Below, in pieces: positions 1 to 64,000 of a stretch of DNA of 64,000 nt. A program made the position numbers and the translations under genes. The stretch comes from Mesorhizobium loti. GTDB taxonomy: Bacteria > Pseudomonadota > Alphaproteobacteria > Rhizobiales > Rhizobiaceae. The DNA is taken from assembly GCA_002356515.1 (NCBI GenBank), contig AP017605.1, positions 4,783,001 through 4,847,000 of the forward strand, written 5' to 3'. Below the pieces are notes generated by a model. That model had not been told where the DNA came from. It did not search any database and saw only the letters and a list, made by a program, of their open reading frames with translations. Each line of letters starts with the position of its first letter. Positions within the stretch are counted from its first letter, which is position 1.

Positions 1-728
1 TAGGGTAGCTGCTTGCCGCGCGAGAGGTCATAGACCTCCTGCTGCACCAAGGTCAGCACCGAGCGGATTTCGAGCCCGTCCGTGCCGAGATATTTGGTCA
101 GCGCCGTTGTGAAGGGTGAGTTCTGGCCGGTGCCGTCGGCCGCCGTTTCGCCGGGTGCGGCCGAGAAGGCGAACAGGATGTTTTCCGCCCGGCCGACGCG
201 GCCAAGGCCCGGCTTGACCTTGTCGGCGACATCCTTTGCCAGTGACGTCGCGCCGCGCCCTTCGCCACCGCTACCCGAGAACGGATCGCTGCGGCAGGCG
301 TCGAGCACGATCAACCCGACCTTGGCGGTGGCGGCGACTGCAGCGCGCACTTCTTCCAGCGGCAGGCTTGTCTTGTCCAGTTGATCGAGCGAGGAGGCGT
401 CGGCATCGACCGGCAACAGCCGGTTGTCGCCCGATATCTCGACGCCATGGCCGGAAAAATAGACGAGCGCCACATCGGCGCCCTTGGCATCGTCGCGAAA
501 GTCGTCGAGCGCGCGCCGCATGCGCCGCAGATCACGGTCGGTTTCGAGCACCACCTCGAAGCCGAGCTTCTTCAGCGCCGATTGCATCGCCTCGCCGTCA
601 TGGATGGGATTGGCGAGCGGCCGCACCAGCCGGTAGTCGTCCTCCGCCATGACCAGTGCCACACGCCGTTCCGCCGCCGCGGTGGCGGTGGTCGCAATCA
701 TCAGCAGCAAGGCAAGCAGCAAACGCAA
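1..728 (-). CDS. Caspase-like (peptidase C14) exported protein, 3' end outside window
   Basis: The reading frame is open from about 728 to the window edge, so the C-terminus is missing. A leucine-rich signal peptide ends near an AAA site and is followed by a caspase p20-like fold. The catalytic histidine lies in YFSGHGVE and the cysteine in LDACRSDPF, the dyad of clan CD metacaspase/caspase-like proteins. This predicts an exported or periplasmic cysteine peptidase; bacterial members are often linked to stress or cell-death functions, but the substrate is unknown. The start is unsure. No ATG lies before the signal peptide; TTG at 728 gives a good signal sequence behind a GGGGGCGG stretch, and an internal ATG lies at 701. 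An in-frame stop lies a short distance upstream of 728. Confidence 0.75.
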   Translation of the reverse strand, partial: MRLLLALLLMIATTATAAAERRVALVMAEDDYRLVRPLANPIHDGEAMQSALKKLGFEVVLETDRDLRRMRRALDDFRDDAKGADVALVYFSGHGVEISGDNRLLPVDADASSLDQLDKTSLPLEEVRAAVAATAKVGLIVLDACRSDPFSGSGGEGRGATSLAKDVADKVKPGLGRVGRAENILFAFSAAPGETAADGTGQNSPFTTALTKYLGTDGLEIRSVLTLVQQEVYDLSRGKQLP

Positions 729-816
729 ATCGAACCGCCCCCGGCTCAGTCGCGTGCTGACAATTCCACCTCTTTATGGCGCGAGCAAGCCGGGCATTTG
801 GTCAGAACCGGCTCGT

Positions 817-1386
817 TCAGCCAGCGCGCAGCGGTTTCAATGCTTCGCTCCAGCGCAACAACTCGTCCAGCATGGCCTTGGCGCCGCCCGCCACCTGTTC
901 GCTGGCGCTGAAGGCGCCGTTTTCGTCGAGCAGTTTCTGGTACATCGGCAGCGCGACGCCCTCGGGGATCGGCATGATCCCCACCGCGGCCAGCAGCGGC
1001 TTCAGCGCCTGCGCTGCGCGCAGGCCGCCGGAAACGCCGCCATAGCTGAGGATGGCGGCGGGCTTGTATTTCCATTCTCGCAGCAGGTAGTCGACGGCGT
1101 TGACGATCGCCGGGGCTGCGAAATAATTATACTCCGGCGCCACGAAGACGAAGGCGTCGGCGGCGTCTATCGCCTTCGACCAGGCCTTGGTGTGATCGTT
1201 CTGGTAGTTGCGAAGCCTTGGATGATGCGGCTCGTCCAGCACCGGCAGGTGGAACGCGGCAATGTCGGTCAGCACCGGCTCGAATTTCCCGTGTTCGCGC
1301 GCGAACGTCTCCAGCCATTCGGCAAAAACCGGTCCGGCGCGGCCCGGCCGCGTGCTGCCGATGATGATGTTCAACTGGTGCTTCAA
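817..1386 (-). CDS. NADPH-dependent FMN reductase family protein
   Basis: This 189-residue flavodoxin-fold protein probably reduces flavin or quinones with NAD(P)H in the cytoplasm. The N-terminal GSTRPGR motif is the FMN phosphate-binding loop, and APEYNY is the second flavin-contact motif of the NADPH_dep_FMN_red family. A TTG start at 1386 is preferred because AAAGGAG lies seven bases upstream and the protein then begins directly with the first beta strand (LNIIIGSTR). A longer frame to 1479 would add a tail without similarity. It diverges from the P450 gene across about 200 bases, so it might supply that enzyme with electrons, but nothing in the sequence proves this. Confidence 0.85.
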   Translation of the reverse strand: MKHQLNIIIGSTRPGRAGPVFAEWLETFAREHGKFEPVLTDIAAFHLPVLDEPHHPRLRNYQNDHTKAWSKAIDAADAFVFVAPEYNYFAAPAIVNAVDYLLREWKYKPAAILSYGGVSGGLRAAQALKPLLAAVGIMPIPEGVALPMYQKLLDENGAFSASEQVAGGAKAMLDELLRWSEALKPLRAG

Positions 1387-1586
1387 GGCAGGCTCCTTTG
1401 TCAGGCGGTATCTGTTGGTGACTGTCACTACGGCAGTGTGTTCCGGCGGGCAAGGCGGGACGCCTGGTGGCGCGGTCACGATCGAATGAACAGACCATCT
1501 GCTTGGTGCCGTGAATTGCCTGCCGTTCGGTCACATGGACGCCCGGATCGCCAGCCACTACATTGAGGGTAGCAGCGGAGCACTTC

Positions 1587-2960
1587 ATGGACACTCAGCC
1601 CGCCCCCTTTGTCCCGCCCGCACCGAAGCCGCGCACCTCGCCGCCTTCGACGCTGGAGATGATCCGCATCGTCTACCGCAACCCGCTCGAACTGTGGGGC
1701 GAGCCGACCTACAACGAGCCCTGGATATCGGTGAATGGTGTTGGCGGGCATCTGGTCATCGCCAACGATCCCGGCCTCATTCGCCATGTGCTGGTCGACA
1801 ATGCCAAGAACTACAAGATGGCGACGGTGCGCCAGAAGATCCTGCGGCCGATCCTGCGCGATGGACTGCTGACCGCCGAGGGCGAGGTGTGGAAGCGGTC
1901 GCGCAAGGCGATGGCGCCGGTGTTCACGCCACGCCATATCTTCGGCTTTGCCCAGCCGATGCTGAAACGCACCAAGGAGTTCGTCACCCGGTACGAACAG
2001 GGCGGCACATCCGACATCGCCCATGACATGACATTGCTCACCTACGACATCCTTGCCGAGACGCTGTTCTCCGGCGAGATAGCGGGCGAGCCGGGCAGTT
2101 TCGCCAACGAGATCGACCGCTTGTTCGAGACCATGGGCCGTGTCGATCCGCTCGATCTGCTGCGTGCGCCCGACTGGCTGCCGCGGCTCACCCGCATCCG
2201 TGGCCGCAAGACCATGGCCTATTTCCGCAAGATCGTCACCGACACCGTCAAGATGCGCGAGGAGCGTTTCAAGCGTGATCCCGATGCGGTGCCGCAGGAC
2301 TTCCTCACGCTGCTGCTGAAGGCCGAAGGCCCCGACGGGCTGACGCGCTCGGAAGTCGAGGACAACATCATCACCTTCATCGGCGCCGGCCATGAGACCA
2401 CCGCGCGGGCGCTGGGCTGGACGCTTTATTGCCTGGCCGAATCGCCGTGGGAGCGCAACCGCGTCGAGCAGGAGATCGACGAGGTGTTGGCGCGCGAGCC
2501 CGATCCGACGAAATGGCTGGATGCGATGCCGTTGACTCGCGCTGCTTTCGACGAGGCGCTTCGGCTCTATCCGCCGGCGCCCTCGATCAACCGCGAGCCG
2601 ATCGTGCCGGAGATGTGGAAGGATCTTTATATCCCCAAGCACGCGGCCGTGCTGGTCATGCCCTGGGTCGTCCACCGCCACAGGAAGCTGTGGGACAGGC
2701 CCGATGCCTTCCTGCCCGAGCGGTTCCACCCGGGAAACCGCGAAAAGATCGACCGCTTCCAGTATCTGCCGTTTGGCGCCGGCCCGCGCGTCTGCATCGG
2801 CGCCAGCTTCGCCATGCAGGAGGCGATCATCGCGCTCGCCATCCTGTTGTCGCGCTTCCGCTTCGACACCACGGCCGAGACCAAGCCTTGGCCGGTGCAG
2901 AAATTGACGACGCAGCCGCAAGGCGGCCTGCCTATGCAAGTCACGCCCCGCCATCGTTGA
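1587..2960 (+). CDS. Cytochrome P450
   Basis: This is a soluble bacterial P450 monooxygenase of 457 residues, the normal length. The I-helix oxygen-activation motif GAGHETT is at about residues 266-272, the K-helix ExxR (EALR) at about 323-326, and the haem-binding loop FGAGPRVCIG at about 396-405 with Cys403 as thiolate ligand. No membrane anchor is present, and the N-terminus is rich in Pro and Ala. ATG at 1587 is chosen because AGCGGAG lies just upstream; an in-frame TTG at 1563 is less likely. The substrate cannot be predicted. No ferredoxin is adjacent; the divergent flavin reductase is the only redox neighbour. Confidence 0.93.
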   Translation: MDTQPAPFVPPAPKPRTSPPSTLEMIRIVYRNPLELWGEPTYNEPWISVNGVGGHLVIANDPGLIRHVLVDNAKNYKMATVRQKILRPILRDGLLTAEGEVWKRSRKAMAPVFTPRHIFGFAQPMLKRTKEFVTRYEQGGTSDIAHDMTLLTYDILAETLFSGEIAGEPGSFANEIDRLFETMGRVDPLDLLRAPDWLPRLTRIRGRKTMAYFRKIVTDTVKMREERFKRDPDAVPQDFLTLLLKAEGPDGLTRSEVEDNIITFIGAGHETTARALGWTLYCLAESPWERNRVEQEIDEVLAREPDPTKWLDAMPLTRAAFDEALRLYPPAPSINREPIVPEMWKDLYIPKHAAVLVMPWVVHRHRKLWDRPDAFLPERFHPGNREKIDRFQYLPFGAGPRVCIGASFAMQEAIIALAILLSRFRFDTTAETKPWPVQKLTTQPQGGLPMQVTPRHR

Positions 2961-2981
2961 GGGGCAGTCCTCTTCTGGAAA

Positions 2982-3959
2982 TTATGCCACGGGTTTGCGC
3001 TGCTGGAACTGGCCGGCGGCGCGGAAGCGCCAGAGGTAGCTCGGCAGGATCGTCGCGATCGATTGCGGCTGGATGCCGAGCCCGGCGAGTGTCCGGTTGG
3101 CCTTGGCGGCGGCCTCAGAAACGATGTTGTGCTCGCGCAGCTGCATCACCTGATCCTTGGTCAGCAGCGGATTGGGCAACAGGCCGAGGATCGAGGCCTG
3201 GATGTTGGCGACCCACCACGGCACCGGAACCAAGAGGCGCTTGCGCTCGATCACGGTGAGCAGCTCTTCCATGCACTCCTTGAAGGTGAGCACATTGGGG
3301 CCGCCGAGTTCGTAGATCTGGCCGCCATTGATCTTGCCGTCGACCGAGCGCGCCACCGCCTCGGCGACGTCGCCGACATAAACCGGCTGGAATTTGGTCT
3401 GGCCGCCGCCGATCAGCGGCAGCACCGGCGAATAGCGCGCCATATTGGCGAAGCGGTTAAAGAAACTGTCCTCCGGGCCGAAAATGATCGATGGCCGGAA
3501 GATCACCGCGTTGGCGATCGTCTCCAGCACGGCCTTCTCGCCAAGCGCCTTGGTGCGGGCGTAGTCCGATTCGGAGTCCGCGTCGGCGCCAAGCGCGGAA
3601 ATATGGGTCAGCCCTGCACCAACGGAGCGCGCCGCTTCGGCGATGGCGCGGGAGCCGAACTCGTGCACGGCGGAGAATTTCTGCCGGCCGGTCTCATGCA
3701 GGATGGCAACCAGGTTGACGACATGGTCAGCGCCTTGCACGGCACGGTCGACCGACCAGCGCATGCGCACATTGGCCTGCACCGGCTGGATCTGGCCGAC
3801 ATTGCCGAGCGGCTGCAGATGGCCGGCAAGGTCGGGCCGCCGGCAGGCGACCCGGATGCGGTAGCCGCGCTTGGCCAGCGCGCGCACGACATGGCGGCCG
3901 ACAAAGCCAGACCCGCCAAAGACGACGACGAGCTTTGGGGTCTGCAGGATTTCGGTCAT
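2982..3959 (-). CDS. NAD(P)-binding complex I NDUFA9-like / NmrA-type epimerase
   Basis: This 325-residue atypical short-chain dehydrogenase has the N-terminal nucleotide-binding motif VVFGGSGFVGRHV. Its closest resemblance is to the bacterial homologues of complex I subunit NDUFA9, which bind NAD(P) and are not clearly catalytic. The C-terminal half, with GGPNVLTFKECMEELL and a late hydrophobic stretch, is typical of that group. ATG at 3959 is used because GGAG lies six bases upstream; an in-frame ATG at 4007 has no ribosome site. It lies 121 bases downstream of doxX on the same strand, with a perfect hairpin in between (4030-4057), so the two may be only partly co-transcribed. Confidence 0.82.
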   Translation of the reverse strand: MTEILQTPKLVVVFGGSGFVGRHVVRALAKRGYRIRVACRRPDLAGHLQPLGNVGQIQPVQANVRMRWSVDRAVQGADHVVNLVAILHETGRQKFSAVHEFGSRAIAEAARSVGAGLTHISALGADADSESDYARTKALGEKAVLETIANAVIFRPSIIFGPEDSFFNRFANMARYSPVLPLIGGGQTKFQPVYVGDVAEAVARSVDGKINGGQIYELGGPNVLTFKECMEELLTVIERKRLLVPVPWWVANIQASILGLLPNPLLTKDQVMQLREHNIVSEAAAKANRTLAGLGIQPQSIATILPSYLWRFRAAGQFQQRKPVA

Positions 3960-4029
3960 GGCTGGCTCCGGCGCACGTTCCAGATGGCTTGGCTGAAGCC
4001 GTTTCATAGTCGGTTTTGCGCCAAAGGCA

Positions 4030-4057
4030 AAGGGTGACGCGTCGTCGCGTCACCCTT
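4030..4057 (-). terminator. Hairpin between doxX and the NDUFA9-like gene
   Basis: Perfect 12-bp inverted repeat AAGGGTGACGCG with a four-base loop. It lies just downstream of the doxX stop on the minus strand. The T-run after it is weak (TTTGCCTTT), so it may act as a partial terminator or an RNA-stabilising hairpin. Confidence 0.55.
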
Positions 4058-4080
4058 GTCTGCGTCAGGACAAAAGCGCT

Positions 4081-4533
4081 TCAGAACGCCTTGCCGATAC
4101 GGGCGTCGACCGAGTGACGGTTGCCGCCGCGAATGACGAAGAAGAGCAGGATCGCGGCCCACAAAAGCGACTTTTCGGCACCCGAAAAACCCTGGCCCAT
4201 GGTGACCCAGTGGAACCAGACCGTCACCAGCAGCACGAACAGGCCGGCAAAGGCGGCCGGGCGCGTCAAAAACCCGATGGCGATGAAAATGCCGCCGAAA
4301 AACTCGGTGCAGGCCAGTAGCAACGACCACAAGGCGCCCGGATAGAAGCCGAGGCCTTCGACCATCTCGGCGGCACCGAAAGGATTGGTGATCTTTTGCG
4401 AGCCATGGATGGTGAGGAACGCGCCGGCGACGAGGCGCAGCACGGTTTCGCCGGCGTCATGCAGCGACGAATACAGGCGGCCAAGCGCGGGAATGATCAG
4501 TCTGCCGCGGGAAGCGTCGGTGGTTACGGACAT
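4081..4533 (-). CDS. DoxX family membrane protein
   Basis: This is a small inner-membrane protein of 150 residues with four hydrophobic segments. The first carries the family signature LRLVAGAFLTIHGSQKI and the second covers the FFGGIFIAIGFLTRPAA loop. DoxX proteins are poorly defined; some are subunits of thiosulfate:quinone oxidoreductase and others associate with oxidative-stress complexes. The start is at ATG 4533. A perfect 8-bp inverted repeat lies 59-78 bases upstream (4592-4611), which suggests a dedicated repressor or activator. Confidence 0.85.
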   Translation of the reverse strand: MSVTTDASRGRLIIPALGRLYSSLHDAGETVLRLVAGAFLTIHGSQKITNPFGAAEMVEGLGFYPGALWSLLLACTEFFGGIFIAIGFLTRPAAFAGLFVLLVTVWFHWVTMGQGFSGAEKSLLWAAILLFFVIRGGNRHSVDARIGKAF

Positions 4534-4591
4534 CGTAGCTCCTGTCTGTGTGAACGTCCCCCCGCAAACGCCCGATGGCCTCCGTCAAGTC

Positions 4592-4611
4592 AAGTTAACA
4601 AAAGTTAACTT
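4592..4611. promoter_or_regulatory. Candidate operator upstream of doxX
   Basis: The sequence AAGTTAACAAAAGTTAACTT is a perfect inverted repeat of AAGTTAAC around four bases. It lies in a locally AT-rich spot upstream of doxX. The shape is that of a dimeric winged-helix or HTH regulator site. No regulator gene is adjacent, so the partner is unknown. Confidence 0.5.
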
Positions 4612-4648
4612 CCATAATCATGTTTATTATGTGTTGGACGAAACGCAG

Positions 4649-4672
4649 AAAACCCCGCCGAAGCGGGGTTTT
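4649..4672 (-). terminator. Rho-independent terminator
   Basis: AAAACCCCGC, a four-base loop (CGAA), then GCGGGGTTTT: a perfect GC stem flanked by A and T tracts. It lies about 200 bases beyond the stop of the Ldh-family gene and is oriented to end that minus-strand transcript. Its symmetry allows it to work on both strands. Confidence 0.8.
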
Positions 4673-4874
4673 CCGGGTGAGGTTCATGTCGAAACCAGGG
4701 TCCAACGAGGCGGCTGACCTGAGACGGTTCAGCGTGGCGTGAAGCAAGTACGCCCGCCCCAGCCCTGGACGCATCCGACAGAAGACACCGACCGGGCAAC
4801 CCCGACCCGGACAGCCATTGGTCGTGCGCACGCGCGGGAAGGTTCACAAGGCGCGGAAAAATTCTTCGATTGCT

Positions 4875-5876
4875 TCAGGAAGAATAACGCTCGGCGAATT
4901 CGGAAATGCGCTGCACCACCGCCTTGGGCGCGGTGATGCCGCGCGCCTGTGCCTTCTCGGCGGCTTCCGCCCGGGCTCGGCCCGGCACATGCACGCCATA
5001 GCGGCGGCGCAGGCGGTCGAGCTGGTCCTTCATCCGCTGTTCGAAATCCGGATCGAGCAGCTTGGGCTCGACGGCAAGCACGAACAGGCCGGTTCCGGGG
5101 CTGTCCGGCCCGCCGCTGAACCATGGCGCGTCGAGCGACCAGTTGGCGCCCGACAGGCCGGCCGCCAGCACTTCGACCATCAGCGCGATGTTGGCGCCGC
5201 GCTGGCCGCCAAAGGCCAACATGGCGCCCTTCATGGCGGCCGCCGGGTCGGTGGTCGGGTTGCCGCTCGCATCCAGCGCCCAGCCTTCGGGGATTTTCTT
5301 GCCGTCTTCGGCCGCCTTGCGGATGTTGACGAAGGCGGTGGCGCTCGACGACTGGTCGATGACCAGCGGCGCGCCGTCGGCGGCGGGAGCGGCAAACGAC
5401 ATCGGATTGGTGCAGTAGACCGGCTTGACCGAGCCCGAGCCGGCCAGCACGGCCGGGCCGTTGGTCGCGGCGAAGGACACCAGCCCTTGTGCTGCCAACC
5501 TGCCGGTGAAATAGCCGAGCGCGCCGCACGTATAGGCGTTCTTCTGCGAGAAGATGGCGACGCCGAACAGTCTTGCCGCCTTGGCAAGGTCGTCGATCGT
5601 ACGGTCGAAGCCGGTATGCGCCAGCCCGCCGCGTGCGTCGGAGAGATAGACCGCCAGGGCCGGCCTCGTGATCACCGGATCGGCATTGCCGTCGATGCGC
5701 CCGGCCTCCAGCGCCTCGAGATAATCGATGAAATGCGACAGGCCGACGCTCGAAAGCCCTTCCGCCTCGGCGGCGATGATCGATGCGGTGAGCGACTGCG
5801 CCGCCTCCTCATTGGCGCCGGCGCCGAGTGCTGCCATCCGGCACAGTCCTGTCGCTTGGTCGAGAGAGAGTTGCAT
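4875..5876 (-). CDS. Ldh_2 family oxidoreductase (malate/L-lactate dehydrogenase-like)
   Basis: This 333-residue NAD(P)H-dependent oxidoreductase belongs to the Ldh_2 (type 2 malate/lactate dehydrogenase) family. That family also includes delta-1-piperideine/pyrroline-2-carboxylate reductases, ureidoglycolate dehydrogenase and 2,3-diketogulonate reductase. Diagnostic stretches are GLSSVGLSHFIDYL near residue 41, the NPMSFAAPA segment of the nucleotide site, and AFGGQRGANIALMVE in the C-terminal half. ATG at 5876 has AAGG seven bases upstream. It is the last gene of a minus-strand series behind the amino acid ABC transporter, so an amino-acid-derived 2-oxo acid or cyclic imine is a reasonable substrate guess. 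Confidence 0.85.
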   Translation of the reverse strand: MQLSLDQATGLCRMAALGAGANEEAAQSLTASIIAAEAEGLSSVGLSHFIDYLEALEAGRIDGNADPVITRPALAVYLSDARGGLAHTGFDRTIDDLAKAARLFGVAIFSQKNAYTCGALGYFTGRLAAQGLVSFAATNGPAVLAGSGSVKPVYCTNPMSFAAPAADGAPLVIDQSSSATAFVNIRKAAEDGKKIPEGWALDASGNPTTDPAAAMKGAMLAFGGQRGANIALMVEVLAAGLSGANWSLDAPWFSGGPDSPGTGLFVLAVEPKLLDPDFEQRMKDQLDRLRRRYGVHVPGRARAEAAEKAQARGITAPKAVVQRISEFAERYSS

Positions 5877-5888
5877 CTGGACGCCTTG

Positions 5889-5976
5889 GTGAACAGTGAA
5901 TGGTGAATAGTGAATGGCCGTCTTAGACGAGGGCGCGAAAATTGCGACCATTTACCACTTACTATTCACCGTTCAC
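5889..5976. repeat. Imperfect inverted repeat made of GTGAA(T/C) units
   Basis: The left arm (5889-5917) and the right arm (5948-5976) are near-perfect reverse complements built from repeated GTGAAT/GTGAAC units. They lie between the Ldh gene and the permease gene, and the right arm ends at the permease stop codon. Such AT-richer palindromes stand out against the GC-rich surroundings. It may form an intercistronic hairpin or be a relic of a small repeat family. Confidence 0.6.
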
Positions 5977-6785
5977 TAGCCGACCTTGACCGGAATCCGC
6001 GCCTCGATCCGGCTGAGGGCCAGGACCAGAATGCCGGTGATCGCCATATAGATCAACGCCAGCAGCAGCAAGGGCTCGTAGGTGAGGTAGGTGTCCTGCC
6101 GCACCTTGCCAGCGACGGCGAAGATATCGATGACGCTGATCGTCGCCACCAGCGGCGTCGACTTCAACTGCAGCACGGTCTCGCCGGTCAGCGTCGGCAG
6201 CGCGCGGTAGAAGGCCTGCGGCAGCCAGATGCGCCGGAAGATCTTCCAGCGGCTCATGCCGAAGGCGCGGGCGGCTTCCAGCTGTCCCTTGGGCACGCCG
6301 GCAAAGGCGCCGCGCATCACTTCGCCCTCGTAACCGGCGAAGGACAGGGTCAGTGCCAGAACGCCGTACGGCCAGGCCTGTCTGAGATAGGGCCACATCC
6401 AGGAGTCGCGGATCCACGGATATTGCGGGAACAGCGAGCCCAGCCCGTAATAGAGCAGCCATAATTGCAACAGCAGCGGCGTGCCGCGGATGATGGTGCA
6501 GAAGACTTTCGCCGGTGCCGCAACCCAGATCGAACCGGCGGCCTGCGCCAGCCCGACCGGCACGGCGATCAGGAAGCCGAGCGCGCAGGTGACGGCCAGG
6601 ATCCACAGGGCGCGCCAGATGCCCATCAGGCCCATTTCCCAATATTGCGGCAGCCAGTCCCAGCGCATGAAAAAGGCGGCCGACAGCACCAGCCCGAGCG
6701 CGATCAGGATGAGGACGATGCGATGCGGCTGCAGCCAGAGCGAGGCGCGCGCCGCCGTGTTGATGATGGCTGCTTCGCCCGCCAT
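5976..6785 (-). CDS. Polar amino acid ABC transporter permease (HisM-like)
   Basis: This inner-membrane permease of 269 residues belongs to the His/Glu/Gln/Arg (HEAT) subfamily. It has five or six hydrophobic segments. The EAA loop that docks the ATPase reads GQLEAARAFGMSRWKIFRRI followed by LPQAF, in the last third. ATG at 6785 overlaps the stop codon of the preceding permease by one base, so the two are translationally coupled and should form a heterodimer. With the binding protein (7651-8448) and ATPase (8503-9318) it completes an importer for a basic amino acid or opine-like compound. Confidence 0.9.
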   Translation of the reverse strand: MAGEAAIINTAARASLWLQPHRIVLILIALGLVLSAAFFMRWDWLPQYWEMGLMGIWRALWILAVTCALGFLIAVPVGLAQAAGSIWVAAPAKVFCTIIRGTPLLLQLWLLYYGLGSLFPQYPWIRDSWMWPYLRQAWPYGVLALTLSFAGYEGEVMRGAFAGVPKGQLEAARAFGMSRWKIFRRIWLPQAFYRALPTLTGETVLQLKSTPLVATISVIDIFAVAGKVRQDTYLTYEPLLLLALIYMAITGILVLALSRIEARIPVKVG

Positions 6786-7450
6786 CAGCGGGCCTCCTTG
6801 ATCGAAGGCATGCCGCGCCGCGCCCATTTCTCGGCGCGGCCAAGCAGGAAGTTCGAAAACAGTGTCACCGCGAGATAGAGCACGCCGGCGGCGAGATAGA
6901 ATATCAGATAGGCCTTGGTGACGCCTGCCGCCTGCCGTGTCGCCAGTGTCAGTTCGAAGAAGCCGACGACGGCCAGAAGCGCGGTGTCCTTGGTCGCGAT
7001 CAGCCACAGATTGGCGAGACCTGGAATGGCAAAGGGCAGCATCGCCGGCAGCGTGATGCGCCGCAGGAGAAGGCCGGGAGACATGCCGAAGGCGCGGGCG
7101 GCTTCGATCTGGCCCTGCGGGATGGCCAGGATCGCGCCGCGCATGACCTCCGTCGAATAGGCGCCCTGGCAGAAGCCGAGCACGGCTATGCCGGCCACCA
7201 GCCCGCTAATATCGACACGCTGGTAACCGATCGCGGTCAGCACCTGGTTTATCAGGTCGGTGCCGGCATAATAGAGCAGCAGGATCAGCACCAGTTCCGG
7301 CACGGCGCGCACCACGGTGGTGTACACCGCGAGCAGGTCGCGCACGACCGGTCCGCCGTAAAGCTTGCCATAGGCACCGCAGATCCCGATGAGCAGGCCG
7401 ACGATCGTGGCGCCGACGGCAATCTCCAGCGAATGCAGCAGCCCGAGCAT
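6785..7450 (-). CDS. Polar amino acid ABC transporter permease (HisQ-like)
   Basis: This permease of at least 221 residues is the partner of the next gene. The EAA motif GQIEAARAFGMSPGLLLRRI is near the middle. The ATG at 7450 looks late. The frame continues upstream with a segment of the usual N-terminal type (LLSPAPVGWGGTL) and holds no ATG, GTG or TTG before a stop. A CTG at 7534 behind GGGGGC is a possible non-standard start and would give about 249 residues. Close homologues would decide this. Its stop overlaps the start of the HisM-like gene by one base. Confidence 0.88.
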   Translation of the reverse strand: MLGLLHSLEIAVGATIVGLLIGICGAYGKLYGGPVVRDLLAVYTTVVRAVPELVLILLLYYAGTDLINQVLTAIGYQRVDISGLVAGIAVLGFCQGAYSTEVMRGAILAIPQGQIEAARAFGMSPGLLLRRITLPAMLPFAIPGLANLWLIATKDTALLAVVGFFELTLATRQAAGVTKAYLIFYLAAGVLYLAVTLFSNFLLGRAEKWARRGMPSIKEAR

Positions 7451-7602
7451 GAGTGTGCCGCCCCAGCCGACGGGCGCGGGCGAGAGGAGTTCGATGATAC
7501 CGGCCGCCGAGGCCGGAAGAAACGCGTCGATCAGCTTTGCCCCCGAATTGCTGGCTCTATCCGCCGACGGCAGCGGTCAGCGGCAAGCATGCGTGGGAAG
7601 GT

Positions 7603-7629
7603 GGGCATGGCGCCGCCGGCGCCATGCCC
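7603..7629 (-). promoter_or_regulatory. Intercistronic hairpin after the binding-protein gene
   Basis: GGGCATGGCGCC and its exact reverse complement are separated by three bases, giving a very stable 12-bp stem. It lies just beyond the binding-protein stop, before the permease genes. There is no T-run on the minus strand. The usual role of such hairpins is to protect the upstream message, keeping binding protein in excess over membrane subunits. Confidence 0.6.
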
Positions 7630-7650
7630 TTCGCTCAGGCGTAAGGGTCG

Positions 7651-8448
7651 TCAGTTCGACTGCGCGTCGGCACCGTAGATGTCGAAATCGAAGTACTTCT
7701 TCGAGATCGCGTCATATTTGCCGTTGGCGCGGATTGCCTTGATGCCGGCGTTGATCTTTTCCTTCAGCTCGGTGTCTTCCTTGCGCACGCCGGCGCCGAC
7801 GCCCGGTCCGAGCACCTCGAGATCCGGAGCCACCATGCCCTTCAGGTCGCAGCAGGCTTTGCCCTGGTCTGACTTGAGGAATTCCCCGAGCGCGATGGAA
7901 TCGGCCTGCACCGCGTCGAGGCGGCCGGCAGCGAGATCCTGGTTGGCCTCGTCCTGGGTCTGGTATTCCTTGATTTCGGACGCCGTGGCGCCGAAATGCT
8001 TCTTGGCGTAGACGGCGTGTACCGTCGACACCTGGACGCCGAGCACCTTGCCCTTGAGGTCGTCAGGCGAGGCGCCGAACTTCTGGTCCTTCGGTCCGAT
8101 GATCGCCGTCGGCGTGTTGTAGTACTTGTCCGAGAAGTCGATCGTCTTCTTGCGTTCGTCGGTGATCGACATCGACGAGACGATGAGGTCGATCTTCTTG
8201 GTGGTCAGCGCCGGGATGATGCCGTCCCAGGCGACAGGCGTGATGACGCAGTCGAGTTTCTCCTCGGCGCACACGGCGTCGATGAACTCGATCTCCCAGC
8301 CGACCCATTTGCCCGAAGCGTCCGGCGAGGTGAAGGGCGGATAGGGCTCGGCGGCGACGCCGATCTTGACCGGATCGGCCTTGGCCACGCCCATGGCGGC
8401 AACGCCGAGCAGCAGTGCCGCGGCGAATGTCTTCAGAACAGTCTTCAT
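7651..8448 (-). CDS. Periplasmic polar amino acid-binding protein (SBP_bac_3)
   Basis: This 265-residue secreted binding protein has a signal peptide of about 24 residues ending AKA|D. The mature part begins with VKIGVAAEPYPPF, the classic start of lysine/arginine/ornithine-type binding proteins. The lobes carry the expected VGWEIEFIDAVC, SMSITDERKKTIDFS and GVQVSTVHAVY stretches. Two cysteine-bearing spots (CAEEKLDC, ACCDLKG) could form disulfides. It is the first membrane-linked component of the four-gene importer, and the neighbouring enzymes favour arginine or a modified arginine as ligand. Confidence 0.92.
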   Translation of the reverse strand: MKTVLKTFAAALLLGVAAMGVAKADPVKIGVAAEPYPPFTSPDASGKWVGWEIEFIDAVCAEEKLDCVITPVAWDGIIPALTTKKIDLIVSSMSITDERKKTIDFSDKYYNTPTAIIGPKDQKFGASPDDLKGKVLGVQVSTVHAVYAKKHFGATASEIKEYQTQDEANQDLAAGRLDAVQADSIALGEFLKSDQGKACCDLKGMVAPDLEVLGPGVGAGVRKEDTELKEKINAGIKAIRANGKYDAISKKYFDFDIYGADAQSN

Positions 8449-8502
8449 TTCAAACTCCCAGTTTGTTGTTCGTTCCCGGTTTTCTTCCGTCCCGGCCTGT
8501 CC

Positions 8503-9318
8503 CTAGCCGATGTTGCGGATGAACTGCTTGAGCCTTTCGGATTTCGGTGCGCCGAAGATCTGCTCCGGCGGGCCTTCTTCCTCGACCAGCCCGTTGTAGA
8601 GATAGACGACGTGGGTCGCGACCTCGCGGGCAAACTTCATCTCATGGGTGACCAGCACCATGGTGCGGCCTTCACGCGCCAGATCGCCGATCACCTTCAG
8701 CACCTCGCCGACCAGTTCGGGGTCGAGCGCCGAGGTCGGCTCGTCGAACAGCATGACACGCGGATTGATGGCAAGCGCGCGGGCGATCGCGGCGCGCTGC
8801 TGCTGGCCACCCGACAGGTAGGCGGGGTAGACGTCGCGCTTCTCGGCGAGCCCGACGCGCGCCAGCAGCTTTTCGGCCTGGGCGATCGCCTCGTCGCGCT
8901 TGACGCCGAGCACATGCACGGGAACCTCGATGACGTTTTCGATCAGCGTCATGTGGCTCCACAGGTTGAAGTTCTGGAACACCATGCCGAGCTTGGAGCG
9001 GATGCGCTCGATCTGCCTGCGGTCGGCCGGAACAGTGTGGCCATGGCTGTCCGCCTTGAGCTTGATCTCCTCGCCATTGACGCGGATGATGCCGCTGGTC
9101 GGATTTTCCAGGCAGTTGATGCAACGCAGCAGCGTCGATTTGCCCGAACCCGAGCCGCCGATGATGGCGATCACCTCGCCGTCGCGAGCCGACAGCGACA
9201 CGCCCTTCAGCACATGCAACTGGCCGAATTTCTTGTGCAGGTTTTCGACATGGATGGCTTCGGCGGCGCCGTTCTGCGCCTTGCCGGATTGTGCTGCGGC
9301 AGCTTCCACCGCGCTCAC
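8503..9318 (-). CDS. Polar amino acid ABC transporter ATP-binding protein (HisP/OccP-like)
   Basis: This 271-residue ATPase energises the importer. Walker A GGSGSGKST, the signature LSGGQQQR, Walker B VMLFDEP and the switch histidine in LVTHEMKFA are all intact. The insert VPADRRQIERIRSKLGMVFQNFNLW is typical of His/Arg/octopine-type ATPases. The start is GTG at 9318 with AGAGG about eight bases upstream. It is the first gene of the minus-strand operon and is divergent from the amidinohydrolase gene across a 213-base promoter region. Confidence 0.93.
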   Translation of the reverse strand: MSAVEAAAAQSGKAQNGAAEAIHVENLHKKFGQLHVLKGVSLSARDGEVIAIIGGSGSGKSTLLRCINCLENPTSGIIRVNGEEIKLKADSHGHTVPADRRQIERIRSKLGMVFQNFNLWSHMTLIENVIEVPVHVLGVKRDEAIAQAEKLLARVGLAEKRDVYPAYLSGGQQQRAAIARALAINPRVMLFDEPTSALDPELVGEVLKVIGDLAREGRTMVLVTHEMKFAREVATHVVYLYNGLVEEEGPPEQIFGAPKSERLKQFIRNIG

Positions 9319-9452
9319 CGGCTGGCCTCTGCATCGTCGGCGGCAGTTCGTCGAACGTCTATCCAGCTAATCAACATATACGCTGTACTGCCCCGCTCCA
9401 GACTTCAGCATGGACCCAACGGCGCGAGCCCGTCAATCCCGCTCATTACGGC

Positions 9453-9482
9453 ACTTGCGAGCTTGTTGTGCAAGTGTATAAA
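9453..9482 (+). promoter_or_regulatory. Candidate promoter with overlapping inverted repeat
   Basis: TTGCGA (9455-9460) and TATAAA (9477-9482) are separated by 16 bases and point toward the amidinohydrolase gene. ACTTGC and GCAAGT (9453-9475) form an inverted repeat spanning the promoter, a plausible site for the TetR regulator encoded downstream. Confidence 0.5.
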
Positions 9483-9531
9483 TAGCCTCCCATGAAATTT
9501 TTTCGATTTTTTTCAGCTAAAAAGGGCCTCG

Positions 9532-10404
9532 ATGAGCGCTTTCGGATCACAGTCCATGGCTGCGCCGCTGCGACGCGTGCTGATGCGGTCGGCAGCCAAC
9601 GCCATGCGCAACGCCGACAGAGATGCCTGGCACTATGGCCCAGGATTCAATCCGGCGAAAGCAGCATCGCAGCACGCGCTCCTTGCTGAACTGGTGGCGG
9701 CTTCCGGTGCCGAAATCGAATGGATCGAGGACAAGGCCGATGGACTTTCGGATTCGGTGTTCACGCACGACCCATCGCTGATGACCGACCGCGGCGCGCT
9801 GATTCTGTCTATGGGCAAGCCTTTGCGAGCCGGCGAGCCCTCGCTGCATGAGGAGACCTATAGAAGACTGGGCATTCCGATCCTCGGCCGCGTCGAGGCC
9901 CCTGGCCAGGTCGAAGGCGGTGATTGTGTCTGGCTGGATGCCCGCACGCTGGTGATCGGGCGCGGTGTCCGCTCCAACCAGGAAGGCATCCAGCAGCTTT
10001 CCAACCTGCTGACGCCGCTGGGCATTTCCGTCTACGGCTTTGACCTGCCTCTGTGGCAGGGCGAAGAGGCGTGCCTGCATCTGATGTCGGTGATCAGCCC
10101 GCTGGCCGACGACCTCGCACTGGTCTATTCACCGCTTTTGCCGGCCCCGTTCTATCAGATGCTGAAGGCACGGGGCATCCGGCTGGTCGAAGGCGACGCC
10201 GAAGAGTTCGCGGCTTCCAACGGCCTCAGCCTGAATGTGCTGCCGACCAGCCCACACAAGGTCATTGCCGTTGCAGGCTTTCCAAAGACGAAGGCCGCGA
10301 TGGAAGCCGCCGGCTGCACGGTCGAAATCTTCGAGGCGGATGCGCTCTGCATCGCCTGCGAGGGTGGGCCGACATGCCTGACGCGGCCGATCCTGCGCCA
10401 ATGA
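9532..10404 (+). CDS. Dimethylargininase / amidinotransferase-fold hydrolase
   Basis: This 290-residue member of the amidinotransferase superfamily resembles N(G),N(G)-dimethylarginine dimethylaminohydrolase, which converts methylated arginine to citrulline and methylamines. Expected catalytic parts are visible: acidic residues in DSVFTHDP, EGGDCVWLD, the histidine in EACLHLMSV, and the nucleophilic cysteine near the C-terminus in EGGPTCLTRP. ATG at 9532 has AAGGG about eight bases upstream. Its stop overlaps the start of the TetR gene (ATGA). Arginine deiminase or another guanidine-modifying role is possible. Confidence 0.85.
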   Translation: MSAFGSQSMAAPLRRVLMRSAANAMRNADRDAWHYGPGFNPAKAASQHALLAELVAASGAEIEWIEDKADGLSDSVFTHDPSLMTDRGALILSMGKPLRAGEPSLHEETYRRLGIPILGRVEAPGQVEGGDCVWLDARTLVIGRGVRSNQEGIQQLSNLLTPLGISVYGFDLPLWQGEEACLHLMSVISPLADDLALVYSPLLPAPFYQMLKARGIRLVEGDAEEFAASNGLSLNVLPTSPHKVIAVAGFPKTKAAMEAAGCTVEIFEADALCIACEGGPTCLTRPILRQ

Positions 10405-11048
10405 ATGCGCCAACCCGCCGCAGGTTCCGCCGCGAGGGCGAGGAGCGGCGGCGGCAGGATTTGATCGAGGCCACTCTGGACAGCGTGGCCGAACGTGGCC
10501 TGCAGGGCGCCACCTTGCGCACCATCGCCTTGCGTGCCGGCGTCACCGCCGGGCTGATCCGGCACTATTTCCCCGGCAAGGAAGAATTGCTGCAGGAAGC
10601 CTATATGGCGCTGATGGGCCGCATGACCGAGCAGGCGAAAGCGGCGTTGGTCATGGAAGATGCCTCGCCACGCCAGCGCCTTGCGGCTTTCGTCACCGCC
10701 AACCTCAACGTGCCGATCATCGACACGCGGGTGTTTTCGCTCTGGGCAACCTTCATCGGCCGCGCCGGTGCGGATCCGACGCTCGCTCGTGCCCACCGCG
10801 AAGGCTACCTTGGCTTTCGCAACGAGGTGGAAGCGGTTGTGGCCGAGGTGCTTGCCGCCGAACGGCGCACGCCGGACGCAAGCCAATTGCGCCACCATGC
10901 CATTGCGATCAATGCGATCATCGACGGACTCTGGATTGAAGGCTGTCTGGCCGGCGAGATGTTCTCGCCTGGCGAATTGGCGGCGATTGGCATCAAGACT
11001 ATCGAGGCCGAACTCGGCCTCGCGCCGGAAAGGGAAAATAATAAATGA
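10401..11048 (+). CDS. TetR-family regulator (BetI-like)
   Basis: This 215-residue repressor has an N-terminal helix-turn-helix (TLRTIALRAGVTAGLIRHYFPGKEELL, about residues 39-65). Its C-terminal domain resembles the BetI-type ligand domain. ATG at 10401 overlaps the stop of the amidinohydrolase gene, and its own stop overlaps the start of the next gene by four bases, so it sits inside a coupled three-gene unit. It probably controls this operon and perhaps the divergent transporter. The ligand is unknown; the resemblance to BetI concerns the fold and does not imply choline. Confidence 0.88.
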   Translation: MNAPTRRRFRREGEERRRQDLIEATLDSVAERGLQGATLRTIALRAGVTAGLIRHYFPGKEELLQEAYMALMGRMTEQAKAALVMEDASPRQRLAAFVTANLNVPIIDTRVFSLWATFIGRAGADPTLARAHREGYLGFRNEVEAVVAEVLAAERRTPDASQLRHHAIAINAIIDGLWIEGCLAGEMFSPGELAAIGIKTIEAELGLAPERENNK

Positions 11049-12625
11049 CGACGCTCGGCGAAGCCCTCATCACCCTGCTCGAAGCGCATGGCGTCGACAC
11101 CGTCTTCGGCATTCCGGGCGTCCACACGGTCGAGCTCTACCGTGGCCTGGCGCGCTCGAAAATCCGCCACGTCACGCCGCGCCACGAACAGGGCGCCGGC
11201 TTCATGGCCGACGGCTATGCTCGCGCCAGCGGCAGGCCGGGCGTCGCCTTTGTCATCACCGGGCCGGGGCTGACCAACACCATCACCGCCATGGGTCAGG
11301 CGCGCGCCGATTCGGTGCCGATGCTGGTGATTTCGGGCGTCAACGCCATGCCGACGCTGGGCAAGGGGCTGGGCTTCCTGCATGAGCTGCCGGACCAGCG
11401 CGGCATGATGGAAAAGGTGGCGCTGTTGTCGTTGCGCGTCACCGAGGCCAGCGAATTGCCGGGCGCGCTGGCGCAGGCCTTCGCGCTGTTTTCATCCTCG
11501 CGACCGGGTCCGGTGCACATCGAGATTCCGACCGATGTCATGGTCAAGCCGGCGGACGATATCGTTGCGCTTCTGAGCAACGCGGCACCGCCGGCGCCGG
11601 ATGGCGCGGCAATTGCGCGTGCCGCCAAACTTGTCGCCGCGGCGCGCCGTCCATTGATCCTCGCCGGCGGCGGTGCCAAGGGTGCCGAAGCACCCTTGCG
11701 GCGTCTGGCGGAGACACTTGGTGCGCCGGTTGTCGAGACCACCAATGCGCGCGGACTGCTGCATCGCCACCCGCTCTGCGTGCCGGCAAGCCCAAGCCTG
11801 AAGGCGGTTCGCGCGCTGATGGCCGCGGCCGATCTGGTGATTGCCGCCGGCACCGAATTCGGCCCGACCGATTATGACGGCTATGGCGACGGCGGCTTTG
11901 TGCTGCCTTCCAACCTGATTCGCATCGACATCGGCGCCGATCAGCTCGCGCGCCGCCCTGTGACGGTTGGCATCCAGGCCGACTGCACCGAGGCGATCGA
12001 AGCCTTGCTGGCCGCGATCGGCCCCGCCCATGCTGCCGCGCCAGACGGTGAGGCACGCGCCGCCGTGGCACGGAAGGCGGCGTTCGCCGAACTCAGCCCG
12101 GCCTACGTGGCGCAGGTGCATGCCGTCGAGATGATCCGCGATACGCTGCCGGGCGCGATCATTGTCGGCGATTCGACGCAGCCGATCTACGCCGCGAATC
12201 TCTACTACGACCACGACCGGCCGGCCGGCTGGTTCAATGCCGCCACCGGCTTCGGCGCACTTGGCTATGGCCCGCCGGCGGCGATCGGCGCCGCCCTTGC
12301 CATGCCCGATGTGCCGGTCGTCTGCCTGACCGGCGACGGCGGCTTCCAGTTCACATTGCCGGAACTGGGTGTCGCACTTGATTCCGACGCGCCGGTCGTC
12401 TTCGTGGTCTGGAACAACAGGGGTTATCGCGAGATCGAGACCTCGATGCTCGATGTCGGCGTCGAACCCGTCGGCGTCTCGCCGGCGCCGCCGGATTTCT
12501 GCAAGCTGGCCGAAGCCTATGGCATATCAGCCGAACGGCTGGCCGAGATCGACGCCTTGCCGCAAGCCCTGAAGCGCGCCAGGGCAACCGGAATGCCCTG
12601 CGTCATCGAAATCGCGGTCGATTGA
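11045..12625 (+). CDS. ThDP-dependent 5-guanidino-2-oxopentanoate decarboxylase-like enzyme
   Basis: This 526-residue thiamine diphosphate enzyme has the acetolactate synthase layout. The N-terminal pyrimidine-binding domain carries the catalytic glutamate in RHEQGAGFMADGYAR. A central domain follows, then the C-terminal diphosphate-binding domain with GDGGFQFT and WNNRGY (the GDG...NN metal motif). The opening FGIPGVHTVELYRGL and the LGKGLGFLHELPDQR stretch match my recollection of the family that decarboxylates 2-ketoarginine in the arginine transaminase route. Linkage to an amidinohydrolase and a basic amino acid importer supports this. No aminotransferase or guanidinobutyrase lies nearby, so the full pathway is not shown. 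Confidence 0.78.
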   Translation: MTTLGEALITLLEAHGVDTVFGIPGVHTVELYRGLARSKIRHVTPRHEQGAGFMADGYARASGRPGVAFVITGPGLTNTITAMGQARADSVPMLVISGVNAMPTLGKGLGFLHELPDQRGMMEKVALLSLRVTEASELPGALAQAFALFSSSRPGPVHIEIPTDVMVKPADDIVALLSNAAPPAPDGAAIARAAKLVAAARRPLILAGGGAKGAEAPLRRLAETLGAPVVETTNARGLLHRHPLCVPASPSLKAVRALMAAADLVIAAGTEFGPTDYDGYGDGGFVLPSNLIRIDIGADQLARRPVTVGIQADCTEAIEALLAAIGPAHAAAPDGEARAAVARKAAFAELSPAYVAQVHAVEMIRDTLPGAIIVGDSTQPIYAANLYYDHDRPAGWFNAATGFGALGYGPPAAIGAALAMPDVPVVCLTGDGGFQFTLPELGVALDSDAPVVFVVWNNRGYREIETSMLDVGVEPVGVSPAPPDFCKLAEAYGISAERLAEIDALPQALKRARATGMPCVIEIAVD

Positions 12626-12864
12626 AGCCTGCAGGCAAGCGTTGATTGTCCAACCTGCGTCGGACCTTTTGCCGGCTCGGCTATTGTGCCGCGACAGCCG
12701 CACGGCTGACGGCATCGCCACAATATGCGTTCTGACTCATGCAAAGACGTGACGGCTGCTATGTCGAGATATCAGTTGAGTGATCGCCAGAAAGGCGCGA
12801 CGCTTCGCGTCGGCGGGGCGCAACAAGCGACAAAATCATAAAAATACGACAGGAGCGGTCCAGG

Positions 12865-13572
12865 ATGACGGAAACACTTCAAGGCAGACATATCGTTGTG
12901 ACCGGTGGAACCGGCGCGCTCGGTGGTGCGGTGGTTGGCCGGCTGCTGGAACAGGGCGCGATCTGCCATGTGCCGAATGCGCACGCCGCGGCACCCCAGC
13001 ATTTTCCTTTCGCCGCGCACGACAATGTCAAGCTGGCGCACAATGTCGACCTGTCGGACTCCGCCAAGGTTGAAAGCTTCTATGCCCAGGTTCCTGCCTT
13101 GTGGGGATCGATCCATCTGGCCGGCGGTTTCGCCATGGCGCCGGTGGAAAAGATCGAATCGGCGTCCTTTGCCGAGATGATGGACACCAACGCCCGCACC
13201 ACCTTCCTATGCAGCCGCGCCGCCATCCGCTCGATGCTGGCGTCGGGCACATCAGGCCGTATCGTCAATGTGACCGCGCGCGCGGGCCTCGACCCAAGGC
13301 GCGGCGCCGGCATGGTCGCCTACACGGCCAGCAAGGCGGCGGTCGCCGCCATGACGGTGGCGATGGCCGAAGAGCTCAAGGCCAAGGGCATCCTGGTCAA
13401 TGCCGTGGCGCCGTCGACGCTCGACACGCCGGCAAACCGCGCCGACATGCCGGATGCCGATTTCACCAAATGGGTCAGCCTCGAAGCGGCGGCTGAAGCC
13501 ATCGCCTATCTCGCCTCGCCGGCCAACCAGGCGATGAGCGGAACGCTGGTGCCGCTCTACGGCCGGGCGTAG
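12865..13572 (+). CDS. SDR-family oxidoreductase with altered catalytic serine
   Basis: This 235-residue Rossmann-fold protein has the coenzyme motif TGGTGALGG near the N-terminus and the catalytic YTASK. The position that normally holds the catalytic serine reads VNVTARAG, so the serine is replaced. Activity may therefore be reduced or rely on another residue; some atypical SDRs share this. AGGAG precedes ATG 12865. It lies 239 bases after the decarboxylase gene with no clear terminator between, so it may still belong to that transcript. It ends before a strong bidirectional terminator. Confidence 0.82.
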   Translation: MTETLQGRHIVVTGGTGALGGAVVGRLLEQGAICHVPNAHAAAPQHFPFAAHDNVKLAHNVDLSDSAKVESFYAQVPALWGSIHLAGGFAMAPVEKIESASFAEMMDTNARTTFLCSRAAIRSMLASGTSGRIVNVTARAGLDPRRGAGMVAYTASKAAVAAMTVAMAEELKAKGILVNAVAPSTLDTPANRADMPDADFTKWVSLEAAAEAIAYLASPANQAMSGTLVPLYGRA

Positions 13573-13625
13573 CCGCGCCCATCGACCTGGCTTTCGCCAA
13601 AAGTCGACCTGGCATTCGCCAAAGA

Positions 13626-13657
13626 AAAACCCCGCCGGATCGCTCCGGCGGGGTTTT
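13626..13657. terminator. Bidirectional rho-independent terminator
   Basis: AAAACCCCGCCGG, a six-base loop, then CCGGCGGGGTTTT. A perfect GC stem with A/T tracts lies between the convergent SDR gene (+) and rpsA (-), suited to stop both. Confidence 0.9.
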
Positions 13658-13697
13658 GTTTTCGAGATCACGCGAAGGACTTCGCGTTGCGAAGGAC

Positions 13698-15395
13698 TTA
13701 GTTGCCCTGCTTCTTCAGCGCGGCACCCAGGATATCGCCCAGCGAAGCGCCGGAGTCGGTCGAGCCGTACTGAGCGACCGCTTCCTTCTCTTCGGCGATT
13801 TCCAGCGCCTTGATCGAGACCTGCAGCTTGCGGGTCTTCTTGTCGAAGGCGATGACGCGGGCGTCGACCTTCTGGCCGACAGTGAAGCGCTCGGGGCGCT
13901 GCTCGTCGCGGTCGCGGCTCAGGTCGGAGCGCTTGATGAAGGTCTCGATGCCGCTGTCGACCAGCCGCACTTCCAGACCGCCATCCTTGACGCCGATGAC
14001 TTCGCAGGTGACGACGGCGTTCTTGCGCAGTTCGCCCGAAGTCGCTGCTTCGCCGACCGTGTCGCGGGCCAGCTGCTTGATGCCGAGCGAGATGCGCTCC
14101 TTCTCGATGTCGACGTCGAGCACCTGCGCCTTGACCATGTCGCCGCGATTGTACTCTTCGATGACCTGCTCGCCCGGACGGGTCCAGTCGAGGTCGGAGA
14201 GGTGCACCATGCCGTCCACGTCGCCTTCGAGGCCGATGAACAGGCCGAACTCGGTCTTGTTCTTAACCTCGCCCTCGACCTGGCTGCCGACCGGATGGCT
14301 GCGCGCGAAGGCTTCCCACGGATTCTCAAGCGTCTGCTTGAGGCCGAGCGAGATGCGGCGCTTGGCCGGATCGACCTCGAGCACCACCACGTCGACTTCC
14401 TGCGTCGTCGACAGGATCTTGCCGGGATGCACGTTCTTCTTGGTCCACGACATTTCCGAAACGTGGATGAGGCCTTCGATGCCCGGCTCCAGCTCGACGA
14501 ACGCGCCGTAGTCGGTGATGTTGGTGACGGTACCCTTGATCTTCTTGCCGATCGGGAACTTGGTGCCGATCTCGGACCACGGATCGCTCTCGAGCTGTTT
14601 CATGCCGAGCGAGATGCGGTGGGTTTCCTGGTTGATGCGGATGATCTGCACCTTGACCGTCTGACCGATGTTGAGGATTTCGGTCGGATGGTTGACGCGG
14701 CGCCAGGCCATGTCGGTGACATGCAGCAGGCCGTCGATGCCGCCGAGGTCGACGAACGCACCGTAATCGGTGATGTTCTTGACAACGCCTTCGACAACCT
14801 GGCCTTCTTCGAGGTTCTGCACGATTTCCGAACGCTGTTCGGCGCGGCTCTCCTCGAGCACGGTGCGGCGCGACACCACGATGTTGCCGCGGCGGCGATC
14901 CATCTTGAGGATCTCGAAGGGCTGCGGGTTGTGCATCAGCGGGGAGACGTCGCGGATCGGGCGGATATCGACCTGGCTGCGCGGCAGGAAGGCCACGGCG
15001 CCGTCGAGGTCGACGGTGAAGCCGCCCTTGACCTGGTTGAAGATGACGCCTTCGACGCGCTCACCCTTGGTGAACTTCTCTTCGAGACGGACCCAGCTCT
15101 CTTCGCGGCGGGCCTTTTCACGGGAAAGCATCGCTTCGCCAAGCGCGTTCTCGATGCGCTCGACATAGACTTCGACGGTGTCACCGACCTTGAGGGTGGT
15201 GTCCTTGCCCTTGACGCCGAATTCCTTCAGCGGCACGCGGCCTTCGACCTTGAGGCCGACGTCGATGATGGCCATGTCTTTTTCAATGGCGGTGATGATG
15301 CCCTTGACGACCTGGCCTTCGCCGGAATGGCCGGCGGTAAAAGATTCTTCGAGCAGGCTCGCGAAATCATCGCGAGTGGGATTTGCAGCTGACAT
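13698..15395 (-). CDS. rpsA: 30S ribosomal protein S1
   Basis: The encoded S1 has 565 residues and six S1 RNA-binding repeats. Repeats three and four show the conserved ITDYGAFV(D/E)L pattern, and the fifth shows KTEFGLFIGL. S1 binds mRNA leaders and helps unfold them on the 30S subunit. ATG at 15395 has a strong AGGAG six bases upstream; the frame stays open to 15521, but that part has no similarity. It lies downstream of cmk on the same strand, the usual bacterial order. Two small hairpins precede it in the 208-base gap and may take part in leader control. Confidence 0.98.
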   Translation of the reverse strand: MSAANPTRDDFASLLEESFTAGHSGEGQVVKGIITAIEKDMAIIDVGLKVEGRVPLKEFGVKGKDTTLKVGDTVEVYVERIENALGEAMLSREKARREESWVRLEEKFTKGERVEGVIFNQVKGGFTVDLDGAVAFLPRSQVDIRPIRDVSPLMHNPQPFEILKMDRRRGNIVVSRRTVLEESRAEQRSEIVQNLEEGQVVEGVVKNITDYGAFVDLGGIDGLLHVTDMAWRRVNHPTEILNIGQTVKVQIIRINQETHRISLGMKQLESDPWSEIGTKFPIGKKIKGTVTNITDYGAFVELEPGIEGLIHVSEMSWTKKNVHPGKILSTTQEVDVVVLEVDPAKRRISLGLKQTLENPWEAFARSHPVGSQVEGEVKNKTEFGLFIGLEGDVDGMVHLSDLDWTRPGEQVIEEYNRGDMVKAQVLDVDIEKERISLGIKQLARDTVGEAATSGELRKNAVVTCEVIGVKDGGLEVRLVDSGIETFIKRSDLSRDRDEQRPERFTVGQKVDARVIAFDKKTRKLQVSIKALEIAEEKEAVAQYGSTDSGASLGDILGAALKKQGN

Positions 15396-15473
15396 ATTTT
15401 CTCCTGGAGTGCCCCGCATCTCTGAGCGGGACGGGCGCCGTGGGTTAGCGTTGCGTTGGCCTGCCGGCGTTCC

Positions 15474-15508
15474 GGGCTTTAAAAGCCCTGGGCCGCTTTC
15501 TAAGCGGC
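15474..15508 (-). promoter_or_regulatory. Tandem hairpins in the cmk-rpsA gap
   Basis: GGGCTTT-A-AAAGCCC (15474-15488) and GCCGCTT-TCT-AAGCGGC (15492-15508) are two perfect short palindromes in tandem. They lie 79-113 bases upstream of the rpsA start. They could be an rpsA leader structure for S1 feedback or a weak stop after cmk. Confidence 0.5.
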
Positions 15509-15603
15509 AATTCCGGCGCATGAAGAATGCTGGCAGGCTGGTTCGTGCCCGATATGGGTATTTTCTGCGCTTCCGGCAACGGAAATGCGGGAGAAAACCC
15601 GGA

Positions 15604-16254
15604 TCAGGCCTTGTTCCTCCTGGCCAGCGCGTCGTCGATGATCGCCATGGCCGCGAGAAACGCGGCTTCTATAGCCATTTCGCTGGTATCAAGCAAGTGC
15701 GCGTCGGCGGCCGGCTTCAAGGGCGAGTCGGCGCGGCCCATGTCGCGCTCGTCGCGGCGCACGATGTCGGCGAGGATTTCGGCGAAATTGGCGGTGCCGC
15801 CGATGCTTTCGATCTCGGCCAGCCGGCGCCTGGCGCGCACCTCCGCGCTCGCCGTCACATAGAGTTTGATGTCGGCATCGGGGCACACGACGGTACCGAT
15901 GTCGCGCCCGTCCAACACCGCGCCCGGCGGCGTCCTGGCAAACTCGCGTTGCTTTTCGACCAGGATGCGCCGCACCGTCGGATACACCGCGACCTTCGAG
16001 GCTGCCTCGCCGACGGCGTGCGCCGACAGCACCGCGCGATCGAGCTTGGCCAGGTCGACCTGGCGCGCCGCGGTTTCGGCTGCAGAGACATTTTCGAGCG
16101 GCAGCGCGTGCTGGATCAGTGCATAGGCCACCGCGCGATAAGTGAGCCCGGTGTCGAGCAGGTTCAGCCGGTAGTGGTCGGCGAGACGCCGGGCGAGCGT
16201 GCCTTTGCCGGCACCGGCGGGGCCGTCGATGGCGATGGTAAAGACGTGAGTCAT
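15604..16254 (-). CDS. cmk: Cytidylate kinase
   Basis: This 216-residue enzyme phosphorylates CMP and dCMP. The P-loop [11 protein letters not shown] is at about residues 9-19. The [13 protein letters not shown] segment follows, where the second residue of the usual DTGxxYR pattern is kept. [15 protein letters not shown] marks the NMP-binding domain, and [17 protein letters not shown] is the lid and substrate loop. Length and motifs are standard for the family. It sits between aroA and rpsA, an arrangement shared widely among proteobacteria. Confidence 0.97.
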
Positions 16255-16293
16255 TGGCGGGCCAGCGAAAGGGTTGGGCGCCGAGATCCTTCA

Positions 16294-16451
16294 CGCCCCC
16301 CTCTGTCCTGCCGGACATCTCCCCCACAAGGGGGGAGATCGGCGGTTATCGCGGCGTTAGCCAATCGTCTCCGTTGCAGCATTGAGCGAAGCGCCAAAGC
16401 TGCCAATCTCCCCCCAAGCGGGGGAGATGTCCGGCAGGACAGAGGGGGGCG
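16294..16451. repeat. Large palindromic intergenic repeat
   Basis: About 50 bases at 16294-16343 are repeated in reverse complement at 16402-16451, around a 58-base centre. Each arm itself holds a smaller hairpin, CTCCCCC...GGGGGAG. The core CTGTCCTGCCGGACATCTCC resembles intergenic palindromes I recall as frequent in Mesorhizobium genomes. It lies between aroA and cmk, and any transcript through it would fold strongly. Confidence 0.8.
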
Positions 16452-16492
16452 CTGGCCCGCCAACGTGCCAAGGCTATTGGTTGCCACAACCG

Positions 16493-17890
<1,398 letters not shown>

Positions 17891-18057
17891 TCATTTGTTG
17901 CGGCGGTCTCGTATCACGGCGGGGCGAAATGGTCATCCCCATGGTCGTCACTTGGCGCGAGGCCTTTCAGGACTTGGTTTTGTGACGCCGGCTTTTGGCT
18001 TTGACAGCGCCGCAAACAGTGGTTAAGGGGACCACTCTTTTATTCACGAGGCTTGCC

Positions 18058-18444
18058 GTGGCAAAAACCGAACTTGGCACAAAGCGTATCGACCCCGAGA
18101 CGGGTCGAAAATTCTACGACCTGAACAAGGACCCGATCGTCTCGCCCTACACCGGCAAGACCTATCCGCGTTCCTATTTCGAGGAAGGCAAGATCGCCGC
18201 CCTCGAGGAGGAAGAGGAAGTGGCCGAGAAGGAAGTGGACGCCGAGGACGAAGAGGGCGTTGAAGTCGTCTCGCTCGAAGAGGCCGACGAGGACGTCAAG
18301 GGTGACGACCTGCCGGATCTCGGCGATGACGAGGACGTTGACCTCGGCGACGAGGAGGATGACACTTTCCTTGCCGATGAAGAAGAAGAAGACGACGACG
18401 TTGCCGACATGATCGGCGTCGGCGACGACGACGACGAGGTCTGA
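18058..18444 (+). CDS. TIGR02300 family acidic protein
   Basis: This 128-residue cytoplasmic protein of unknown role is common in alphaproteobacteria. The N-terminus ELGTKRIDPETGRKFYDLNK is the family signature; it resembles a zinc ribbon whose cysteines have been replaced. From about residue 47 on, the chain is a long Asp/Glu-rich tail with EEEEE and DDDDE runs, probably disordered. GTG at 18058 with GAGG seven bases upstream is the natural start; the frame is open further upstream without similarity. It diverges from aroA and precedes tRNA-Ala, a conserved neighbourhood in rhizobia. Confidence 0.9.
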   Translation: MAKTELGTKRIDPETGRKFYDLNKDPIVSPYTGKTYPRSYFEEGKIAALEEEEEVAEKEVDAEDEEGVEVVSLEEADEDVKGDDLPDLGDDEDVDLGDEEDDTFLADEEEEDDDVADMIGVGDDDDEV

Positions 18445-18616
18445 TCGACCCGGAACGCCAGCGTTTGCAGGCTTTCTCGGCCTGTGAACAAAAAGCCGAT
18501 ATTCAAGGCTTGATATCTTGGAAAGGCGGGGTTAGAAGCCGCCTGCACTAACGGCGCGGTGTTCCAACCCGCGCTGATCTCTTCGCCGGAAACGGCGCCG
18601 GCTGACTGCCGGAAGT

Positions 18617-18692
<76 letters not shown>

Positions 18693-18769
18693 AACAGTCT
18701 CTTCGGGTCTGCCAACGACAAGCGTCGGTGGGCCTGCCTGCGACAAATCCTCGAAGAAACGCCGCCAGT

Positions 18770-19152
18770 GACAGCCCAGGCCTCGGTGATGTCGGTCTCA
18801 CCGAACTGGCCCCGGCGGTCCTTTCACCAAGGGAACGCGCGCGCTTCGAGACCATGGGCGGACAGGCGAGACAGGATTTCTTTTTCACGCCGTGGCGCTC
18901 AAGGAAGCCTATGTGAAAGCGCGCGGTGTGAGCCTCTCCTTGCCGGTGAAGAAGCTTGAACTGGACCTGGAGGTCTCTCCGCCCATTGCCCATTTCGGCG
19001 ACGAGATCGATGACGATGCCTCGCGTTGGGCATTCCGCAACCTGCGTCTGACAGACCGGCACATTGTCGGCATCGCTGCCGCCATGCCCGATGGCGAACT
19101 TGAGATCGTGCCGAGGCGGACACGGGCCATCAATCCGCCTTTGCATGTCTGA
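18770..19152 (+). pseudogene. Truncated, frameshifted Sfp-type 4'-phosphopantetheinyl transferase
   Basis: Two overlapping frames together spell the C-terminal half of an Sfp/AcpS-superfamily transferase. The first frame gives LAPAVLSPRERARFE...DFFFTPW up to 18895. The second continues with ALKEAYVKARGVSLSLP, which is the conserved WxxKEAxxKARG magnesium and CoA-binding motif, and runs to a stop at 19152 with a typical RWAFRNLRLTDRH segment. One missing base near 18895 (TGG[G]CG) explains the shift. The N-terminal half, including the GVDxE motif, is absent or degraded. The remnant starts about 80 bases after tRNA-Ala. A short independent gene starting at GTG 18892 is possible but unlikely. 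Confidence 0.72.
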
Positions 19153-19162
19153 TCGTATCGCT

Positions 19163-19837
19163 TCAGCCGAGCAGCTCGGCGGCGACTTCGAGCGTGTTGC
19201 GGAACGACGTTTCGATGTGGTGCTCCATCGCCTGCGCGGCGCCTTCGGCGTCGTGGCGCTTCAGCGCGTCGAGAATGGCCCCGTGCTGCTCAATCGTCTG
19301 TTCGCCATAGCCGGGCTTCGGGATGACGAGGTAGCGGCCCCGATCCATCTGCGCCTTGGAGATGTCGACGGCGCGCCAGATTTTCGGCAGGCCGCAGATT
19401 TCGGCGATGCTGCGGTGGAAGACGTCGTCGAGCTGGATGGCGGTGGCATATCTGCCGCGCGATATGGCAAGGCGGTGCGCCGCCATATTATCCTCCAGAA
19501 GTTCGCCGGCCGACGGCGTGAATTTGACGGCCGCGCGCCTGGCGCTCTCCATCTCCAGGGCACGGCGGATGACATAGGCTTCTTCCAGGTCGACACGATT
19601 GATCGGCGCGACATAGGTGCCGGTCTGCGCCAGGATGGTGACGAGGCCCTCGTCACTGATGCGCTTGACCGCTTCGCGCACCGGTGTGCGCGAGACACCA
19701 AGGGCTTCGGCGATGGCCACCTCGTTGATGACTTCCCCCGGCTTCATCTGTCCGATGACAATCAGATTGCGGATCTTGTGGTAAATCTGATCGCGCAGCG
19801 GAAACGCCCGATTGAGCGTCGAAGGATCCAGGTCCAT
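19163..19837 (-). CDS. GntR-family (FadR/FCD) transcriptional regulator
   Basis: This 224-residue regulator has an N-terminal winged helix: IRNLIVIGQMKPGEVINE, then the recognition part ALGVSRTPVREAVKRI at about residues 45-60. The C-terminal all-helical FCD domain has histidines (DDVFHRSI, EQHGAIL, AMEHHIE) that usually bind a metal and an organic acid ligand. It is divergent from ssuD across 339 bases carrying several TTGGAA inverted motifs, so it is the likely regulator of the organosulfur island. Convergent with the pseudogene on its other side. Confidence 0.9.
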   Translation of the reverse strand: MDLDPSTLNRAFPLRDQIYHKIRNLIVIGQMKPGEVINEVAIAEALGVSRTPVREAVKRISDEGLVTILAQTGTYVAPINRVDLEEAYVIRRALEMESARRAAVKFTPSAGELLEDNMAAHRLAISRGRYATAIQLDDVFHRSIAEICGLPKIWRAVDISKAQMDRGRYLVIPKPGYGEQTIEQHGAILDALKRHDAEGAAQAMEHHIETSFRNTLEVAAELLG

Positions 19838-20013
19838 GGCAAATCCACGTCTTCGTTCACCAGAATGATCAGATTATATTGGAATGCCTGATGTTCGATA
19901 GACCGGCTCAACGAGGTGGAAGCGCACTTTGATCTGGCCGCGTTGCGACCCGGGCCCTCGGAATCTCCCGATGTGGCTGTGGGGGACCGCTACGGCGATC
20001 CTGCGGAGAGAAT

Positions 20014-20059
20014 TTCCAATTTCACCGGAGGATTTGGAATAAACTAACTCTACAGAGTT
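20014..20059. promoter_or_regulatory. Candidate operators in the GntR-ssuD gap
   Basis: The 339-base divergent gap holds TTCCAA (20014-20019) paired with TTGGAA (20034-20039), and a perfect palindrome ACTCT-AC-AGAGT (20048-20059). TTATAG follows as a possible -10. A further TTGGAAT lies at 19879-19885, near the GntR start. These could be GntR operators or sites of a sulfur-starvation activator. The rest of the gap shows nothing else recognisable. Confidence 0.45.
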
Positions 20060-20176
20060 TATAGAATAAGCAAAGTGCGGGCGATCTGGTTTTTCCGGAC
20101 AGGACTCCGCCATGCCCGCCCCTCTGCGCTCGTTTTCAACCCTGTCAGGCCGCCGCCGCATTGCGGGAGGCCAGCC

Positions 20177-21349
20177 ATGACCAAGGACGTTCCCGACCGC
20201 ATCAAGGTCCTCTGGTTTCTGCCGACGCATGGCGACAGCCGTTACCTCGGCACCGCCGAAGGCGGCCGATCGGTCGATCTGCCCTATCTGACGCAAGTGG
20301 CGAAGGCCGCCGACACGCTGGGTTATTACGGCGTGCTGCTGCCGACCGGCCGCTCGTGCGAGGATTCCTGGGTGATTGCCTCGGCGCTGGTGCCGCAGAC
20401 GGAGCGGCTGCGTTTTCTCGTCGCCGTGCGGCCGGGCCTGCAGTCGCCGACGCTCGCCGCGCGCATGACCGCCACGCTTGACCGCATTTCCAATGGCCGC
20501 TTGCTGATCAATGTCGTCACCGGCGGCGATCCGCTGGAGAACAAGGGCGACGGCATTTTCCTCTCGCATGCCGAGCGCTACGAGGTGACGCAGGAATTCC
20601 TGCGAATCTACAAGCGCGTGCTGAGCGGCGAGACGGTCGAACACCAGGGCAAGCATTTCCACATCGAGGACGGCCGGCTGCTGTTTCCGCCGGTGCAGAC
20701 GCCCTATCCGCCGCTCTATTTCGGCGGTTCGTCCGATGCCGGATCGACGGTGGCGGCGCAAGAGATCGACAAATATCTGACCTGGGGCGAACCGCCCGCC
20801 GATGTCGAGCGCAAGCTGGACGCCGTTCGAGAGCTGGCCGAGAAGGCCGGCCGAAAACTCTCCTTCGGCATTCGTCTGCATGTCATTGCGCGGGAAACCA
20901 CCGAGGAGGCCTGGGCCGCCGCCGACCGGCTGATCAGCCGGCTCGACGACGCAACGATCGCTTCGGCCCAAAAGGTCTTTGCCCGCATGGATTCGGTCGG
21001 TCAGGCGCGCATGAGCGCGCTGCATGGCGGCGACCGCGCCAAACTCGAGATCGCGCCCAATCTGTGGGCCGGGGTCGGCCTGGTGCGCGGCGGCGCGGGG
21101 ACGGCCCTGGTCGGCGACCCCGACACCATTGCCGAGCGGATCGACGAATACCGGCGCCTCGGCATCGATACCTTCATCCTGTCCGGCTATCCGCATCTGG
21201 AAGAAGCCTATCGTTTCGGCGAACTCGTGCTGCCGAAGCTGCCGACAGATCATCCGGTCAAATCAGCCGGCTCGTCCGTCAACACCGGACCGTTCGGCGA
21301 GACCATCGCCGGCGACCACCGGCCGAAGTCGCTCGCCAGCGCCTCGTGA
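20177..21349 (+). CDS. ssuD: FMNH2-dependent alkanesulfonate monooxygenase
   Basis: This 390-residue luciferase-like (LLM) flavin monooxygenase cleaves alkanesulfonates to aldehyde and sulfite, releasing sulfur during starvation. SsuD hallmarks include [18 protein letters not shown] at the N-terminus, [29 protein letters not shown] and [16 protein letters not shown] at 20177 has GGAGG six bases upstream; 34 upstream codons in frame lack similarity. It opens a long plus-strand island ending in an MsuE-like FMN reductase (30716-31276), which can supply reduced FMN. The following gene overlaps it by four bases (GTGA). Confidence 0.92.
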
Positions 21350-22806
21350 ACGCGCTGCCGCCGGCCCGCCGCTTGCGCGTCGCCATCATCGGCGGCGGCT
21401 TCTCCGGCGCGGCCGTAGCCTGGCATCTGGCGCAAGCACATCGGCCGGAGCGTCTGTCGATCTCCGTAATCGAGCCGCGTCCAGCGCTCGGCGGCGGCCT
21501 GGCCTATTCCAGCGAAGAGCCATCGCACCGGGTCAATGTCCCGGCTATCAGAATGAGCATGGCTCCCGACGACCCGCAGCATTTTGCACGCTGGTTGGCC
21601 GGCAGCGGTGAACTCGAGCGCGACGGGGATGCCATTTGGAAGAATGGCGATGCCTATCCGCGTCGCCGTGTGTTTGGCCGTTACGTCGCCGAGCACCTCG
21701 CGCCCTATATCGAGACCGGCGCTGTCAGCCACGTCGAAGGCCAAGCCACGCGGGTCATACGAGAAGCCGACGGTGAGGGCTGGACCGTGCATACCTCCGC
21801 CGGTCCCGTCGCCGCCGACATCGTCATCCTCGCCGTGACGCATCCTGCCCCCGCAATCCCGGCAGCGCTTGCCTCCCTGGCCGAAGCGCCAGGCTTCGTC
21901 GCCGATCCCTACGCCGCGTCGGCACTTGCCGGCATCGATCCGGACGCCTCTGTGCTGATCGTCGGCTCCGGGCTGACCTCGGCCGACATGGTGGCCGAGC
22001 TTGATCGCCGCGGCCATCGCGGCCGCATCCTGGCGCTGTCGCGCCGTGGGTTGCGCTCGCGCGGCCATCCCGATGCCAGAGGCGAGCCCTTTGGCGATTT
22101 TGCCTCGGCGCCCGCCACATCGGCGCTTGGCCTGCTTCGCAACATTCGTGCGACGCTGGCGGCGGCGCGCGACGCCAATGTCAACTGGCAGTCCGTCTTC
22201 GACCAGCTGCGTCTGCAGGGGCCGGCGCTGTGGGCCGCCCTTGCTCCATCAGAACGGGCAAGGCTGGTCCGCCAGCTGCGGGTGTTCTGGGACGTGCATC
22301 GTTTCAGGATCGCCCCGCAAATTGCCTCCGTGCTCGACCGCCGCCAGGCCGCCGGCACCTTCGACACCATCGCCGCCAGGCTTGTGGCGTCGAACGATGA
22401 GGGCGAGAGCCTCGCGGTCAGCTTTCAGCGGCGCGGCCAGACGCGGATCGAGACGGCACGCTTCGATGTCGTCGTCAACACGACGGGGCCTGCTCACGGG
22501 CAGGCGCTTCAGCTCAATCCGGCGCTGCGCTCCCTGACTGAAGCCGGGCTGATCGGGGTCGACGCCTACGGGCTCGGCATCGCGACAAATCTCGACAGCC
22601 GCGCCATCGGCCAGGATGGCGGAGCGGTCGCCGGGCTCTTCGTCGCCGGTCCGCTGGCGCGAGGCACCTTTGGCGAGCTCATGGGCCTGCCGGAGGTCGC
22701 TCGCCATGCCCAGCTGGTCGCGGGAGAGATCGCGAGGCTGGTCGACACGCTCCCATTATCCGGGGCTTTCGGCGCCGATGCCGGGGACCTTGCGGTCGCG
22801 CGCTGA
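21346..22806 (+). CDS. FAD/NAD(P)-binding protein (NAD_binding_9-like)
   Basis: This 486-residue flavoprotein has the ADP-binding motif [18 protein letters not shown] at about residues 12-29, [20 protein letters not shown] typical of the FAD-NAD(P)-binding family, and a second Rossmann-type turn [17 protein letters not shown]. The GTG start overlaps the ssuD stop, so the two are coupled. Related proteins occur beside sulfur-acquisition monooxygenases, but their reaction is not established. It may reduce flavin or oxidise an organosulfur intermediate. It ends 166 bases before sfnG. Confidence 0.82.
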
Positions 22807-22841
22807 CAGGCGAAAGCCAGCCTGGACAGGGAAAATTGGTA

Positions 22842-22873
22842 TTTCCGTCCCAAGTGAGCGCCAAAAACGGAAA
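22842..22873. promoter_or_regulatory. Inverted repeat upstream of sfnG
   Basis: TTTCCGT (22842-22848) and ACGGAAA (22867-22873) form a 7-bp inverted repeat. An AT-rich stretch with TATATATAAT follows at about 22885-22893. Together they suggest a regulated promoter for sfnG separate from that of ssuD. Confidence 0.4.
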
Positions 22874-22972
22874 ATCCTACTTTGTATATATAATCAGTAG
22901 ACATAATAAATGTTGGCGAAATCCGGCTGCGCCCGGACCGATCAACGACACGGCCTGAATGGGAGACAGTTC

Positions 22973-24076
22973 ATGGCACACGCAGGAACCGACGCGGTCA
23001 AGTTCGCCTACTGGGTGCCGAATGTTTCGGGCGGCCTGGTGATTTCCAACATCGAGCAGCGCACCAACCATTCGGCCGAGTACAACCGCAAGCTGGCGCA
23101 GATCGCCGAGAAGGCCGGCTTCGACTATGCGCTGAGCCAGATCCGCTTCACCGCCGGCTACGGCGCCGACGAGCAGCATGAATCGGTGGCCTTCAGCCAC
23201 GATCTGCTGGCCGCCACCACGACGCTGAAGGTCATCGCGGCGATCCTGCCCGGGCCGTGGAATCCAGCGCTGGCTGCCAAGCAGCTCGCCACGATCAGCT
23301 ATCTGACCAATGGCCGTGTCGCCATCAACCTTGTCTCAGGCTGGTTCCGCGGCGAGTTCCACGCCATCGGCGAGCATTGGCTCGACCACGACGAGCGCTA
23401 CCGCCGCTCCGAGGAATTCATCCGTGCATTGCGCGGAATATGGACGGAAGACAGCTTCACCTTCCGTGGCGATTTCTACCGCTTCAACCAATATTCGCTG
23501 AAGCCGAAGCCGCCACAGCCGTTGCCGGAAATCTTCCAGGGTGGCTCGTCTCGTGCGGCGCGCGACATGGCTTCGCGTGTCTCGGACTGGTACTTCACCA
23601 ACGGCAACACGCCGGCCGAGATCGCCAAGCAGGTGGACGACATCAGGGCCAAGGCGAAGGCGAACAACCATTCCGTCAAGGTCGGCGTCAACGCCTTCGC
23701 CATCGTCCGTGAGACCGAGGACGAGGCCAAGGCGGTGCTCGCCGAGATCATCGCCAAGGCCAATCCCGAAGCCGTCAACGCTTTTGGCCACGAGGTCAAG
23801 AACGCCGGCAAGGCTTCGCCGGAAGGCGAGGGCAATTGGGCGAAGTCCTACTTCGACGACCTGGTCCAGTACAATGACGGCTTCCGTTCGAACCTGATCG
23901 GCACGCCGCGGCAAGTCGCCGAGCGCATCGTCGATCTCAAGCGCGCCGGCGCCGATCTCATCCTGCTCGGCTTCCTGCACTTCCAGGAAGAGGTCGAGTA
24001 TTTCGGCAAGCACGTCATCCCGCTCGTTCGCGAGCTGGAAGGCGCCGAGCAGGCAGCGTCACTCGCAGCGGAATAG
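22973..24076 (+). CDS. sfnG: FMNH2-dependent dimethylsulfone monooxygenase
   Basis: This 367-residue LLM flavin monooxygenase matches SfnG, which converts dimethylsulfone to methanesulfinate. Strong family signatures are VKFAYWVPNVSGGLVISNIEQ at the start, QIRFTAGYGADEQHESVAFS, VIAAILPGPWNPALAAKQLA, LVSGWFRGEFHAIGEHWL and EIFQGGSSRAARDMA. ATG at 22973 has GGAG eight bases upstream; an ATG at 22910 has no ribosome site. With SsuD it allows stepwise release of sulfur from sulfones via sulfonates. It is the first gene of the block leading into the ABC importer. Confidence 0.93.
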   Translation: MAHAGTDAVKFAYWVPNVSGGLVISNIEQRTNHSAEYNRKLAQIAEKAGFDYALSQIRFTAGYGADEQHESVAFSHDLLAATTTLKVIAAILPGPWNPALAAKQLATISYLTNGRVAINLVSGWFRGEFHAIGEHWLDHDERYRRSEEFIRALRGIWTEDSFTFRGDFYRFNQYSLKPKPPQPLPEIFQGGSSRAARDMASRVSDWYFTNGNTPAEIAKQVDDIRAKAKANNHSVKVGVNAFAIVRETEDEAKAVLAEIIAKANPEAVNAFGHEVKNAGKASPEGEGNWAKSYFDDLVQYNDGFRSNLIGTPRQVAERIVDLKRAGADLILLGFLHFQEEVEYFGKHVIPLVRELEGAEQAASLAAE

Positions 24077-24091
24077 CCATTTTCAAAAAAG

Positions 24092-24114
24092 GCAGGCCGG
24101 GCACTCCGGCCTGC
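24092..24114 (+). promoter_or_regulatory. Hairpin between sfnG and the LivG-like gene
   Basis: GCAGGCCGG, a five-base loop, then CCGGCCTGC. It follows the sfnG stop by 15 bases. An A-run precedes it, but no T-run follows on the plus strand. A stabilising or attenuating hairpin is more likely than a full terminator. Confidence 0.45.
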
Positions 24115-24197
24115 AACCGATGAAGGTTCCAGGCGCTCGATCCATCGAGCGTCAACGAGGCTTTGCGCGCCTGCTGAAGCAATCGAGGACGATTGGA

Positions 24198-25130
24198 ATG
24201 CCGTTGGCCAGTTATGCCCTTGGAATGATGGAGGCTTCGGTCTACGCGCCGGAGATCTTCGCGCGCGGCCTGCCGTCGACACGTCCAGCGCAGTCGTCCG
24301 AAGGCCGCGCCGACTCCACAGGAGTTGTCGCGGCTGCCGCCGCTCCGTTGCTCTCACTGCGGGGCATCAGCCTGTCGTTCGGCGGCGTCGTGGCACTGGC
24401 CGATATCGACCTGTCGGTGAACCCCGGCGAGATCCGCGCCATCATCGGCCCGAACGGCGCCGGCAAGAGTTCGCTGATCAACGTCATCAGCGGTGTCTAC
24501 CGGCCGGATCGCGGCCATGTCCTGCTCGATGGCATCCGCTATGGTCAGGTGCCGACGCAGCGCCTGGCGCATCTCGGCGTCGCCAGGACCTTTCAGAACC
24601 TTGCTCTGTTCAAGGGGCTCAGCGTCCTCGACAATGTCGCGTCCGGCCTCGCCTACAAGGTCCGCTCCAATTTCGCTGGCCAGGTGCTCGGCATCGGCCG
24701 CTCGCGTGGCGAGCGGCGCGACTCCCTGAGCCGCGCCGACCAGATCCTCGAATTCCTCGACCTCACCGCTGTTCGCGACCGTCTTGCCGGGACGCTGCCC
24801 TATGGACTGCAGAAGCGTGTCGAATTGGCTCGCGCGCTCGTCGCGCAACCGCGCCTGCTTCTGCTCGATGAACCGATGGCCGGCATGACCGCCGGCGAGA
24901 AAAGCGAGATGGCAAGTTTCGTGCGTGCCGCGCGCGACCGCTTCGCCACCACCGTCGTGCTGATCGAGCATGATGTCGGCGTCGTCATGGGCCTGTCTGA
25001 CCGCATCGCCGTTCTCGATTACGGCCGCAAGATCGCCGACGCCACGCCCGACGAAGTCCGCAACGACCAGCGCGTCATCGATGCCTATCTCGGCGTCGCC
25101 TCCGACAACGAGGACGGGGCAGGCATATGA
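24198..25130 (+). CDS. HAAT-type ABC transporter ATP-binding protein (LivG-like)
   Basis: This 310-residue ATPase belongs to the branched-chain amino acid type. Walker A GPNGAGKSS, the LivG-type RTFQNLALFKGLSVLDNV, a signature region LPYGLQKRVELARAL (degenerate C-loop usual in LivG) and Walker B LLLLDEPMAGM are visible. About 50 residues precede the ABC domain, more than normal. ATG at 24198 has GAGGAC upstream; ATG at 24120 is an alternative. Its stop overlaps the permease start (ATGA). The context of sulfur genes implies that the cargo is an organosulfur compound. Confidence 0.88.
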   Translation: MPLASYALGMMEASVYAPEIFARGLPSTRPAQSSEGRADSTGVVAAAAAPLLSLRGISLSFGGVVALADIDLSVNPGEIRAIIGPNGAGKSSLINVISGVYRPDRGHVLLDGIRYGQVPTQRLAHLGVARTFQNLALFKGLSVLDNVASGLAYKVRSNFAGQVLGIGRSRGERRDSLSRADQILEFLDLTAVRDRLAGTLPYGLQKRVELARALVAQPRLLLLDEPMAGMTAGEKSEMASFVRAARDRFATTVVLIEHDVGVVMGLSDRIAVLDYGRKIADATPDEVRNDQRVIDAYLGVASDNEDGAGI

Positions 25131-26026
25131 TCGCCGATTTCGACTACCAGTTCTTTATCGAAGTGCTCGTCGGCGGCCTGCTCTCCGGCGTCATGTACTC
25201 CTTGGTCGCGATCGGTTTCGTGCTGATCTACAAGACATCAGGCGTGCTGAACTTCGCGCAAGGCGCGCTACTGCTGTTCGCGGCACTCACCTTCGTCAGC
25301 TTTGTCGAGCGCGGTGTTCCCTTCGCCCTGGCCTTGGTGGCCACCTTCGCCATCATGGTGGCGATCGGCATCGCCATCGAGCGCACGGTGCTGAGACCGC
25401 TGACCAACAAGCCGCCGATCACGCTGTTCATGGCGACACTCGGGCTGTCGTATATCATCGAGGGCGCTGCCCAATTGATCTGGGGCACGCAGGTCCATGG
25501 CCTCGACCTCGGCATCGAGGACGTGCCGCTGGAAGTCGGCGGCGTGCTGATCAGCCAGTTCGACATCTTCGCGGCGGTGGTTGCCGCCGGCATGGTTCTC
25601 TTGCTGTCGCTGTTCTTCCGCTACACCCGCATCGGCCTCTCCTTCCGCGCCGTTGCCGACGACCAGTTCGCCGCCCTGGCTGTTGGTCTGCGGCTGCCGC
25701 TGATCTGGGCGACCGTCTGGGCCGCCGCCGGTCTTGTCGCCCTGGTCGCCGGACTGCTCTGGGGCGCCCGCCTCGGCGTGCAGTTCTCGCTGTCGCTGGT
25801 GGTGCTCAAGGCGCTGCCGGTGCTGGTGCTCGGCGGTTTCGATTCCATTCTCGGCGCCATCGTCGGCGGGCTGTTGATCGGCGCCAGCGAGAAACTCGCC
25901 GAGGTCTATATCGGCGACTATTTCGGCGGCGGCATCGAGAGCTGGTTCGCCTATGTCGTCGCGCTCATCTTCCTCTTGATCCGCCCCTCCGGCCTGTTCG
26001 GCCAGAAGCTTGTGGAAAGGGTCTGA
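25127..26026 (+). CDS. HAAT-type ABC permease (LivH-like)
   Basis: This 299-residue inner-membrane permease has about eight hydrophobic helices. LivH-type features include GGLLSGVMYSLVAIGFVLIYKT near the N-terminus followed by LNFAQGALLL, then the coupling region SFRAVADDQFAALAVGL and the terminal LLIRPSGLFG. It pairs with the LivM-like permease that begins three bases after it. Its overlap with the ATPase gene shows translational coupling. Confidence 0.92.
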   Translation: MIADFDYQFFIEVLVGGLLSGVMYSLVAIGFVLIYKTSGVLNFAQGALLLFAALTFVSFVERGVPFALALVATFAIMVAIGIAIERTVLRPLTNKPPITLFMATLGLSYIIEGAAQLIWGTQVHGLDLGIEDVPLEVGGVLISQFDIFAAVVAAGMVLLLSLFFRYTRIGLSFRAVADDQFAALAVGLRLPLIWATVWAAAGLVALVAGLLWGARLGVQFSLSLVVLKALPVLVLGGFDSILGAIVGGLLIGASEKLAEVYIGDYFGGGIESWFAYVVALIFLLIRPSGLFGQKLVERV

Positions 26027-26029
26027 GCC

Positions 26030-27154
26030 ATGGCCGCGATCACAAGCGAGTTTTCTTCCGCGCCGGTGCTGCCGAAATGGATCGCGCCTGTGCTGCTGCT
26101 TGCCTTCGCCTATGGCGTCGTGCCGCTGATCGGCTCGAGCTATCTGTTCGAGGCCATCCTACTGCCGTTCCTGGCACTTGGCCTTGCCGGTGTCGGGCTG
26201 AACATCCTCACCGGCTATGCCGGCCAGGTCTCGCTGGGCAGCGCCGCCTTCATGGCAGCGGGCGCCTTCGCCGCCTATAATTTCAACTTGCGCGTCGAAG
26301 GCCTGCCGCTCATCGGAAGCATTTTTTTCGCCGGCATCGTCGCCGCCGCGATCGGCATCGTCTTCGGCCTGCCCAGCCTGCGGCTGAAGGGCTTTTATCT
26401 CGCCGTCTCGACGCTCGCAGCCCAGTTCTTCGTGCAATGGGCGCTGACCAAGTTCAGCTGGTTCTCCAACGATTCGGCGTCCGGCGTCATCGACGCGCCG
26501 AAGCTGTCGATTTCAGGCTTCGCGTTCGACGGCGCCGTCGGCCGCTATCTCTTCGCGCTGACCATCGTCAGCATCCTCACCTTCCTTGCCTATCGGCTGG
26601 TCTCGTCGCAGACCGGGCGCAACTTCATCGCCATCCGCGACAATGAAACCGCTGCCCGCATCATCGGCATTCCGGTGCTGAAGACCAAGCTTCTGGCCTT
26701 CGCCATCTCCTCCTTCATCATTGGCGTCGCCGGCGTCATCTGGGCCTTCGCGTATCTGCGGACCGTCGAGCCGGACGGCTTCGATCTCGACCGCTCCTTC
26801 CAGATCCTCTTCATCATCATCATTGGTGGCCTCGCCTCGATCCGCGGCGCCTTCTTCGGTGCCGCTTTGATCGTCGTCTTTCCGCTTGGCTTGTCGCGTC
26901 TTGGCGGCTTCCTGCTCGGCGACGTCTTTGACTCCGGCGTGCTCGACATGAGCCAGCGCATCGTGCTCGGCGCCCTCATCATCCTGTTTCTGATCCTCGA
27001 ACCGGACGGGCTGGTGGCCCTGTGGGACAGGTCCGAAGACGGCTCCTGTTCGCCTGGCAGTCGACCTGAGCCCTGCGGGGCAACCCGCACCGAACTGAAA
27101 TCCGAAAATGAACCAGAGGCCGAACCAAGACGGCCCATACCGGGAGTACCCTGA
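26030..27154 (+). CDS. HAAT-type ABC permease (LivM-like)
   Basis: This 374-residue permease has typical LivM stretches: GLNILTGYAGQVSLGSAAFM, LPSLRLKGFYLAVSTLA, and the coupling loop FIAIRDNETAARIIGI. The C-terminus runs about 40 residues past the usual LEPDGL end in a hydrophilic, Glu/Pro-rich tail that looks unstructured. It forms the transmembrane heterodimer with the preceding gene. The binding-protein gene follows after two bases, so the genes are on one transcript. Confidence 0.92.
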   Translation: MAAITSEFSSAPVLPKWIAPVLLLAFAYGVVPLIGSSYLFEAILLPFLALGLAGVGLNILTGYAGQVSLGSAAFMAAGAFAAYNFNLRVEGLPLIGSIFFAGIVAAAIGIVFGLPSLRLKGFYLAVSTLAAQFFVQWALTKFSWFSNDSASGVIDAPKLSISGFAFDGAVGRYLFALTIVSILTFLAYRLVSSQTGRNFIAIRDNETAARIIGIPVLKTKLLAFAISSFIIGVAGVIWAFAYLRTVEPDGFDLDRSFQILFIIIIGGLASIRGAFFGAALIVVFPLGLSRLGGFLLGDVFDSGVLDMSQRIVLGALIILFLILEPDGLVALWDRSEDGSCSPGSRPEPCGATRTELKSENEPEAEPRRPIPGVP

Positions 27155-27156
27155 CA

Positions 27157-28494
27157 ATGACCTTCTTCAGCACCATCAAGGCGGCGGCGCTGTCCGCGGC
27201 GATGATCGTGTCGGTGGCCTTGCCGGCCGCCCACGCCGACGAACAGTATTTCCCGCTGCAAAGCTATCGCGTCGGACCCTATGCGGCCGGCGGCACCGGC
27301 TTCTTCGGCGGCTTCATCGACTATCTCAACCTCATCAACATCCGCGACGGCGGCGTCAACGGCGTCAAGCTGACCTGGGACGAATGCGAGACCCAGTACG
27401 AGGTCGAGCGCGGCGTCGAATGCTACGAGCGGCAGAAGAGCCATGCCGGTGCCGCCGCCTGGAATCCGCTTTCGGTCGGCATCGCCTATGCCATGATCGA
27501 CCGCATCACTGCCGACAAGGTGCCGCTGATCACGGTCAACCACGGCCGCACCGATTCCACCGACGGTCGTGTCTTCCCCTATGTCTTCCCGCTGCTGCTC
27601 AACCCCTACAGCGAGACGTCGGGCATCGTGAACTACATCGCCTCCAAGGAAGGCGGCATCGACAAGCTCAAGGGCAAGAAGATCGTCGTGCTCTATCACG
27701 GCTCGCCCTACGGCAAGGAGACCATCCCGATCTATGAACTGCTGGCGCAGAAATACGGCTTCACCGTGCAGCAGATCGAAGTGCCGCATCCCGGCAACGA
27801 GCAGCAGTCGCAGTGGCTGACCATCCGCCGCGCCAAGCCGGACTTCGTCGTCCTGCGCGGCTGGGGCGTGATGAACCCGGTGGCGCTGAAGACGGCGGTC
27901 AAGGTCGGCTATCCCGTCGACCACATCGTCGGCAATGTCTGGTCGAATTCGGAAGAGGACGTCATCCCGGCCGGCGACGCCGCCAAGGGTTACACCGCCA
28001 TCACCACCCAGGCTTCCGGTAACGCCTATCCGGTGGTGCAGGAGATCGTGAAGACGGTCTACGGCGCCGGCAAGGGCAATCTGGAAGACAAGTCGCGCAT
28101 CGGCTCGGTCTACCACAATCTCGGCATCGTCAACGGCATCCTGAATGTCGAGGCAATCCGCGTCGCGCAGGAGAAGTTCGGCCATCGCACGCTGACCGGC
28201 GACGAAGTCCGCTGGGGCTTTGAACACCTCAAGCTCGATCCGGCCAAGGTCGAGGGGCTCGGCGCCAAGGACCTCTTCCACTCAATCAACGTCAGCTGGG
28301 ACAACCACGAGGGCGAAGGCTACGTGACCTTCCAGCAGTGGGACGGCAAGAAGTGGAACGTCGTCTCCGACTGGATCGCGCCGGACTGGGCGCTGCTGCG
28401 GCCGATCATCGAGAAGTCGGCCGAGGCCTATGCCGCCGAGAAGGGCATCAAGCTGCGCACCGCCGATGATGCCAACGCCGTGACCACCAACTGA
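27157..28494 (+). CDS. HAAT-type ABC transporter substrate-binding protein
   Basis: This 445-residue periplasmic protein has a signal peptide ending about AAHA|DEQ. The mature chain is a type I (LivK/Peripla_BP_6) binding fold with YRVGPYAAGGTGFFGGFIDYLNL early and VVLYHGSPYGKETIPIYELLA at the hinge. It is longer than amino acid-binding relatives, and the ligand region cannot be read from sequence. Its place between SfnG/SsuD and SfnB/MsuE genes argues for a sulfone, sulfonate or similar ligand. A strong hairpin follows the stop codon. Confidence 0.88.
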   Translation: MTFFSTIKAAALSAAMIVSVALPAAHADEQYFPLQSYRVGPYAAGGTGFFGGFIDYLNLINIRDGGVNGVKLTWDECETQYEVERGVECYERQKSHAGAAAWNPLSVGIAYAMIDRITADKVPLITVNHGRTDSTDGRVFPYVFPLLLNPYSETSGIVNYIASKEGGIDKLKGKKIVVLYHGSPYGKETIPIYELLAQKYGFTVQQIEVPHPGNEQQSQWLTIRRAKPDFVVLRGWGVMNPVALKTAVKVGYPVDHIVGNVWSNSEEDVIPAGDAAKGYTAITTQASGNAYPVVQEIVKTVYGAGKGNLEDKSRIGSVYHNLGIVNGILNVEAIRVAQEKFGHRTLTGDEVRWGFEHLKLDPAKVEGLGAKDLFHSINVSWDNHEGEGYVTFQQWDGKKWNVVSDWIAPDWALLRPIIEKSAEAYAAEKGIKLRTADDANAVTTN

Positions 28495-28502
28495 TCACTG
28501 GT

Positions 28503-28538
28503 GCCGGGCGCTACGGAGAACTCTCCGCGGCGCCCGGC
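28503..28538 (+). promoter_or_regulatory. Two-stage intercistronic hairpin after the binding-protein gene
   Basis: An outer stem GCCGGGCGC/GCGCCCGGC encloses an inner stem CGGAG/CTCCG with a four-base loop. It lies eight bases after the stop of the binding protein and before the LivF-like gene. No T-run follows, so it probably protects the upstream mRNA or partly limits read-through. Confidence 0.6.
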
Positions 28539-28573
28539 CCATTACGGTTCCTCGAACCGCGGAAGAAGAGCCC

Positions 28574-29380
28574 ATGCCGGACAATGACGTCATCCTTGCG
28601 GTGGACACGGTCCATGCCACCTATAACCACGCCATCACGGCGCTGCATGGCGTCAGCTTCGAGATCAGGCGCGGCGAGATCCTGGCGCTGCTCGGCGCCA
28701 ACGGCGCCGGCAAGACCACCACACTGAAGGCCGTCTCCAACCTGCTGCCGGCCGAGCGCGGCCAGGTCAATGCCGGCACCATCCGCTATGACGGTGCCGA
28801 TGTCTCGCGCCGCAAACCGGGTGACCTCGTGCGCGCCGGCCTGGTTCCGGTGCTCGAAGGCCGCCATTGCTTCAAGAGCCTCACCGTCGAGGAGAATCTG
28901 GTCGCCGGCGGCATCGGCCGCAGCGGCCGCCGTGCCGAGATCAATCAGGATCTTGAGCGGATCTATGGCTATTTTCCCCGGCTGAAGGAGAAGCGCCGGA
29001 CATTATCCGGCCTGACATCCGGCGGCGAACAGCAGATGACCGCCATCGGCCGGGCGCTGATGTCGCGGCCGCGCCTGCTGGTCCTCGACGAACCGTCGAT
29101 GGGGCTGGCTCCGCTTATCGTCCAGGACATCTTTCAGACGCTGAGAAAGCTGAACCGCGAGTCCGGCCTGTCGATCCTGGTCGCCGAGCAGAACTCGGCG
29201 GTCGCGCTGCGCTATGCCGACCACGCCACGGTGCTCGAAAACGGCGTCTCCGTTCTCTCCGGCGCCGCTGCCGATCTTCGCCAACGCGAGGATGTGCGCG
29301 CCTTCTATCTCGGTCAATCGACCACCGGCCAACAACCATCGCCGGCTGCGAAGCCAACCCATCTCCATGCCGTTGCCTGA
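28574..29380 (+). CDS. HAAT-type ABC transporter ATP-binding protein (LivF-like)
   Basis: This 268-residue second ATPase of the importer has Walker A GANGAGKTTT, the LivF-type LVPVLEGRHCFKSLTVEENL, signature LTSGGEQQMTAIGRALM and Walker B LLVLDEPSMGLAP. The C-terminus has a short, unusual Pro/His tail after FYLG. Gene order here (G-H-M-K-F) puts the binding protein inside the cluster. It ends 25 bases before the SfnB-like gene, so transport and catabolism are co-transcribed. Confidence 0.92.
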   Translation: MPDNDVILAVDTVHATYNHAITALHGVSFEIRRGEILALLGANGAGKTTTLKAVSNLLPAERGQVNAGTIRYDGADVSRRKPGDLVRAGLVPVLEGRHCFKSLTVEENLVAGGIGRSGRRAEINQDLERIYGYFPRLKEKRRTLSGLTSGGEQQMTAIGRALMSRPRLLVLDEPSMGLAPLIVQDIFQTLRKLNRESGLSILVAEQNSAVALRYADHATVLENGVSVLSGAAADLRQREDVRAFYLGQSTTGQQPSPAAKPTHLHAVA

Positions 29381-29404
29381 AACGAAATCTCTAGGAGCAG
29401 CAAT

Positions 29405-30652
29405 ATGACCGTCTCGACCGTCAAGACAGACCACGCCTCCGCCGCCGTGCCGCCCGTCGCAAGGCCATCGGCGCCGGCCCACATCATTCGGGACGACGCC
29501 GAGGCGATTGCCATCGCCCACGCGCTCGCCGCCGAATTCGTCAAGGACTCCTCCAGGCGCGACCGTGAGCGCATCTGGCCGGTTGCCGAGCTCGACGCCT
29601 TCTCGCAAAGCGGCCTGTGGTCGATCAATGTGCCCAAGGCCTTCGGCGGGCCGGAAGTGTCCTACGTGACGCTGGCCAAGATCATCGAGATCATCTCGGC
29701 GGCGGATTCCTCCATCGGCCAGATCGCGCAGAACCATCTCGGCGTCATCGCCGCGATCCGCACCGTTTCCGACGCGGAACAGCAGAAGCTGCTGTTTGCC
29801 GAAGCGCTGAAGGGCACTCGGTTCGGCAACGCCTTTTCCGAGTTCGGCTCCAAACGCGCCGCCGATTTCGAGACGCGCTTCACCGATGCCGGCGACCATG
29901 TCGTCGTCAACGGCCGTAAATTCTATTCGTCCGGCGCTTTGCTCGCGCATCTGGTGCCGATCGTGGCGCTCGATGACGAGGGCCGTGCCTGGTATGCGAT
30001 CGCCGACCGTGGCGCGCCGGGCCTGACCGTCATCGACGACTGGTCGAGCTTCGGCCAGCGCACGACCTTGTCGGGCACTGTCATCATCGACAACGTCAAG
30101 GTGCCGAAGACGCATCTCGTGCCCGGCTACAAAGGCTACGACAAGCCGACCGCCGACGGCGCCATCTTCCAGATCATCCAGGTGGCGGTCGACACCGGCA
30201 TCGCCCAGGCGGCGATCGACGAGACGGTTCACTTCGTCAGGACGAAGAGCCGCGCCTGGATCGACAGCGGTGTCGACAAGGCATGGGACGATCCCTACAC
30301 CATCCAGGTGATCGGCGACCTGACGCTGCGCCTGCACGCCGCGCAGGCGCTGCTGGAAAAGGCCGGCCTGGCGATCGACAAGGCGGTGGCCGAGCCGACG
30401 GCGGAGACGGTGGCGCATGCGCAGATCGTCACCGCGGAAGCAAAAATCCTGTCGACCGAGATCGCGATCGCCGCGACAAACAAGCTGTTCGAACTGGCCG
30501 GCACGCGCTCGACGCTGGCCGAGCACAATCTCGACAGGCATTGGCGCAATGCCCGCACCCACACGCTGCACGATCCGGTACGCTGGAAATACTCGATCCT
30601 CGGCAAGTATTTCCTCAACGGCGAAAACCCGCCGCTGCACGCCTGGAGCTGA
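29405..30652 (+). CDS. SfnB/DszC-like acyl-CoA dehydrogenase-fold flavoprotein
   Basis: This 415-residue protein of the acyl-CoA dehydrogenase superfamily belongs to the sulfur-acquisition branch (SfnB family, related to DszC and other FMNH2-dependent oxygenases). Supporting segments are LWSINVPKAFGGPEVSYVTL, AQNHLGVIAAIRT and GNAFSEFGSKRAADFETRF, while the catalytic glutamate of true acyl-CoA dehydrogenases is not evident. The C-terminal DPVRWKYSILGKYFLNGE is typical of the group. Expected role: an oxygenase or oxidoreductase acting on an organosulfur substrate, fed by reduced flavin from the next gene. AGGAG precedes ATG 29405. Confidence 0.87.
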   Translation: MTVSTVKTDHASAAVPPVARPSAPAHIIRDDAEAIAIAHALAAEFVKDSSRRDRERIWPVAELDAFSQSGLWSINVPKAFGGPEVSYVTLAKIIEIISAADSSIGQIAQNHLGVIAAIRTVSDAEQQKLLFAEALKGTRFGNAFSEFGSKRAADFETRFTDAGDHVVVNGRKFYSSGALLAHLVPIVALDDEGRAWYAIADRGAPGLTVIDDWSSFGQRTTLSGTVIIDNVKVPKTHLVPGYKGYDKPTADGAIFQIIQVAVDTGIAQAAIDETVHFVRTKSRAWIDSGVDKAWDDPYTIQVIGDLTLRLHAAQALLEKAGLAIDKAVAEPTAETVAHAQIVTAEAKILSTEIAIAATNKLFELAGTRSTLAEHNLDRHWRNARTHTLHDPVRWKYSILGKYFLNGENPPLHAWS

Positions 30653-30715
30653 TTCCCCATCGGCGGGCCGGGTGGCCCGCCACTTCAAACTTCGACATCC
30701 AAGAGGCCCACTGCC

Positions 30716-31276
30716 ATGTCAAACCCCACAGTCGTCGGCTTTTCCGGCAACATCACCCGGCCGTCAAAGACGCGCGCCTTCGTCGACCTCGTCACCAGGG
30801 ACATCGCCGCGCGCCATGGCCTTTCGGCTGTCACCTACGACATCGAGGATGTCGGCCCTTCGCTCGGCACGGCACGGTGGGCGCGCGACCTCGACGGCCA
30901 GGCGCAGCCGATCCTGGCGCAGATCCTCGCGGCTGACGTGCTGGTGGTCGGCTCGCCGACCTACAAGGGCAGCTATACCGGCCTGTTCAAGCACTTCTTC
31001 GACCTCATCGATCCCTCGGCGTTGCGGGGCAAGCCCATCGTGCTGACGGCGACCGGCGGCGGCGAACGCCACGCTCTGATCGTCGAGCATCAGCTGCGGC
31101 CGTTGTTCGGTTTCTTCGAGGCTTTTGCCTTGCCGACCGCTGTCTACGCCACCGACAAGGATTTCACCGACGGCGTGCTGCGCTCCGAGGCGATCCTGAA
31201 GCGCGCGGCGCAGGCGGTGGACGAGGTCGGCTTCGTGCTGGCCAACCGATCGGCAGGCAGGGTCGCCGCCGAGTAG
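30716..31276 (+). CDS. msuE: NAD(P)H-dependent FMN reductase, MsuE family
   Basis: This 186-residue flavodoxin-like reductase has VVGFSGNITRPSKTRAFVDLV at the flavin phosphate loop and VVGSPTYKGSYTGLFKHFFDL, the SsuE/MsuE signature. HALIVEHQLRPLFGFF follows in the second half. It supplies FMNH2 to SfnG, SsuD and the SfnB-like enzyme. It is the last gene of the sulfur island, 63 bases after the SfnB-like gene. Confidence 0.92.
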   Translation: MSNPTVVGFSGNITRPSKTRAFVDLVTRDIAARHGLSAVTYDIEDVGPSLGTARWARDLDGQAQPILAQILAADVLVVGSPTYKGSYTGLFKHFFDLIDPSALRGKPIVLTATGGGERHALIVEHQLRPLFGFFEAFALPTAVYATDKDFTDGVLRSEAILKRAAQAVDEVGFVLANRSAGRVAAE

Positions 31277-31375
31277 CAGCCGATCGAAATCCGCACCGGC
31301 GGCACCCTCGCTTACGTGCAATTTACGGCCGCCCGTTACAAAGTTCCTGTCTGATTCGCCCGGGACAGGAACACC

Positions 31376-31861
31376 ATGAGCAAAGCCCTCACGACCTTCG
31401 CACTTGTCGCCGTCCTGACCGCTTTGCTGATGGCGCTGAGCCTGGCAGTGGCGCGCCACGGCTATCCCTATGGCGCGATCGGCGTCAGGCGTCTCGACGG
31501 CATCGCCGATGCCGGAACCTTCATTCCGTTGGCTGCCGTCTTTTTCTTCAGCGCCCTGTTGATGATGATCCTGCCGATCAGGGCGGCCAGCATCGTGCTG
31601 ACCCATTGCGCCGACGCGATTTTCTGGACGGTGATCGTGCTGTTCGCCACCATCGTCGGCGGCCTGCTCGCCCGATGGGCGTTCGGTCAGGGCAGCGCAA
31701 TGCTCGCATTGCTGAACTGGCGGTTCCTGTTCGCCGTCGCGGTCGTCGGCTGTCACTTCGTCATGAACGAACTGCGCCGCAACGTGCTGTTGCGCAGCCT
31801 CTTCTTTGTGATCTTCGCCGCCGCGACGCTGGCCTGCCTGTTCTGGTCGTTCAGCCTCTGA
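31376..31861 (+). CDS. Hypothetical four-helix membrane protein
   Basis: I do not recognise a family. The 161-residue product has four or five predicted membrane helices (about 5-26, 47-67, 80-102, 112-132 and 138-158) and short basic loops such as MNELRRNVLLRS. GGGACAGGAACACC precedes ATG 31376. It stands alone between the sulfur island and the convergent sox operon. Confidence 0.75.
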   Translation: MSKALTTFALVAVLTALLMALSLAVARHGYPYGAIGVRRLDGIADAGTFIPLAAVFFFSALLMMILPIRAASIVLTHCADAIFWTVIVLFATIVGGLLARWAFGQGSAMLALLNWRFLFAVAVVGCHFVMNELRRNVLLRSLFFVIFAAATLACLFWSFSL

Positions 31862-31867
31862 GCGTGA

Positions 31868-32407
31868 TCACGGCTGGTTGCCGGCCGCGATGTGGCCGGC
31901 AGCCTGCTCCATCCACGTCCAAAGATAGGCCGCAAGACCACGGTCAACCTGGATGCGCAGCTTGCTTTCATGGCGATAGACGATGGCGCCGATGCCGGCG
32001 AAGGAAAGTGCCGCGCTGGCGCTTGGCTGCCTGGGATCAAGCGTCGTCCCGCGTGCGATGACGGCTTCAAGCGCTGGGCCTTCGACCTCGAACACCTGCA
32101 GCCCGGCGCTGATCTCCGTCACGGCGAACCCCTCGGGCGACCACCCGGTGGCCATGCCGATGGGCGTGGTGGACACGGCAAGCAGGCGGTCGCGTGCCAG
32201 GCGCACCGAATAGCGTATGCCTTCCGCCAGGCCGAATGCCCCGACGGCCGGTCCGTCGAAGCCGGAAGCCTCGGCCCACGCGGGAAGATCGCCACTGACT
32301 AGGCGTTGGTGCAGCCCGGTAACGGCGCCTATTTTGAGCCCCGGCACTTCGATCGTGGCGGTTCGCCAGTCCGGCGCGACCGACCATTTTTCCGCGAGAT
32401 CACGCAT
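31868..32407 (-). CDS. soxG: Sarcosine oxidase gamma subunit
   Basis: This 179-residue subunit of heterotetrameric sarcosine oxidase has the WRTATIEVPGLKIGAVTGL entry and late STTPIGMATGWS, which fit the GcvT-like SoxG fold. It contacts the alpha subunit near the folate-binding region. ATG at 32407 overlaps the soxA stop by eight bases (ATGCGTGA), giving tight coupling. It is last in the order soxB-soxD-soxA-soxG. Confidence 0.9.
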   Translation of the reverse strand: MRDLAEKWSVAPDWRTATIEVPGLKIGAVTGLHQRLVSGDLPAWAEASGFDGPAVGAFGLAEGIRYSVRLARDRLLAVSTTPIGMATGWSPEGFAVTEISAGLQVFEVEGPALEAVIARGTTLDPRQPSASAALSFAGIGAIVYRHESKLRIQVDRGLAAYLWTWMEQAAGHIAAGNQP

Positions 32408-35285
32408 GGAGCCGCTCTCCTGCCAGGTCGAAGGCGCAAGGCGCGGCGATCGTCGCCGTGCGGACCTTGCCGAGATGCTGGATTTCGATCGTCTCGCCAT
32501 GGCGCGCCGCGCCGCGTTCGATCAGTCCGAGAGCGATGGGCCGGCCAAGCGTCGGGCTCTGGTAGCTCGAGGTGACGAAGCCCTGGCTGTGCAGCCTGCC
32601 ATCCTCCCGCTTGATGCCATGTGCGCCGGTTGGCAAAGGCGCTTCGCCTTGCGGCACCGTCAGGCCGACAAGCTGCAGGCGATCGCCGCGCGAAGCCTCC
32701 TCGGTGAACAGCGAGCGGCGGCCGACATATTCGCTCTGGCGTTTGACGCGGGGCCCTTCGGAGCCGAGGTCGTGCGGCAGCGTGGTGCCGTCCGTGTCCT
32801 TGCCGATGACGATGAAGCCTTTCTCTGCGCGCAGGATCATCAGCGCTTCGAGGCCGATGATGACAGCGTCGAACGCCTGGCCTGCCCGGCGCAGACGTGC
32901 CCAGAGCGGCTCGGCGCGATCCGCAGGGACGGAGACCTCATAACTCCTGTCGCCGGTGAAGCTGACGCGGGCGATGCGCACCGCGTCACCGCCATAGCTG
33001 CCATGGCCGACCGCCATATGTGGCAGGTCGGCCTCGTCGAGCGAGAGGCCAAGATCGACCGTTTCGAGCAGCTTCCTTGCATTCGGTCCGGAGACGGTCA
33101 GCGTCGCCATGTCCGAGGTGGCGTTGTGGATATAGACGGCGTCGCGGCCGAAGCGATCCTGACGCCATTCCTCCAGCCGCGCATGCACCGCCGCGACATG
33201 CGAGGACGAGCAGGAGACGACGAAGCGATGCTCGTCGAGCCGCACCAGAACGCCGTCATCGAAGACCACGCCGTTTTCCGACAGCATGAAGCCGTAGCGG
33301 CAGCGGCCCGGCTTCAGCGTCGACATGGTGTTGTAATAGAGGAAATCGACGAATGCGGCGGCCTGCGGGCCGATCACCTCGATCTTGCCCAGCGTCGAGC
33401 CGTCGAACAGCGCCACCGACCGGCGCGCGCGCAACGCCTCGTCCTGGATGGCGCGATCCGCATCGGCGTCCCGGCCACCATAGTGAGCCGGCCGCAGCCA
33501 GCCGCCATATTCCTGGAAGACCGCGCCGCTGTCGCGATGCACATTCTCCAGCGGCAGGCGGCGCACCGGCGCCATCAACTCGCCAACGCGCGCGCCGGCA
33601 AAGCTTGCCAGCGGCACCGGCGTGAAGGGTGGGCGGTATGTGGTGGTGCCGACCTCCGGCACCGTGCGTCCGGTAATCCCGGCCATCAGCGCCAGGCCGA
33701 GCAGGTTGGAGGTCTTGCCCTGGTCGGTCGCCATGCCGAGCGTGGTGTAGCGCTTGAGATGCTCGACCGAGACGAAGTTTTCGCGCGCCGCCAGTTCGAC
33801 ATCCTTCACCGTCACATCGTTCTGATAGTCGATCCAGATGCGCCCTTTCGAGCCGGGCACCGGCCACGCGGCCGTTATGCCGCCCGTCGCCTCCGGCCCC
33901 GTGCTGCGCGGCACTGCGGCTTTCGTTTTGCCGAGCGAGGCAACAGCCTTCTCCGAAGTAGCGAACACCTCCGACAAGGAAACCGCGCCGGCGGCGGCGC
34001 CGGCCACGGAAATGCCATCGACCGGATCGCCCGGCAGGAAGGCGGCACGTGCCTCGCTCCAGGCAAGCTTGCCCCTGGCCTGGCCGAAGAGATGAATGGT
34101 CGGCGTCCAGCCGCCCGAGACCAGCACGCAGTCGGCATCGAGCCTGGTGCCGTCATCCAGCGTCACGCCCTCGACGCGCAGCCTGCCCTTGGCGGCGGCA
34201 AGCGCCCGCCCTTTGACCAGCCGCACTTTGGTTGGCGCGTCGGGCATGCCGTCAAGCCTGATGTCGACCAGCGTGATGTCGGATCCAGCTTCGGCGAGTG
34301 CTCCTGCGACCTCGTAGGCACTGTCATTGTTGGTCGCGACGACGACGCGGCGGCCGACCAGCACCGCATGGCGCCCGAGATAGGCGAGCGCCGCATCCGC
34401 CGACAGGATGCCCGGCAGGTCGTTATTGGCGAAGGGCAGCGGCCGCTCGATGGCGCCGGTTGCCAGCACGATCTGGCGCGGCCGGACCCGCCACAGCGTG
34501 TCGCGCCGGCCATCGAAATGACGCTGGTTCAGCCCGACCAGATTGTGGTCGTAGATGCCGAAGGCGGTGGTCGCAGGCAGGATCAGGTGACCGCCGGCGG
34601 AAAGTTCGGCAACCGTCTCCTCGACCCAAATCGCCGCCGGCTTGCCGTCGATCTCGCCGGCACGATGGCCGAGCGATCCGCCCGGCTTCCGCTGGTCGTC
34701 GACCAGCACGACGGATAGACCAGCGTCGGCCGCCAGCCTGGCCGCCGCCAGTCCGGCCGGTCCCGCACCCACCACCAGCACATCGCAATGATGGTTGACC
34801 TGGTCCGCCGTACCCGGCGCGGTCCATTCCGTATCGACCTTGCCCAGCCCGGCCATGGCGCGGATGCGCGGCTCGAACATGTGCCAGTCCGGCCACATGA
34901 AGGTCTTGTAGTAGAACGCCGCCGGAATGAAGCGCGAGAAACGGTCGAGGAAGGCGTTGCGATCGGTCAGCGCGCTCGGCGTCGCGTTGACGCTTTTCGC
35001 CACCAGCCCGTCGCGTGCCGGCTCGGTCGTGGCCCGCGTGTTCGGCGTCGCCTGCGGGCTGCCGACATCGACCAGCGCGTTCGGCTCCTCGACGCCGGCG
35101 CCCCAGATGCCGCGCGGCCGGTGATATTTGAAGCTGCGGCCGACCACCGCGACATCGTTGGCCAGCAGCGCGGAGGCGATGGTGTCGCCGGCAAAGCCTT
35201 GCACGGTGGCGCCATCGAAGCTGAAGCGGATCGGCTGCGAGCGGTCGATGGCGCTGCCGCCTGTGGCGAGACGCGAGGCGGTCAC
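32400..35285 (-). CDS. soxA: Sarcosine oxidase alpha subunit
   Basis: This 961-residue subunit has four parts in order. An N-terminal 2Fe-2S-fold-like domain lacks the cluster (FSFDGATVQGFAGDTIASALL). A FAD/NAD-binding domain carries DVLVVGAGPAGLAAARLA at about residue 165. A linker follows with WPVPGSKGRIWIDYQNDVTVKDVELA, and then a C-terminal GcvT-like tetrahydrofolate-binding half (RCRYGFMLSENGVVFDDGVL). The enzyme oxidises sarcosine to glycine and forms methylene-THF. GTG at 35285 overlaps the soxD stop (GTGA). Confidence 0.96.
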   Translation of the reverse strand: MTASRLATGGSAIDRSQPIRFSFDGATVQGFAGDTIASALLANDVAVVGRSFKYHRPRGIWGAGVEEPNALVDVGSPQATPNTRATTEPARDGLVAKSVNATPSALTDRNAFLDRFSRFIPAAFYYKTFMWPDWHMFEPRIRAMAGLGKVDTEWTAPGTADQVNHHCDVLVVGAGPAGLAAARLAADAGLSVVLVDDQRKPGGSLGHRAGEIDGKPAAIWVEETVAELSAGGHLILPATTAFGIYDHNLVGLNQRHFDGRRDTLWRVRPRQIVLATGAIERPLPFANNDLPGILSADAALAYLGRHAVLVGRRVVVATNNDSAYEVAGALAEAGSDITLVDIRLDGMPDAPTKVRLVKGRALAAAKGRLRVEGVTLDDGTRLDADCVLVSGGWTPTIHLFGQARGKLAWSEARAAFLPGDPVDGISVAGAAAGAVSLSEVFATSEKAVASLGKTKAAVPRSTGPEATGGITAAWPVPGSKGRIWIDYQNDVTVKDVELAARENFVSVEHLKRYTTLGMATDQGKTSNLLGLALMAGITGRTVPEVGTTTYRPPFTPVPLASFAGARVGELMAPVRRLPLENVHRDSGAVFQEYGGWLRPAHYGGRDADADRAIQDEALRARRSVALFDGSTLGKIEVIGPQAAAFVDFLYYNTMSTLKPGRCRYGFMLSENGVVFDDGVLVRLDEHRFVVSCSSSHVAAVHARLEEWRQDRFGRDAVYIHNATSDMATLTVSGPNARKLLETVDLGLSLDEADLPHMAVGHGSYGGDAVRIARVSFTGDRSYEVSVPADRAEPLWARLRRAGQAFDAVIIGLEALMILRAEKGFIVIGKDTDGTTLPHDLGSEGPRVKRQSEYVGRRSLFTEEASRGDRLQLVGLTVPQGEAPLPTGAHGIKREDGRLHSQGFVTSSYQSPTLGRPIALGLIERGAARHGETIEIQHLGKVRTATIAAPCAFDLAGERLHA

Positions 35286-35548
35286 GCCGCGTGCTCCCCG
35301 CCAAGCGCTGTCGAGGACAGCACCTTGTGCGTAACCGTGTCGCGTTCCATGACAAAGAACTCGCCGCAATTCATGTGCACCCAGATTTCGCGCGCCGTGC
35401 CCTTCGGGTTGCTGCGCAGGTAGAGATATCCGGCCCAGCGCTCGATCGGCACATCGGCGCCCTCCGGCCTGGCATTGCCGGCATCGCCGCCATAGTGGAA
35501 TTCGGTCTCGTCGCGCGGGCCGCAGAACGGGCAAGGGAAAAGCTGCAT
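35282..35548 (-). CDS. soxD: Sarcosine oxidase delta subunit
   Basis: This 88-residue zinc-binding subunit begins MQLFPCPFCGPRDETEF, with the Cys-x2-Cys knuckle, a histidine in FHYGG and a later cysteine in HMNCGEFF that complete the metal site. The length is typical. It is coupled to soxA by a GTGA overlap and lies eight bases after soxB. Confidence 0.95.
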   Translation of the reverse strand: MQLFPCPFCGPRDETEFHYGGDAGNARPEGADVPIERWAGYLYLRSNPKGTAREIWVHMNCGEFFVMERDTVTHKVLSSTALGGEHAA

Positions 35549-35556
35549 AAGGACCT

Positions 35557-36810
35557 CTAATGCGCGATGCCGGAGCCGGCCGCTTCGTCGATCAGCCGTC
35601 CGGTGGCGAAGCGGTCGAGATCGAAGGGCCGGCTGATGTCGTTGTGCTTGCCCGTCGCCAGCAGATTGGCCAGCAGCGTGCCGCCGGCCGGAATGGCCTT
35701 GAAGCCGCCCGTGCCCCAGCCGCAGTTGAGGAACAGATTGGGCAGCGGCGATTCGCCGATGATTGGCGAGGAGTCCGGCACGACGTCGACAATGCCGGCC
35801 CACTGTCGCATCAGCTTCAACTGGCCGAAGATCGGGAACATTTCCAGCAGCCCTGCAATCACCGTTTCCAGCGTCGGCAGATTGCCGCGCTGCGCGTATG
35901 AAGGAATACGGTCGAGCCCACCGCCGATGACGATCTCGCCCTTGTCCGACTGGCTGACATAGACGCCGCAGCCGGGCGACAGCACCACCGTGTCGAGGAT
36001 CGGCTTCACCGGCTCGGAAACGCAGGCCTGCAGCGCATAGGAATTGATCGGCAGCCGGAAACCGGCCTTGGCCGCCAGCACCGAGGAATGCCCGGCCACC
36101 GCCATCCCGATGCGCTCGGAGCGGATGGCGCCACGGCTCGTCTGGACACCGCGGCAGCGGCCGCCCTCGATGATGAAATCGGTGATCTCGCAATTCTGGA
36201 TGATGTCGACGCCGAGCCGGCTCGCCGCCCGCGCATAGCCCCAGGCGACTGCGTCGTGGCGTGCAGTGCCAGCGCGGCCCTGCCAGATGCCGCCGAAGAC
36301 GGGGAAACGCGCGTCAGGCGAAAAATTGTAGATCGGCGCCACGCGGCGCACATCCTCGGGTGAAAACAGTTCGGCATCGATGCCGTTGATCTGCATGGCG
36401 TTGACGGTGCGCGCGCCGATTTCCATTTCGGCGGTCGAGTGGCAGAGATTGACCATGCCGCGCTGCGACAGCATGACGTTGTAGTTCAAATCCTTCGCCA
36501 GGCCTTCATACAGCCGGTGCGCCAGCCCGTAGAGCTCGACGCTTTCGGGATAATAATAGTTGGAGCGCACCACGGTGGTGTTGCGGCCGGTGTTGCCGCC
36601 GCCGATCCAGCCCTTTTCCACCACGGCCACCCTGGAAATGTTGTGGTTCTTGGCCAGGTAATAGGCCGTCGCCAACCCATGGCCGCCGCCGCCGATGATG
36701 ATCGCGTCATAGGACGGCTTCGGCTCGGGCGAGCGCCAGGCCTGCTTCCAGCCGGTCTGGCCGGCCAGGCCCTCCTTGAATAGCGACAGGGCGGAATAGC
36801 GTCTGGTCAT
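35557..36810 (-). CDS. soxB: Sarcosine oxidase beta subunit
   Basis: This 417-residue catalytic flavoprotein has the DAO-type FAD motif IIIGGGGHGLATAYYLA near residue 36, GGGNTGRNTTVVRSNY and the C-terminal NCGWGTGGFKAIPAGG. It binds covalent FMN and non-covalent FAD in the heterotetramer. ATG at 36810 (MTRRYSALSLF) matches the usual N-terminus; a TTG at 36840 lacks support. The Shine-Dalgarno sequence is weak. It follows the dimethylglycine dehydrogenase-like gene by 81 bases. Confidence 0.96.
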   Translation of the reverse strand: MTRRYSALSLFKEGLAGQTGWKQAWRSPEPKPSYDAIIIGGGGHGLATAYYLAKNHNISRVAVVEKGWIGGGNTGRNTTVVRSNYYYPESVELYGLAHRLYEGLAKDLNYNVMLSQRGMVNLCHSTAEMEIGARTVNAMQINGIDAELFSPEDVRRVAPIYNFSPDARFPVFGGIWQGRAGTARHDAVAWGYARAASRLGVDIIQNCEITDFIIEGGRCRGVQTSRGAIRSERIGMAVAGHSSVLAAKAGFRLPINSYALQACVSEPVKPILDTVVLSPGCGVYVSQSDKGEIVIGGGLDRIPSYAQRGNLPTLETVIAGLLEMFPIFGQLKLMRQWAGIVDVVPDSSPIIGESPLPNLFLNCGWGTGGFKAIPAGGTLLANLLATGKHNDISRPFDLDRFATGRLIDEAAGSGIAH

Positions 36811-36891
36811 GGTGTACCGGACAGGCCTGATTTCGGGCAAGGGGCTTGGATCATGGCAGGGTCTTCCGCAGGATGGCAGCGGTTCGTTCGG

Positions 36892-39303
36892 TCATGCCCG
36901 CATCGCCTTGCCCAGCGGATCGTAGGGCGACGAAGCGATGACGCGCGCACTTCTTTCGACGCCGACGATATGGGTTGTCAACTCGGTATCGGTTCCGGCC
37001 GCATCGCGCTCGACAAGCGCCATGGCAAGGCTTTTGCCGACCGTATGGCCATAACCGCCCGAGGTGACGAAGCCGGCAAGCTTGCCTCTGCTCCAGACCG
37101 GCTCGTAGCCGCTGGCATCGGCATCCGCTGCGTCGATTTCGAGCGTCACCAGCTTGCGCCTGGCGCCGGCCTGCTGCTTTTTCCGCGCCGCATCGCGTCC
37201 GATGAAGTCGCCCTTGTCGAACGCGATCCAGCGATCCATGCCGGTTTCATCAGGCGTATAGTCTTGCGTGAACTCGCGCGACCAGATGCCGAAACTCTTT
37301 TCGAGCCGCAGCGAATTGACCGCGCCAAAGCCGTATTCGGTGATGCCGAGGTCGCTGCCTGCCGAAAGCAGCGCGCGGCGCAGCCCGGCATGCTCATTGG
37401 CGCCGCAATGGATCTCGTAGCCGAGTTCGCCGATGACAGAGAGCCGCCCGACCTTGGCCCGCACCAGGCCGACATCGAGCGTCTTGCAGGCGAGGAAGCC
37501 GAAGGCTTCGTGCGAGACATCCTGGTGCGTCAGCCGTTCCAGCAGCCGGCGCGCATTGGGGCCGGCCAGCGAAAAGCCGACGACCGCGTCCGAAATGTCA
37601 CGAACGCTGACACCGTCGGCGAGATGCTGTTCGAACCAGCGCATATGCCATTGCCGCAGATAATAGGACCCCATGATCCACCAGCAGCCGTCGCCCCAGT
37701 TGAAGACGGTGAGGTCGCCCTTGAGCTTGCCGTTCTCGCCCAGCATCGGCGCGAGTTTCGCGCGGCCGGGCTTTGGCAGCGCACAGGCGAGCAGCCGGTC
37801 GAGCCAGGCTTCCGCTTGCGGTCCGCTGACCTCGTAGCGCGAGAAGGCGGTGATATCGAGCAGGCCGACGCCTTCGCGCACCTTGCGGCATTCCCGGGCG
37901 ACGATGTCGAAGGCGTTGGAGCGCTTCAGCGTCGGTGTTTCGACGAAGCCTTGCGGCGCGAAATAAAGCGGCACTTCCATGCCCCAGGAACTGCCCCAGC
38001 GTGCGCCGGCGGCATCCATGGCGTCACGCGCGCCTGCGGTTTTCAGCGGACGCCCCGCCGGTAATTGCTCATTGGGGTAGCTCATGACGAAGCGGCGCGA
38101 ATAGAACTGCCCGGTCGTCTGCTTGATGTATTCGCGGTTGGAGGCGAAGTCGCCGTAACGGGCGATGTCCATGCCGTAGACGTCCGCTTCCGGCTCGCCA
38201 TGGATCATCCATTCAGCCAGCGACTTGCCGACGCCACCGCCTTGCAGGAAGCCGGCCATGACGCCGCAGGCCACCCAGTAGTTGGGGACGCCGCGCACCG
38301 GGCCGACCAGCGGATTGCCGTCGGGCGAGAAGGTGAAGGCGCCGTTCACCCAGCGCTTGATGCCGGCGGTCTCCAGGCAGGGGTAACGGCTGAAGCCGAG
38401 CGCCAGCTCGTTGGCGATGCGGTCGGTGTCCTCCTGGATAAGCTCGATGCCGTAGTTCCACGGCGCGCCGTCCATATTCCAGTGCTTGTGGTTGATCTCG
38501 TAGATGCCGAGCAGCAGGCCCTTCTGCTCCTGGCGCATATAGGTGAAACCTTCGAGGTCGACGACCAGCGGCAATTCCCGGTCGAGCGCCTGGATCTCGG
38601 GCAGCGCATCGGTGACGAGGTAATGATGCTCCATCGGCGAAACGGGCAGGTCGATGCCGGCCATCCGGCCGACCTGCTTGGCCCACAGGCCGCCGGCATT
38701 GACGACGTGCTCGGCAATAACCGTGCCTCTCTCGGTGACCACGTCCCAGCTGCCGTCGGCACGCCGGTTGAGCTCCAACACACGGTTGTGCTCGATGATC
38801 TCCGCGCCGCGCTTCCTTGCCGCCTTGGCATAGGCATGGACGACGCCCGAGGGGTCGATATGACCTTCGCGCGCCGCATAGAGGCCGCCCAGCATGCCGT
38901 CGGTGTTGAGGATCGGGCAGCGCTGCTTGATCTCGTCGACGCCGACCAGATGGACATCGTCTATGCCCATGGTCTGAAAAATGCGGTAGGAGGCCTTGAG
39001 CCATTCCCAGCGCTCCGGCGCGGAAGCGACCGAGATGCCGCCGGTCATGTGCATGCCGATGTTCTGGCCCGATTCCGTCTCGACCTCCGACAAAAGGTCG
39101 ATCGTATAGGCCTGCAGCGCGGCGATGTTGGGGTCGGCGTTCAAGGCGTGGAAGCCGCCCGCCGCGTGCCAGCTGGAGCCGGCGGTCAGCACCTCGCGTT
39201 CGATCAGCGCGACATCGCTCCAGCCGAACTTCGCCAGATGATAGAGCACCGAGGCCCCAACCACGCCGCCGCCGATAACGATCGCCCTGTATTGGGATTT
39301 CAT
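36892..39303 (-). CDS. Dimethylglycine/sarcosine dehydrogenase-like FAD-GcvT protein
   Basis: This 803-residue fusion has an N-terminal DAO domain (IVIGGGVVGASVLYHLA at about residues 8-24, then AGSSWHAAGGFHAL where a histidine usually carries covalent FAD) and a C-terminal GcvT folate-binding half (VGLLDITAFSRYEVSGPQAE, GFSLAGPNARRLLERL, GELGYEIHCGAN). It should oxidise dimethylglycine or a similar N-methyl amino acid and pass formaldehyde to THF. It heads the soxBDAG operon, so betaine-derived dimethylglycine could go to sarcosine and on to glycine. ATG 39303 is chosen over 39318 because GGAG precedes it. Confidence 0.88.
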   Translation of the reverse strand: MKSQYRAIVIGGGVVGASVLYHLAKFGWSDVALIEREVLTAGSSWHAAGGFHALNADPNIAALQAYTIDLLSEVETESGQNIGMHMTGGISVASAPERWEWLKASYRIFQTMGIDDVHLVGVDEIKQRCPILNTDGMLGGLYAAREGHIDPSGVVHAYAKAARKRGAEIIEHNRVLELNRRADGSWDVVTERGTVIAEHVVNAGGLWAKQVGRMAGIDLPVSPMEHHYLVTDALPEIQALDRELPLVVDLEGFTYMRQEQKGLLLGIYEINHKHWNMDGAPWNYGIELIQEDTDRIANELALGFSRYPCLETAGIKRWVNGAFTFSPDGNPLVGPVRGVPNYWVACGVMAGFLQGGGVGKSLAEWMIHGEPEADVYGMDIARYGDFASNREYIKQTTGQFYSRRFVMSYPNEQLPAGRPLKTAGARDAMDAAGARWGSSWGMEVPLYFAPQGFVETPTLKRSNAFDIVARECRKVREGVGLLDITAFSRYEVSGPQAEAWLDRLLACALPKPGRAKLAPMLGENGKLKGDLTVFNWGDGCWWIMGSYYLRQWHMRWFEQHLADGVSVRDISDAVVGFSLAGPNARRLLERLTHQDVSHEAFGFLACKTLDVGLVRAKVGRLSVIGELGYEIHCGANEHAGLRRALLSAGSDLGITEYGFGAVNSLRLEKSFGIWSREFTQDYTPDETGMDRWIAFDKGDFIGRDAARKKQQAGARRKLVTLEIDAADADASGYEPVWSRGKLAGFVTSGGYGHTVGKSLAMALVERDAAGTDTELTTHIVGVERSARVIASSPYDPLGKAMRA

Positions 39304-39461
39304 CCTGCCGCACTCCATCAGGTGATGACGCGCACCTTAATGGCGTTGTACACATGTGTCTAGTACATTGCGGGGAGCAGATTGCATGGTCACCAAGGAG
39401 GTTTTTACGGGTCGGATGTGTCTGCGTTGAGAGACGAAGATGAGCAGGAGCGCCCATCGCT

Positions 39462-39646
39462 TCGTCATCCTGGGGCGTAGCAAGGAGCGCAGCGACGCCG
39501 CGCAGACCCCAGGATCCATGCCGGGACTCGGAAGCGTCGCCACGGTGCAGAATTCCCGCTCCGCTGCAGTGCTTGTTGAAGGTCACGGAATGGATCCCAG
39601 GGTCTCCGCGACGGCGCTTCGCGCCTGCTTCGCCCAGGGATGACCA
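39462..39646. repeat. Large inverted intergenic repeat
   Basis: A left arm (39462-39527) and a right arm (39582-39646) are about 65-base imperfect reverse complements, flanked by TCGTCATCC and GGGATGACC ends and containing CAGACCCCAGGATCCATG. The 54-base centre is unrelated. I recall similar elements scattered through Mesorhizobium intergenic DNA. It fills most of the 417-base gap between the TetR gene and the dehydrogenase-like gene. Confidence 0.75.
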
Positions 39647-39720
39647 CGTGGGGGAGGCTTCGGCCAATCTTGCATGGCGTCGGGCGGGATTATCAGGCCG
39701 AGGCGGCCCATGCCTGGCGT

Positions 39721-40380
39721 CTACCGTTTGCCGGAAAGCGTCTTCTCGACGTAGCGCGCAAAATCCTCGACATCCTCTGCCGGAGGTTCCTGGCCGGTGA
39801 AGCTGCGCAGATAGGAGGCGACCTGGGCCAGGCGGGTGCTCATCGGCTCGTTGAGCTCGAGCGAGTAGTAGCCGATCTGCATGAAATAGAGCACGCGGGC
39901 CCGCACGAACGCATCTTCGTCCTCATAGCCATGGCGCTTGAACATGTCGCGTATGGCATTGACGCGTTCTTCGTCGGCCTCATCGAGCGCGCGCCGGATG
40001 GCGGGCGAACGGCGGGCCCAGGCCCTGATGGCGAAATCCAGCCGTGGGTCGAACAGTTTCTCGTCGACCCAGCATTCGAAAATGCTCATCACGCCGCGGA
40101 TGACGGTCGCGGAAGGCCGGTTGGCGCGCTCGACGATGAACCTGGTGTTGGTCTGCCGCCAATAGTCCAGCAACTGGTCGAGCAGATCCTGCCGGCTCTT
40201 GAAATACCAGTAGAAGCTGGAGCGCGAGACATCGAGCTGCTGGCCAAGCGTCAGCACGCGGACGCGTTCGACACCATCCGAGATCAGTGTTTCAAGCGCC
40301 AGCTTCAGCCAGTCTTCACGCGTGGCCTTGATGTTGCCGGTGGCGCCGGCGCGCTGGATCGTCGTTTCGATTGCTGCCAT
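39721..40380 (-). CDS. TetR-family transcriptional regulator
   Basis: This 219-residue regulator has an N-terminal HTH: ALETLISDGVERVRVLTLGQ, then QLDVSRSSFYWYFKSRQDLLDQ, the classic recognition helix and following motif. The helical C-terminal domain shows no known ligand signature. ATG 40380 is used; a GTG at 40398 is possible. It is divergent from the aldehyde dehydrogenase gene and upstream of the dehydrogenase/sox operon, either of which it could control. Palindromes at 40425-40439 and 40591-40615 are candidate operators. Confidence 0.87.
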   Translation of the reverse strand: MAAIETTIQRAGATGNIKATREDWLKLALETLISDGVERVRVLTLGQQLDVSRSSFYWYFKSRQDLLDQLLDYWRQTNTRFIVERANRPSATVIRGVMSIFECWVDEKLFDPRLDFAIRAWARRSPAIRRALDEADEERVNAIRDMFKRHGYEDEDAFVRARVLYFMQIGYYSLELNEPMSTRLAQVASYLRSFTGQEPPAEDVEDFARYVEKTLSGKR

Positions 40381-40424
40381 CAGCACGACGCATGACACGC
40401 CGGATCAGGCAAATCAAGGCTATG

Positions 40425-40439
40425 GACATGTCTGTACAG
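40425..40439. promoter_or_regulatory. Overlapping palindromes, candidate TetR operator
   Basis: GACATGTC and CTGTACAG are perfect 8-base palindromes that share one base. They lie 45 bases upstream of the TetR start in the divergent gap. Such half-site clusters are common for TetR autoregulation. Confidence 0.45.
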
Positions 40440-40590
40440 GGCAATTCGTTTGGGCTTGGAGAACGTCTCGCGGACATTAGCCGGTCAGCTATCGATGGGC
40501 GCCATCGCCGCCGCACGATTTGGCGTAATGGCAGGCCTGGGGATTTTTGTCGCGGCCGTTCGGCCAGTGCGTGCTTTCCCGCAAGGCATT

Positions 40591-40615
40591 TGTCTGGCAA
40601 ATACCAGTTCAGACA
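40591..40615. promoter_or_regulatory. Inverted repeat upstream of the aldehyde dehydrogenase gene
   Basis: TGTCTG...CAGACA form an inverted repeat enclosing CTGG...CCAG, 40 to 64 bases before ATG 40655. It may be an operator for the divergent TetR regulator. Confidence 0.4.
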
Positions 40616-40654
40616 GATGCCGCCGCGCGGCCAACCAGCAGGAAAGACCAGGAC

Positions 40655-42094
40655 ATGGCGCAGTTTCGAAAGAACCTCATCGATGGTGAATGGGTTGGCG
40701 ATGCCGGCTCCCGCAACATCAACCCCTCGGATACCGGCGATGTCGTCGGCGAATATGCCTCGGCGGGTGTCGAACAGGCCAAGCAGGCGATCGCGGCGGC
40801 CAAGGCGGCGTTTCCGGCATGGTCGCGCTCCGGTCCATTGGCGCGCCATGCGGTGTTGAAGAAGGCGTCCGACGAGATCATGGCGCGCAAGGACGAGATC
40901 GGCCGCAATCTGGCGCGCGAAGAAGGCAAGACGCTGGCCGAGGGCATTGGCGAGACCATTCGTGCCGCCCAGATATTCGATTTCTTTGCCGGCGAAACAT
41001 TGCGCCTGACCGGGGAGATGGTGCCGAGCGTGCGGCCGGGCGTCGGCGTCGAGATCACCCGCGAGGCCGTCGGCGTGGTCGGCATCATCACGCCGTGGAA
41101 TTTCCCCATCGCCATTCCGGCCTGGAAGATCGCGCCGGCGCTCGCCCATGGCAACACCATCGTCTTCAAGCCGGCCGAGCTGGTTCCGGAGAGCGCCTGG
41201 TCGATCGTCGACATCCTGCATCGCGCCGGCCTGCCCAAGGGCGTGCTCAACCTCGTTATGGGCAAGGGCTCGGTGGTCGGCCAGGCGATGCTCGACAGCC
41301 CCGATGTCAATGCCATCACCTTCACCGGCTCGGTCGGCACGGGAAAACGCGTCGCGGCGGCAAGTGTCGAGCACATGCGCAAGTTCCAGCTCGAAATGGG
41401 CGGCAAGAACCCGCTGGTCGTGCTTGACGACGCCGATCTCGCGGTCGCCGTCGACTGCGCGCTCAACGGCGCCTTCTTCTCGACCGGCCAGCGCTGCACC
41501 GCCTCGTCCAGGCTGATCGTGACCGAAGGCATCCATGACCGTTTCGTCGACGCGCTGAAGGAGCGGATGGCCAAGCTGGTGATCGGCGATGCACTCGATG
41601 CGCAGACCCAGATCGGCCCGGTCGTCGACGCGACCCAGCTGAAGCAGGACGAGGATTACATCGCCATCGGCGTCAGGGAAGGCGCCACGCTCGCCTTCGG
41701 CGGCGAACGGCTCGATCGCAAGACGCCCGGCTTCTATCTCAGCCCGGCCCTGCTGACCGAAGCCACCAACGCCATGCGCAGCTCGCGCGAGGAGATTTTT
41801 GGCCCTGTCGCCAGCGTCATCCGCGTCAAGGATTACGACGAGGCGCTTGCCGTCGCCAACGACACGCCGTTCGGGCTCACCTCGGGCATCTGCACCACGA
41901 GCCTCAAGCACGCCACGCACTTCAAGCGCAATTCGGAGGCCGGCATGGTGATGGTCAACCTGCCGACGGCAGGCGTCGACTTCCATGTCCCCTTCGGCGG
42001 CCGCAAGGGCTCGAGCTACGGCCCGCGCGAACAGGGCCGCTATGCCATGGAGTTCTACACCACGGTGAAGACCGCTTATACATTCGCAGGCTGA
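40655..42094 (+). CDS. NAD(P)-dependent aldehyde dehydrogenase (alpha-ketoglutaric semialdehyde type)
   Basis: This 479-residue ALDH has ITPWNFPIAIPAWKIAPAL in the cofactor region, FTGSVGTGK, the general-base glutamate in LEMGGKNP and the nucleophile in FFSTGQRCTASSRL. The sequence resembles the 2,5-dioxovalerate (alpha-ketoglutaric semialdehyde) dehydrogenase group, which finishes hydroxyproline, arabinose or glucarate breakdown. ATG 40655 follows AGGAAAGACCAGGAC. No other genes of those pathways are adjacent, so the substrate is unsettled. It forms a likely pair with the DUF1349 gene. Confidence 0.87.
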   Translation: MAQFRKNLIDGEWVGDAGSRNINPSDTGDVVGEYASAGVEQAKQAIAAAKAAFPAWSRSGPLARHAVLKKASDEIMARKDEIGRNLAREEGKTLAEGIGETIRAAQIFDFFAGETLRLTGEMVPSVRPGVGVEITREAVGVVGIITPWNFPIAIPAWKIAPALAHGNTIVFKPAELVPESAWSIVDILHRAGLPKGVLNLVMGKGSVVGQAMLDSPDVNAITFTGSVGTGKRVAAASVEHMRKFQLEMGGKNPLVVLDDADLAVAVDCALNGAFFSTGQRCTASSRLIVTEGIHDRFVDALKERMAKLVIGDALDAQTQIGPVVDATQLKQDEDYIAIGVREGATLAFGGERLDRKTPGFYLSPALLTEATNAMRSSREEIFGPVASVIRVKDYDEALAVANDTPFGLTSGICTTSLKHATHFKRNSEAGMVMVNLPTAGVDFHVPFGGRKGSSYGPREQGRYAMEFYTTVKTAYTFAG

Positions 42095-42144
42095 TCGGGC
42101 GCCGGCTTATCGGGCCGGCGAACCTTCACCACGGAACCGAGGCA

Positions 42145-42720
42145 ATGACGTTGCAGGACCTGACCTGGCTCAACCCGCCGCCGCATCACGCCATGTCAGG
42201 CGATGCGGTGCGCGTTCGCACCGGCAAGGAGACCGATTTCTGGCGCGAGACTTTTTACGGTTTCTGGCGCGACAACGGCCATTTCCTGCATCGGCCGGTC
42301 GAGGGCGATTTCACCGCCGAAGTCACCGTCAGGGGTGATTACAGGGTGCTTTACGACCAGGCCGGGCTGATGGTCCGGCTCAGCGAAACGCATTGGATCA
42401 AGGCCGGCATCGAATACACCGACGGCCTCGCCTATTTCTCCGTCGTCGTCACCAACGACACGTCGGACTGGTCACTGGTGGCAATTCATGCCGATCCGAA
42501 CGGCGTGAAGATCCGCCTGACCCGTCATGGCGAGGCGATCCGCGTCCAGTATCTCGATGCTTCGGACGGCCAGTGGAAACCGGTGCGGCTCGCCTATTTC
42601 CCGGTCTCGAAGACGGTCGCTGTCGGCATGATGTGCTGTTCGCCGCAGCGCGAGGGTTTCGAGGTCACATTCTCCGGATTTTCGGTCGGCCCGCCGATTT
42701 CACGGGAACTCCACGACTGA
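42145..42720 (+). CDS. DUF1349 domain protein
   Basis: This 191-residue single-domain protein has a concanavalin-like beta-sandwich pattern: KETDFWRETFYGFWRDNGHF, YDQAGLMVRLSETHWIKAGIEY and LAYFSVVVTNDTSDWS are typical of DUF1349 (regulation of enolase protein 1-like). The function is unknown; a sugar-binding role has been suggested for related folds. No signal peptide is present. It follows the aldehyde dehydrogenase gene by 50 bases on the same strand. Confidence 0.88.
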   Translation: MTLQDLTWLNPPPHHAMSGDAVRVRTGKETDFWRETFYGFWRDNGHFLHRPVEGDFTAEVTVRGDYRVLYDQAGLMVRLSETHWIKAGIEYTDGLAYFSVVVTNDTSDWSLVAIHADPNGVKIRLTRHGEAIRVQYLDASDGQWKPVRLAYFPVSKTVAVGMMCCSPQREGFEVTFSGFSVGPPISRELHD

Positions 42721-42804
42721 CATTCCGGCCGGGACCGGGCTTGCGTGGCCCGCGCGCGCCGCAGGTCATTGCGGCCGCGACGGCGTCTGGGCTAAGCGTT
42801 GCCG

Positions 42805-43803
42805 ATGGGCATGTCGCGTTGGCGGGCAAAACTCAAAAGGGCGGTCCGTTCCGGGGCGCTGAGATTCCTCGGCGTTCCTTCCGTGCTGTGGTCGCAAGGC
42901 ATCGCTCACTTCTGCGACTTCGCCGGACCCGATTGGTATCGCAACGCGCCGACCGAATCGACGCAGAGCGAGGCCTTTTTCCGCGACCACTATAGTGGCG
43001 CGCATGGCATCGTCTGGGTTCGGCTGAGCACATTGGCCAGGGAGCGGCGAAACTGCGACCTCGATACGTTCGCCAGGGTTGCCTTGCCGACCATCAAGGC
43101 CCCCTTCATCCTGCTGACGACCGACGGCGATGCCTCGGTTCCGTCGGACTTGGCGAAGGACACCGTCGAGCGGCTTCTCGCCAACCCCTATCTGGTGTCC
43201 TGGTACAGCCAGAACAGCGATGGTGGTCACCCCAGGATCAAGCCGTTCCCGATCGGGCTGGATCTCCATACGCCGCGCTCCCTTGCAACGCCTGCCGGTC
43301 TGGTGCGGCAGCTGCAAACCCTGCGGGACCGGCAAGGCAATGCGGATCACCGTCAGCCCAGGATATTCTGCGATTTCAGCGTCAGCAGGGGCTCCAGCCA
43401 GCGTCGGGAGCTGCTTGATGCGCTGGACGGATGCCCGCATGTCGACTTCCTGAAGAGACGCGTTTCGCAGCGCGGCATCTGGCAGCTGTATGCGCAATAT
43501 CCGCTCGTGCTTTCGAGCACGGGAAACGGCCTCGATTGCCATCGCACATGGGAGCTGCTCTATCTCGGCTGCATCGTGGTGACCAAGACCTCGCCGCTCG
43601 ACCCTCTCTACGAAGGCCTGCCGGTCATCATCGTCGAGGATTGGCACGAGGTCAGGGATCCGCAAGCGCCACAGCGCTGGATCGGCAAGGTCGCGCATCT
43701 GACGGAGCGGGACTATTTGTGGCGGCGTCTGCGGCCACAGGCCTATCTGGAGCCCCTCAGGCTGGAACTTCGGCAAGCTGCCGCTTCACCAGGGGACGTG
43801 TAG
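42805..43803 (+). CDS. Exostosin-like glycan biosynthesis protein (tentative)
   Basis: This product of about 332 residues has a basic, amphipathic N-terminus (RWRAKLKRAVRSGALRFL) and no signal peptide. The middle holds IKPFPIGLDLHT, and the C-terminal half has LSSTGNGLDCHRTWELLYLGCIVVTKTSPLDPLYEGLPVI, which resembles the nucleotide-sugar site of exostosin-family glycosyltransferases. I am not certain of the family. Possible starts are TTG 42799, ATG 42805 and ATG 42811, none with a strong ribosome site. Its 3' end overlaps that of the convergent glycosyltransferase gene by 18 bases. Confidence 0.6.
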   Translation: MGMSRWRAKLKRAVRSGALRFLGVPSVLWSQGIAHFCDFAGPDWYRNAPTESTQSEAFFRDHYSGAHGIVWVRLSTLARERRNCDLDTFARVALPTIKAPFILLTTDGDASVPSDLAKDTVERLLANPYLVSWYSQNSDGGHPRIKPFPIGLDLHTPRSLATPAGLVRQLQTLRDRQGNADHRQPRIFCDFSVSRGSSQRRELLDALDGCPHVDFLKRRVSQRGIWQLYAQYPLVLSSTGNGLDCHRTWELLYLGCIVVTKTSPLDPLYEGLPVIIVEDWHEVRDPQAPQRWIGKVAHLTERDYLWRRLRPQAYLEPLRLELRQAAASPGDV

Positions 43804-45360
43804 GATCTCCAGCTTCGGCAGGCCGACCGGCCGGATGCCGAGATCGTTGGCGAGCACCCCAAAGGCCTCGGTCTCGATCAGGTCGCGGTAGGGAATTTCG
43901 GGGAAGCGAAGGCCGCCGCGATGCAGAGCGGCATCGACCAGAAGCATGGTTCCGCCGACCGCGTCGAGGCCGATGATGTCGAGATGCCTGACATCGCTCA
44001 GGTGATAGCGATACGGTGTCTGCTTGGGAGGCTGGTGCAGACCGCCGCGTATCTCGCGGTAATAGCGATAATCCCTGGTCTGCCGTCGGATAACGAAGCT
44101 GTTGAGGTCGAAGCTGTCGCCGCCGGCGATCTTCACGCAGTTGGGCACCGCGATGCGATGCCGCGTGGCGATCAGCCGGTTCAGCACATCGCCGGGAAAG
44201 CGCCAGACGTCGATATCGATCCACAGCGCCCAGTCGTCGTCTTCCTTCAGCCCATGGTCGATCAGGCAATTTCGTACCTTGGCAATCGCGCCGCGCCTGA
44301 CGCGTTGCATCCTCGGCTTGGCCCGTCTTGCCCTATCGAGCCTGGTGCCGATATGTCTTTGCAGAAGCACAATGTCGCGATATTTGCCGGCCAGTCCCGC
44401 CGTCGCGGCCCGCAGCCGTTCCCAGCTGCCATCCAGGCTGTCGCCTTCGCAGAACACCAGCTTGATCCTGTCCTTGGGGTAGTCGAGCCCGTCCAGCGCA
44501 TCGAGAAAGGGTTGGATGAGGTCGGCGGCGTCGCGAAGTGGCACCAGAACAGCGATGTTTTGACCCGAAGGCGGCGGCGCCGCCAGAACAACCTTGTCGA
44601 CGCCGGCTCTCGCCACGGCCTCATCCAGATACGCCCCGCGCGTCATGTGGTACCAAAGCCCATAGGCGCGGTTGCGCAGCCTGGTCGTCCATTTCGGCGG
44701 CGGTTCGGGGATCCACCATGTGCCGGCCCAGTGATGGATCGACAGTGCTGCCGTATCGTCGCTGCCCTCGCGCTCCATGCTCCCGGCGGAGGTCACCGGC
44801 GTGAACAGGCCGGAAGGGTGAAGGGCGAAGGCTTCTTGATCGCTATAACCGCGCTGCGCGGAGGTCAAAAGGCAAGGGCCGGTTGCGTCGAGCACATCCT
44901 TGGCGCCGGCGAGCCCGGGCATCATGGACAACAGATGCATCCAGAAGGGATGCCCGGGCGGGCTCGCGATTGTTCCGTTGAACAGAAGATAGGGCAGGCC
45001 CCGGAAATCCGCCTGGACGGCCGCATGCGACGCCGGCTCCTTGCACAGCACGATCCGGGTTTCGTCCATGATCGGATCGAAGGCTGCGACGCATTCGCAG
45101 TCGATGTCGGCATAGACCCCGCCAAAATGATGCAGCAGCATGTAGCGGGCCGCATCCGAGCGCTGCACGCCCATCGTGTAGCCGCAGAACATCGGCAGGA
45201 AATCAGGGTAGTGCTCGGCCACGAATTCGAGGAGTATCCGGTCGCTCCAGAACATCACCGTCCAGTGCGGATTGTGCCGCTTCCAGCTGTCGGCATATGG
45301 CTGGAAGCGCGCGGGAATGGTGTCGCCCTTCCAGGTCTGGTGCAGGATCGCCGGAATCAT
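43786..45360 (-). CDS. Two-domain glycosyltransferase: Gly_transf_sug (Och1-like) plus Anp1-like
   Basis: This 524-residue protein has two glycosyltransferase-A modules. Residues 1 to about 230 begin IPAILHQTWKG and contain GGVYADIDCECV, the DXD motif at 85-87, as in the Och1/capsular sugar-binding DXD family. Residues about 267-524 begin IAVLVPLRDAADLIQPFL and contain CEGDSLDGSW and ALWIDIDVW (DXD at 382-384), which resembles the Anp1/Mnn9 mannosyltransferase family. Both families are best known from yeast mannan synthesis. ATG 45360 overlaps the stop of the preceding glycosyltransferase gene (ATGA). It may add two successive sugars to a surface glycan. Confidence 0.75.
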   Translation of the reverse strand: MIPAILHQTWKGDTIPARFQPYADSWKRHNPHWTVMFWSDRILLEFVAEHYPDFLPMFCGYTMGVQRSDAARYMLLHHFGGVYADIDCECVAAFDPIMDETRIVLCKEPASHAAVQADFRGLPYLLFNGTIASPPGHPFWMHLLSMMPGLAGAKDVLDATGPCLLTSAQRGYSDQEAFALHPSGLFTPVTSAGSMEREGSDDTAALSIHHWAGTWWIPEPPPKWTTRLRNRAYGLWYHMTRGAYLDEAVARAGVDKVVLAAPPPSGQNIAVLVPLRDAADLIQPFLDALDGLDYPKDRIKLVFCEGDSLDGSWERLRAATAGLAGKYRDIVLLQRHIGTRLDRARRAKPRMQRVRRGAIAKVRNCLIDHGLKEDDDWALWIDIDVWRFPGDVLNRLIATRHRIAVPNCVKIAGGDSFDLNSFVIRRQTRDYRYYREIRGGLHQPPKQTPYRYHLSDVRHLDIIGLDAVGGTMLLVDAALHRGGLRFPEIPYRDLIETEAFGVLANDLGIRPVGLPKLEILHVPW

Positions 45361-46631
45361 CCGGCGGCGCCGTTTGGTCCAAGCCCGTCGCGAACGGCGT
45401 CGCGGATCGCTTGCGGGCCGAACCTTGCCCATACCGCCTGATGCGCTCGAAGGCGTTGCCGTGCCCTGCGTTCGGGATCGAGACAGAGTCCGATCGCCAT
45501 CTCGGCAAGCGTTCCGTCGGATTGAGACAGCAGCACCTCGTCGTTTTCGATCAGGTCCAGGCCTTCGGCCGCGATCGGCGTGGCGACCACCGGCACGCCG
45601 GCGGCCATGGCTTCAAGGATCTTGATGCGTGTGCCGCCGCCCGCCGTCAGCGGGACGATGGTGAGATGCGCGCTGGACAACAGCGGCGCCACATCCGCGG
45701 GATCTTCGATGAGCTCCACGCCAGGCAATCTGGCCAATGCCTGCACCTCCGGTTTTGGGGTGCGTCCAGCCAGGATGAGCCTGGCACCCGGCAGGGCGTT
45801 TCGGATACGGGGCAGTATGAAACTGGCCAGGCGCTGGGCGGCATCGACGTTTGGCGGATAGGCGAGATGGCCGATGAACACGATCACCGGAAAGCCGTTG
45901 CCGGTCGACGGTTCGGCGGGCAGGCGCCCGAGACCATCCCCGGCTTGCGGAATTCCGTTCGGAACAACGTCGATCGGGATCTCGTGCCGGGAAAGCGTCA
46001 TCAGCTTCTGGCGATCCGGGTTCGAACAAACCCACACCCTGTCGACAAGGGACAGCGCTTTTCTTTCAAGGTACCGGACGCCGAATGCTGCTGCGCTTCG
46101 CCTGGCGCTGAGGCGCCTGATCTGTCCGGCCAGGTCGGACTCGACATTGTGCATGTCGAGAATGAGCTGCGCCGCCAGCGGCCGCAGGGGCCGCAGCAGC
46201 TTGAACAGGCCGACACCCTCGACAATGATGGTGTCAGGGCGGAATTCACGGGCGAGCGCCTCAAGCCGCGGCAGCGCGGAACGCGGTATGCGATTCTCTA
46301 ACCTTGAGCGCCACCAACCGATCGAGGCCGTGCGGGGCTCCCCCTCGATCGACAGGGCCTCGACCCGGATCAATGGATCAGGCGCATTCTTTACTTTGTT
46401 CGGCTTGACCGAAACCAGGCAGACCGGTCCGAACCTGGCGGCCGCTTCGGCGTTGCGGTAGTTTCTCAGATCCGAACCTGAAGCCGGCGGAAAGCCCGGG
46501 TCGTGCGACACGATCAGCGTGCGCCTCTGGGCCGCCCGCTCAGGCTTGCCGACAGCCGGTTGCGCGCCTGTGCCGTTCAATGCGGATGGCTGGGGCTTTG
46601 CGCCAGGCAGGGGGCCCAATTCAGATGGCAT
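45357..46631 (-). CDS. Glycosyltransferase family 4 protein
   Basis: This 424-residue GT-B enzyme has a dispensable N-terminal 35 residues, then RTLIVSHDPGFPPASGSDLRNY. The C-terminal half has the donor-site pattern VPNGI, FIGHLAYPPNVDAA, and GGGTRIKILEAMAAGVPVVAT with the E-x7-E type glutamates. It probably builds an exopolysaccharide or lipopolysaccharide side chain from a nucleotide sugar. It is coupled to the downstream two-domain glycosyltransferase gene. Confidence 0.88.
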   Translation of the reverse strand: MPSELGPLPGAKPQPSALNGTGAQPAVGKPERAAQRRTLIVSHDPGFPPASGSDLRNYRNAEAAARFGPVCLVSVKPNKVKNAPDPLIRVEALSIEGEPRTASIGWWRSRLENRIPRSALPRLEALAREFRPDTIIVEGVGLFKLLRPLRPLAAQLILDMHNVESDLAGQIRRLSARRSAAAFGVRYLERKALSLVDRVWVCSNPDRQKLMTLSRHEIPIDVVPNGIPQAGDGLGRLPAEPSTGNGFPVIVFIGHLAYPPNVDAAQRLASFILPRIRNALPGARLILAGRTPKPEVQALARLPGVELIEDPADVAPLLSSAHLTIVPLTAGGGTRIKILEAMAAGVPVVATPIAAEGLDLIENDEVLLSQSDGTLAEMAIGLCLDPERRARQRLRAHQAVWARFGPQAIRDAVRDGLGPNGAAG

Positions 46632-46748
46632 TCAGTACGATTCCGTGATCACAAGCATCAGCGCCACCTTGTTTAGCTGAACAAGGCTTTCGTCAAGCAC
46701 TGTATCTTTTGAATACTGTCGCTTCGAGTCCTCGGCGCGCAGCCAGGC

Positions 46749-48278
46749 TCATCGCCTCGACCAGGCCAGCCAGCGCGCCGCCAGACGCCGGCGCAAGGAG
46801 GTGAACCGGGTTCGCCTGTAGGCGTCTCCCGCCATCTTGATGCCTTGTGCCTGCGTCGGAAAGGGATGGATGACATCGGCCAGGGCATGCAATCCCATGC
46901 CCGACCTTATGGCGAGCGTCACCGCATTGATCATCTCGCCGGCATGGGCGGCGACGACCGTCGCCCCCAGGATGCGGTCGGATCCCTCCCGGACATGGAT
47001 CTTGACGAACCCTTCCTCCTCGCCGTCCATCACGGCGCGGGCGACATCATGCATCAGCACCGTATAGGTCTTGACCGGGATGCCGTTCCGCCGTGCCTCG
47101 ATCGGATAGAGCCCGACATGCGCGATCTCCGGATCGGTATAGGTGCACCAGGGAACGACGAGGTCGCTGAGCCTTTCGCGGCCGCGAAACAGGGCATTGC
47201 GCACGACGATGCGTGCCGTCGCTTCGGCGGTATGGGTGAACTTGTACTCCAGGCACACATCGCCCGCCGCGTAGATGTGCGGATTTGTGGTTCTCAGGTG
47301 ATCGTCCACCTTGATGCCGTTGGCATCATACGCCACCCCGGCCTCTTCCAGGCCGAGACCCCTGACATTGGGCGAACGGCCGACGCCGGTGATGATCTCG
47401 TCGACAGAGATCGTCGTCGTGTCGCCGTCCCGCAAAAGGTCGGCGAACTTCTTGCCGCCTTCCCTGCGCACCGCCACCACTTCGGTGTTCAGGCGCACCT
47501 CGATCCCTTCGCGTGCCAGCGCGTCCGAAAGGATCTGCGCGGCGTCACGTTCCTCGCCGGGCAGGAACATCGGATCGCTCTGCGCCAGGATGACCTTCGA
47601 CCCGAGCAGGCAGAAGGCCTGCGCCGTCTCGCAGCCAAGCGGCCCGCCGCCGATGACCAGCAGCCGCTCAGGACATTTTGTGAGGTTGAACATGCTCTCA
47701 TTGTCGAGATAGCCGGCCTCGGCAAGTCCAGGGATCGCCGGCCCGCTCGGATGCGCACCGGTCGCGACCAGTGCCTTCGTGAACCGCAGCGTCTTGCCGG
47801 CGACATCAACCGTGTCCGGCCCACCAAAGCGCGCTTCGCCGAAATAGAGGTCGATGCCTTCTGAAGCGATCACCGCGGCCGAATCGGCGCGGCTGAGCCG
47901 CTGCCGGATCTGCCGCATCCGCATCATCGCCCGCTCGAAGTCGACAGGAAGACGCGTCGGCGTGTCGCCGCCGAAATTCTCGGCATCGCGCATGTCGGCA
48001 TAGAGCCTGGCCGTGCGGATGATCGACTTCGACGGGATGCCGCCGACATTGATGCAGGCGCCGCCGATCAGCCCGCGCTCGATCAGCGCGACTTTGGCGC
48101 CAAGGCTCGCGGCGTCACGCGCCGCGGTCAGCCCGGCCGGCCCGGCGCCGATGACGACGAGATTGTACTGGCCGTCGGGGGTCGGGTTCTTCCAATGCGG
48201 CGGATGCGCGGCCCGGACCAGGTCGACGTCGTTGCGGTCGACAGGGAAAGCGGCGGCCTTTGTCCGTTCACGCGACAT
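46749..48278 (-). CDS. MerA/Lpd-type pyridine nucleotide-disulfide oxidoreductase lacking one active-site cysteine
   Basis: This 509-residue protein has the complete FAD and NAD(P) domains (VVIGAGPAGLTAARDAA, VIGGGPLGCETAQAF, IYAAGDV) and the dimerisation domain with IHPFPTQAQGIKMAGD (His at about 472). The redox-active disulfide site reads GGACINVGGIPSKS: Cys75 is kept, but residue 80 is glycine where family members have cysteine. Disulfide chemistry, and so mercuric or lipoamide reduction, should not work in the usual way. A Cys75-only mechanism or a quinone/NADH oxidase role is possible. It overlaps the preceding glucoamylase-family gene by 11 bases and has no merR/merT nearby. Confidence 0.88.
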   Translation of the reverse strand: MSRERTKAAAFPVDRNDVDLVRAAHPPHWKNPTPDGQYNLVVIGAGPAGLTAARDAASLGAKVALIERGLIGGACINVGGIPSKSIIRTARLYADMRDAENFGGDTPTRLPVDFERAMMRMRQIRQRLSRADSAAVIASEGIDLYFGEARFGGPDTVDVAGKTLRFTKALVATGAHPSGPAIPGLAEAGYLDNESMFNLTKCPERLLVIGGGPLGCETAQAFCLLGSKVILAQSDPMFLPGEERDAAQILSDALAREGIEVRLNTEVVAVRREGGKKFADLLRDGDTTTISVDEIITGVGRSPNVRGLGLEEAGVAYDANGIKVDDHLRTTNPHIYAAGDVCLEYKFTHTAEATARIVVRNALFRGRERLSDLVVPWCTYTDPEIAHVGLYPIEARRNGIPVKTYTVLMHDVARAVMDGEEEGFVKIHVREGSDRILGATVVAAHAGEMINAVTLAIRSGMGLHALADVIHPFPTQAQGIKMAGDAYRRTRFTSLRRRLAARWLAWSRR

Positions 48279-49683
48279 TATGGGCCCCCGATGCGGAGCC
48301 TGAAGGCTGTGCCAGCCAGCCGCCGGTGAAGCCCGCCTTGCCCAGGCCGCGGCGGATGTGGGGATTGGAGCCCATCAGCTCCCAGATCAGGCGCGAGCGG
48401 TGGTTCTCGATCATCATCACCACGATGCCCTGGTCCAGCCCGTAGTGGCCCTCCGACACCCAGCCGTTGCGGCCGAATTTTCGCCGGTTGGCCAAGGTCG
48501 GATTGAAGCCGCTCGGCAGGCGGAAATTGTCGATCACCTCGGGGTAGCGCTCGCCGAGATGGCGCAAGGCGGCGAGGCAGATGTCGGGCGCGAAGGGCAG
48601 CGACGCCGGATAGGACCATGGCGCGATCGTCCCGTCATCCGGCCCGAACGGTGCGCCACGCGCCGCATAGCCGGAAAACCGGTGCCGCCGTCGCTCGACA
48701 CTGGCGCGGAAGCCGCCCGGCCCGTCTCCCGCCGAAAGCCCCCAAAGGTTTTCACCATAGCCGTCAAAGCCATAGGGGTTGTGGCGGGCATAGTCGCGGT
48801 GCAGATAGGTCGAACGGCGGCTGTTCTCGAAATAATCCGAGTTCTTCTCGCGCATGAAGGCATCGCGGATGCCGGCGAAATCGATCCAGGCATGCGAGAA
48901 CTGGTGCATGAACAGCGGGCCGCCATAGAGCACGTCATGGCCGTAGATGTTTTCCCACTGGTAGGTCGCCGTCCAAGCCTCGTAACTGTCGTTGGAGGTC
49001 GGGCTGTCGGGTGAAGCCATCGACAATACGTAGAGGATGGTCGCCTCGTTGTAGCCTTCCCAGCCATAGTGGAGGAAACCGCTCTTCGGCTTCCAGCCTT
49101 GCCGCAAGGTGGGGCTTTTGCCTTGCGCCCAGCGCCAGTCGACGCGCCGGTAGATCGCTTCGGCCAGTTGGCGGATTTCGGCTTCCTGTTCATTCTCGCC
49201 GGAGAAATAGGCGCCGGCCACCAGCATCCCGGCCAACAGCAAGGCGGTGTCCACCATCGACAACTCGCAGCGCCAGACGCGCAGCCCGGTGCGCATGTCG
49301 AGGAAGTGGTAGTAGAAACCCTTGTGGCCGGTGACCTCGTCACCACCGCCTTGCGTGCTGGTCGAGAAGAAACGCAGCGCCGCAAGCGTAAGCTCCTTCG
49401 CCGCCGCGCGCGTCATCCAGCCGCGCTCGACGCCGATCGGATAGCAGGAGAGGGCGAAACCGACGACGGCGATGCTGGCCGGCGAATTCGGCCGCGACGT
49501 GTCGGCGACCAGACCGTTGTCGGGGTTCACAGTCTCCAGGAAATAGCCGAAGGCCGCGCGCTGATAGCGGTCCAGAAGCTCGTCATCAGAGAGTGCTGCA
49601 GGATCTGCTTCAGGCAAGCGATACGATCTCCAGCCTGATGGCCGCGACTCCTGTCGATCGCGCGGCGCCGGTGCGGTGGCCAT
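48268..49683 (-). CDS. Glucoamylase-family (PF10091) protein
   Basis: This 471-residue (alpha/alpha)6-barrel glycosidase-like protein has a DRYQRAAFGYFLETVNPDNGLV start, typical GFYYHFLDMRTG, YGWEGYNEATILYVL, MHQFSHAWIDF and GLDQGIVVMMIENHRS stretches. Bacterial relatives act on beta-glucans or resemble the phosphorylase-linked domain of cyclic beta-glucan synthase. No signal peptide is visible, so it may work in the cytoplasm. It is first in a two-gene unit with the MerA-like gene. Confidence 0.85.
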   Translation of the reverse strand: MATAPAPRDRQESRPSGWRSYRLPEADPAALSDDELLDRYQRAAFGYFLETVNPDNGLVADTSRPNSPASIAVVGFALSCYPIGVERGWMTRAAAKELTLAALRFFSTSTQGGGDEVTGHKGFYYHFLDMRTGLRVWRCELSMVDTALLLAGMLVAGAYFSGENEQEAEIRQLAEAIYRRVDWRWAQGKSPTLRQGWKPKSGFLHYGWEGYNEATILYVLSMASPDSPTSNDSYEAWTATYQWENIYGHDVLYGGPLFMHQFSHAWIDFAGIRDAFMREKNSDYFENSRRSTYLHRDYARHNPYGFDGYGENLWGLSAGDGPGGFRASVERRRHRFSGYAARGAPFGPDDGTIAPWSYPASLPFAPDICLAALRHLGERYPEVIDNFRLPSGFNPTLANRRKFGRNGWVSEGHYGLDQGIVVMMIENHRSRLIWELMGSNPHIRRGLGKAGFTGGWLAQPSGSASGAHNVA

Positions 49684-49847
49684 GGGTCATCGCCAAATTG
49701 TCTCGTCGTGTCATGGCTTTCCCGCAAATCCTGTTCTGTCGCCGCCCATACAGACATCGGCGACTATACGCCTGTCCAGTTCCGATGGTTGCCTCGTCAC
49801 GCGGAATTGTAGTTGCACCGGCCAATGTGGGGATGTTCCGGCCCGGA

Positions 49848-50600
49848 TCAATAAGTGGCGCGGCCGCCGGAAACGTCGAAGACGGCGGCGGTCGTGAACG
49901 AGCATTCTTCCGAGGCGATCCAGCAGATCAGCGCCGCCACTTCCTCGACTTCGCCAAAGCGCGCCATCGGAATCTTGGACAGCATGAAGTCGATGTGCTC
50001 CTGTTTCATCTGCTTGAAGATCGCCGTGCGCACGGCCGCCGGCGTCACGCAATTCACCGTCACCTTGGTCTTGGCCAGTTCCTTGCCGAGCGACTTGGTC
50101 AGGCCGATCACCGCGGCCTTGGACGTGCTGTAGGCGGAAGCATTGGGATTGCCTTCCTTGCCGGCGATCGAGGCGATATTGACGATGCGGCCGTAGTTGC
50201 GTTCCAGCATGTGCGGCACCAGCGCCTTGTTGCAGTAGAAGACGCCGTTGATGTTGATGTCGATGACCTTTTGCCAATCCTCGACCGAATAGGCCCAGGT
50301 CGTCATGTTCGGTCCGGTGATCGCAGCGCTTGTGACCAGGATGTCGACACCGCCAAGCGCTTCAATCGTTCGTACGGCGGCGCCTTGAACGCCGGCGGCG
50401 TCGGCGACGTCAATGGCAACACCGTGCAGGCCAGGGATGACAGCCTTCGCCTGTTCGATCTGGGCCGGATCGCGATCCCAGACGCTGACGCGCCCGCCTT
50501 CCTCGACGATCCTTTGCGCAACCGCCATGCCGATACCCGAGGCCCCGCCGGTGATGACCGCCGATCGGCTGGCGAAGCGTCCCGCGAAGTTCATCGGCAT
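49848..50600 (-). CDS. SDR-family oxidoreductase
   Basis: This 250-residue classical SDR has AVITGGASGIGMAVAQRI at the coenzyme site, a NIASIAG serine and YSTSK catalytic tetrad, and a C-terminal FDVSGGRATY. It resembles 3-oxoacyl-ACP reductase-like and sugar or 3-hydroxybutyrate dehydrogenases; the substrate is not predictable. ATG 50600 has a strong GGGAG upstream. It stands alone between the glucoamylase-family gene and the toxin-antitoxin pair. Confidence 0.9.
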   Translation of the reverse strand: MPMNFAGRFASRSAVITGGASGIGMAVAQRIVEEGGRVSVWDRDPAQIEQAKAVIPGLHGVAIDVADAAGVQGAAVRTIEALGGVDILVTSAAITGPNMTTWAYSVEDWQKVIDININGVFYCNKALVPHMLERNYGRIVNIASIAGKEGNPNASAYSTSKAAVIGLTKSLGKELAKTKVTVNCVTPAAVRTAIFKQMKQEHIDFMLSKIPMARFGEVEEVAALICWIASEECSFTTAAVFDVSGGRATY

Positions 50601-50762
50601 CTCATTCTCCCTGCATGTCGGCTGATGGCGCCTTCGTGGAGACTGTGGGGGCACGGTCGATCGAGTTCAAGCCGACATGCAGATCGATCGTCTGGGCCAA
50701 TGAGGCTATGGCGATTCCCTCGATCTGGGACGGACCTCAGATTTCAGGTGCGATCCCTGGTC

Positions 50763-50781
50763 GGTATGATATTATCACACC
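50763..50781. promoter_or_regulatory. Palindromic operator before parD
   Basis: GGTATGATATTATCACACC is a 19-base near-perfect inverted repeat (GGTnTGATA n TATCAnACC), 19 bases upstream of the antitoxin start. It fits the autoregulatory site of a ribbon-helix-helix antitoxin and covers the likely -10. Confidence 0.65.
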
Positions 50782-50799
50782 ACGCTCGCAGGAGACATC

Positions 50800-51078
50800 A
50801 TGGCCGCCACCGAAAAACGCACCTTCAGCCTGCCAACGGAGCAGGCTGCCTTCATCGATCGTCTGGTTGAATCAGGTACCTATGCGACGAGCAGCGAAGT
50901 GATCCGCGCCGGGCTTCGCGCCCTGCAAGAGCGCGACGCGGCCGTCGAGCGTTGGTTACGCGAGGAGGTCGTGCCGACCTATGACAGATGGAAGGCGGAC
51001 CCTAACGGTATCTCGCGAGAAGAAATGGCAGAGCGGGCGCGCAAGCGTCACCAAGCGCGTTTGCAGAGGGATGCGTGA
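50800..51078 (+). CDS. parD: ParD-family antitoxin
   Basis: This 92-residue protein has an N-terminal ribbon-helix-helix (KRTFSLPTEQAAFIDRLVESG, TYATSSEVIRAGLRAL) that binds DNA as a dimer, and a charged C-terminal part that would wrap the toxin. AGGAG precedes ATG 50800. Its stop overlaps the toxin start (GTGA). A palindromic operator lies directly upstream. Confidence 0.92.
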   Translation: MAATEKRTFSLPTEQAAFIDRLVESGTYATSSEVIRAGLRALQERDAAVERWLREEVVPTYDRWKADPNGISREEMAERARKRHQARLQRDA

Positions 51079-51374
51079 AGCAACGGGCTATCATTTATGC
51101 CGCCAAAGCCGGCGACGATCTCGACTGGATCTATGACACCATTGCGGACGCTAGCAGCGCCTCCACGGCCGATCGCTACGACCAACGCATCAGGGCATTC
51201 TGCGAAAACCTTGAATACGGCTCTGAGCGAGGCTCGCGTAGGAACGACCTGCGGCCGGGGCTTCGCGTAATCGGATTTGAGCGCCGCGTCACCGTTGCTT
51301 TCATCGTGGAACCCGACCAAGTGGTAATATTACGCGTGTTCTATGGCGGGGCCAATTGGGAGGATGAGCTGTAA
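51075..51374 (+). CDS. parE: ParE-family toxin
   Basis: This 99-residue RelE/ParE-superfamily protein has YAAKAGDDLDWIYDTIAD, YDQRIRAFCENLEYGSERGSRRNDLRPGLRVIGFERRVTVAF and the terminal VVILRVFYGG, all standard for ParE. ParE toxins poison DNA gyrase. It uses a GTG start coupled to parD. It appears intact. Confidence 0.92.
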   Translation: MKQRAIIYAAKAGDDLDWIYDTIADASSASTADRYDQRIRAFCENLEYGSERGSRRNDLRPGLRVIGFERRVTVAFIVEPDQVVILRVFYGGANWEDEL

Positions 51375-51419
51375 ATTGCCACGGGAAAGCCACAAACCGG
51401 GTAGGTGCGTAGAGCCTGG

Positions 51420-52193
51420 TTATCCATCCACCCGATGCTGAAAAAACTGCAAAAACAGCTCCCGCTCGGTGGTGATGTCGAGCTTCTCATAGATGCGCCG
51501 GCGATGGTTTTTGACGGTGCCGACCGTGATGCCGAGACGCTCGGCGATGTTGGCGGTCGGATGGCCGGCGAGGATCAACTGGACGAGTTCCCGCTCGCGC
51601 AGCGACAGTTCCGGCCACAGGCTCATAGGGATGGTGGGTTCCTGCCGCGGCGAGGCGCCGGGGCCAGTCGGCGCCGAGGTGCGGAAGAACTCGCGTCCGC
51701 GTGCCTTGATGTCCAGCGCGTGCAGCGCCTCGAACACCGGTAGGCGCTCGTCCAAGAGAGCGATCTCGCTGTCCTTGAACGAACTGGTCGAGCGGTCGAG
51801 GAAGATGCCCAGGCACCAATCGCCGCCATCGGCCAGCATGATGCCGACCTCGTCGCAGATTTCCGACTGCGCCAGGAAGCCGGCTATGTACTGGCCGCGT
51901 TTGGCTTCTTCGTCCGCCAGTCCCTTGAGTGGCAGGATGCCCAGCCTGCGCTCGCGCCGCCACGAGGCATAGAACGGGTCGAAGACATAGTAATTGTCGA
52001 GATAGCGTCGCACCATCTCGTCCGAGAAGCGCCGGTGCTTGACGAATTCGGGCGTCTTGGTCGCAGAATACCGGGTGACCGTCACCAGATCATGCGCAAT
52101 GTCGGCGCCGATCAGGTCGATCAGGCAGTCGACATGCCGGTCGGTGCCGGTGGCCGCGATCGCTTTGGCGAGCGGCGCCCAGATATTGCTCAT
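51420..52193 (-). CDS. LuxR-family transcriptional regulator
   Basis: This 257-residue regulator has a C-terminal LuxR HTH (ELSLRERELVQLILAGHPTANIAERLGITVGTVKNHRRRIYEKL, about residues 196-240). The N-terminal sensor has FVKHRRFSDEMVRRYLDNYYVFDPFYASW, a PAS/GAF or autoinducer-like domain with no clear homoserine-lactone signature. ATG 52193 follows AAGGA at seven bases; ATG 52199 is too close to that site. It is divergent from the acetone carboxylase operon across 116 bases and is its likely activator. Confidence 0.88.
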   Translation of the reverse strand: MSNIWAPLAKAIAATGTDRHVDCLIDLIGADIAHDLVTVTRYSATKTPEFVKHRRFSDEMVRRYLDNYYVFDPFYASWRRERRLGILPLKGLADEEAKRGQYIAGFLAQSEICDEVGIMLADGGDWCLGIFLDRSTSSFKDSEIALLDERLPVFEALHALDIKARGREFFRTSAPTGPGASPRQEPTIPMSLWPELSLRERELVQLILAGHPTANIAERLGITVGTVKNHRRRIYEKLDITTERELFLQFFQHRVDG

Positions 52194-52309
52194 GCGCATG
52201 TCCTTTTCTCGGCGAACCGCGCCTGCCCGTCATTGTGTCTTTAGGCATATGGCGCGATCCGCACGATCGAATCTAGCCTGCGGTCATTCTCGAAGAGGGA
52301 AGGCGACCC

Positions 52310-54451
52310 GTGGACCAGATCACTACAAACCCCATTGTCATCGGCATCGACGCCGGCGGCACCATGACCGACACGATCCTTGTCGATCAGGACGGCCACT
52401 TCAAGATCGGCAAGTCGGCGACGACGCCGAAGAACGAGGCCGAGGGCTTCCTCGCCTCTGCGGAGGACGCGGCCGATGCCTGGGGCATCTCGCTGGAGCA
52501 GCTGTTTTCCGGCGTCAACGTGGTGCTCTATTCCGGCACCGGCATGCTCAATACGCTGTTGTCGCGAACCGGCCGCCGGCTCGGCCTGATCACCACCAAG
52601 GGCCTCGAGGACATGATCCTGATGGGCCGCGGCCTGCAGGCCTGGGCGGATTATTCCTATGCCGACCGCCTGCACGCGGTGACGCACCAGCATCCCAATC
52701 CGCTTGTGCCGCGCCGCCGCACCCATGGCGTCACCGAGCGGATCGACCAGTTCGGCGACATCATCCTGCCGCTCTACGAACATGAGGTCGCGACCGCCGC
52801 CAGGAAGCTGATCGCCGACAAGGTCGAGGGCATCTGCATCATGACGATCTTCTCGCACGTCAATCCCGTGCACGAGAAACGCATCGCTGAGATCTGCCGC
52901 GAGGAGATCGCCAAGGCCGGCGCTGACATCCTCGTCTACACCAGCCACGAGGTGCGTCCGGTCATCCGCGAGCAGTCGCGGCTGAACTCGGTGCTGATCG
53001 AGGCCTATGCCACCTCGCGCGGCCGCAAGCAGCTCAAGGGCATCGAGGACGTCGCCAAGAAATACGGCTTCAAATATGGCGTGCAGACGCTGCTGTCCTT
53101 CGGTGGCCTGACCTCGATCAACCATCCGCGCCTGCATGAAACCATGATCTCCGGCCCGATCGGTGGCATTCTGGGCGCGGCCTATGTCGGCAAGCTGATC
53201 GGCAACGACTCGCTGATCTGCTCGGATATGGGCGGCACCTCCTTCGACATGGGCGTCATCACCCGTGGCCAGACGCGGATCGAGAACGAGCCGCTGATGG
53301 ACCGCTTCAAGCTCAACGTGCCGACGCTGCATCTCGACACGATCGGCGCCGGCGCCGGCATGATCCTCAAGGTCGACCCGCTGACCAAGAAGGTCTCGCT
53401 CGGGCCGGAAAGTGCGGGCTCCGATCCCGGTCCGATCTGCTTTGCCAAGGGCGGCACCGAGCCGACCATCGCCGATTGCGACGCCATCCTCGGCCGCCTC
53501 AACCCGCACTATTTTCTCGGCGGCAAGGTCGTGCTGCAGGTCGAGAAGGCGAGGGCAGCCTTCGAGGAGAAATGCTCGCGCCTGCTCGGCGTCGGCGTCG
53601 AGGAAGCTGCCGAAGGCATGATCGACATGCTGGAGGCCGACGCCAACAACGCATTGCGCCGCGTCATCTCCGGTCAGGGCATCCACCCCTCGGAGTTCAC
53701 GCTGCTCTCCTATGGCGGCTCGGGCCCGTTGCATCTGGCCGGCTGCTCCAGGGGCATCGGCTTCAAGGACATCATCACCTTCCAGTTCGCCGCCGCCTTC
53801 TCGGCCTTCGGCTGCACCACCGCCGATTTCATGCGCCGCCATTCCGTGTCGACGCAGCACGACATCGGCGCACGCGCCGGCGATGACGAGCTGCTCGCCT
53901 TCGGCAAGAAGGTCACCAATGTCTGGGACGATCTGACCAAGGCGGCTGTCGACGAAATGATCGAGGACGGCCATGCGCGCGAAAAGATCAAGACCGTGCC
54001 GTTCCTGATGATGCGCTACACCGGCCAGCTCGAGGACGTCGAGGTGATGGCGCCGCTGTCGGCTATTCAATCACCCGATGACATGCGCAAGGTTATCGAC
54101 GAGTTCGAAGCGGTCTATGCCAAGGTCAACCACCGCGTCTCGCGCTATGGCGAAGCCGGCTTCTCGATCACCGAGCTTGGTCTCATCGCCACGGCCGACA
54201 AGGTCAAGCCGGTGCTCTTGAAGCGGCCGCTCGGCAAGTCGGATCCGGCATCCGCCCACAAGGGCGTGCGCGACGCCTATATTGGCGGCCGCTGGCACAA
54301 GGCCAATCTCTACGAGATGGACTTGCTGCAGCCCGGTCACGAAGTGATCGGGCCGGCCATCATCGAACATCCCGCCACGACGCTCGTCGTTCACCCGCAG
54401 GACCGTGTCCATGTCGATGAATGGACGCTGCTGCACTACACCCACGCTTGA
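52310..54451 (+). CDS. acxA: Acetone carboxylase beta subunit (hydantoinase A/oxoprolinase family)
   Basis: This 713-residue subunit has an ASKHA-type ATP site: VIGIDAGGTMTDTILVD at the N-terminus, ICSDMGGTSFDMGV in the middle and SYGGSGPLHLAG later. The size matches the 717-residue acetone carboxylase beta subunit that phosphorylates acetone or bicarbonate with ATP. The next two genes encode the alpha and zinc-binding gamma subunits in the known order, which favours acetone carboxylase over hydantoinase or acetophenone carboxylase. The gene follows AAGGCGACCC at 52310. Confidence 0.88.
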   Translation: MDQITTNPIVIGIDAGGTMTDTILVDQDGHFKIGKSATTPKNEAEGFLASAEDAADAWGISLEQLFSGVNVVLYSGTGMLNTLLSRTGRRLGLITTKGLEDMILMGRGLQAWADYSYADRLHAVTHQHPNPLVPRRRTHGVTERIDQFGDIILPLYEHEVATAARKLIADKVEGICIMTIFSHVNPVHEKRIAEICREEIAKAGADILVYTSHEVRPVIREQSRLNSVLIEAYATSRGRKQLKGIEDVAKKYGFKYGVQTLLSFGGLTSINHPRLHETMISGPIGGILGAAYVGKLIGNDSLICSDMGGTSFDMGVITRGQTRIENEPLMDRFKLNVPTLHLDTIGAGAGMILKVDPLTKKVSLGPESAGSDPGPICFAKGGTEPTIADCDAILGRLNPHYFLGGKVVLQVEKARAAFEEKCSRLLGVGVEEAAEGMIDMLEADANNALRRVISGQGIHPSEFTLLSYGGSGPLHLAGCSRGIGFKDIITFQFAAAFSAFGCTTADFMRRHSVSTQHDIGARAGDDELLAFGKKVTNVWDDLTKAAVDEMIEDGHAREKIKTVPFLMMRYTGQLEDVEVMAPLSAIQSPDDMRKVIDEFEAVYAKVNHRVSRYGEAGFSITELGLIATADKVKPVLLKRPLGKSDPASAHKGVRDAYIGGRWHKANLYEMDLLQPGHEVIGPAIIEHPATTLVVHPQDRVHVDEWTLLHYTHA

Positions 54452-54465
54452 GAAGGGCGAACGCC

Positions 54466-56670
54466 ATGCTGGACAAACCCGCCTCCGCGCTGCGCATCCG
54501 CGAACGGCTGATCGAATCCGAACGGCTCATGGAAGAGACCGGCTGCTACGACGGCATCACCGAATTGCAGCTGCGCAACCAGGATCCGCTGAAATTCGAG
54601 ACGCTGCACACCAAGCTGCGCGCCTATTGCGTCTCGGCGCGCGAAATGGCCCGCCGCATCTCGGCGTCGCCGGGTGTCCGCGAAGTCGGTGAAATGGTCG
54701 TCGCCATCTACACGCCGGAAGGCGATGCGATCGCGCTCTCCAACGGCATCATGGTGCATGTCCACACGATGAGCCGCTTCATCAAATGGATGATCCGCAA
54801 CGGCTACGAGGAAAACCCCTGCATCCGCGACGGAGATATCTTCGCCAACAACGACGCCTTCATCGGCACCGTGCAGGTGCCTGATGTGATGGACGTCGTG
54901 CCGATCTTCCATTCGGGCAAGCTGGTTGGCTGGGCCGGCGCGGTTTGCCACGAACTCGAGGCCGGCGGCATCACGCCCGGCGGCGACGTGGCACTGGCGC
55001 AGGAGCGCTTCACCGAGGGTCTTTTCGTCTGCGCCGAAAAGGTCGGCGAGAACGACGAGATCCGTCGCGACTATGTCATCCGCTGCGAGCGCAATCTCAG
55101 GATGCCGATCTACTGGGTGCTCGACGAGAAGGCCAAGGTCGCCTCCTGCATCGACATGCGCGAAAGCGTCAAGGCGCTGATCGACGAGATCGGCCTCGAC
55201 TACTGGATGCAGGTGTCGAAGGAATTCATCGAGGAGGGCCGCCGCGCCCAACTCGCCCGCACGCGCCAGCTCACCGTGCCCGGCATCTATCGCGGCCACA
55301 CCTTCTACGGCCACGTCACCAAGGGCAAACCGGGCTACCAGCCGCTCGGCGACCCCGACTGGCTCTACAACATGCCGATCGAGATGGAGATCACCACCGA
55401 CGGCAAGATCATCATGGACTTCGAAGGCACGCAGCCTTGGGGCTACCATTCGATGAACTGCACGCCGGCCGGCATGGATGGCGGCATGTTCGTGACGCTG
55501 ACCCAGCACATGAACTTCGAAGGCCTGGTCAATGACGGCGCCTGGATGGCGACCGAGCTGAAACTGCCGCACGGCACCTGGACCAACCCGGACAATGAAA
55601 TGGTGGCGACCGCCACCTCATGGGCACTGCTTTTGCCGGCCTATGGTGTGTTCCAGCGGCTGTTGTCGCGCGCCTTCATCGGGCGCGGCTTTGTCGAGGA
55701 AGCCTTCGTCGGTCAGGTCAACAGCCCGATGATCGAGATGGGCGGCACCAGCCAGTACGGCAAGCTGTTCGGCATGGCGCATTTCGAATGCGCCGCCGCC
55801 GGCTCCGGCGCGCTGGCGATCAAGGATGGGCTCGACACCGCCTATGTCGGCTGGAATCCCGAATCCGACATGGGCAATATCGAGATCTGGGAACAGAACA
55901 TGCCGATGCTCTATATCGGCCGGTCCATCGTCCCCAACTCCGGCGGCGCCGGCAAATATCGCGGCGGCTGTTCTTTCGTCTCGACCTGGCTGGTCAGCAA
56001 GACCGATCATTTGCGGCTGGTCACGTCAGAACATTCCTCCCGCGTGTTCGACAATGGCGGCATGTGCGGTGGCTATCCGGCGCCGACCTGCCAGAAGCAC
56101 CGCGCGGTGCGCAACTCCAACATCTTCGAACTCGCCGAAAAGCGGGCGCCGCTGGCGCATCACACCGGCACCAACCCGCATCGCTCGGAACTCGAACTGC
56201 GGCTGCAGGGCGAGCATGTGACGATGGAAGGGCCCTACATCACCGCCCCGCACAAGACCGGCGACGTCTTCACCCATTCCTACAATGGCGGCGGCGGTTA
56301 CGGCGACGTGCTGGAGCGCGACCCGCTCAAGACGGCAGCGGATGTCGAGAACGGCTATCTCACCAAGGAAGCGGCAGAAGGCATCTTCGGCATCATGCTG
56401 GATGAGGACGAGGAAGGTTATCCCGTCGCCAACATCGAGGCCACCAAGCGCCACCGCGCTGAGATGCGTGCCAGGCGGTTGGCCCAGGCAAGGCCGGTAT
56501 CGGAGTGGATCGCCAGCGAACGCAGCCGTGTCGAGAAGGCCGATTTCGCCCCCGAGGTGACGAAAATGTATGCCAGCGCCATCAAGCTGTCGTCGCGCTT
56601 CACCAGGGAATTCAGCGATTTCTGGAACGTCGACGCCAAATCGATCTTCATGCCGGGAGCAAAGCCATGA
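54466..56670 (+). CDS. acxB: Acetone carboxylase alpha subunit (hydantoinase B family)
   Basis: This 734-residue subunit holds the Mn/carboxylation site in known enzymes. HyuB-type segments are GDIFANNDAFIGTVQVPDV, AVCHELEAGGITPGG, MDFEGTQPWG and the late HSYNGGGGYGDVLERDP. ATG 54466 follows AAGGG nine bases upstream; its length is near the roughly 776 residues of characterised alpha subunits. The stop overlaps the gamma start (ATGA). Substrate could be acetone or a related small ketone. Confidence 0.88.
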   Translation: MLDKPASALRIRERLIESERLMEETGCYDGITELQLRNQDPLKFETLHTKLRAYCVSAREMARRISASPGVREVGEMVVAIYTPEGDAIALSNGIMVHVHTMSRFIKWMIRNGYEENPCIRDGDIFANNDAFIGTVQVPDVMDVVPIFHSGKLVGWAGAVCHELEAGGITPGGDVALAQERFTEGLFVCAEKVGENDEIRRDYVIRCERNLRMPIYWVLDEKAKVASCIDMRESVKALIDEIGLDYWMQVSKEFIEEGRRAQLARTRQLTVPGIYRGHTFYGHVTKGKPGYQPLGDPDWLYNMPIEMEITTDGKIIMDFEGTQPWGYHSMNCTPAGMDGGMFVTLTQHMNFEGLVNDGAWMATELKLPHGTWTNPDNEMVATATSWALLLPAYGVFQRLLSRAFIGRGFVEEAFVGQVNSPMIEMGGTSQYGKLFGMAHFECAAAGSGALAIKDGLDTAYVGWNPESDMGNIEIWEQNMPMLYIGRSIVPNSGGAGKYRGGCSFVSTWLVSKTDHLRLVTSEHSSRVFDNGGMCGGYPAPTCQKHRAVRNSNIFELAEKRAPLAHHTGTNPHRSELELRLQGEHVTMEGPYITAPHKTGDVFTHSYNGGGGYGDVLERDPLKTAADVENGYLTKEAAEGIFGIMLDEDEEGYPVANIEATKRHRAEMRARRLAQARPVSEWIASERSRVEKADFAPEVTKMYASAIKLSSRFTREFSDFWNVDAKSIFMPGAKP

Positions 56671-57152
56671 CCTCGTACAGCAAGGAAGTCATCGCCGATC
56701 TGGTCGCGGGCACTTTGCCCTGGCCGCAGACGCGCCGCGTCATGAGCGCCTACAAGGACGACGACCGCTTCTTCAAATATGTCGCCGTGCTGCAGAATCG
56801 TGTCGGCTGGAAGGATCCGATCCTGCTGCCGGTCTCGGATCATCTGTTCATCTGCCAGAGCGGCGACGAGCGGGTGACACGCTGCGAGTGCGGCCATTCC
56901 TTCGGCGACTACCGCAAGAACTGGAAGCTCAAGGCCGCGATCATCGTGCGCAACACCGAGGAGTCGCTACGCGAGATCTATCCCAACAGCGATATCCCCG
57001 ACCCGCAATGGATGGAAATCCGCGAATTCATCTGCCCGGAGTGCGGCACCATGCACGAGGTGGAAGCGGCAGCGCCCGGCTATCCCATCGTGCACGACTT
57101 CCAGCCGGATCTCGAAGGCTTCTATCGTGAATGGCTGGGCAAGCTGCTGTAG
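56667..57152 (+). CDS. acxC: Acetone carboxylase gamma subunit
   Basis: This 161-residue subunit has two cysteine pairs, TRCECGHSFGDY and FICPECGTMHE, forming the zinc site of known gamma subunits. The opening YSKEVIADLVAGTLPWPQTRRVM and terminal DFQPDLEGFYREWLGKLL fit the family. It is coupled to the alpha gene by a four-base overlap. Its presence is the strongest argument for a true acetone carboxylase. Confidence 0.9.
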   Translation: MTSYSKEVIADLVAGTLPWPQTRRVMSAYKDDDRFFKYVAVLQNRVGWKDPILLPVSDHLFICQSGDERVTRCECGHSFGDYRKNWKLKAAIIVRNTEESLREIYPNSDIPDPQWMEIREFICPECGTMHEVEAAAPGYPIVHDFQPDLEGFYREWLGKLL

Positions 57153-57221
57153 GGGAAGGGAACCGCGTCGACAAAGACTCCGGAACCTGATTGCCTGCCC
57201 CAACCATTGGAGAAGCACGCG

Positions 57222-58049
57222 ATGACAAACCTTGCTGGGCGCGCTGCAATCGTCACCGGCGGCTTTTCGGGCATGGGCTTCGCTATTGCCACGGCCTTGG
57301 CCGAAGCCGGCGCCAATGTCGCCGTCGGCTCCTACATCGCGCCTGCCGGCGCCGACAGATCCGACGCCGCCTATTATCCGGGCGTCGACGAAATCGAGCG
57401 CGTACGCTCGACCCTCTCGGCCCATGGCACCGGGGTGCACGCTGCCCACCTCGACGTCCGTGACAGCGAGGTCACCAACCGTTTCGTCGCCGAAGCCGAG
57501 GCCGCCATCGGTCCTGCCGACATCCTGGTCAACGCGGCCGGCACCACCGCCGAGCAACCGGTCTGCGGCCATTCCGACGCGCTGTGGGACAAGATCGTCG
57601 ACACCAACCTGACCGGCGCCTTCCGCGCCACCCGTGCGGTGCTGCCCGGCATGATCGGGCGCGGCTGGGGCCGCATCGTCAACATCGGCTCGACCGCGGC
57701 CTCCGTCGGCTGGAAGGACAACCCCGCCTACTGCGCCTCCAAGGCCGGCCTGCTCGGCCTCACCCGCTGCGTGGCGCTGGAGGGGGCCGCACACGGCGTC
57801 ACCTGTGTCATGATCAGCCCGACCTGGGTCGAGACCGAACTGATGCGCCGCAACGTGGCGCAGGTCGTCGAGCGCGAGGGCAAGGGGCGCACCGCGGAGG
57901 AAGCGATGGCCGAGATCGCAAGGGGCAACCCGCAGCAGCGCATGCTGCAGCCGCAGGAAATCGCCGCCCTGGCCGTGTTCCTGTGCTCGGACTTGGCGAA
58001 GGGCATCACCATGGAAAACATCCAGATCACCGGCGGAGCGTTGTGGTAG
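57222..58049 (+). CDS. SDR-family dehydrogenase in the acetone carboxylase operon
   Basis: This 275-residue classical SDR has AIVTGGFSGMGFAIATALA, NIGSTAAS with the catalytic serine, YCASK and a C-terminal ITGGALW typical of 3-hydroxybutyrate dehydrogenase-like and 3-oxoacyl reductases. ATG 57222 follows GGAG nine bases upstream. Acetone carboxylation gives acetoacetate, so conversion between acetoacetate and 3-hydroxybutyrate is an attractive but unproved role. It lies 70 bases after acxC. Confidence 0.85.
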   Translation: MTNLAGRAAIVTGGFSGMGFAIATALAEAGANVAVGSYIAPAGADRSDAAYYPGVDEIERVRSTLSAHGTGVHAAHLDVRDSEVTNRFVAEAEAAIGPADILVNAAGTTAEQPVCGHSDALWDKIVDTNLTGAFRATRAVLPGMIGRGWGRIVNIGSTAASVGWKDNPAYCASKAGLLGLTRCVALEGAAHGVTCVMISPTWVETELMRRNVAQVVEREGKGRTAEEAMAEIARGNPQQRMLQPQEIAALAVFLCSDLAKGITMENIQITGGALW

Positions 58050-58305
58050 CGTATTTCGCAGGATGGTCGCGGCCTTCATGAGAAGCGGCGGCGTGGATGA
58101 GGTCCTGGCGGGGCGGGCCACCGGTTGATCTCTCCCCGTTCGCGTTCCTGTAAGACAAGGTGACCGGATTTGCCATTGAGCATGCGGTGCGATAGGTTAT
58201 ATTGCACTGCACAATGGAGATGCCGTTTATTGCACGCCCCTGTTTGCGGACATGCCGGCCGGCTTGCGGCCTACCGGGCCTGGGTTGCGTCGGCGGGACT
58301 CTGAG

Positions 58306-59619
58306 ATGAAAATTCCAAAGTCCCTGCTGGTCGATCCCGAGAAGAACTCGGTCTATGGCGCCTTCGCCGTGGCCGTCTCGATCTGGGCGTTCTCCTACTC
58401 GGTCATTTTCGGCCAGGTGCTGATCCTGGCCTACTACGCCGTCTGGCTTCCGCTCATCCTTGTCGACTACCGGCGCTTCCTGCGGCAGCTGTCCAGCGCC
58501 TGGCTGCCGCTGCTGTTCGCGGCCTATATCTGTTTTTCCATCTTCTGGTCGCAGGCGCCCGGCGTCACAGCCAGAACGGCGGTCCAATATCTCTCCCACA
58601 TCGCCTGTGCCTATGTCGCGGCGCGCACCGTCAGCGTGCGCACCCTGACGCTCGGCGCGCTGATCGGGATCTTCTTCGTCATGCTCTATTCGCTCAAGGT
58701 CGGGGCCTATTCCGAGGACGTCCTTGATGGCACCTACAATTTCGTCGGCGCCTTTGCCTCCAAGAACCAGATCGGCTTCGTCGGCTCGCTCGGCATCTAT
58801 TTCTCCGTGGTGTTCCTCGCTTTCCTGCGGCGTGGCCGGCTGAGTTTCATGCTGACCGTGCCTGTCGTGCTGTTGTCGGCCTACCTGCTGGTCATTTCGC
58901 ATTCCGCCACGTCGATGGCCTCGATACCGGCGGTCCTGGCGCTGATCGCGCTTCTGGCCATGACCAAGCTTTTGTCGCGGCGCTATCGCCGGGTGATCTT
59001 CGTGGTCGGCGCCGGCCTGATCGTGGTGGTGGCCTTTGTCGCCCTCAATCTCGGGCTCATGGACTTCGTGCTTGGCATCTTCGGCAAGGATTCGACGCTG
59101 ACCGGGCGGACCTATCTATGGGAGCAGGGCTGGAACGCAGCGCAGCGTTCGCCGATCCTCGGCGTCGGCTATGCCGCCTATTGGGTGCAGGGTTTCGCCG
59201 AGGCCGAGCGGCTGTGGAATGAATTCTACATCACCACCCGCACCGGCTTCCATTTCCACAACACCTATGTCGAGGCGCTTGTCGAACTCGGCTTCACCGG
59301 AGCGGTGATGATCTCGCTGATCATGCTGCGCACGCTCTACGGCCATGTCTCGACGGTGATCTTCAAGGCATGGCAGGCCGAATCGGTGGTGCTCTTCGGC
59401 GTGATGGTGCTGCTGCTCATCCGTTCCTTCGTCGAGGTCGAAATCCTCAACCCCTACATCATGGGCTCGTTCCTGATGTATTTCAGCTACTTCAAGCTGG
59501 CGCGGCTGCCGGTCACCCGCACGCGCTGGGCGCCGGCCTTCGACCCGGCGGATGCGGCAAGGGGCGAGCCAGCCTGGCCCCGGCATATCGGTCGTCCTGC
59601 GGCCGCCGACCCGTCATGA
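58306..59619 (+). CDS. O-antigen ligase/polymerase family membrane protein (ExoQ-like)
   Basis: This 437-residue inner-membrane protein has about 10-12 helices and the Wzy_C/O-antigen ligase loop after the sixth helix: SHSATSMASIPAVLALI, TGRTYLWEQGWNAAQRSPILGVGYAAYW and HFHNTYVEALVELGFTG, with the conserved arginine and histidine. It should polymerise exopolysaccharide repeats in the periplasm, like ExoQ of Sinorhizobium. ATG 58306 is chosen on the first helix; GGGAC lies upstream. It is convergent with the ExoF-like gene. Confidence 0.88.
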   Translation: MKIPKSLLVDPEKNSVYGAFAVAVSIWAFSYSVIFGQVLILAYYAVWLPLILVDYRRFLRQLSSAWLPLLFAAYICFSIFWSQAPGVTARTAVQYLSHIACAYVAARTVSVRTLTLGALIGIFFVMLYSLKVGAYSEDVLDGTYNFVGAFASKNQIGFVGSLGIYFSVVFLAFLRRGRLSFMLTVPVVLLSAYLLVISHSATSMASIPAVLALIALLAMTKLLSRRYRRVIFVVGAGLIVVVAFVALNLGLMDFVLGIFGKDSTLTGRTYLWEQGWNAAQRSPILGVGYAAYWVQGFAEAERLWNEFYITTRTGFHFHNTYVEALVELGFTGAVMISLIMLRTLYGHVSTVIFKAWQAESVVLFGVMVLLLIRSFVEVEILNPYIMGSFLMYFSYFKLARLPVTRTRWAPAFDPADAARGEPAWPRHIGRPAAADPS

Positions 59620-59731
59620 GCCCAGACAAGTCGCCCAAAAGCGCATAGGCCTTTGGGCCAACGACATTCGCGTAAGCTCCTTCGAGGGTGGTGTGTTTTA
59701 TCGTTTCGCGACCTGAAATCGCACATAGCAA

Positions 59732-59761
59732 AACCTCCGCCAGGCGGGCCTGGCGGAGGTT
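59732..59761 (-). terminator. Rho-independent terminator between exoQ-like and exoF-like genes
   Basis: AACCTCCGCCAGGC, two bases, then GCCTGGCGGAGGTT: a perfect 14-bp stem followed by TTTTGC on the minus strand. It should end the exoY-exoF transcript; on the plus strand the T-run is only TTG. Confidence 0.75.
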
Positions 59762-59827
59762 GAAATTCTCTGCGCTACGGATCGAAAGTACGGATCGAAA
59801 GCGCCGAATCGTACCGAAGCCCGAGAT

Positions 59828-61087
59828 CTATTGGCTGGCCAGCGGCGCCAGCTTGACCTTGATCACGTCGCCGGGCAGCACCGGCGTGTCTTCCTTGGCG
59901 GCGATTTCGCTGGTCTTGCCGTCGACATTGCGCACCAGCGAATAGAGCAGGGTAGGCTGCTGGTCGTTGGTGATGGCGGCCGTCGTCGCGGGATCGCTGG
60001 CCTGGGCGATCAGGCCTTTCTGCATATTCACCTTCAGCGCGGCCTCGTTCAGGTCGGCTTCGGTCTGCTGCCGGTCGGCGGCGAGGGTCGAGCTCAACGT
60101 ATTCTGTGCATCGATGGCGTCCTGCGTCGCCTTGCTGATCGCCTGCTTGGCGGTGAGGATGGCCGTCTCGTAGTCGAGGATTTTGCCTTGCAGGTCGGTG
60201 ACGGACTGCTGCGAATCCAGAAGCCTGGCATTGGCGACCAGGCCCTTCTGCGCCAGCGGACCGATGCTGGCGAGCTGCTGCTGCGCCAGGTCGACCTGCT
60301 TTTGCTGGTTGACGATCTTCTTCTGCAGCGATTCGATTTCGGACTGCAGGACACCCTTGAGATCGTCGAGCGCCTCAAGCTTCAGCTTCAGCGCCTTCTG
60401 GTCTGCCGTCAGGATCGTCATCTCGTCGGCGACGATGGTCGGCAGTCGCGGATCGCCCTCGACCTCCTTCGGCGCTTCGAAGCTAGCCTTGCCGGCCAGA
60501 TCGGCATCGATGCGGGCTCGCCTGACGAGCAGCCGGACGCGCTGGTCGTCGGAAATATCGAAATTGCCCTTGGCGGTGACCAGGTCCTTGCCGAGCTGGG
60601 GGCCGTAATCGGTGCTGCGCCTCATGCCGCCGGCGACGCTGATCGCTTTCAGCACCGTCAGTTCGGGCACGTAGGGAAACTGGCCGGGGTTCTGCACTTC
60701 GCCCGAAATATAGAAAGGCCGGAATTGCGCCATCTCGACCGAGGCCTCGGGCTTGTCCGACAGGGCGAGCTTGTGCTGCAGCGCCTCGCTGATCGTCGCC
60801 GCCACTTCCGCCGTGGTCTTGCCGGCCGCCGGCAACTCGCCGACGAAAGGCACCGACAGCGTGCCGCCCGGGCCGACCGTGTATTCGCCGTTCACCGCCG
60901 ACCAGTCGCGGAACGTGCCCTCGACGGTCTGCCATTCGGCGATGCGGATGGTGAGCTTGTCCTGCGAGCCGAGATGGTATTCACCTGATATGGCGACCTG
61001 GGGAAGAAAAGCCAGCGACATCGCAAGGCAGGTGGCCATAAGCCGAGAGCGGCCGGAAAAGCGGCCGCTGCCAAAGGCTTCGAACAT
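59828..61087 (-). CDS. exoF: Polysaccharide export/biosynthesis protein (ExoF-like)
   Basis: This 419-residue envelope protein has a basic N-terminus and hydrophobic signal segment ending about AISG|EYHLG. The Wza-type polysaccharide export domain spans about residues 35-135 (EYHLGSQDKLTIRIAEW, GEYTVGPGGTLSVPFVGELP, ISGEVQNPGQFPYVP, the SLBB-like part). A long coiled coil at about 220-345 (DQKALKLKLEALDDLKGVLQ) and a C-terminal SLBB-like LPGDVIKVKL follow. ExoF-type proteins help assemble succinoglycan-like EPS. ATG 61087 is used; a TTG at 61099 is possible. Same strand as exoY, 84 bases downstream. Confidence 0.88.
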   Translation of the reverse strand: MFEAFGSGRFSGRSRLMATCLAMSLAFLPQVAISGEYHLGSQDKLTIRIAEWQTVEGTFRDWSAVNGEYTVGPGGTLSVPFVGELPAAGKTTAEVAATISEALQHKLALSDKPEASVEMAQFRPFYISGEVQNPGQFPYVPELTVLKAISVAGGMRRSTDYGPQLGKDLVTAKGNFDISDDQRVRLLVRRARIDADLAGKASFEAPKEVEGDPRLPTIVADEMTILTADQKALKLKLEALDDLKGVLQSEIESLQKKIVNQQKQVDLAQQQLASIGPLAQKGLVANARLLDSQQSVTDLQGKILDYETAILTAKQAISKATQDAIDAQNTLSSTLAADRQQTEADLNEAALKVNMQKGLIAQASDPATTAAITNDQQPTLLYSLVRNVDGKTSEIAAKEDTPVLPGDVIKVKLAPLASQ

Positions 61088-61171
61088 GTCTGTTTTCAAC
61101 TGAACGTTCCGATCCGTTTTAGCCCCATCGCCCGATGAGCTTGCCGCCGGATGCCTGGTGGCGGCGGCCGG

Positions 61172-61849
61172 TCAGTAAGAGCCGCGTGACATCCAGACGG
61201 CCGGCACGGTCTTGATGATGATGCGCACGTCGCCGAACAGCGACCAGTTCTCGACATAGTGGCGGTCGAAGGCGACGCGGCTGTCGTAAGAGACGTCGTT
61301 GCGGCCGCTGACCTGCCACAGGCCGGTCAGGCCGGGCCGCGACTTCAGGTAGTAGACGGCGGCGCTGCCGTAGATTTCCAGCTCGTCGCGCACCACAGGG
61401 CGGGGCCCGACAAGGCTCATGTCGCCCTGCAGGATGTTGATGATCTGCGGCAGTTCGTCGAGGCTGAGCTTGCGCAGCACCGCGCCGACGCGGGTGACGC
61501 GCGGATCGTTCTTCAGTTTGCGGGTCGCTATCCATTCCGCATTGGCGTCCGGATTGGTGGCGAGATAGGCGGCCAGCACCTTATCGCCATCCGGAACCAT
61601 GGTGCGGAATTTCAGGCACGGAAAAATCCGTCCGCCGCGACCGATTCGCCGATGACCGTAGAAAATCGATCCACCGTCGGAAAACTTGACCAGCAGCGCT
61701 ATCATGATGAACAGCGGGCTAAGAGCGATCAGACCAACCAGTGAACCGGCAATATCGAAGCTGCGCTTGATGAGGCCGCCGATCGGCGGCGGAAAATCGG
61801 TGTCAGCCTGCGAAAAGTCCGCCGTGGCCGACTTGGCAATATCCCTCAT
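61172..61849 (-). CDS. exoY: Undecaprenyl-phosphate hexose-1-phosphate transferase (ExoY-like)
   Basis: This 225-residue EPS-priming transferase puts the first sugar phosphate on the undecaprenyl carrier. One membrane segment ([28 protein letters not shown]) is followed by the bacterial sugar transferase core: [50 protein letters not shown] 61849 has GGAG seven bases upstream. It heads the exoY-exoF unit. The divergent small gene (62450-62725) encodes the likely repressor of this enzyme. Confidence 0.93.
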
Positions 61850-62449
61850 ACGGAAACTCCATGCGTTGAACGAATGGTTCACCACACGATACCAAAAAAA
61901 TGTTGCAGCGCAACACACAATTTCCCGGGCCACTGAAATAGTCGCGTCATGAATTGACTAAATAATAAGCTAGCAATGCACATTTTTCAGGATGCTTAGC
62001 ACATTTGTGACAAGAAATGGGCAAGCTGAAAAAAATGCGGACCTTTTTGGGGCGATTTTTGGGCAAGCCGTTCTCGATGGCCGGGAACGGTACATATTAG
62101 TGCTTTAGGAAGGTGCGAAGTTCGCGAGTATTAACATAAAATACTACATAATATTGCGAGTTGTACTGAAAAGGGATGGTGGCTTCAGGTTGAGTGAATT
62201 GCGGTGGTGTGCATTGCAGCATGGCAGAGTCGACCGCGCAAGCTCAATCAAAAATATGTGCGGTTGCCCTTGCCGCCTCCTGCTCGCCTTAATAGAATTG
62301 CAAATTATACCTGTCAGAGTGGCGACAGGTTGAAAGGCCGGAAGCAACCGGTCGATAGCGGGCACCTTTACAAGCCCGCAGAACAAGGGACGGCGCTCGG
62401 GTGGGGCTATCGTTTGATATAACCCGGGCCGGTTTATGGGCTGTTGGGT
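61850..62449. promoter_or_regulatory. 600-base divergent exo regulatory region
   Basis: No credible gene is seen here. The stretch from about 61955 to 62170 is much more AT-rich than the rest of the window and should hold the exoY promoter. Nearer exoX, ACCTGTC (62309-62315) and GACAGGT (62324-62330) form a perfect 7-bp inverted repeat next to AAATTATAC, a plausible promoter/operator. The length fits complex control of EPS synthesis (MucR-, ExoR- or nutrient-type), but I cannot assign a factor. Confidence 0.5.
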
Positions 62450-62725
62450 ATGTCGCTTCCAAAATTCATCGTTGGGATGATTTTCGCTCTCGCAATCGTT
62501 GTTGCCTGGTCTTGGCTTGGCGGCGCTTCGCTGGGCACGACGTTGTTGCGCGTCATCATCTGTGCCGTGATCATCCAGGCCGGCTATTTCGTGCTCGTCT
62601 ATGCCATGATCGCCAGAAGTGCGCCGACGCCGGCTGACAGGCTGCGTGAAGCCGAGAGAAAGCTGAGTTCGGCCGACGTGACCGAAGGCGAGAAGCTGGG
62701 CAATGCCCGGCGCAGCCTGCACTAG
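62450..62725 (+). CDS. exoX: Exopolysaccharide production repressor (ExoX/SyrA-like)
   Basis: This 91-residue membrane protein has two hydrophobic segments (FIVGMIFALAIVVAWSWLG and LLRVIICAVIIQAGYFVLVY) and a charged C-terminal tail. Its start (SLPKFIVGMIFALAIV) fits the ExoX/SyrA family. ExoX-type proteins lower EPS output, probably by interacting with ExoY in the membrane; divergent pairing with exoY matches that role. ATG 62450 is used; a TTG two codons earlier is possible and the ribosome site is weak. Confidence 0.8.
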   Translation: MSLPKFIVGMIFALAIVVAWSWLGGASLGTTLLRVIICAVIIQAGYFVLVYAMIARSAPTPADRLREAERKLSSADVTEGEKLGNARRSLH

Positions 62726-62777
62726 GGTATGCTGATATTCAGCTGATGCCGGCCTGCAAACGGCGACTTCCTGCGCT

Positions 62778-62797
62778 TTCGGCCTTCGCCGGCCGAA
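62778..62797 (+). terminator. Weak hairpin after exoX
   Basis: TTCGGCC, a six-base loop, then GGCCGAA, in the gap between exoX and the convergent ABC gene. There is no T-run. It could slow both convergent transcripts. Confidence 0.3.
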
Positions 62798-62937
62798 GCA
62801 ATCACAAGTGGCCCGTGGCAGTTAAGGCTACGGCCGGCGTAGGCCGGTTCTCGGAAGCCACCCCGTTTGGTCGCTTCGCGCCCGTCTTCGACTCCGGCGC
62901 GGCCTGACCTGAATCTCAACACACCCCAATCCGGCCC

Positions 62938-64000
62938 TCAGGCCACATTGGCAGGTTCGGTTTCCGACTGTTCTCCCGACAGCATCCTGGACAGCCGGCT
63001 CGCCGGCTTTGCCTTCAGCCGCTGATACTGTCCGACTTCCACGACACGGCCGTCTTCCATCGCCACCACCCAGTCGGCGAAGGCGATCATCGACGGCCGG
63101 TGCGCGATGGTCAGAATGGTCATCGTGCCGCGCAATCCGTCGATCGATCGGGCGATCAGCGACTGGTTCTGCCAGTCGAGCGCACTGGTTGCCTCGTCGA
63201 GGATGAGCAGCGACGGCTTTCGCAGCAGCGCCCGCGCCAGTGCGATGCGCTGACGCTCGCCGCCGGAGAGCCGCACGCCGCGGTCACCGACCACCGTGTC
63301 GAGCCGTTGATCGAGCCGTTCGACGAATTCGCCGGCATGCGCAGCGCGCAGCGCGGTCCACAATTCGTCGTCGCTGGCCTGTGGCGCGGCCAGACGCAGG
63401 TTCGCCGCGATCGTGTCATGCAGCAGGAACACGTCCTGCGGCACATAGGCCACCTGGTCGCGCCAGCGCCGGCGATTGCCGGCATCGATCTCGACGCCGT
63501 CGACGAGGATCTTGCCGGCGGTCGGTTCGAGCAGACCGAGCAGCATGTCGGCGATTGTGCTCTTGCCCGATCCCGAGGGGCCGATCAGGGCGGTGACCTT
63601 GCCGGCCGGCAGGCCGAAGGTGATGTCGCTCACCACCGTTTTGCCGGTGCCGTCGTCGTAGCCGAAGAAGACACCGCGAATGTTCAGCCCGGTATCGAGC
63701 GACAGCTTCTGCTTATCCGCCGATTCGGCATGGCCCGGCTCGCGCTCGGCGTCGAAACGGGCCTGCAGGCCGCGCATGGCGGTATAGGCGGGCAGGTTGA
63801 TCAGCACCTGCTGGGCTTGCGTCTGCATGTCCATGAAGCGCGGTGCTATGCGCATGAAGACCAGCAGCAGCACGACGATTTCGGCCAGCGACAGGTTGAA
63901 GCGGACCAGTGCCACATAGATGAACAGGCTGAGGCCCACGACGCTCGCCACCTGGAACACCGCGGTGCCGATCGAGCTGTTGCTGACATAGTCGATGTTG
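62938..64000 (-). CDS. ABC exporter (fused membrane and ATPase domains), 5' end outside window
   Basis: The frame is open to the window edge, so the N-terminal membrane helices are missing. The visible 353 residues hold the end of a type I exporter transmembrane domain (LSLAEIVVLLLVFMRIAPRFM) and a full ATPase: Walker A GPSGSGKST, LSGGERQRIALARALL, Walker B LLILDEATSAL and the H-loop IAHRPSM. MsbA-like lipid exporters and EPS-linked exporters share this form. Its position by exoX and exoY suggests a role in polysaccharide or glycolipid export, which is an inference. Confidence 0.9.
   Translation of the reverse strand, partial: NIDYVSNSSIGTAVFQVASVVGLSLFIYVALVRFNLSLAEIVVLLLVFMRIAPRFMDMQTQAQQVLINLPAYTAMRGLQARFDAEREPGHAESADKQKLSLDTGLNIRGVFFGYDDGTGKTVVSDITFGLPAGKVTALIGPSGSGKSTIADMLLGLLEPTAGKILVDGVEIDAGNRRRWRDQVAYVPQDVFLLHDTIAANLRLAAPQASDDELWTALRAAHAGEFVERLDQRLDTVVGDRGVRLSGGERQRIALARALLRKPSLLILDEATSALDWQNQSLIARSIDGLRGTMTILTIAHRPSMIAFADWVVAMEDGRVVEVGQYQRLKAKPASRLSRMLSGEQSETEPANVA

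Follow-up and report, generated by a model that had tools for sequence, protein, structure and literature searches.

A Mesorhizobium loti gene block joining sulfone- and sulfonate-type monooxygenases with a HAAT-type ABC importer

Described systems and the layout of the block

Among the closest described systems is the DMS–DMSO2 assimilation of Pseudomonas and Acinetobacter (SfnG, MsuC, SsuD/MsuD, MsuE and Dms1-3), in which, according to the excerpts of PMC13352529 drawn on here, the group D enzymes Dms1-3 take DMS to DMSO and then to DMSO2, MsuE drives these reactions, and deletion of msuC gave no significant defect. Our window, a stretch of 64,000 nucleotides from the M. loti chromosome sequence AP017605.1, holds at 20177-31276 ten genes running in one direction that share with that system SfnG, SsuD, MsuE and a group D monooxygenase. 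They differ from it in carrying, in one block with these enzymes, an FAD/NAD(P)-binding protein and a HAAT importer, the latter undescribed in those excerpts for Pseudomonas and Acinetobacter. The genes, with profile scores and equivalog cut-offs where these apply, are as follows.

20177..21349, + strand: ssuD, FMNH2-dependent alkanesulfonate monooxygenase (TIGR03565, 631.6 bits; cut-off 518.2)
21346..22806, + strand: FAD/NAD(P)-binding protein, predicted class B flavoprotein monooxygenase (PF13454 and predicted structure)
22973..24076, + strand: sfnG, dimethylsulfone monooxygenase (TIGR04021, 595.5 bits; cut-off 382.95)
24120..25130, + strand: LivG-type ATPase with an N-terminal extension of ~75 residues (ABC_tran and BCA_ABC_TP_C)
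25127..26026, + strand: LivH-type permease (BPD_transp_2)
26030..27154, + strand: LivM-type permease (BPD_transp_2)
27157..28494, + strand: type I periplasmic binding protein (SBP), 445 aa (Peripla_BP_6, 133 bits)
28574..29380, + strand: LivF-type ATPase (ABC_tran)
29405..30652, + strand: sfnB, group D flavin monooxygenase of acyl-CoA dehydrogenase fold (Acyl-CoA_dh domains; TIGR04022, 609.1 bits; cut-off 430.9)
30716..31276, + strand: msuE, FMN reductase, presumably supplying the monooxygenases (TIGR03566, 255.5 bits; cut-off 212.5)

All ten are free of internal stops in the window sequence, so that the earlier note's joining of these genes in one direction holds. The nearest PDB entry to SsuD is 7jv3, an alkanesulfonate monooxygenase. 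The sfnG ORF opens at 22910, and a better ribosome-binding site precedes the ATG at 22973. SfnB has among its PDB relatives DszC (3x0x, E 4e-51, 177.5 bits) and the methanesulfinate monooxygenase MsuC (6u76, E 1.7e-48, 168.8 bits); its assignment as the dibenzothiophene monooxygenase DszC was rejected (NF043015, 191.6 bits against a cut-off of 850). The order sfnG-G-H-M-SBP-F-sfnB on one strand is kept exactly in 74 of 80 related loci, and the conserved arrangement is therefore far from chance. With 166 bases between the FAD gene and sfnG, the block may comprise two transcription units; scans for sigma-70 promoters and terminators returned sites no more numerous than in shuffles. Foreign origin by base composition was discounted, the G+C content of the block (0.63-0.66) lying inside the range of its flanks (0.61-0.68), so "island" means here a gene block and nothing more.

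The SsuABC and TauABC sulfonate importers likewise feed the production of sulfite from organosulfur compounds, with binding proteins and permeases of families other than those of HAAT. In this genome they sit elsewhere: tau-like and ssuADCB-like operons lie ~0.63 Mb from the block, one protein outside it scores above the TIGR01728 cut-off, and family profile searches found no SsuA/TauA-type binding protein among the block's ten proteins. The earlier note's remark that no SsuABC/TauABC-type transporter is seen is thus right for the island alone, and the absence of such importers from the island does not by itself mean that sulfonates enter through the HAAT system. Uptake of the SsuABC/TauABC type is named in the consulted parts of a sulfolane paper (PMC6395730) and a Rhodococcus paper (PMC8557817), from both of which the term "branched-chain" is absent. 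In the open-access papers searched, "sfnG" and "branched-chain amino acid" never occurred together in one paper and no uptake system for sulfone assimilation was found described, a weak absence confined to open access.

The importer and its company

The block contains a complete HAAT set in one cluster, with two ABC_tran ATPases, two BPD_transp_2 permeases and a Peripla_BP_6 SBP, and the importer is a HAAT-type (LivFGHM-type) ABC importer. It has the five-part architecture and the domain families of LIV-I/LS (LivJ/K-HMGF) and UrtABCDE, but its ATPases and permeases score under the equivalog cut-offs of both: LivG 249.8 against 362 bits, LivH 77 against 379, LivM 93.8 against 366 and LivF 220.6 against 441; UrtB 82.2 against 250.3, UrtC 64.3 against 296.2, UrtD 195.9 against 304.1 and UrtE 192.6 against 285.8. 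Its partners, moreover, are sulfone enzymes and not amino-acid or urease genes. The SBP has zero matches in NCBIfam at E 0.001, and its closest solved relative, matching residues 6-438 at E 3.5e-149, is 4ru0, which carries the annotation of a branched-chain amino acid binding protein. A profile comparison with LivJ/LivK for ligand-contact residues was weak (probability 0.4%, E 0.16) and its alignment unusable; the AlphaFold model of the SBP is poor (pLDDT 58), so the pocket is unreadable and the model stands behind no claim.

The earlier note proposed that the SBP recognises an organosulfur compound, and asked whether its orthologues accompany sfnG across genomes or lie mostly with amino acid genes. 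Taking as orthologues SBPs of at least 69% identity, we found them only in genomes with SfnG, so that the refuting outcome named in the note, a company mostly of amino acid genes, did not arise. The counts were 5/5 SBP genomes against 0/380 others in a class sample of 385 genomes (Fisher 1.5e-11), 9/9 against 7/190 in an order sample of 199 (Fisher 1.0e-11) and 5/5 against 9/294 in a phylum sample of 299 (Fisher 1.0e-7). Many genomes nevertheless have SfnG without this transporter: of those with SfnG, it is missing from 7 of 16 in the order sample and from 9 of 14 in the phylum one. Among loci with full flanks, SfnG and SfnB are both present in 69 of 71 and SsuD in just 40, which places the importer with sulfone oxidation and not with the sulfonate step. 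The proposal of an organosulfur importer is thus supported in part, through SfnG and SfnB, and its tie to the sulfonate step is unsupported, given also the ssu-/tau-type importers elsewhere. The transporter lies away from sfnG in genomes G283 and G557, where sfnG is located elsewhere in the genome, and in two A. vitis loci; in a further genome (G504) they stand on opposite strands with 5-7 kb between them. SBPs at 80-90% identity occur on 109 plasmid records, mostly of Rhizobium and Agrobacterium.

In the SBP tree, one branch (100/99) splits SBPs linked to sulfone enzymes or to NtaA/DmoA from those linked to acyl-CoA ligases. The sister clade of the sulfone-linked SBPs adjoins NtaA/DmoA-type and SfnB-like monooxygenases, whereas relatives at 38-52% identity have acyl-CoA ligases (AMP-binding, PaaK) alongside in 19 of the 20 class-sample loci examined. 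Position 322 of the SBP is Leu in all 37 sulfone-clade rows and Arg in 92% of 26 outside rows, other sites having changed too; 4ru0 has Ser there.

Candidate ligands and a proposed pathway

From gene content, conservation, co-occurrence, SBP phylogeny, the predicted fold of the FAD protein and the upstream dyad, we infer the ligands and reactions of the window's proteins. Our overall reading, to which we give a probability of about 0.68, is that the block is an operon that scavenges sulfur from small methylated sulfur compounds by way of a HAAT-type importer, most likely one leading from DMSO/dimethylsulfone to sulfite with an importer of its own. Because close relatives of the importer travel with sulfone enzymes, it quite probably brings in some organosulfur compound; dimethylsulfone or dimethylsulfoxide is our single best guess, a tentative one. 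With an SBP from an organosulfur-specialised clade, the HAAT importer would take up one of these two; SfnB, as a group D flavin monooxygenase, would most likely convert a sulfide or sulfoxide to the sulfone, and SfnG would turn dimethylsulfone into methanesulfinate. Methanesulfinate would become methanesulfonate through SfnB or free FMNH2, and SsuD would release sulfite for cysteine synthesis. MsuE would supply FMNH2 to SfnB, SfnG and SsuD, and the FAD/NAD(P) protein may, as a self-contained class B monooxygenase, add oxygen to an organosulfur compound whose product passes to SsuD. DMSO and DMSO2 are neutral and should pass membranes without a carrier, which counts against the need for an importer; urea, the Urt substrate, is a small polar neutral solute too.

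An unlikely alternative is a larger organosulfur molecule, perhaps carboxylated, that SfnB, SfnG and the FAD monooxygenase would trim. A carboxylated ligand is suggested by the acyl-CoA ligases beside SBP relatives outside the clade, and a short AMP-binding ORF persists in a Burkholderiales sfnG operon; against this, Leu322 in place of the outside Arg, should it line the pocket, is compatible with an uncharged ligand. Less likely still, the importer would bring in the very substrate of SsuD, methanesulfonate or some other alkanesulfonate. Methanesulfonate is charged and requires a carrier, ssuD shares the block in Mesorhizobium and the island is without SsuABC or TauABC, but SsuD is much the less constant partner across the full-flank loci, and the same genome has its tau-like and ssuADCB-like operons. 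That the system is a usual transporter of branched-chain amino acids, amides or carboxylates whose location is incidental, as its HAAT family and its database names (branched-chain amino acid transport) would have it, is very improbable in view of the sub-threshold LIV-I/LS and Urt scores of its four Liv-type subunits, the strict co-occurrence with SfnG and the 99 BPD_transp_2 matches across the genome, which leave many other candidates for an amino-acid role.

If dimethylsulfone or a similar compound is indeed the ligand, the sulfone-assimilation pathway gains an uptake system, and many annotated branched-chain amino acid importers (e.g. those on the 109 plasmid records) would be organosulfur importers. 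A wider and more speculative version is that the HAAT clade is the cell's high-affinity uptake of the dimethylsulfone/dimethylsulfoxide type, derived from acyl-CoA-ligase-linked carboxylate importers and, in Mesorhizobium, having a new class B SsuD partner, a CTCTAYA-N6-ATAGAM regulon and expression in root nodules.

The FAD/NAD(P) protein and the upstream dyads

The FAD gene starts with GTG at 21346, inside the end of ssuD, giving the 4-base GTGA overlap by which the earlier note had coupled the two. Its association with ssuD is real and recurrent, the gene being present in 15 of 16 SsuD genomes (Fisher 4e-14); the family occurs in organosulfur monooxygenase clusters and accompanies SsuD in alpha- and gammaproteobacteria. 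E. coli YdhS was set aside as a functional guide, its similarity being N-terminal only (35% over 62 residues). The model of the protein (pLDDT 88.6) shows the NMO/FMO fold with two dinucleotide domains along the entire chain, and we predict a class B flavoprotein monooxygenase fold like that of the N-hydroxylating enzymes FzmM, PvdA, KtzI and SidA. Foldseek ranks the aspartate N-hydroxylase FzmM, KtzI, SidA and PvdA best; FMOs match as well, and disulfide reductases do so over fewer residues. The protein is only 18-21% identical to FzmM, and its partner gene is ssuD.

On this model, the protein may oxygenate an organosulfur substrate feeding SsuD, a role we put forward with some hesitation and which would hint at what an uncharacterised family of FAD/NAD(P) proteins accompanying SsuD does. 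Rather unlikely is that it aids SsuD otherwise than by oxygenating sulfur compounds, as an N-hydroxylase or a flavin/disulfide reductase. Its best folds do include aspartate and ornithine N-hydroxylases, and the top Z belongs to a bacillithiol disulfide reductase (27.2, tied with FzmM at 26.9), thioredoxin reductases coming next; yet the reductase matches cover about 300-316 residues against 441 for FzmM, Foldseek puts N-hydroxylases first, and the context is one of organosulfur monooxygenase clusters.

Three features lie outside the ten genes.

19163..19837, - strand: divergent GntR/FCD regulator (PF00392 and PF07729)
20048..20066, + strand: dyad CTCTAYA-N6-ATAGAM before ssuD, presumed to be where a sulfur-limitation regulator binds as its operator (by eye and genome pattern search)
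22884..22902, + strand: weak degenerate dyad GTATA-N9-TAGAC upstream of sfnG (seen by eye)

The GntR regulator was rejected as a conserved member, since no more than 6 of the 27 Mesorhizobium-type loci have it; among the 27, one locus (L017) has an upstream flank too short to show it. The ssuD dyad is visible by eye in most Mesorhizobium-type loci; it also precedes the tau-like and NtaA/DmoA-HAAT operons of this genome and, with one mismatch, the ssuADCB-like one. Exact sites number only three in 8.45 Mb, all preceding organosulfur operons, the pattern having been derived from those same three. The degenerate sfnG dyad was missed by a genome-wide pattern search allowing one mismatch.

A search of the M. 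huakuii transcriptome paper PMC3973600 for sulfur terms gave no match. In the part of PMC10454058 used here (Table 3), M. huakuii hypE bacteroids have lowered MCHK_6264 SsuD (0.61), MCHK_6266 SfnG (0.66) and MCHK_6272, a "sulfur acquisition oxidoreductase" (0.58); the table has many other lowered proteins, so this is weak evidence of co-regulation. The spacing of these locus tags (+0, +2, +8) equals the gene order of the present block.

Gene content and setting of the block

The window corresponds to C1:4783001-4847000 (C1 and C2 are contigs of the source assembly) of an 8.45-Mb genome whose nearest relatives are Mesorhizobium. The features treated here are:

18617-18692: tRNA-Ala (GGC), just 5' of the block
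18850-19150: between the tRNA and a GntR gene, resembling what we take, from its motif, to be a phosphopantetheinyl transferase remnant
20177-31276, + strand: the block, ten genes in one direction: ssuD, FAD/NAD(P)-binding protein, sfnG, livG, livH, livM, type I binding protein (SBP), livF, sfnB and msuE
32400-39318, - strand: 3' of the block, sarcosine oxidase alpha-type and DAO/GCV_T (dimethylglycine dehydrogenase-like) genes (Pfam)

In profile searches all four named sulfur enzymes exceed their NCBIfam curated cut-offs. The livG, livH, livM and livF products have HAAT domains, yet none of the four reaches a Liv or Urt equivalog cut-off; for the SBP there is no NCBIfam match at all. The ssuD and FAD genes overlap by GTGA, and 166 bases separate the FAD gene from sfnG. 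Composition gives no sign of recent insertion, the G+C of the block falling inside the range of its flanks.

SfnG converts dimethylsulfone to methanesulfinate and SsuD converts methanesulfonate to sulfite, according to PMC13352529. The block SfnB has the group D/acyl-CoA dehydrogenase fold, judged by its family and its PDB relatives DszC (177.5 bits) and MsuC (168.8 bits); it would therefore most likely oxidise either sulfoxide to sulfone or sulfinate to sulfonate. Through SfnB, SfnG and SsuD, the operon could take a sulfoxide or sulfone through to sulfite.

Linkage of the importer to sulfone genes

We compared 80 named-genome loci whose SBPs are the closest, ranking best among the 579 relatives found; 71 of these have full flanks, meaning 7 kb or more on the upstream side and 5 kb or more on the downstream side. 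Among these 71, SfnG (≥65% identity) and SfnB (≥70%) each occur in 69, MsuE-type reductase (≥40%) in 64, the FAD family (≥45%) in 42, and SsuD (≥55%) in 40. The exact one-strand order sfnG-G-H-M-SBP-F-sfnB is kept in 68/71, and in 74/80 overall. All these counts come from close relatives, many of the same genus, and so should not be taken as independent. Both full-flank loci lacking sfnG and sfnB are from Agrobacterium vitis (L076 and L079); at L076, genes of the NtaA/DmoA and SfnB types lie several kilobases off. At L014, L066 and L080, sfnB, sfnG or livH is split into two tblastn pieces, perhaps because of a frameshift or an error in the sequence.

Genome samples gave the same association. 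At class level the SBP (≥75% identity) is present in 5/385 genomes, exactly those five having SfnG, with the two ≤5 kb apart in four. The order sample has the SBP (≥69%) in 9/199 genomes, all within the 16 with SfnG, and ≤7 kb from it in seven of the nine; in one genome (G504) the pair is on opposite strands. The phylum sample has it (≥81%) in 5/299, all within the 14 with SfnG; one further genome, with a 53%-identity SBP, is without SfnG. Fisher values are 1.5e-11, 1.0e-11 and 1.0e-7, respectively, for samples that are partly dependent (the source genome and G283 are common to all, and G567 to order and phylum). Counting against linkage, transporter and sfnG lie far apart in G283 and G557, and 7/16 (order) and 9/14 (phylum) SfnG genomes lack the transporter. 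The earlier note's view of the transporter as a real member of the sulfur block is borne out. Searches of the open-access literature turned up no account of a HAAT importer serving sulfone assimilation, and no paper in which "sfnG" and "branched-chain amino acid" occur together.

The same note had reasoned from the lack of an Ssu/Tau importer in the block to HAAT uptake of sulfonate. This does not follow, because elsewhere the genome has a tau-like operon and also encodes an SsuA-family protein that passes the TIGR01728 cut-off, and because ssuD is a variable partner of the importer while sfnG and sfnB are its constant ones. On this gene linkage, the best reading is that the importer would carry the substrate of SfnG/SfnB. 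The urea system is a precedent for a HAAT importer of a small, neutral, permeable solute; the ligand may instead be a larger or acidic organosulfur compound.

Relatives of the binding protein

In 81/385 class-sample genomes the sole SBP match is at 38-52% identity; among 20 hand-picked loci of such SBPs, 19 adjoin AMP-binding or PaaK-type acyl-CoA ligases and one has neither. Another SBP set adjoins an NtaA/DmoA-family monooxygenase (TIGR03860, 533 bits) on one side and an SfnB relative on the other; the SfnB relative in A. vitis scores 262.7 bits, under the SfnB cut-off of 430.9. The host genome has a second HAAT operon of this NtaA/DmoA type (L148, C1:5967769-5975500; about 5770-13508 of the locus), with an SfnB relative 79% identical to the A. 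vitis copy. It shares an upstream dyad with ssuD and is a candidate sister organosulfur importer.

In an unrooted 72-row SBP tree, a single branch with support 100/99 sets the 46 sulfone-linked and NtaA/DmoA-linked rows apart from all 25 ligase-linked rows. The sulfone side comprises 37 rows (100/98); with a root placed within the ligase-linked group, two Burkholderiales plasmid loci would be the first to split from it. Paraburkholderia hospita has a 382-residue ORF between sfnG and livG (L165:5953-7101) whose AMP-binding match is restricted to positions 1-117 of 384, and Caballeronia (L166) has a similar 24% match to ligase; these pieces are possibly a remnant of an older acyl-CoA-ligase operon type. 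Relative to 26 rows (the 25 ligase-linked plus L204), changes in the sulfone clade include T107->V, Y129->H, G264->N, Y320->H and R322->L.

Among NtaA/DmoA-type HAAT operons, one in G468 (L161:8987-10036) has a second SfnG between SBP and livF, 54% identical to the block's and above the TIGR04021 cut-off, and three (L109:8523-11263, L092 and L106) have two tandem SBPs of separate clades with one permease set.

The FAD protein and the upstream dyad

The FAD protein likewise proved a real member of the sulfur block, as the earlier note had it. Among 111 genomes of the order, its family, taken at E 1e-50 and reaching down to 32% identity, occurs in 19 and SsuD in 16, with both in 15 (Fisher 4e-14); at ≥49% identity it occurs in 10, nine of them with SsuD. 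The two matches are ≤5 kb apart in 10/19, and within 160 bases on one strand in six. In Mesorhizobium, Aureimonas, Pantoea, Komagataeibacter and Shinella, relatives stand beside SsuD or another organosulfur monooxygenase; a Sinorhizobium relative has an organosulfur monooxygenase setting plus an Rrf2 regulator, that of Agrobacterium C58 adjoins sfnB, and a Rhizobium relative (32% identity) lies opposite tauABC. One further locus has no sulfur genes beside the relative, and at another the sole candidate is a TauE/SafE-type exporter ∼6 kb off. The structure model (pLDDT 88.6) matches class B monooxygenases, with aspartate N-hydroxylase FzmM as top Foldseek match (E 9.8e-21). By Z, bacillithiol disulfide reductase (27.2, 316 residues) is tied with FzmM (26.9, 441 residues), and thioredoxin reductases come next (∼300 residues). 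The protein is therefore probably a one-component oxygenase.

The dyad CTCTAYA-N6-ATAGAM 5' of ssuD is visible by eye, with variants, in most Mesorhizobium-type loci; the version upstream of sfnG is weak. Genome-wide, its exact form occurs before ssuD, the tau-like operon and the NtaA/DmoA-HAAT operon, the three sites from which the pattern was derived and which are thus no test of it. One-mismatch forms occur at eight further places, and both of the two whose surroundings were read are at organosulfur genes. These two, neither of which went into building the pattern, are 4168345, preceding an ssuADCB-like operon, and C2:101846, where the inverted repeat GTCTATA-N5-TATAGAC has 7-base arms that pair perfectly; the latter precedes an ORF and a monooxygenase gene clustered with tau-type genes. 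The pattern read backwards gave 8 matches vs 12 real, the inverted repeat being counted on both strands.

In bacteroids of an M. huakuii hypE mutant, SsuD MCHK_6264, SfnG MCHK_6266 and the "sulfur acquisition oxidoreductase" MCHK_6272 are jointly lowered (PMC10454058 Table 3), along with many other proteins in that table; the three appear nowhere else in the text of that paper. We infer that they map onto block genes, their tag spacing being that of the block gene order.

Two other regions of the host genome have organosulfur genes. At L149 (C1:4165148-4172150), a tau-like ABC operon is followed by an ssuA-ssuD-ssuC-ssuB-like operon, with a dyad before each (the second with one mismatch); L218, on the small contig (C2:99400-109150), has LLM monooxygenases, TauBC-like genes and an MsuE relative (64%).
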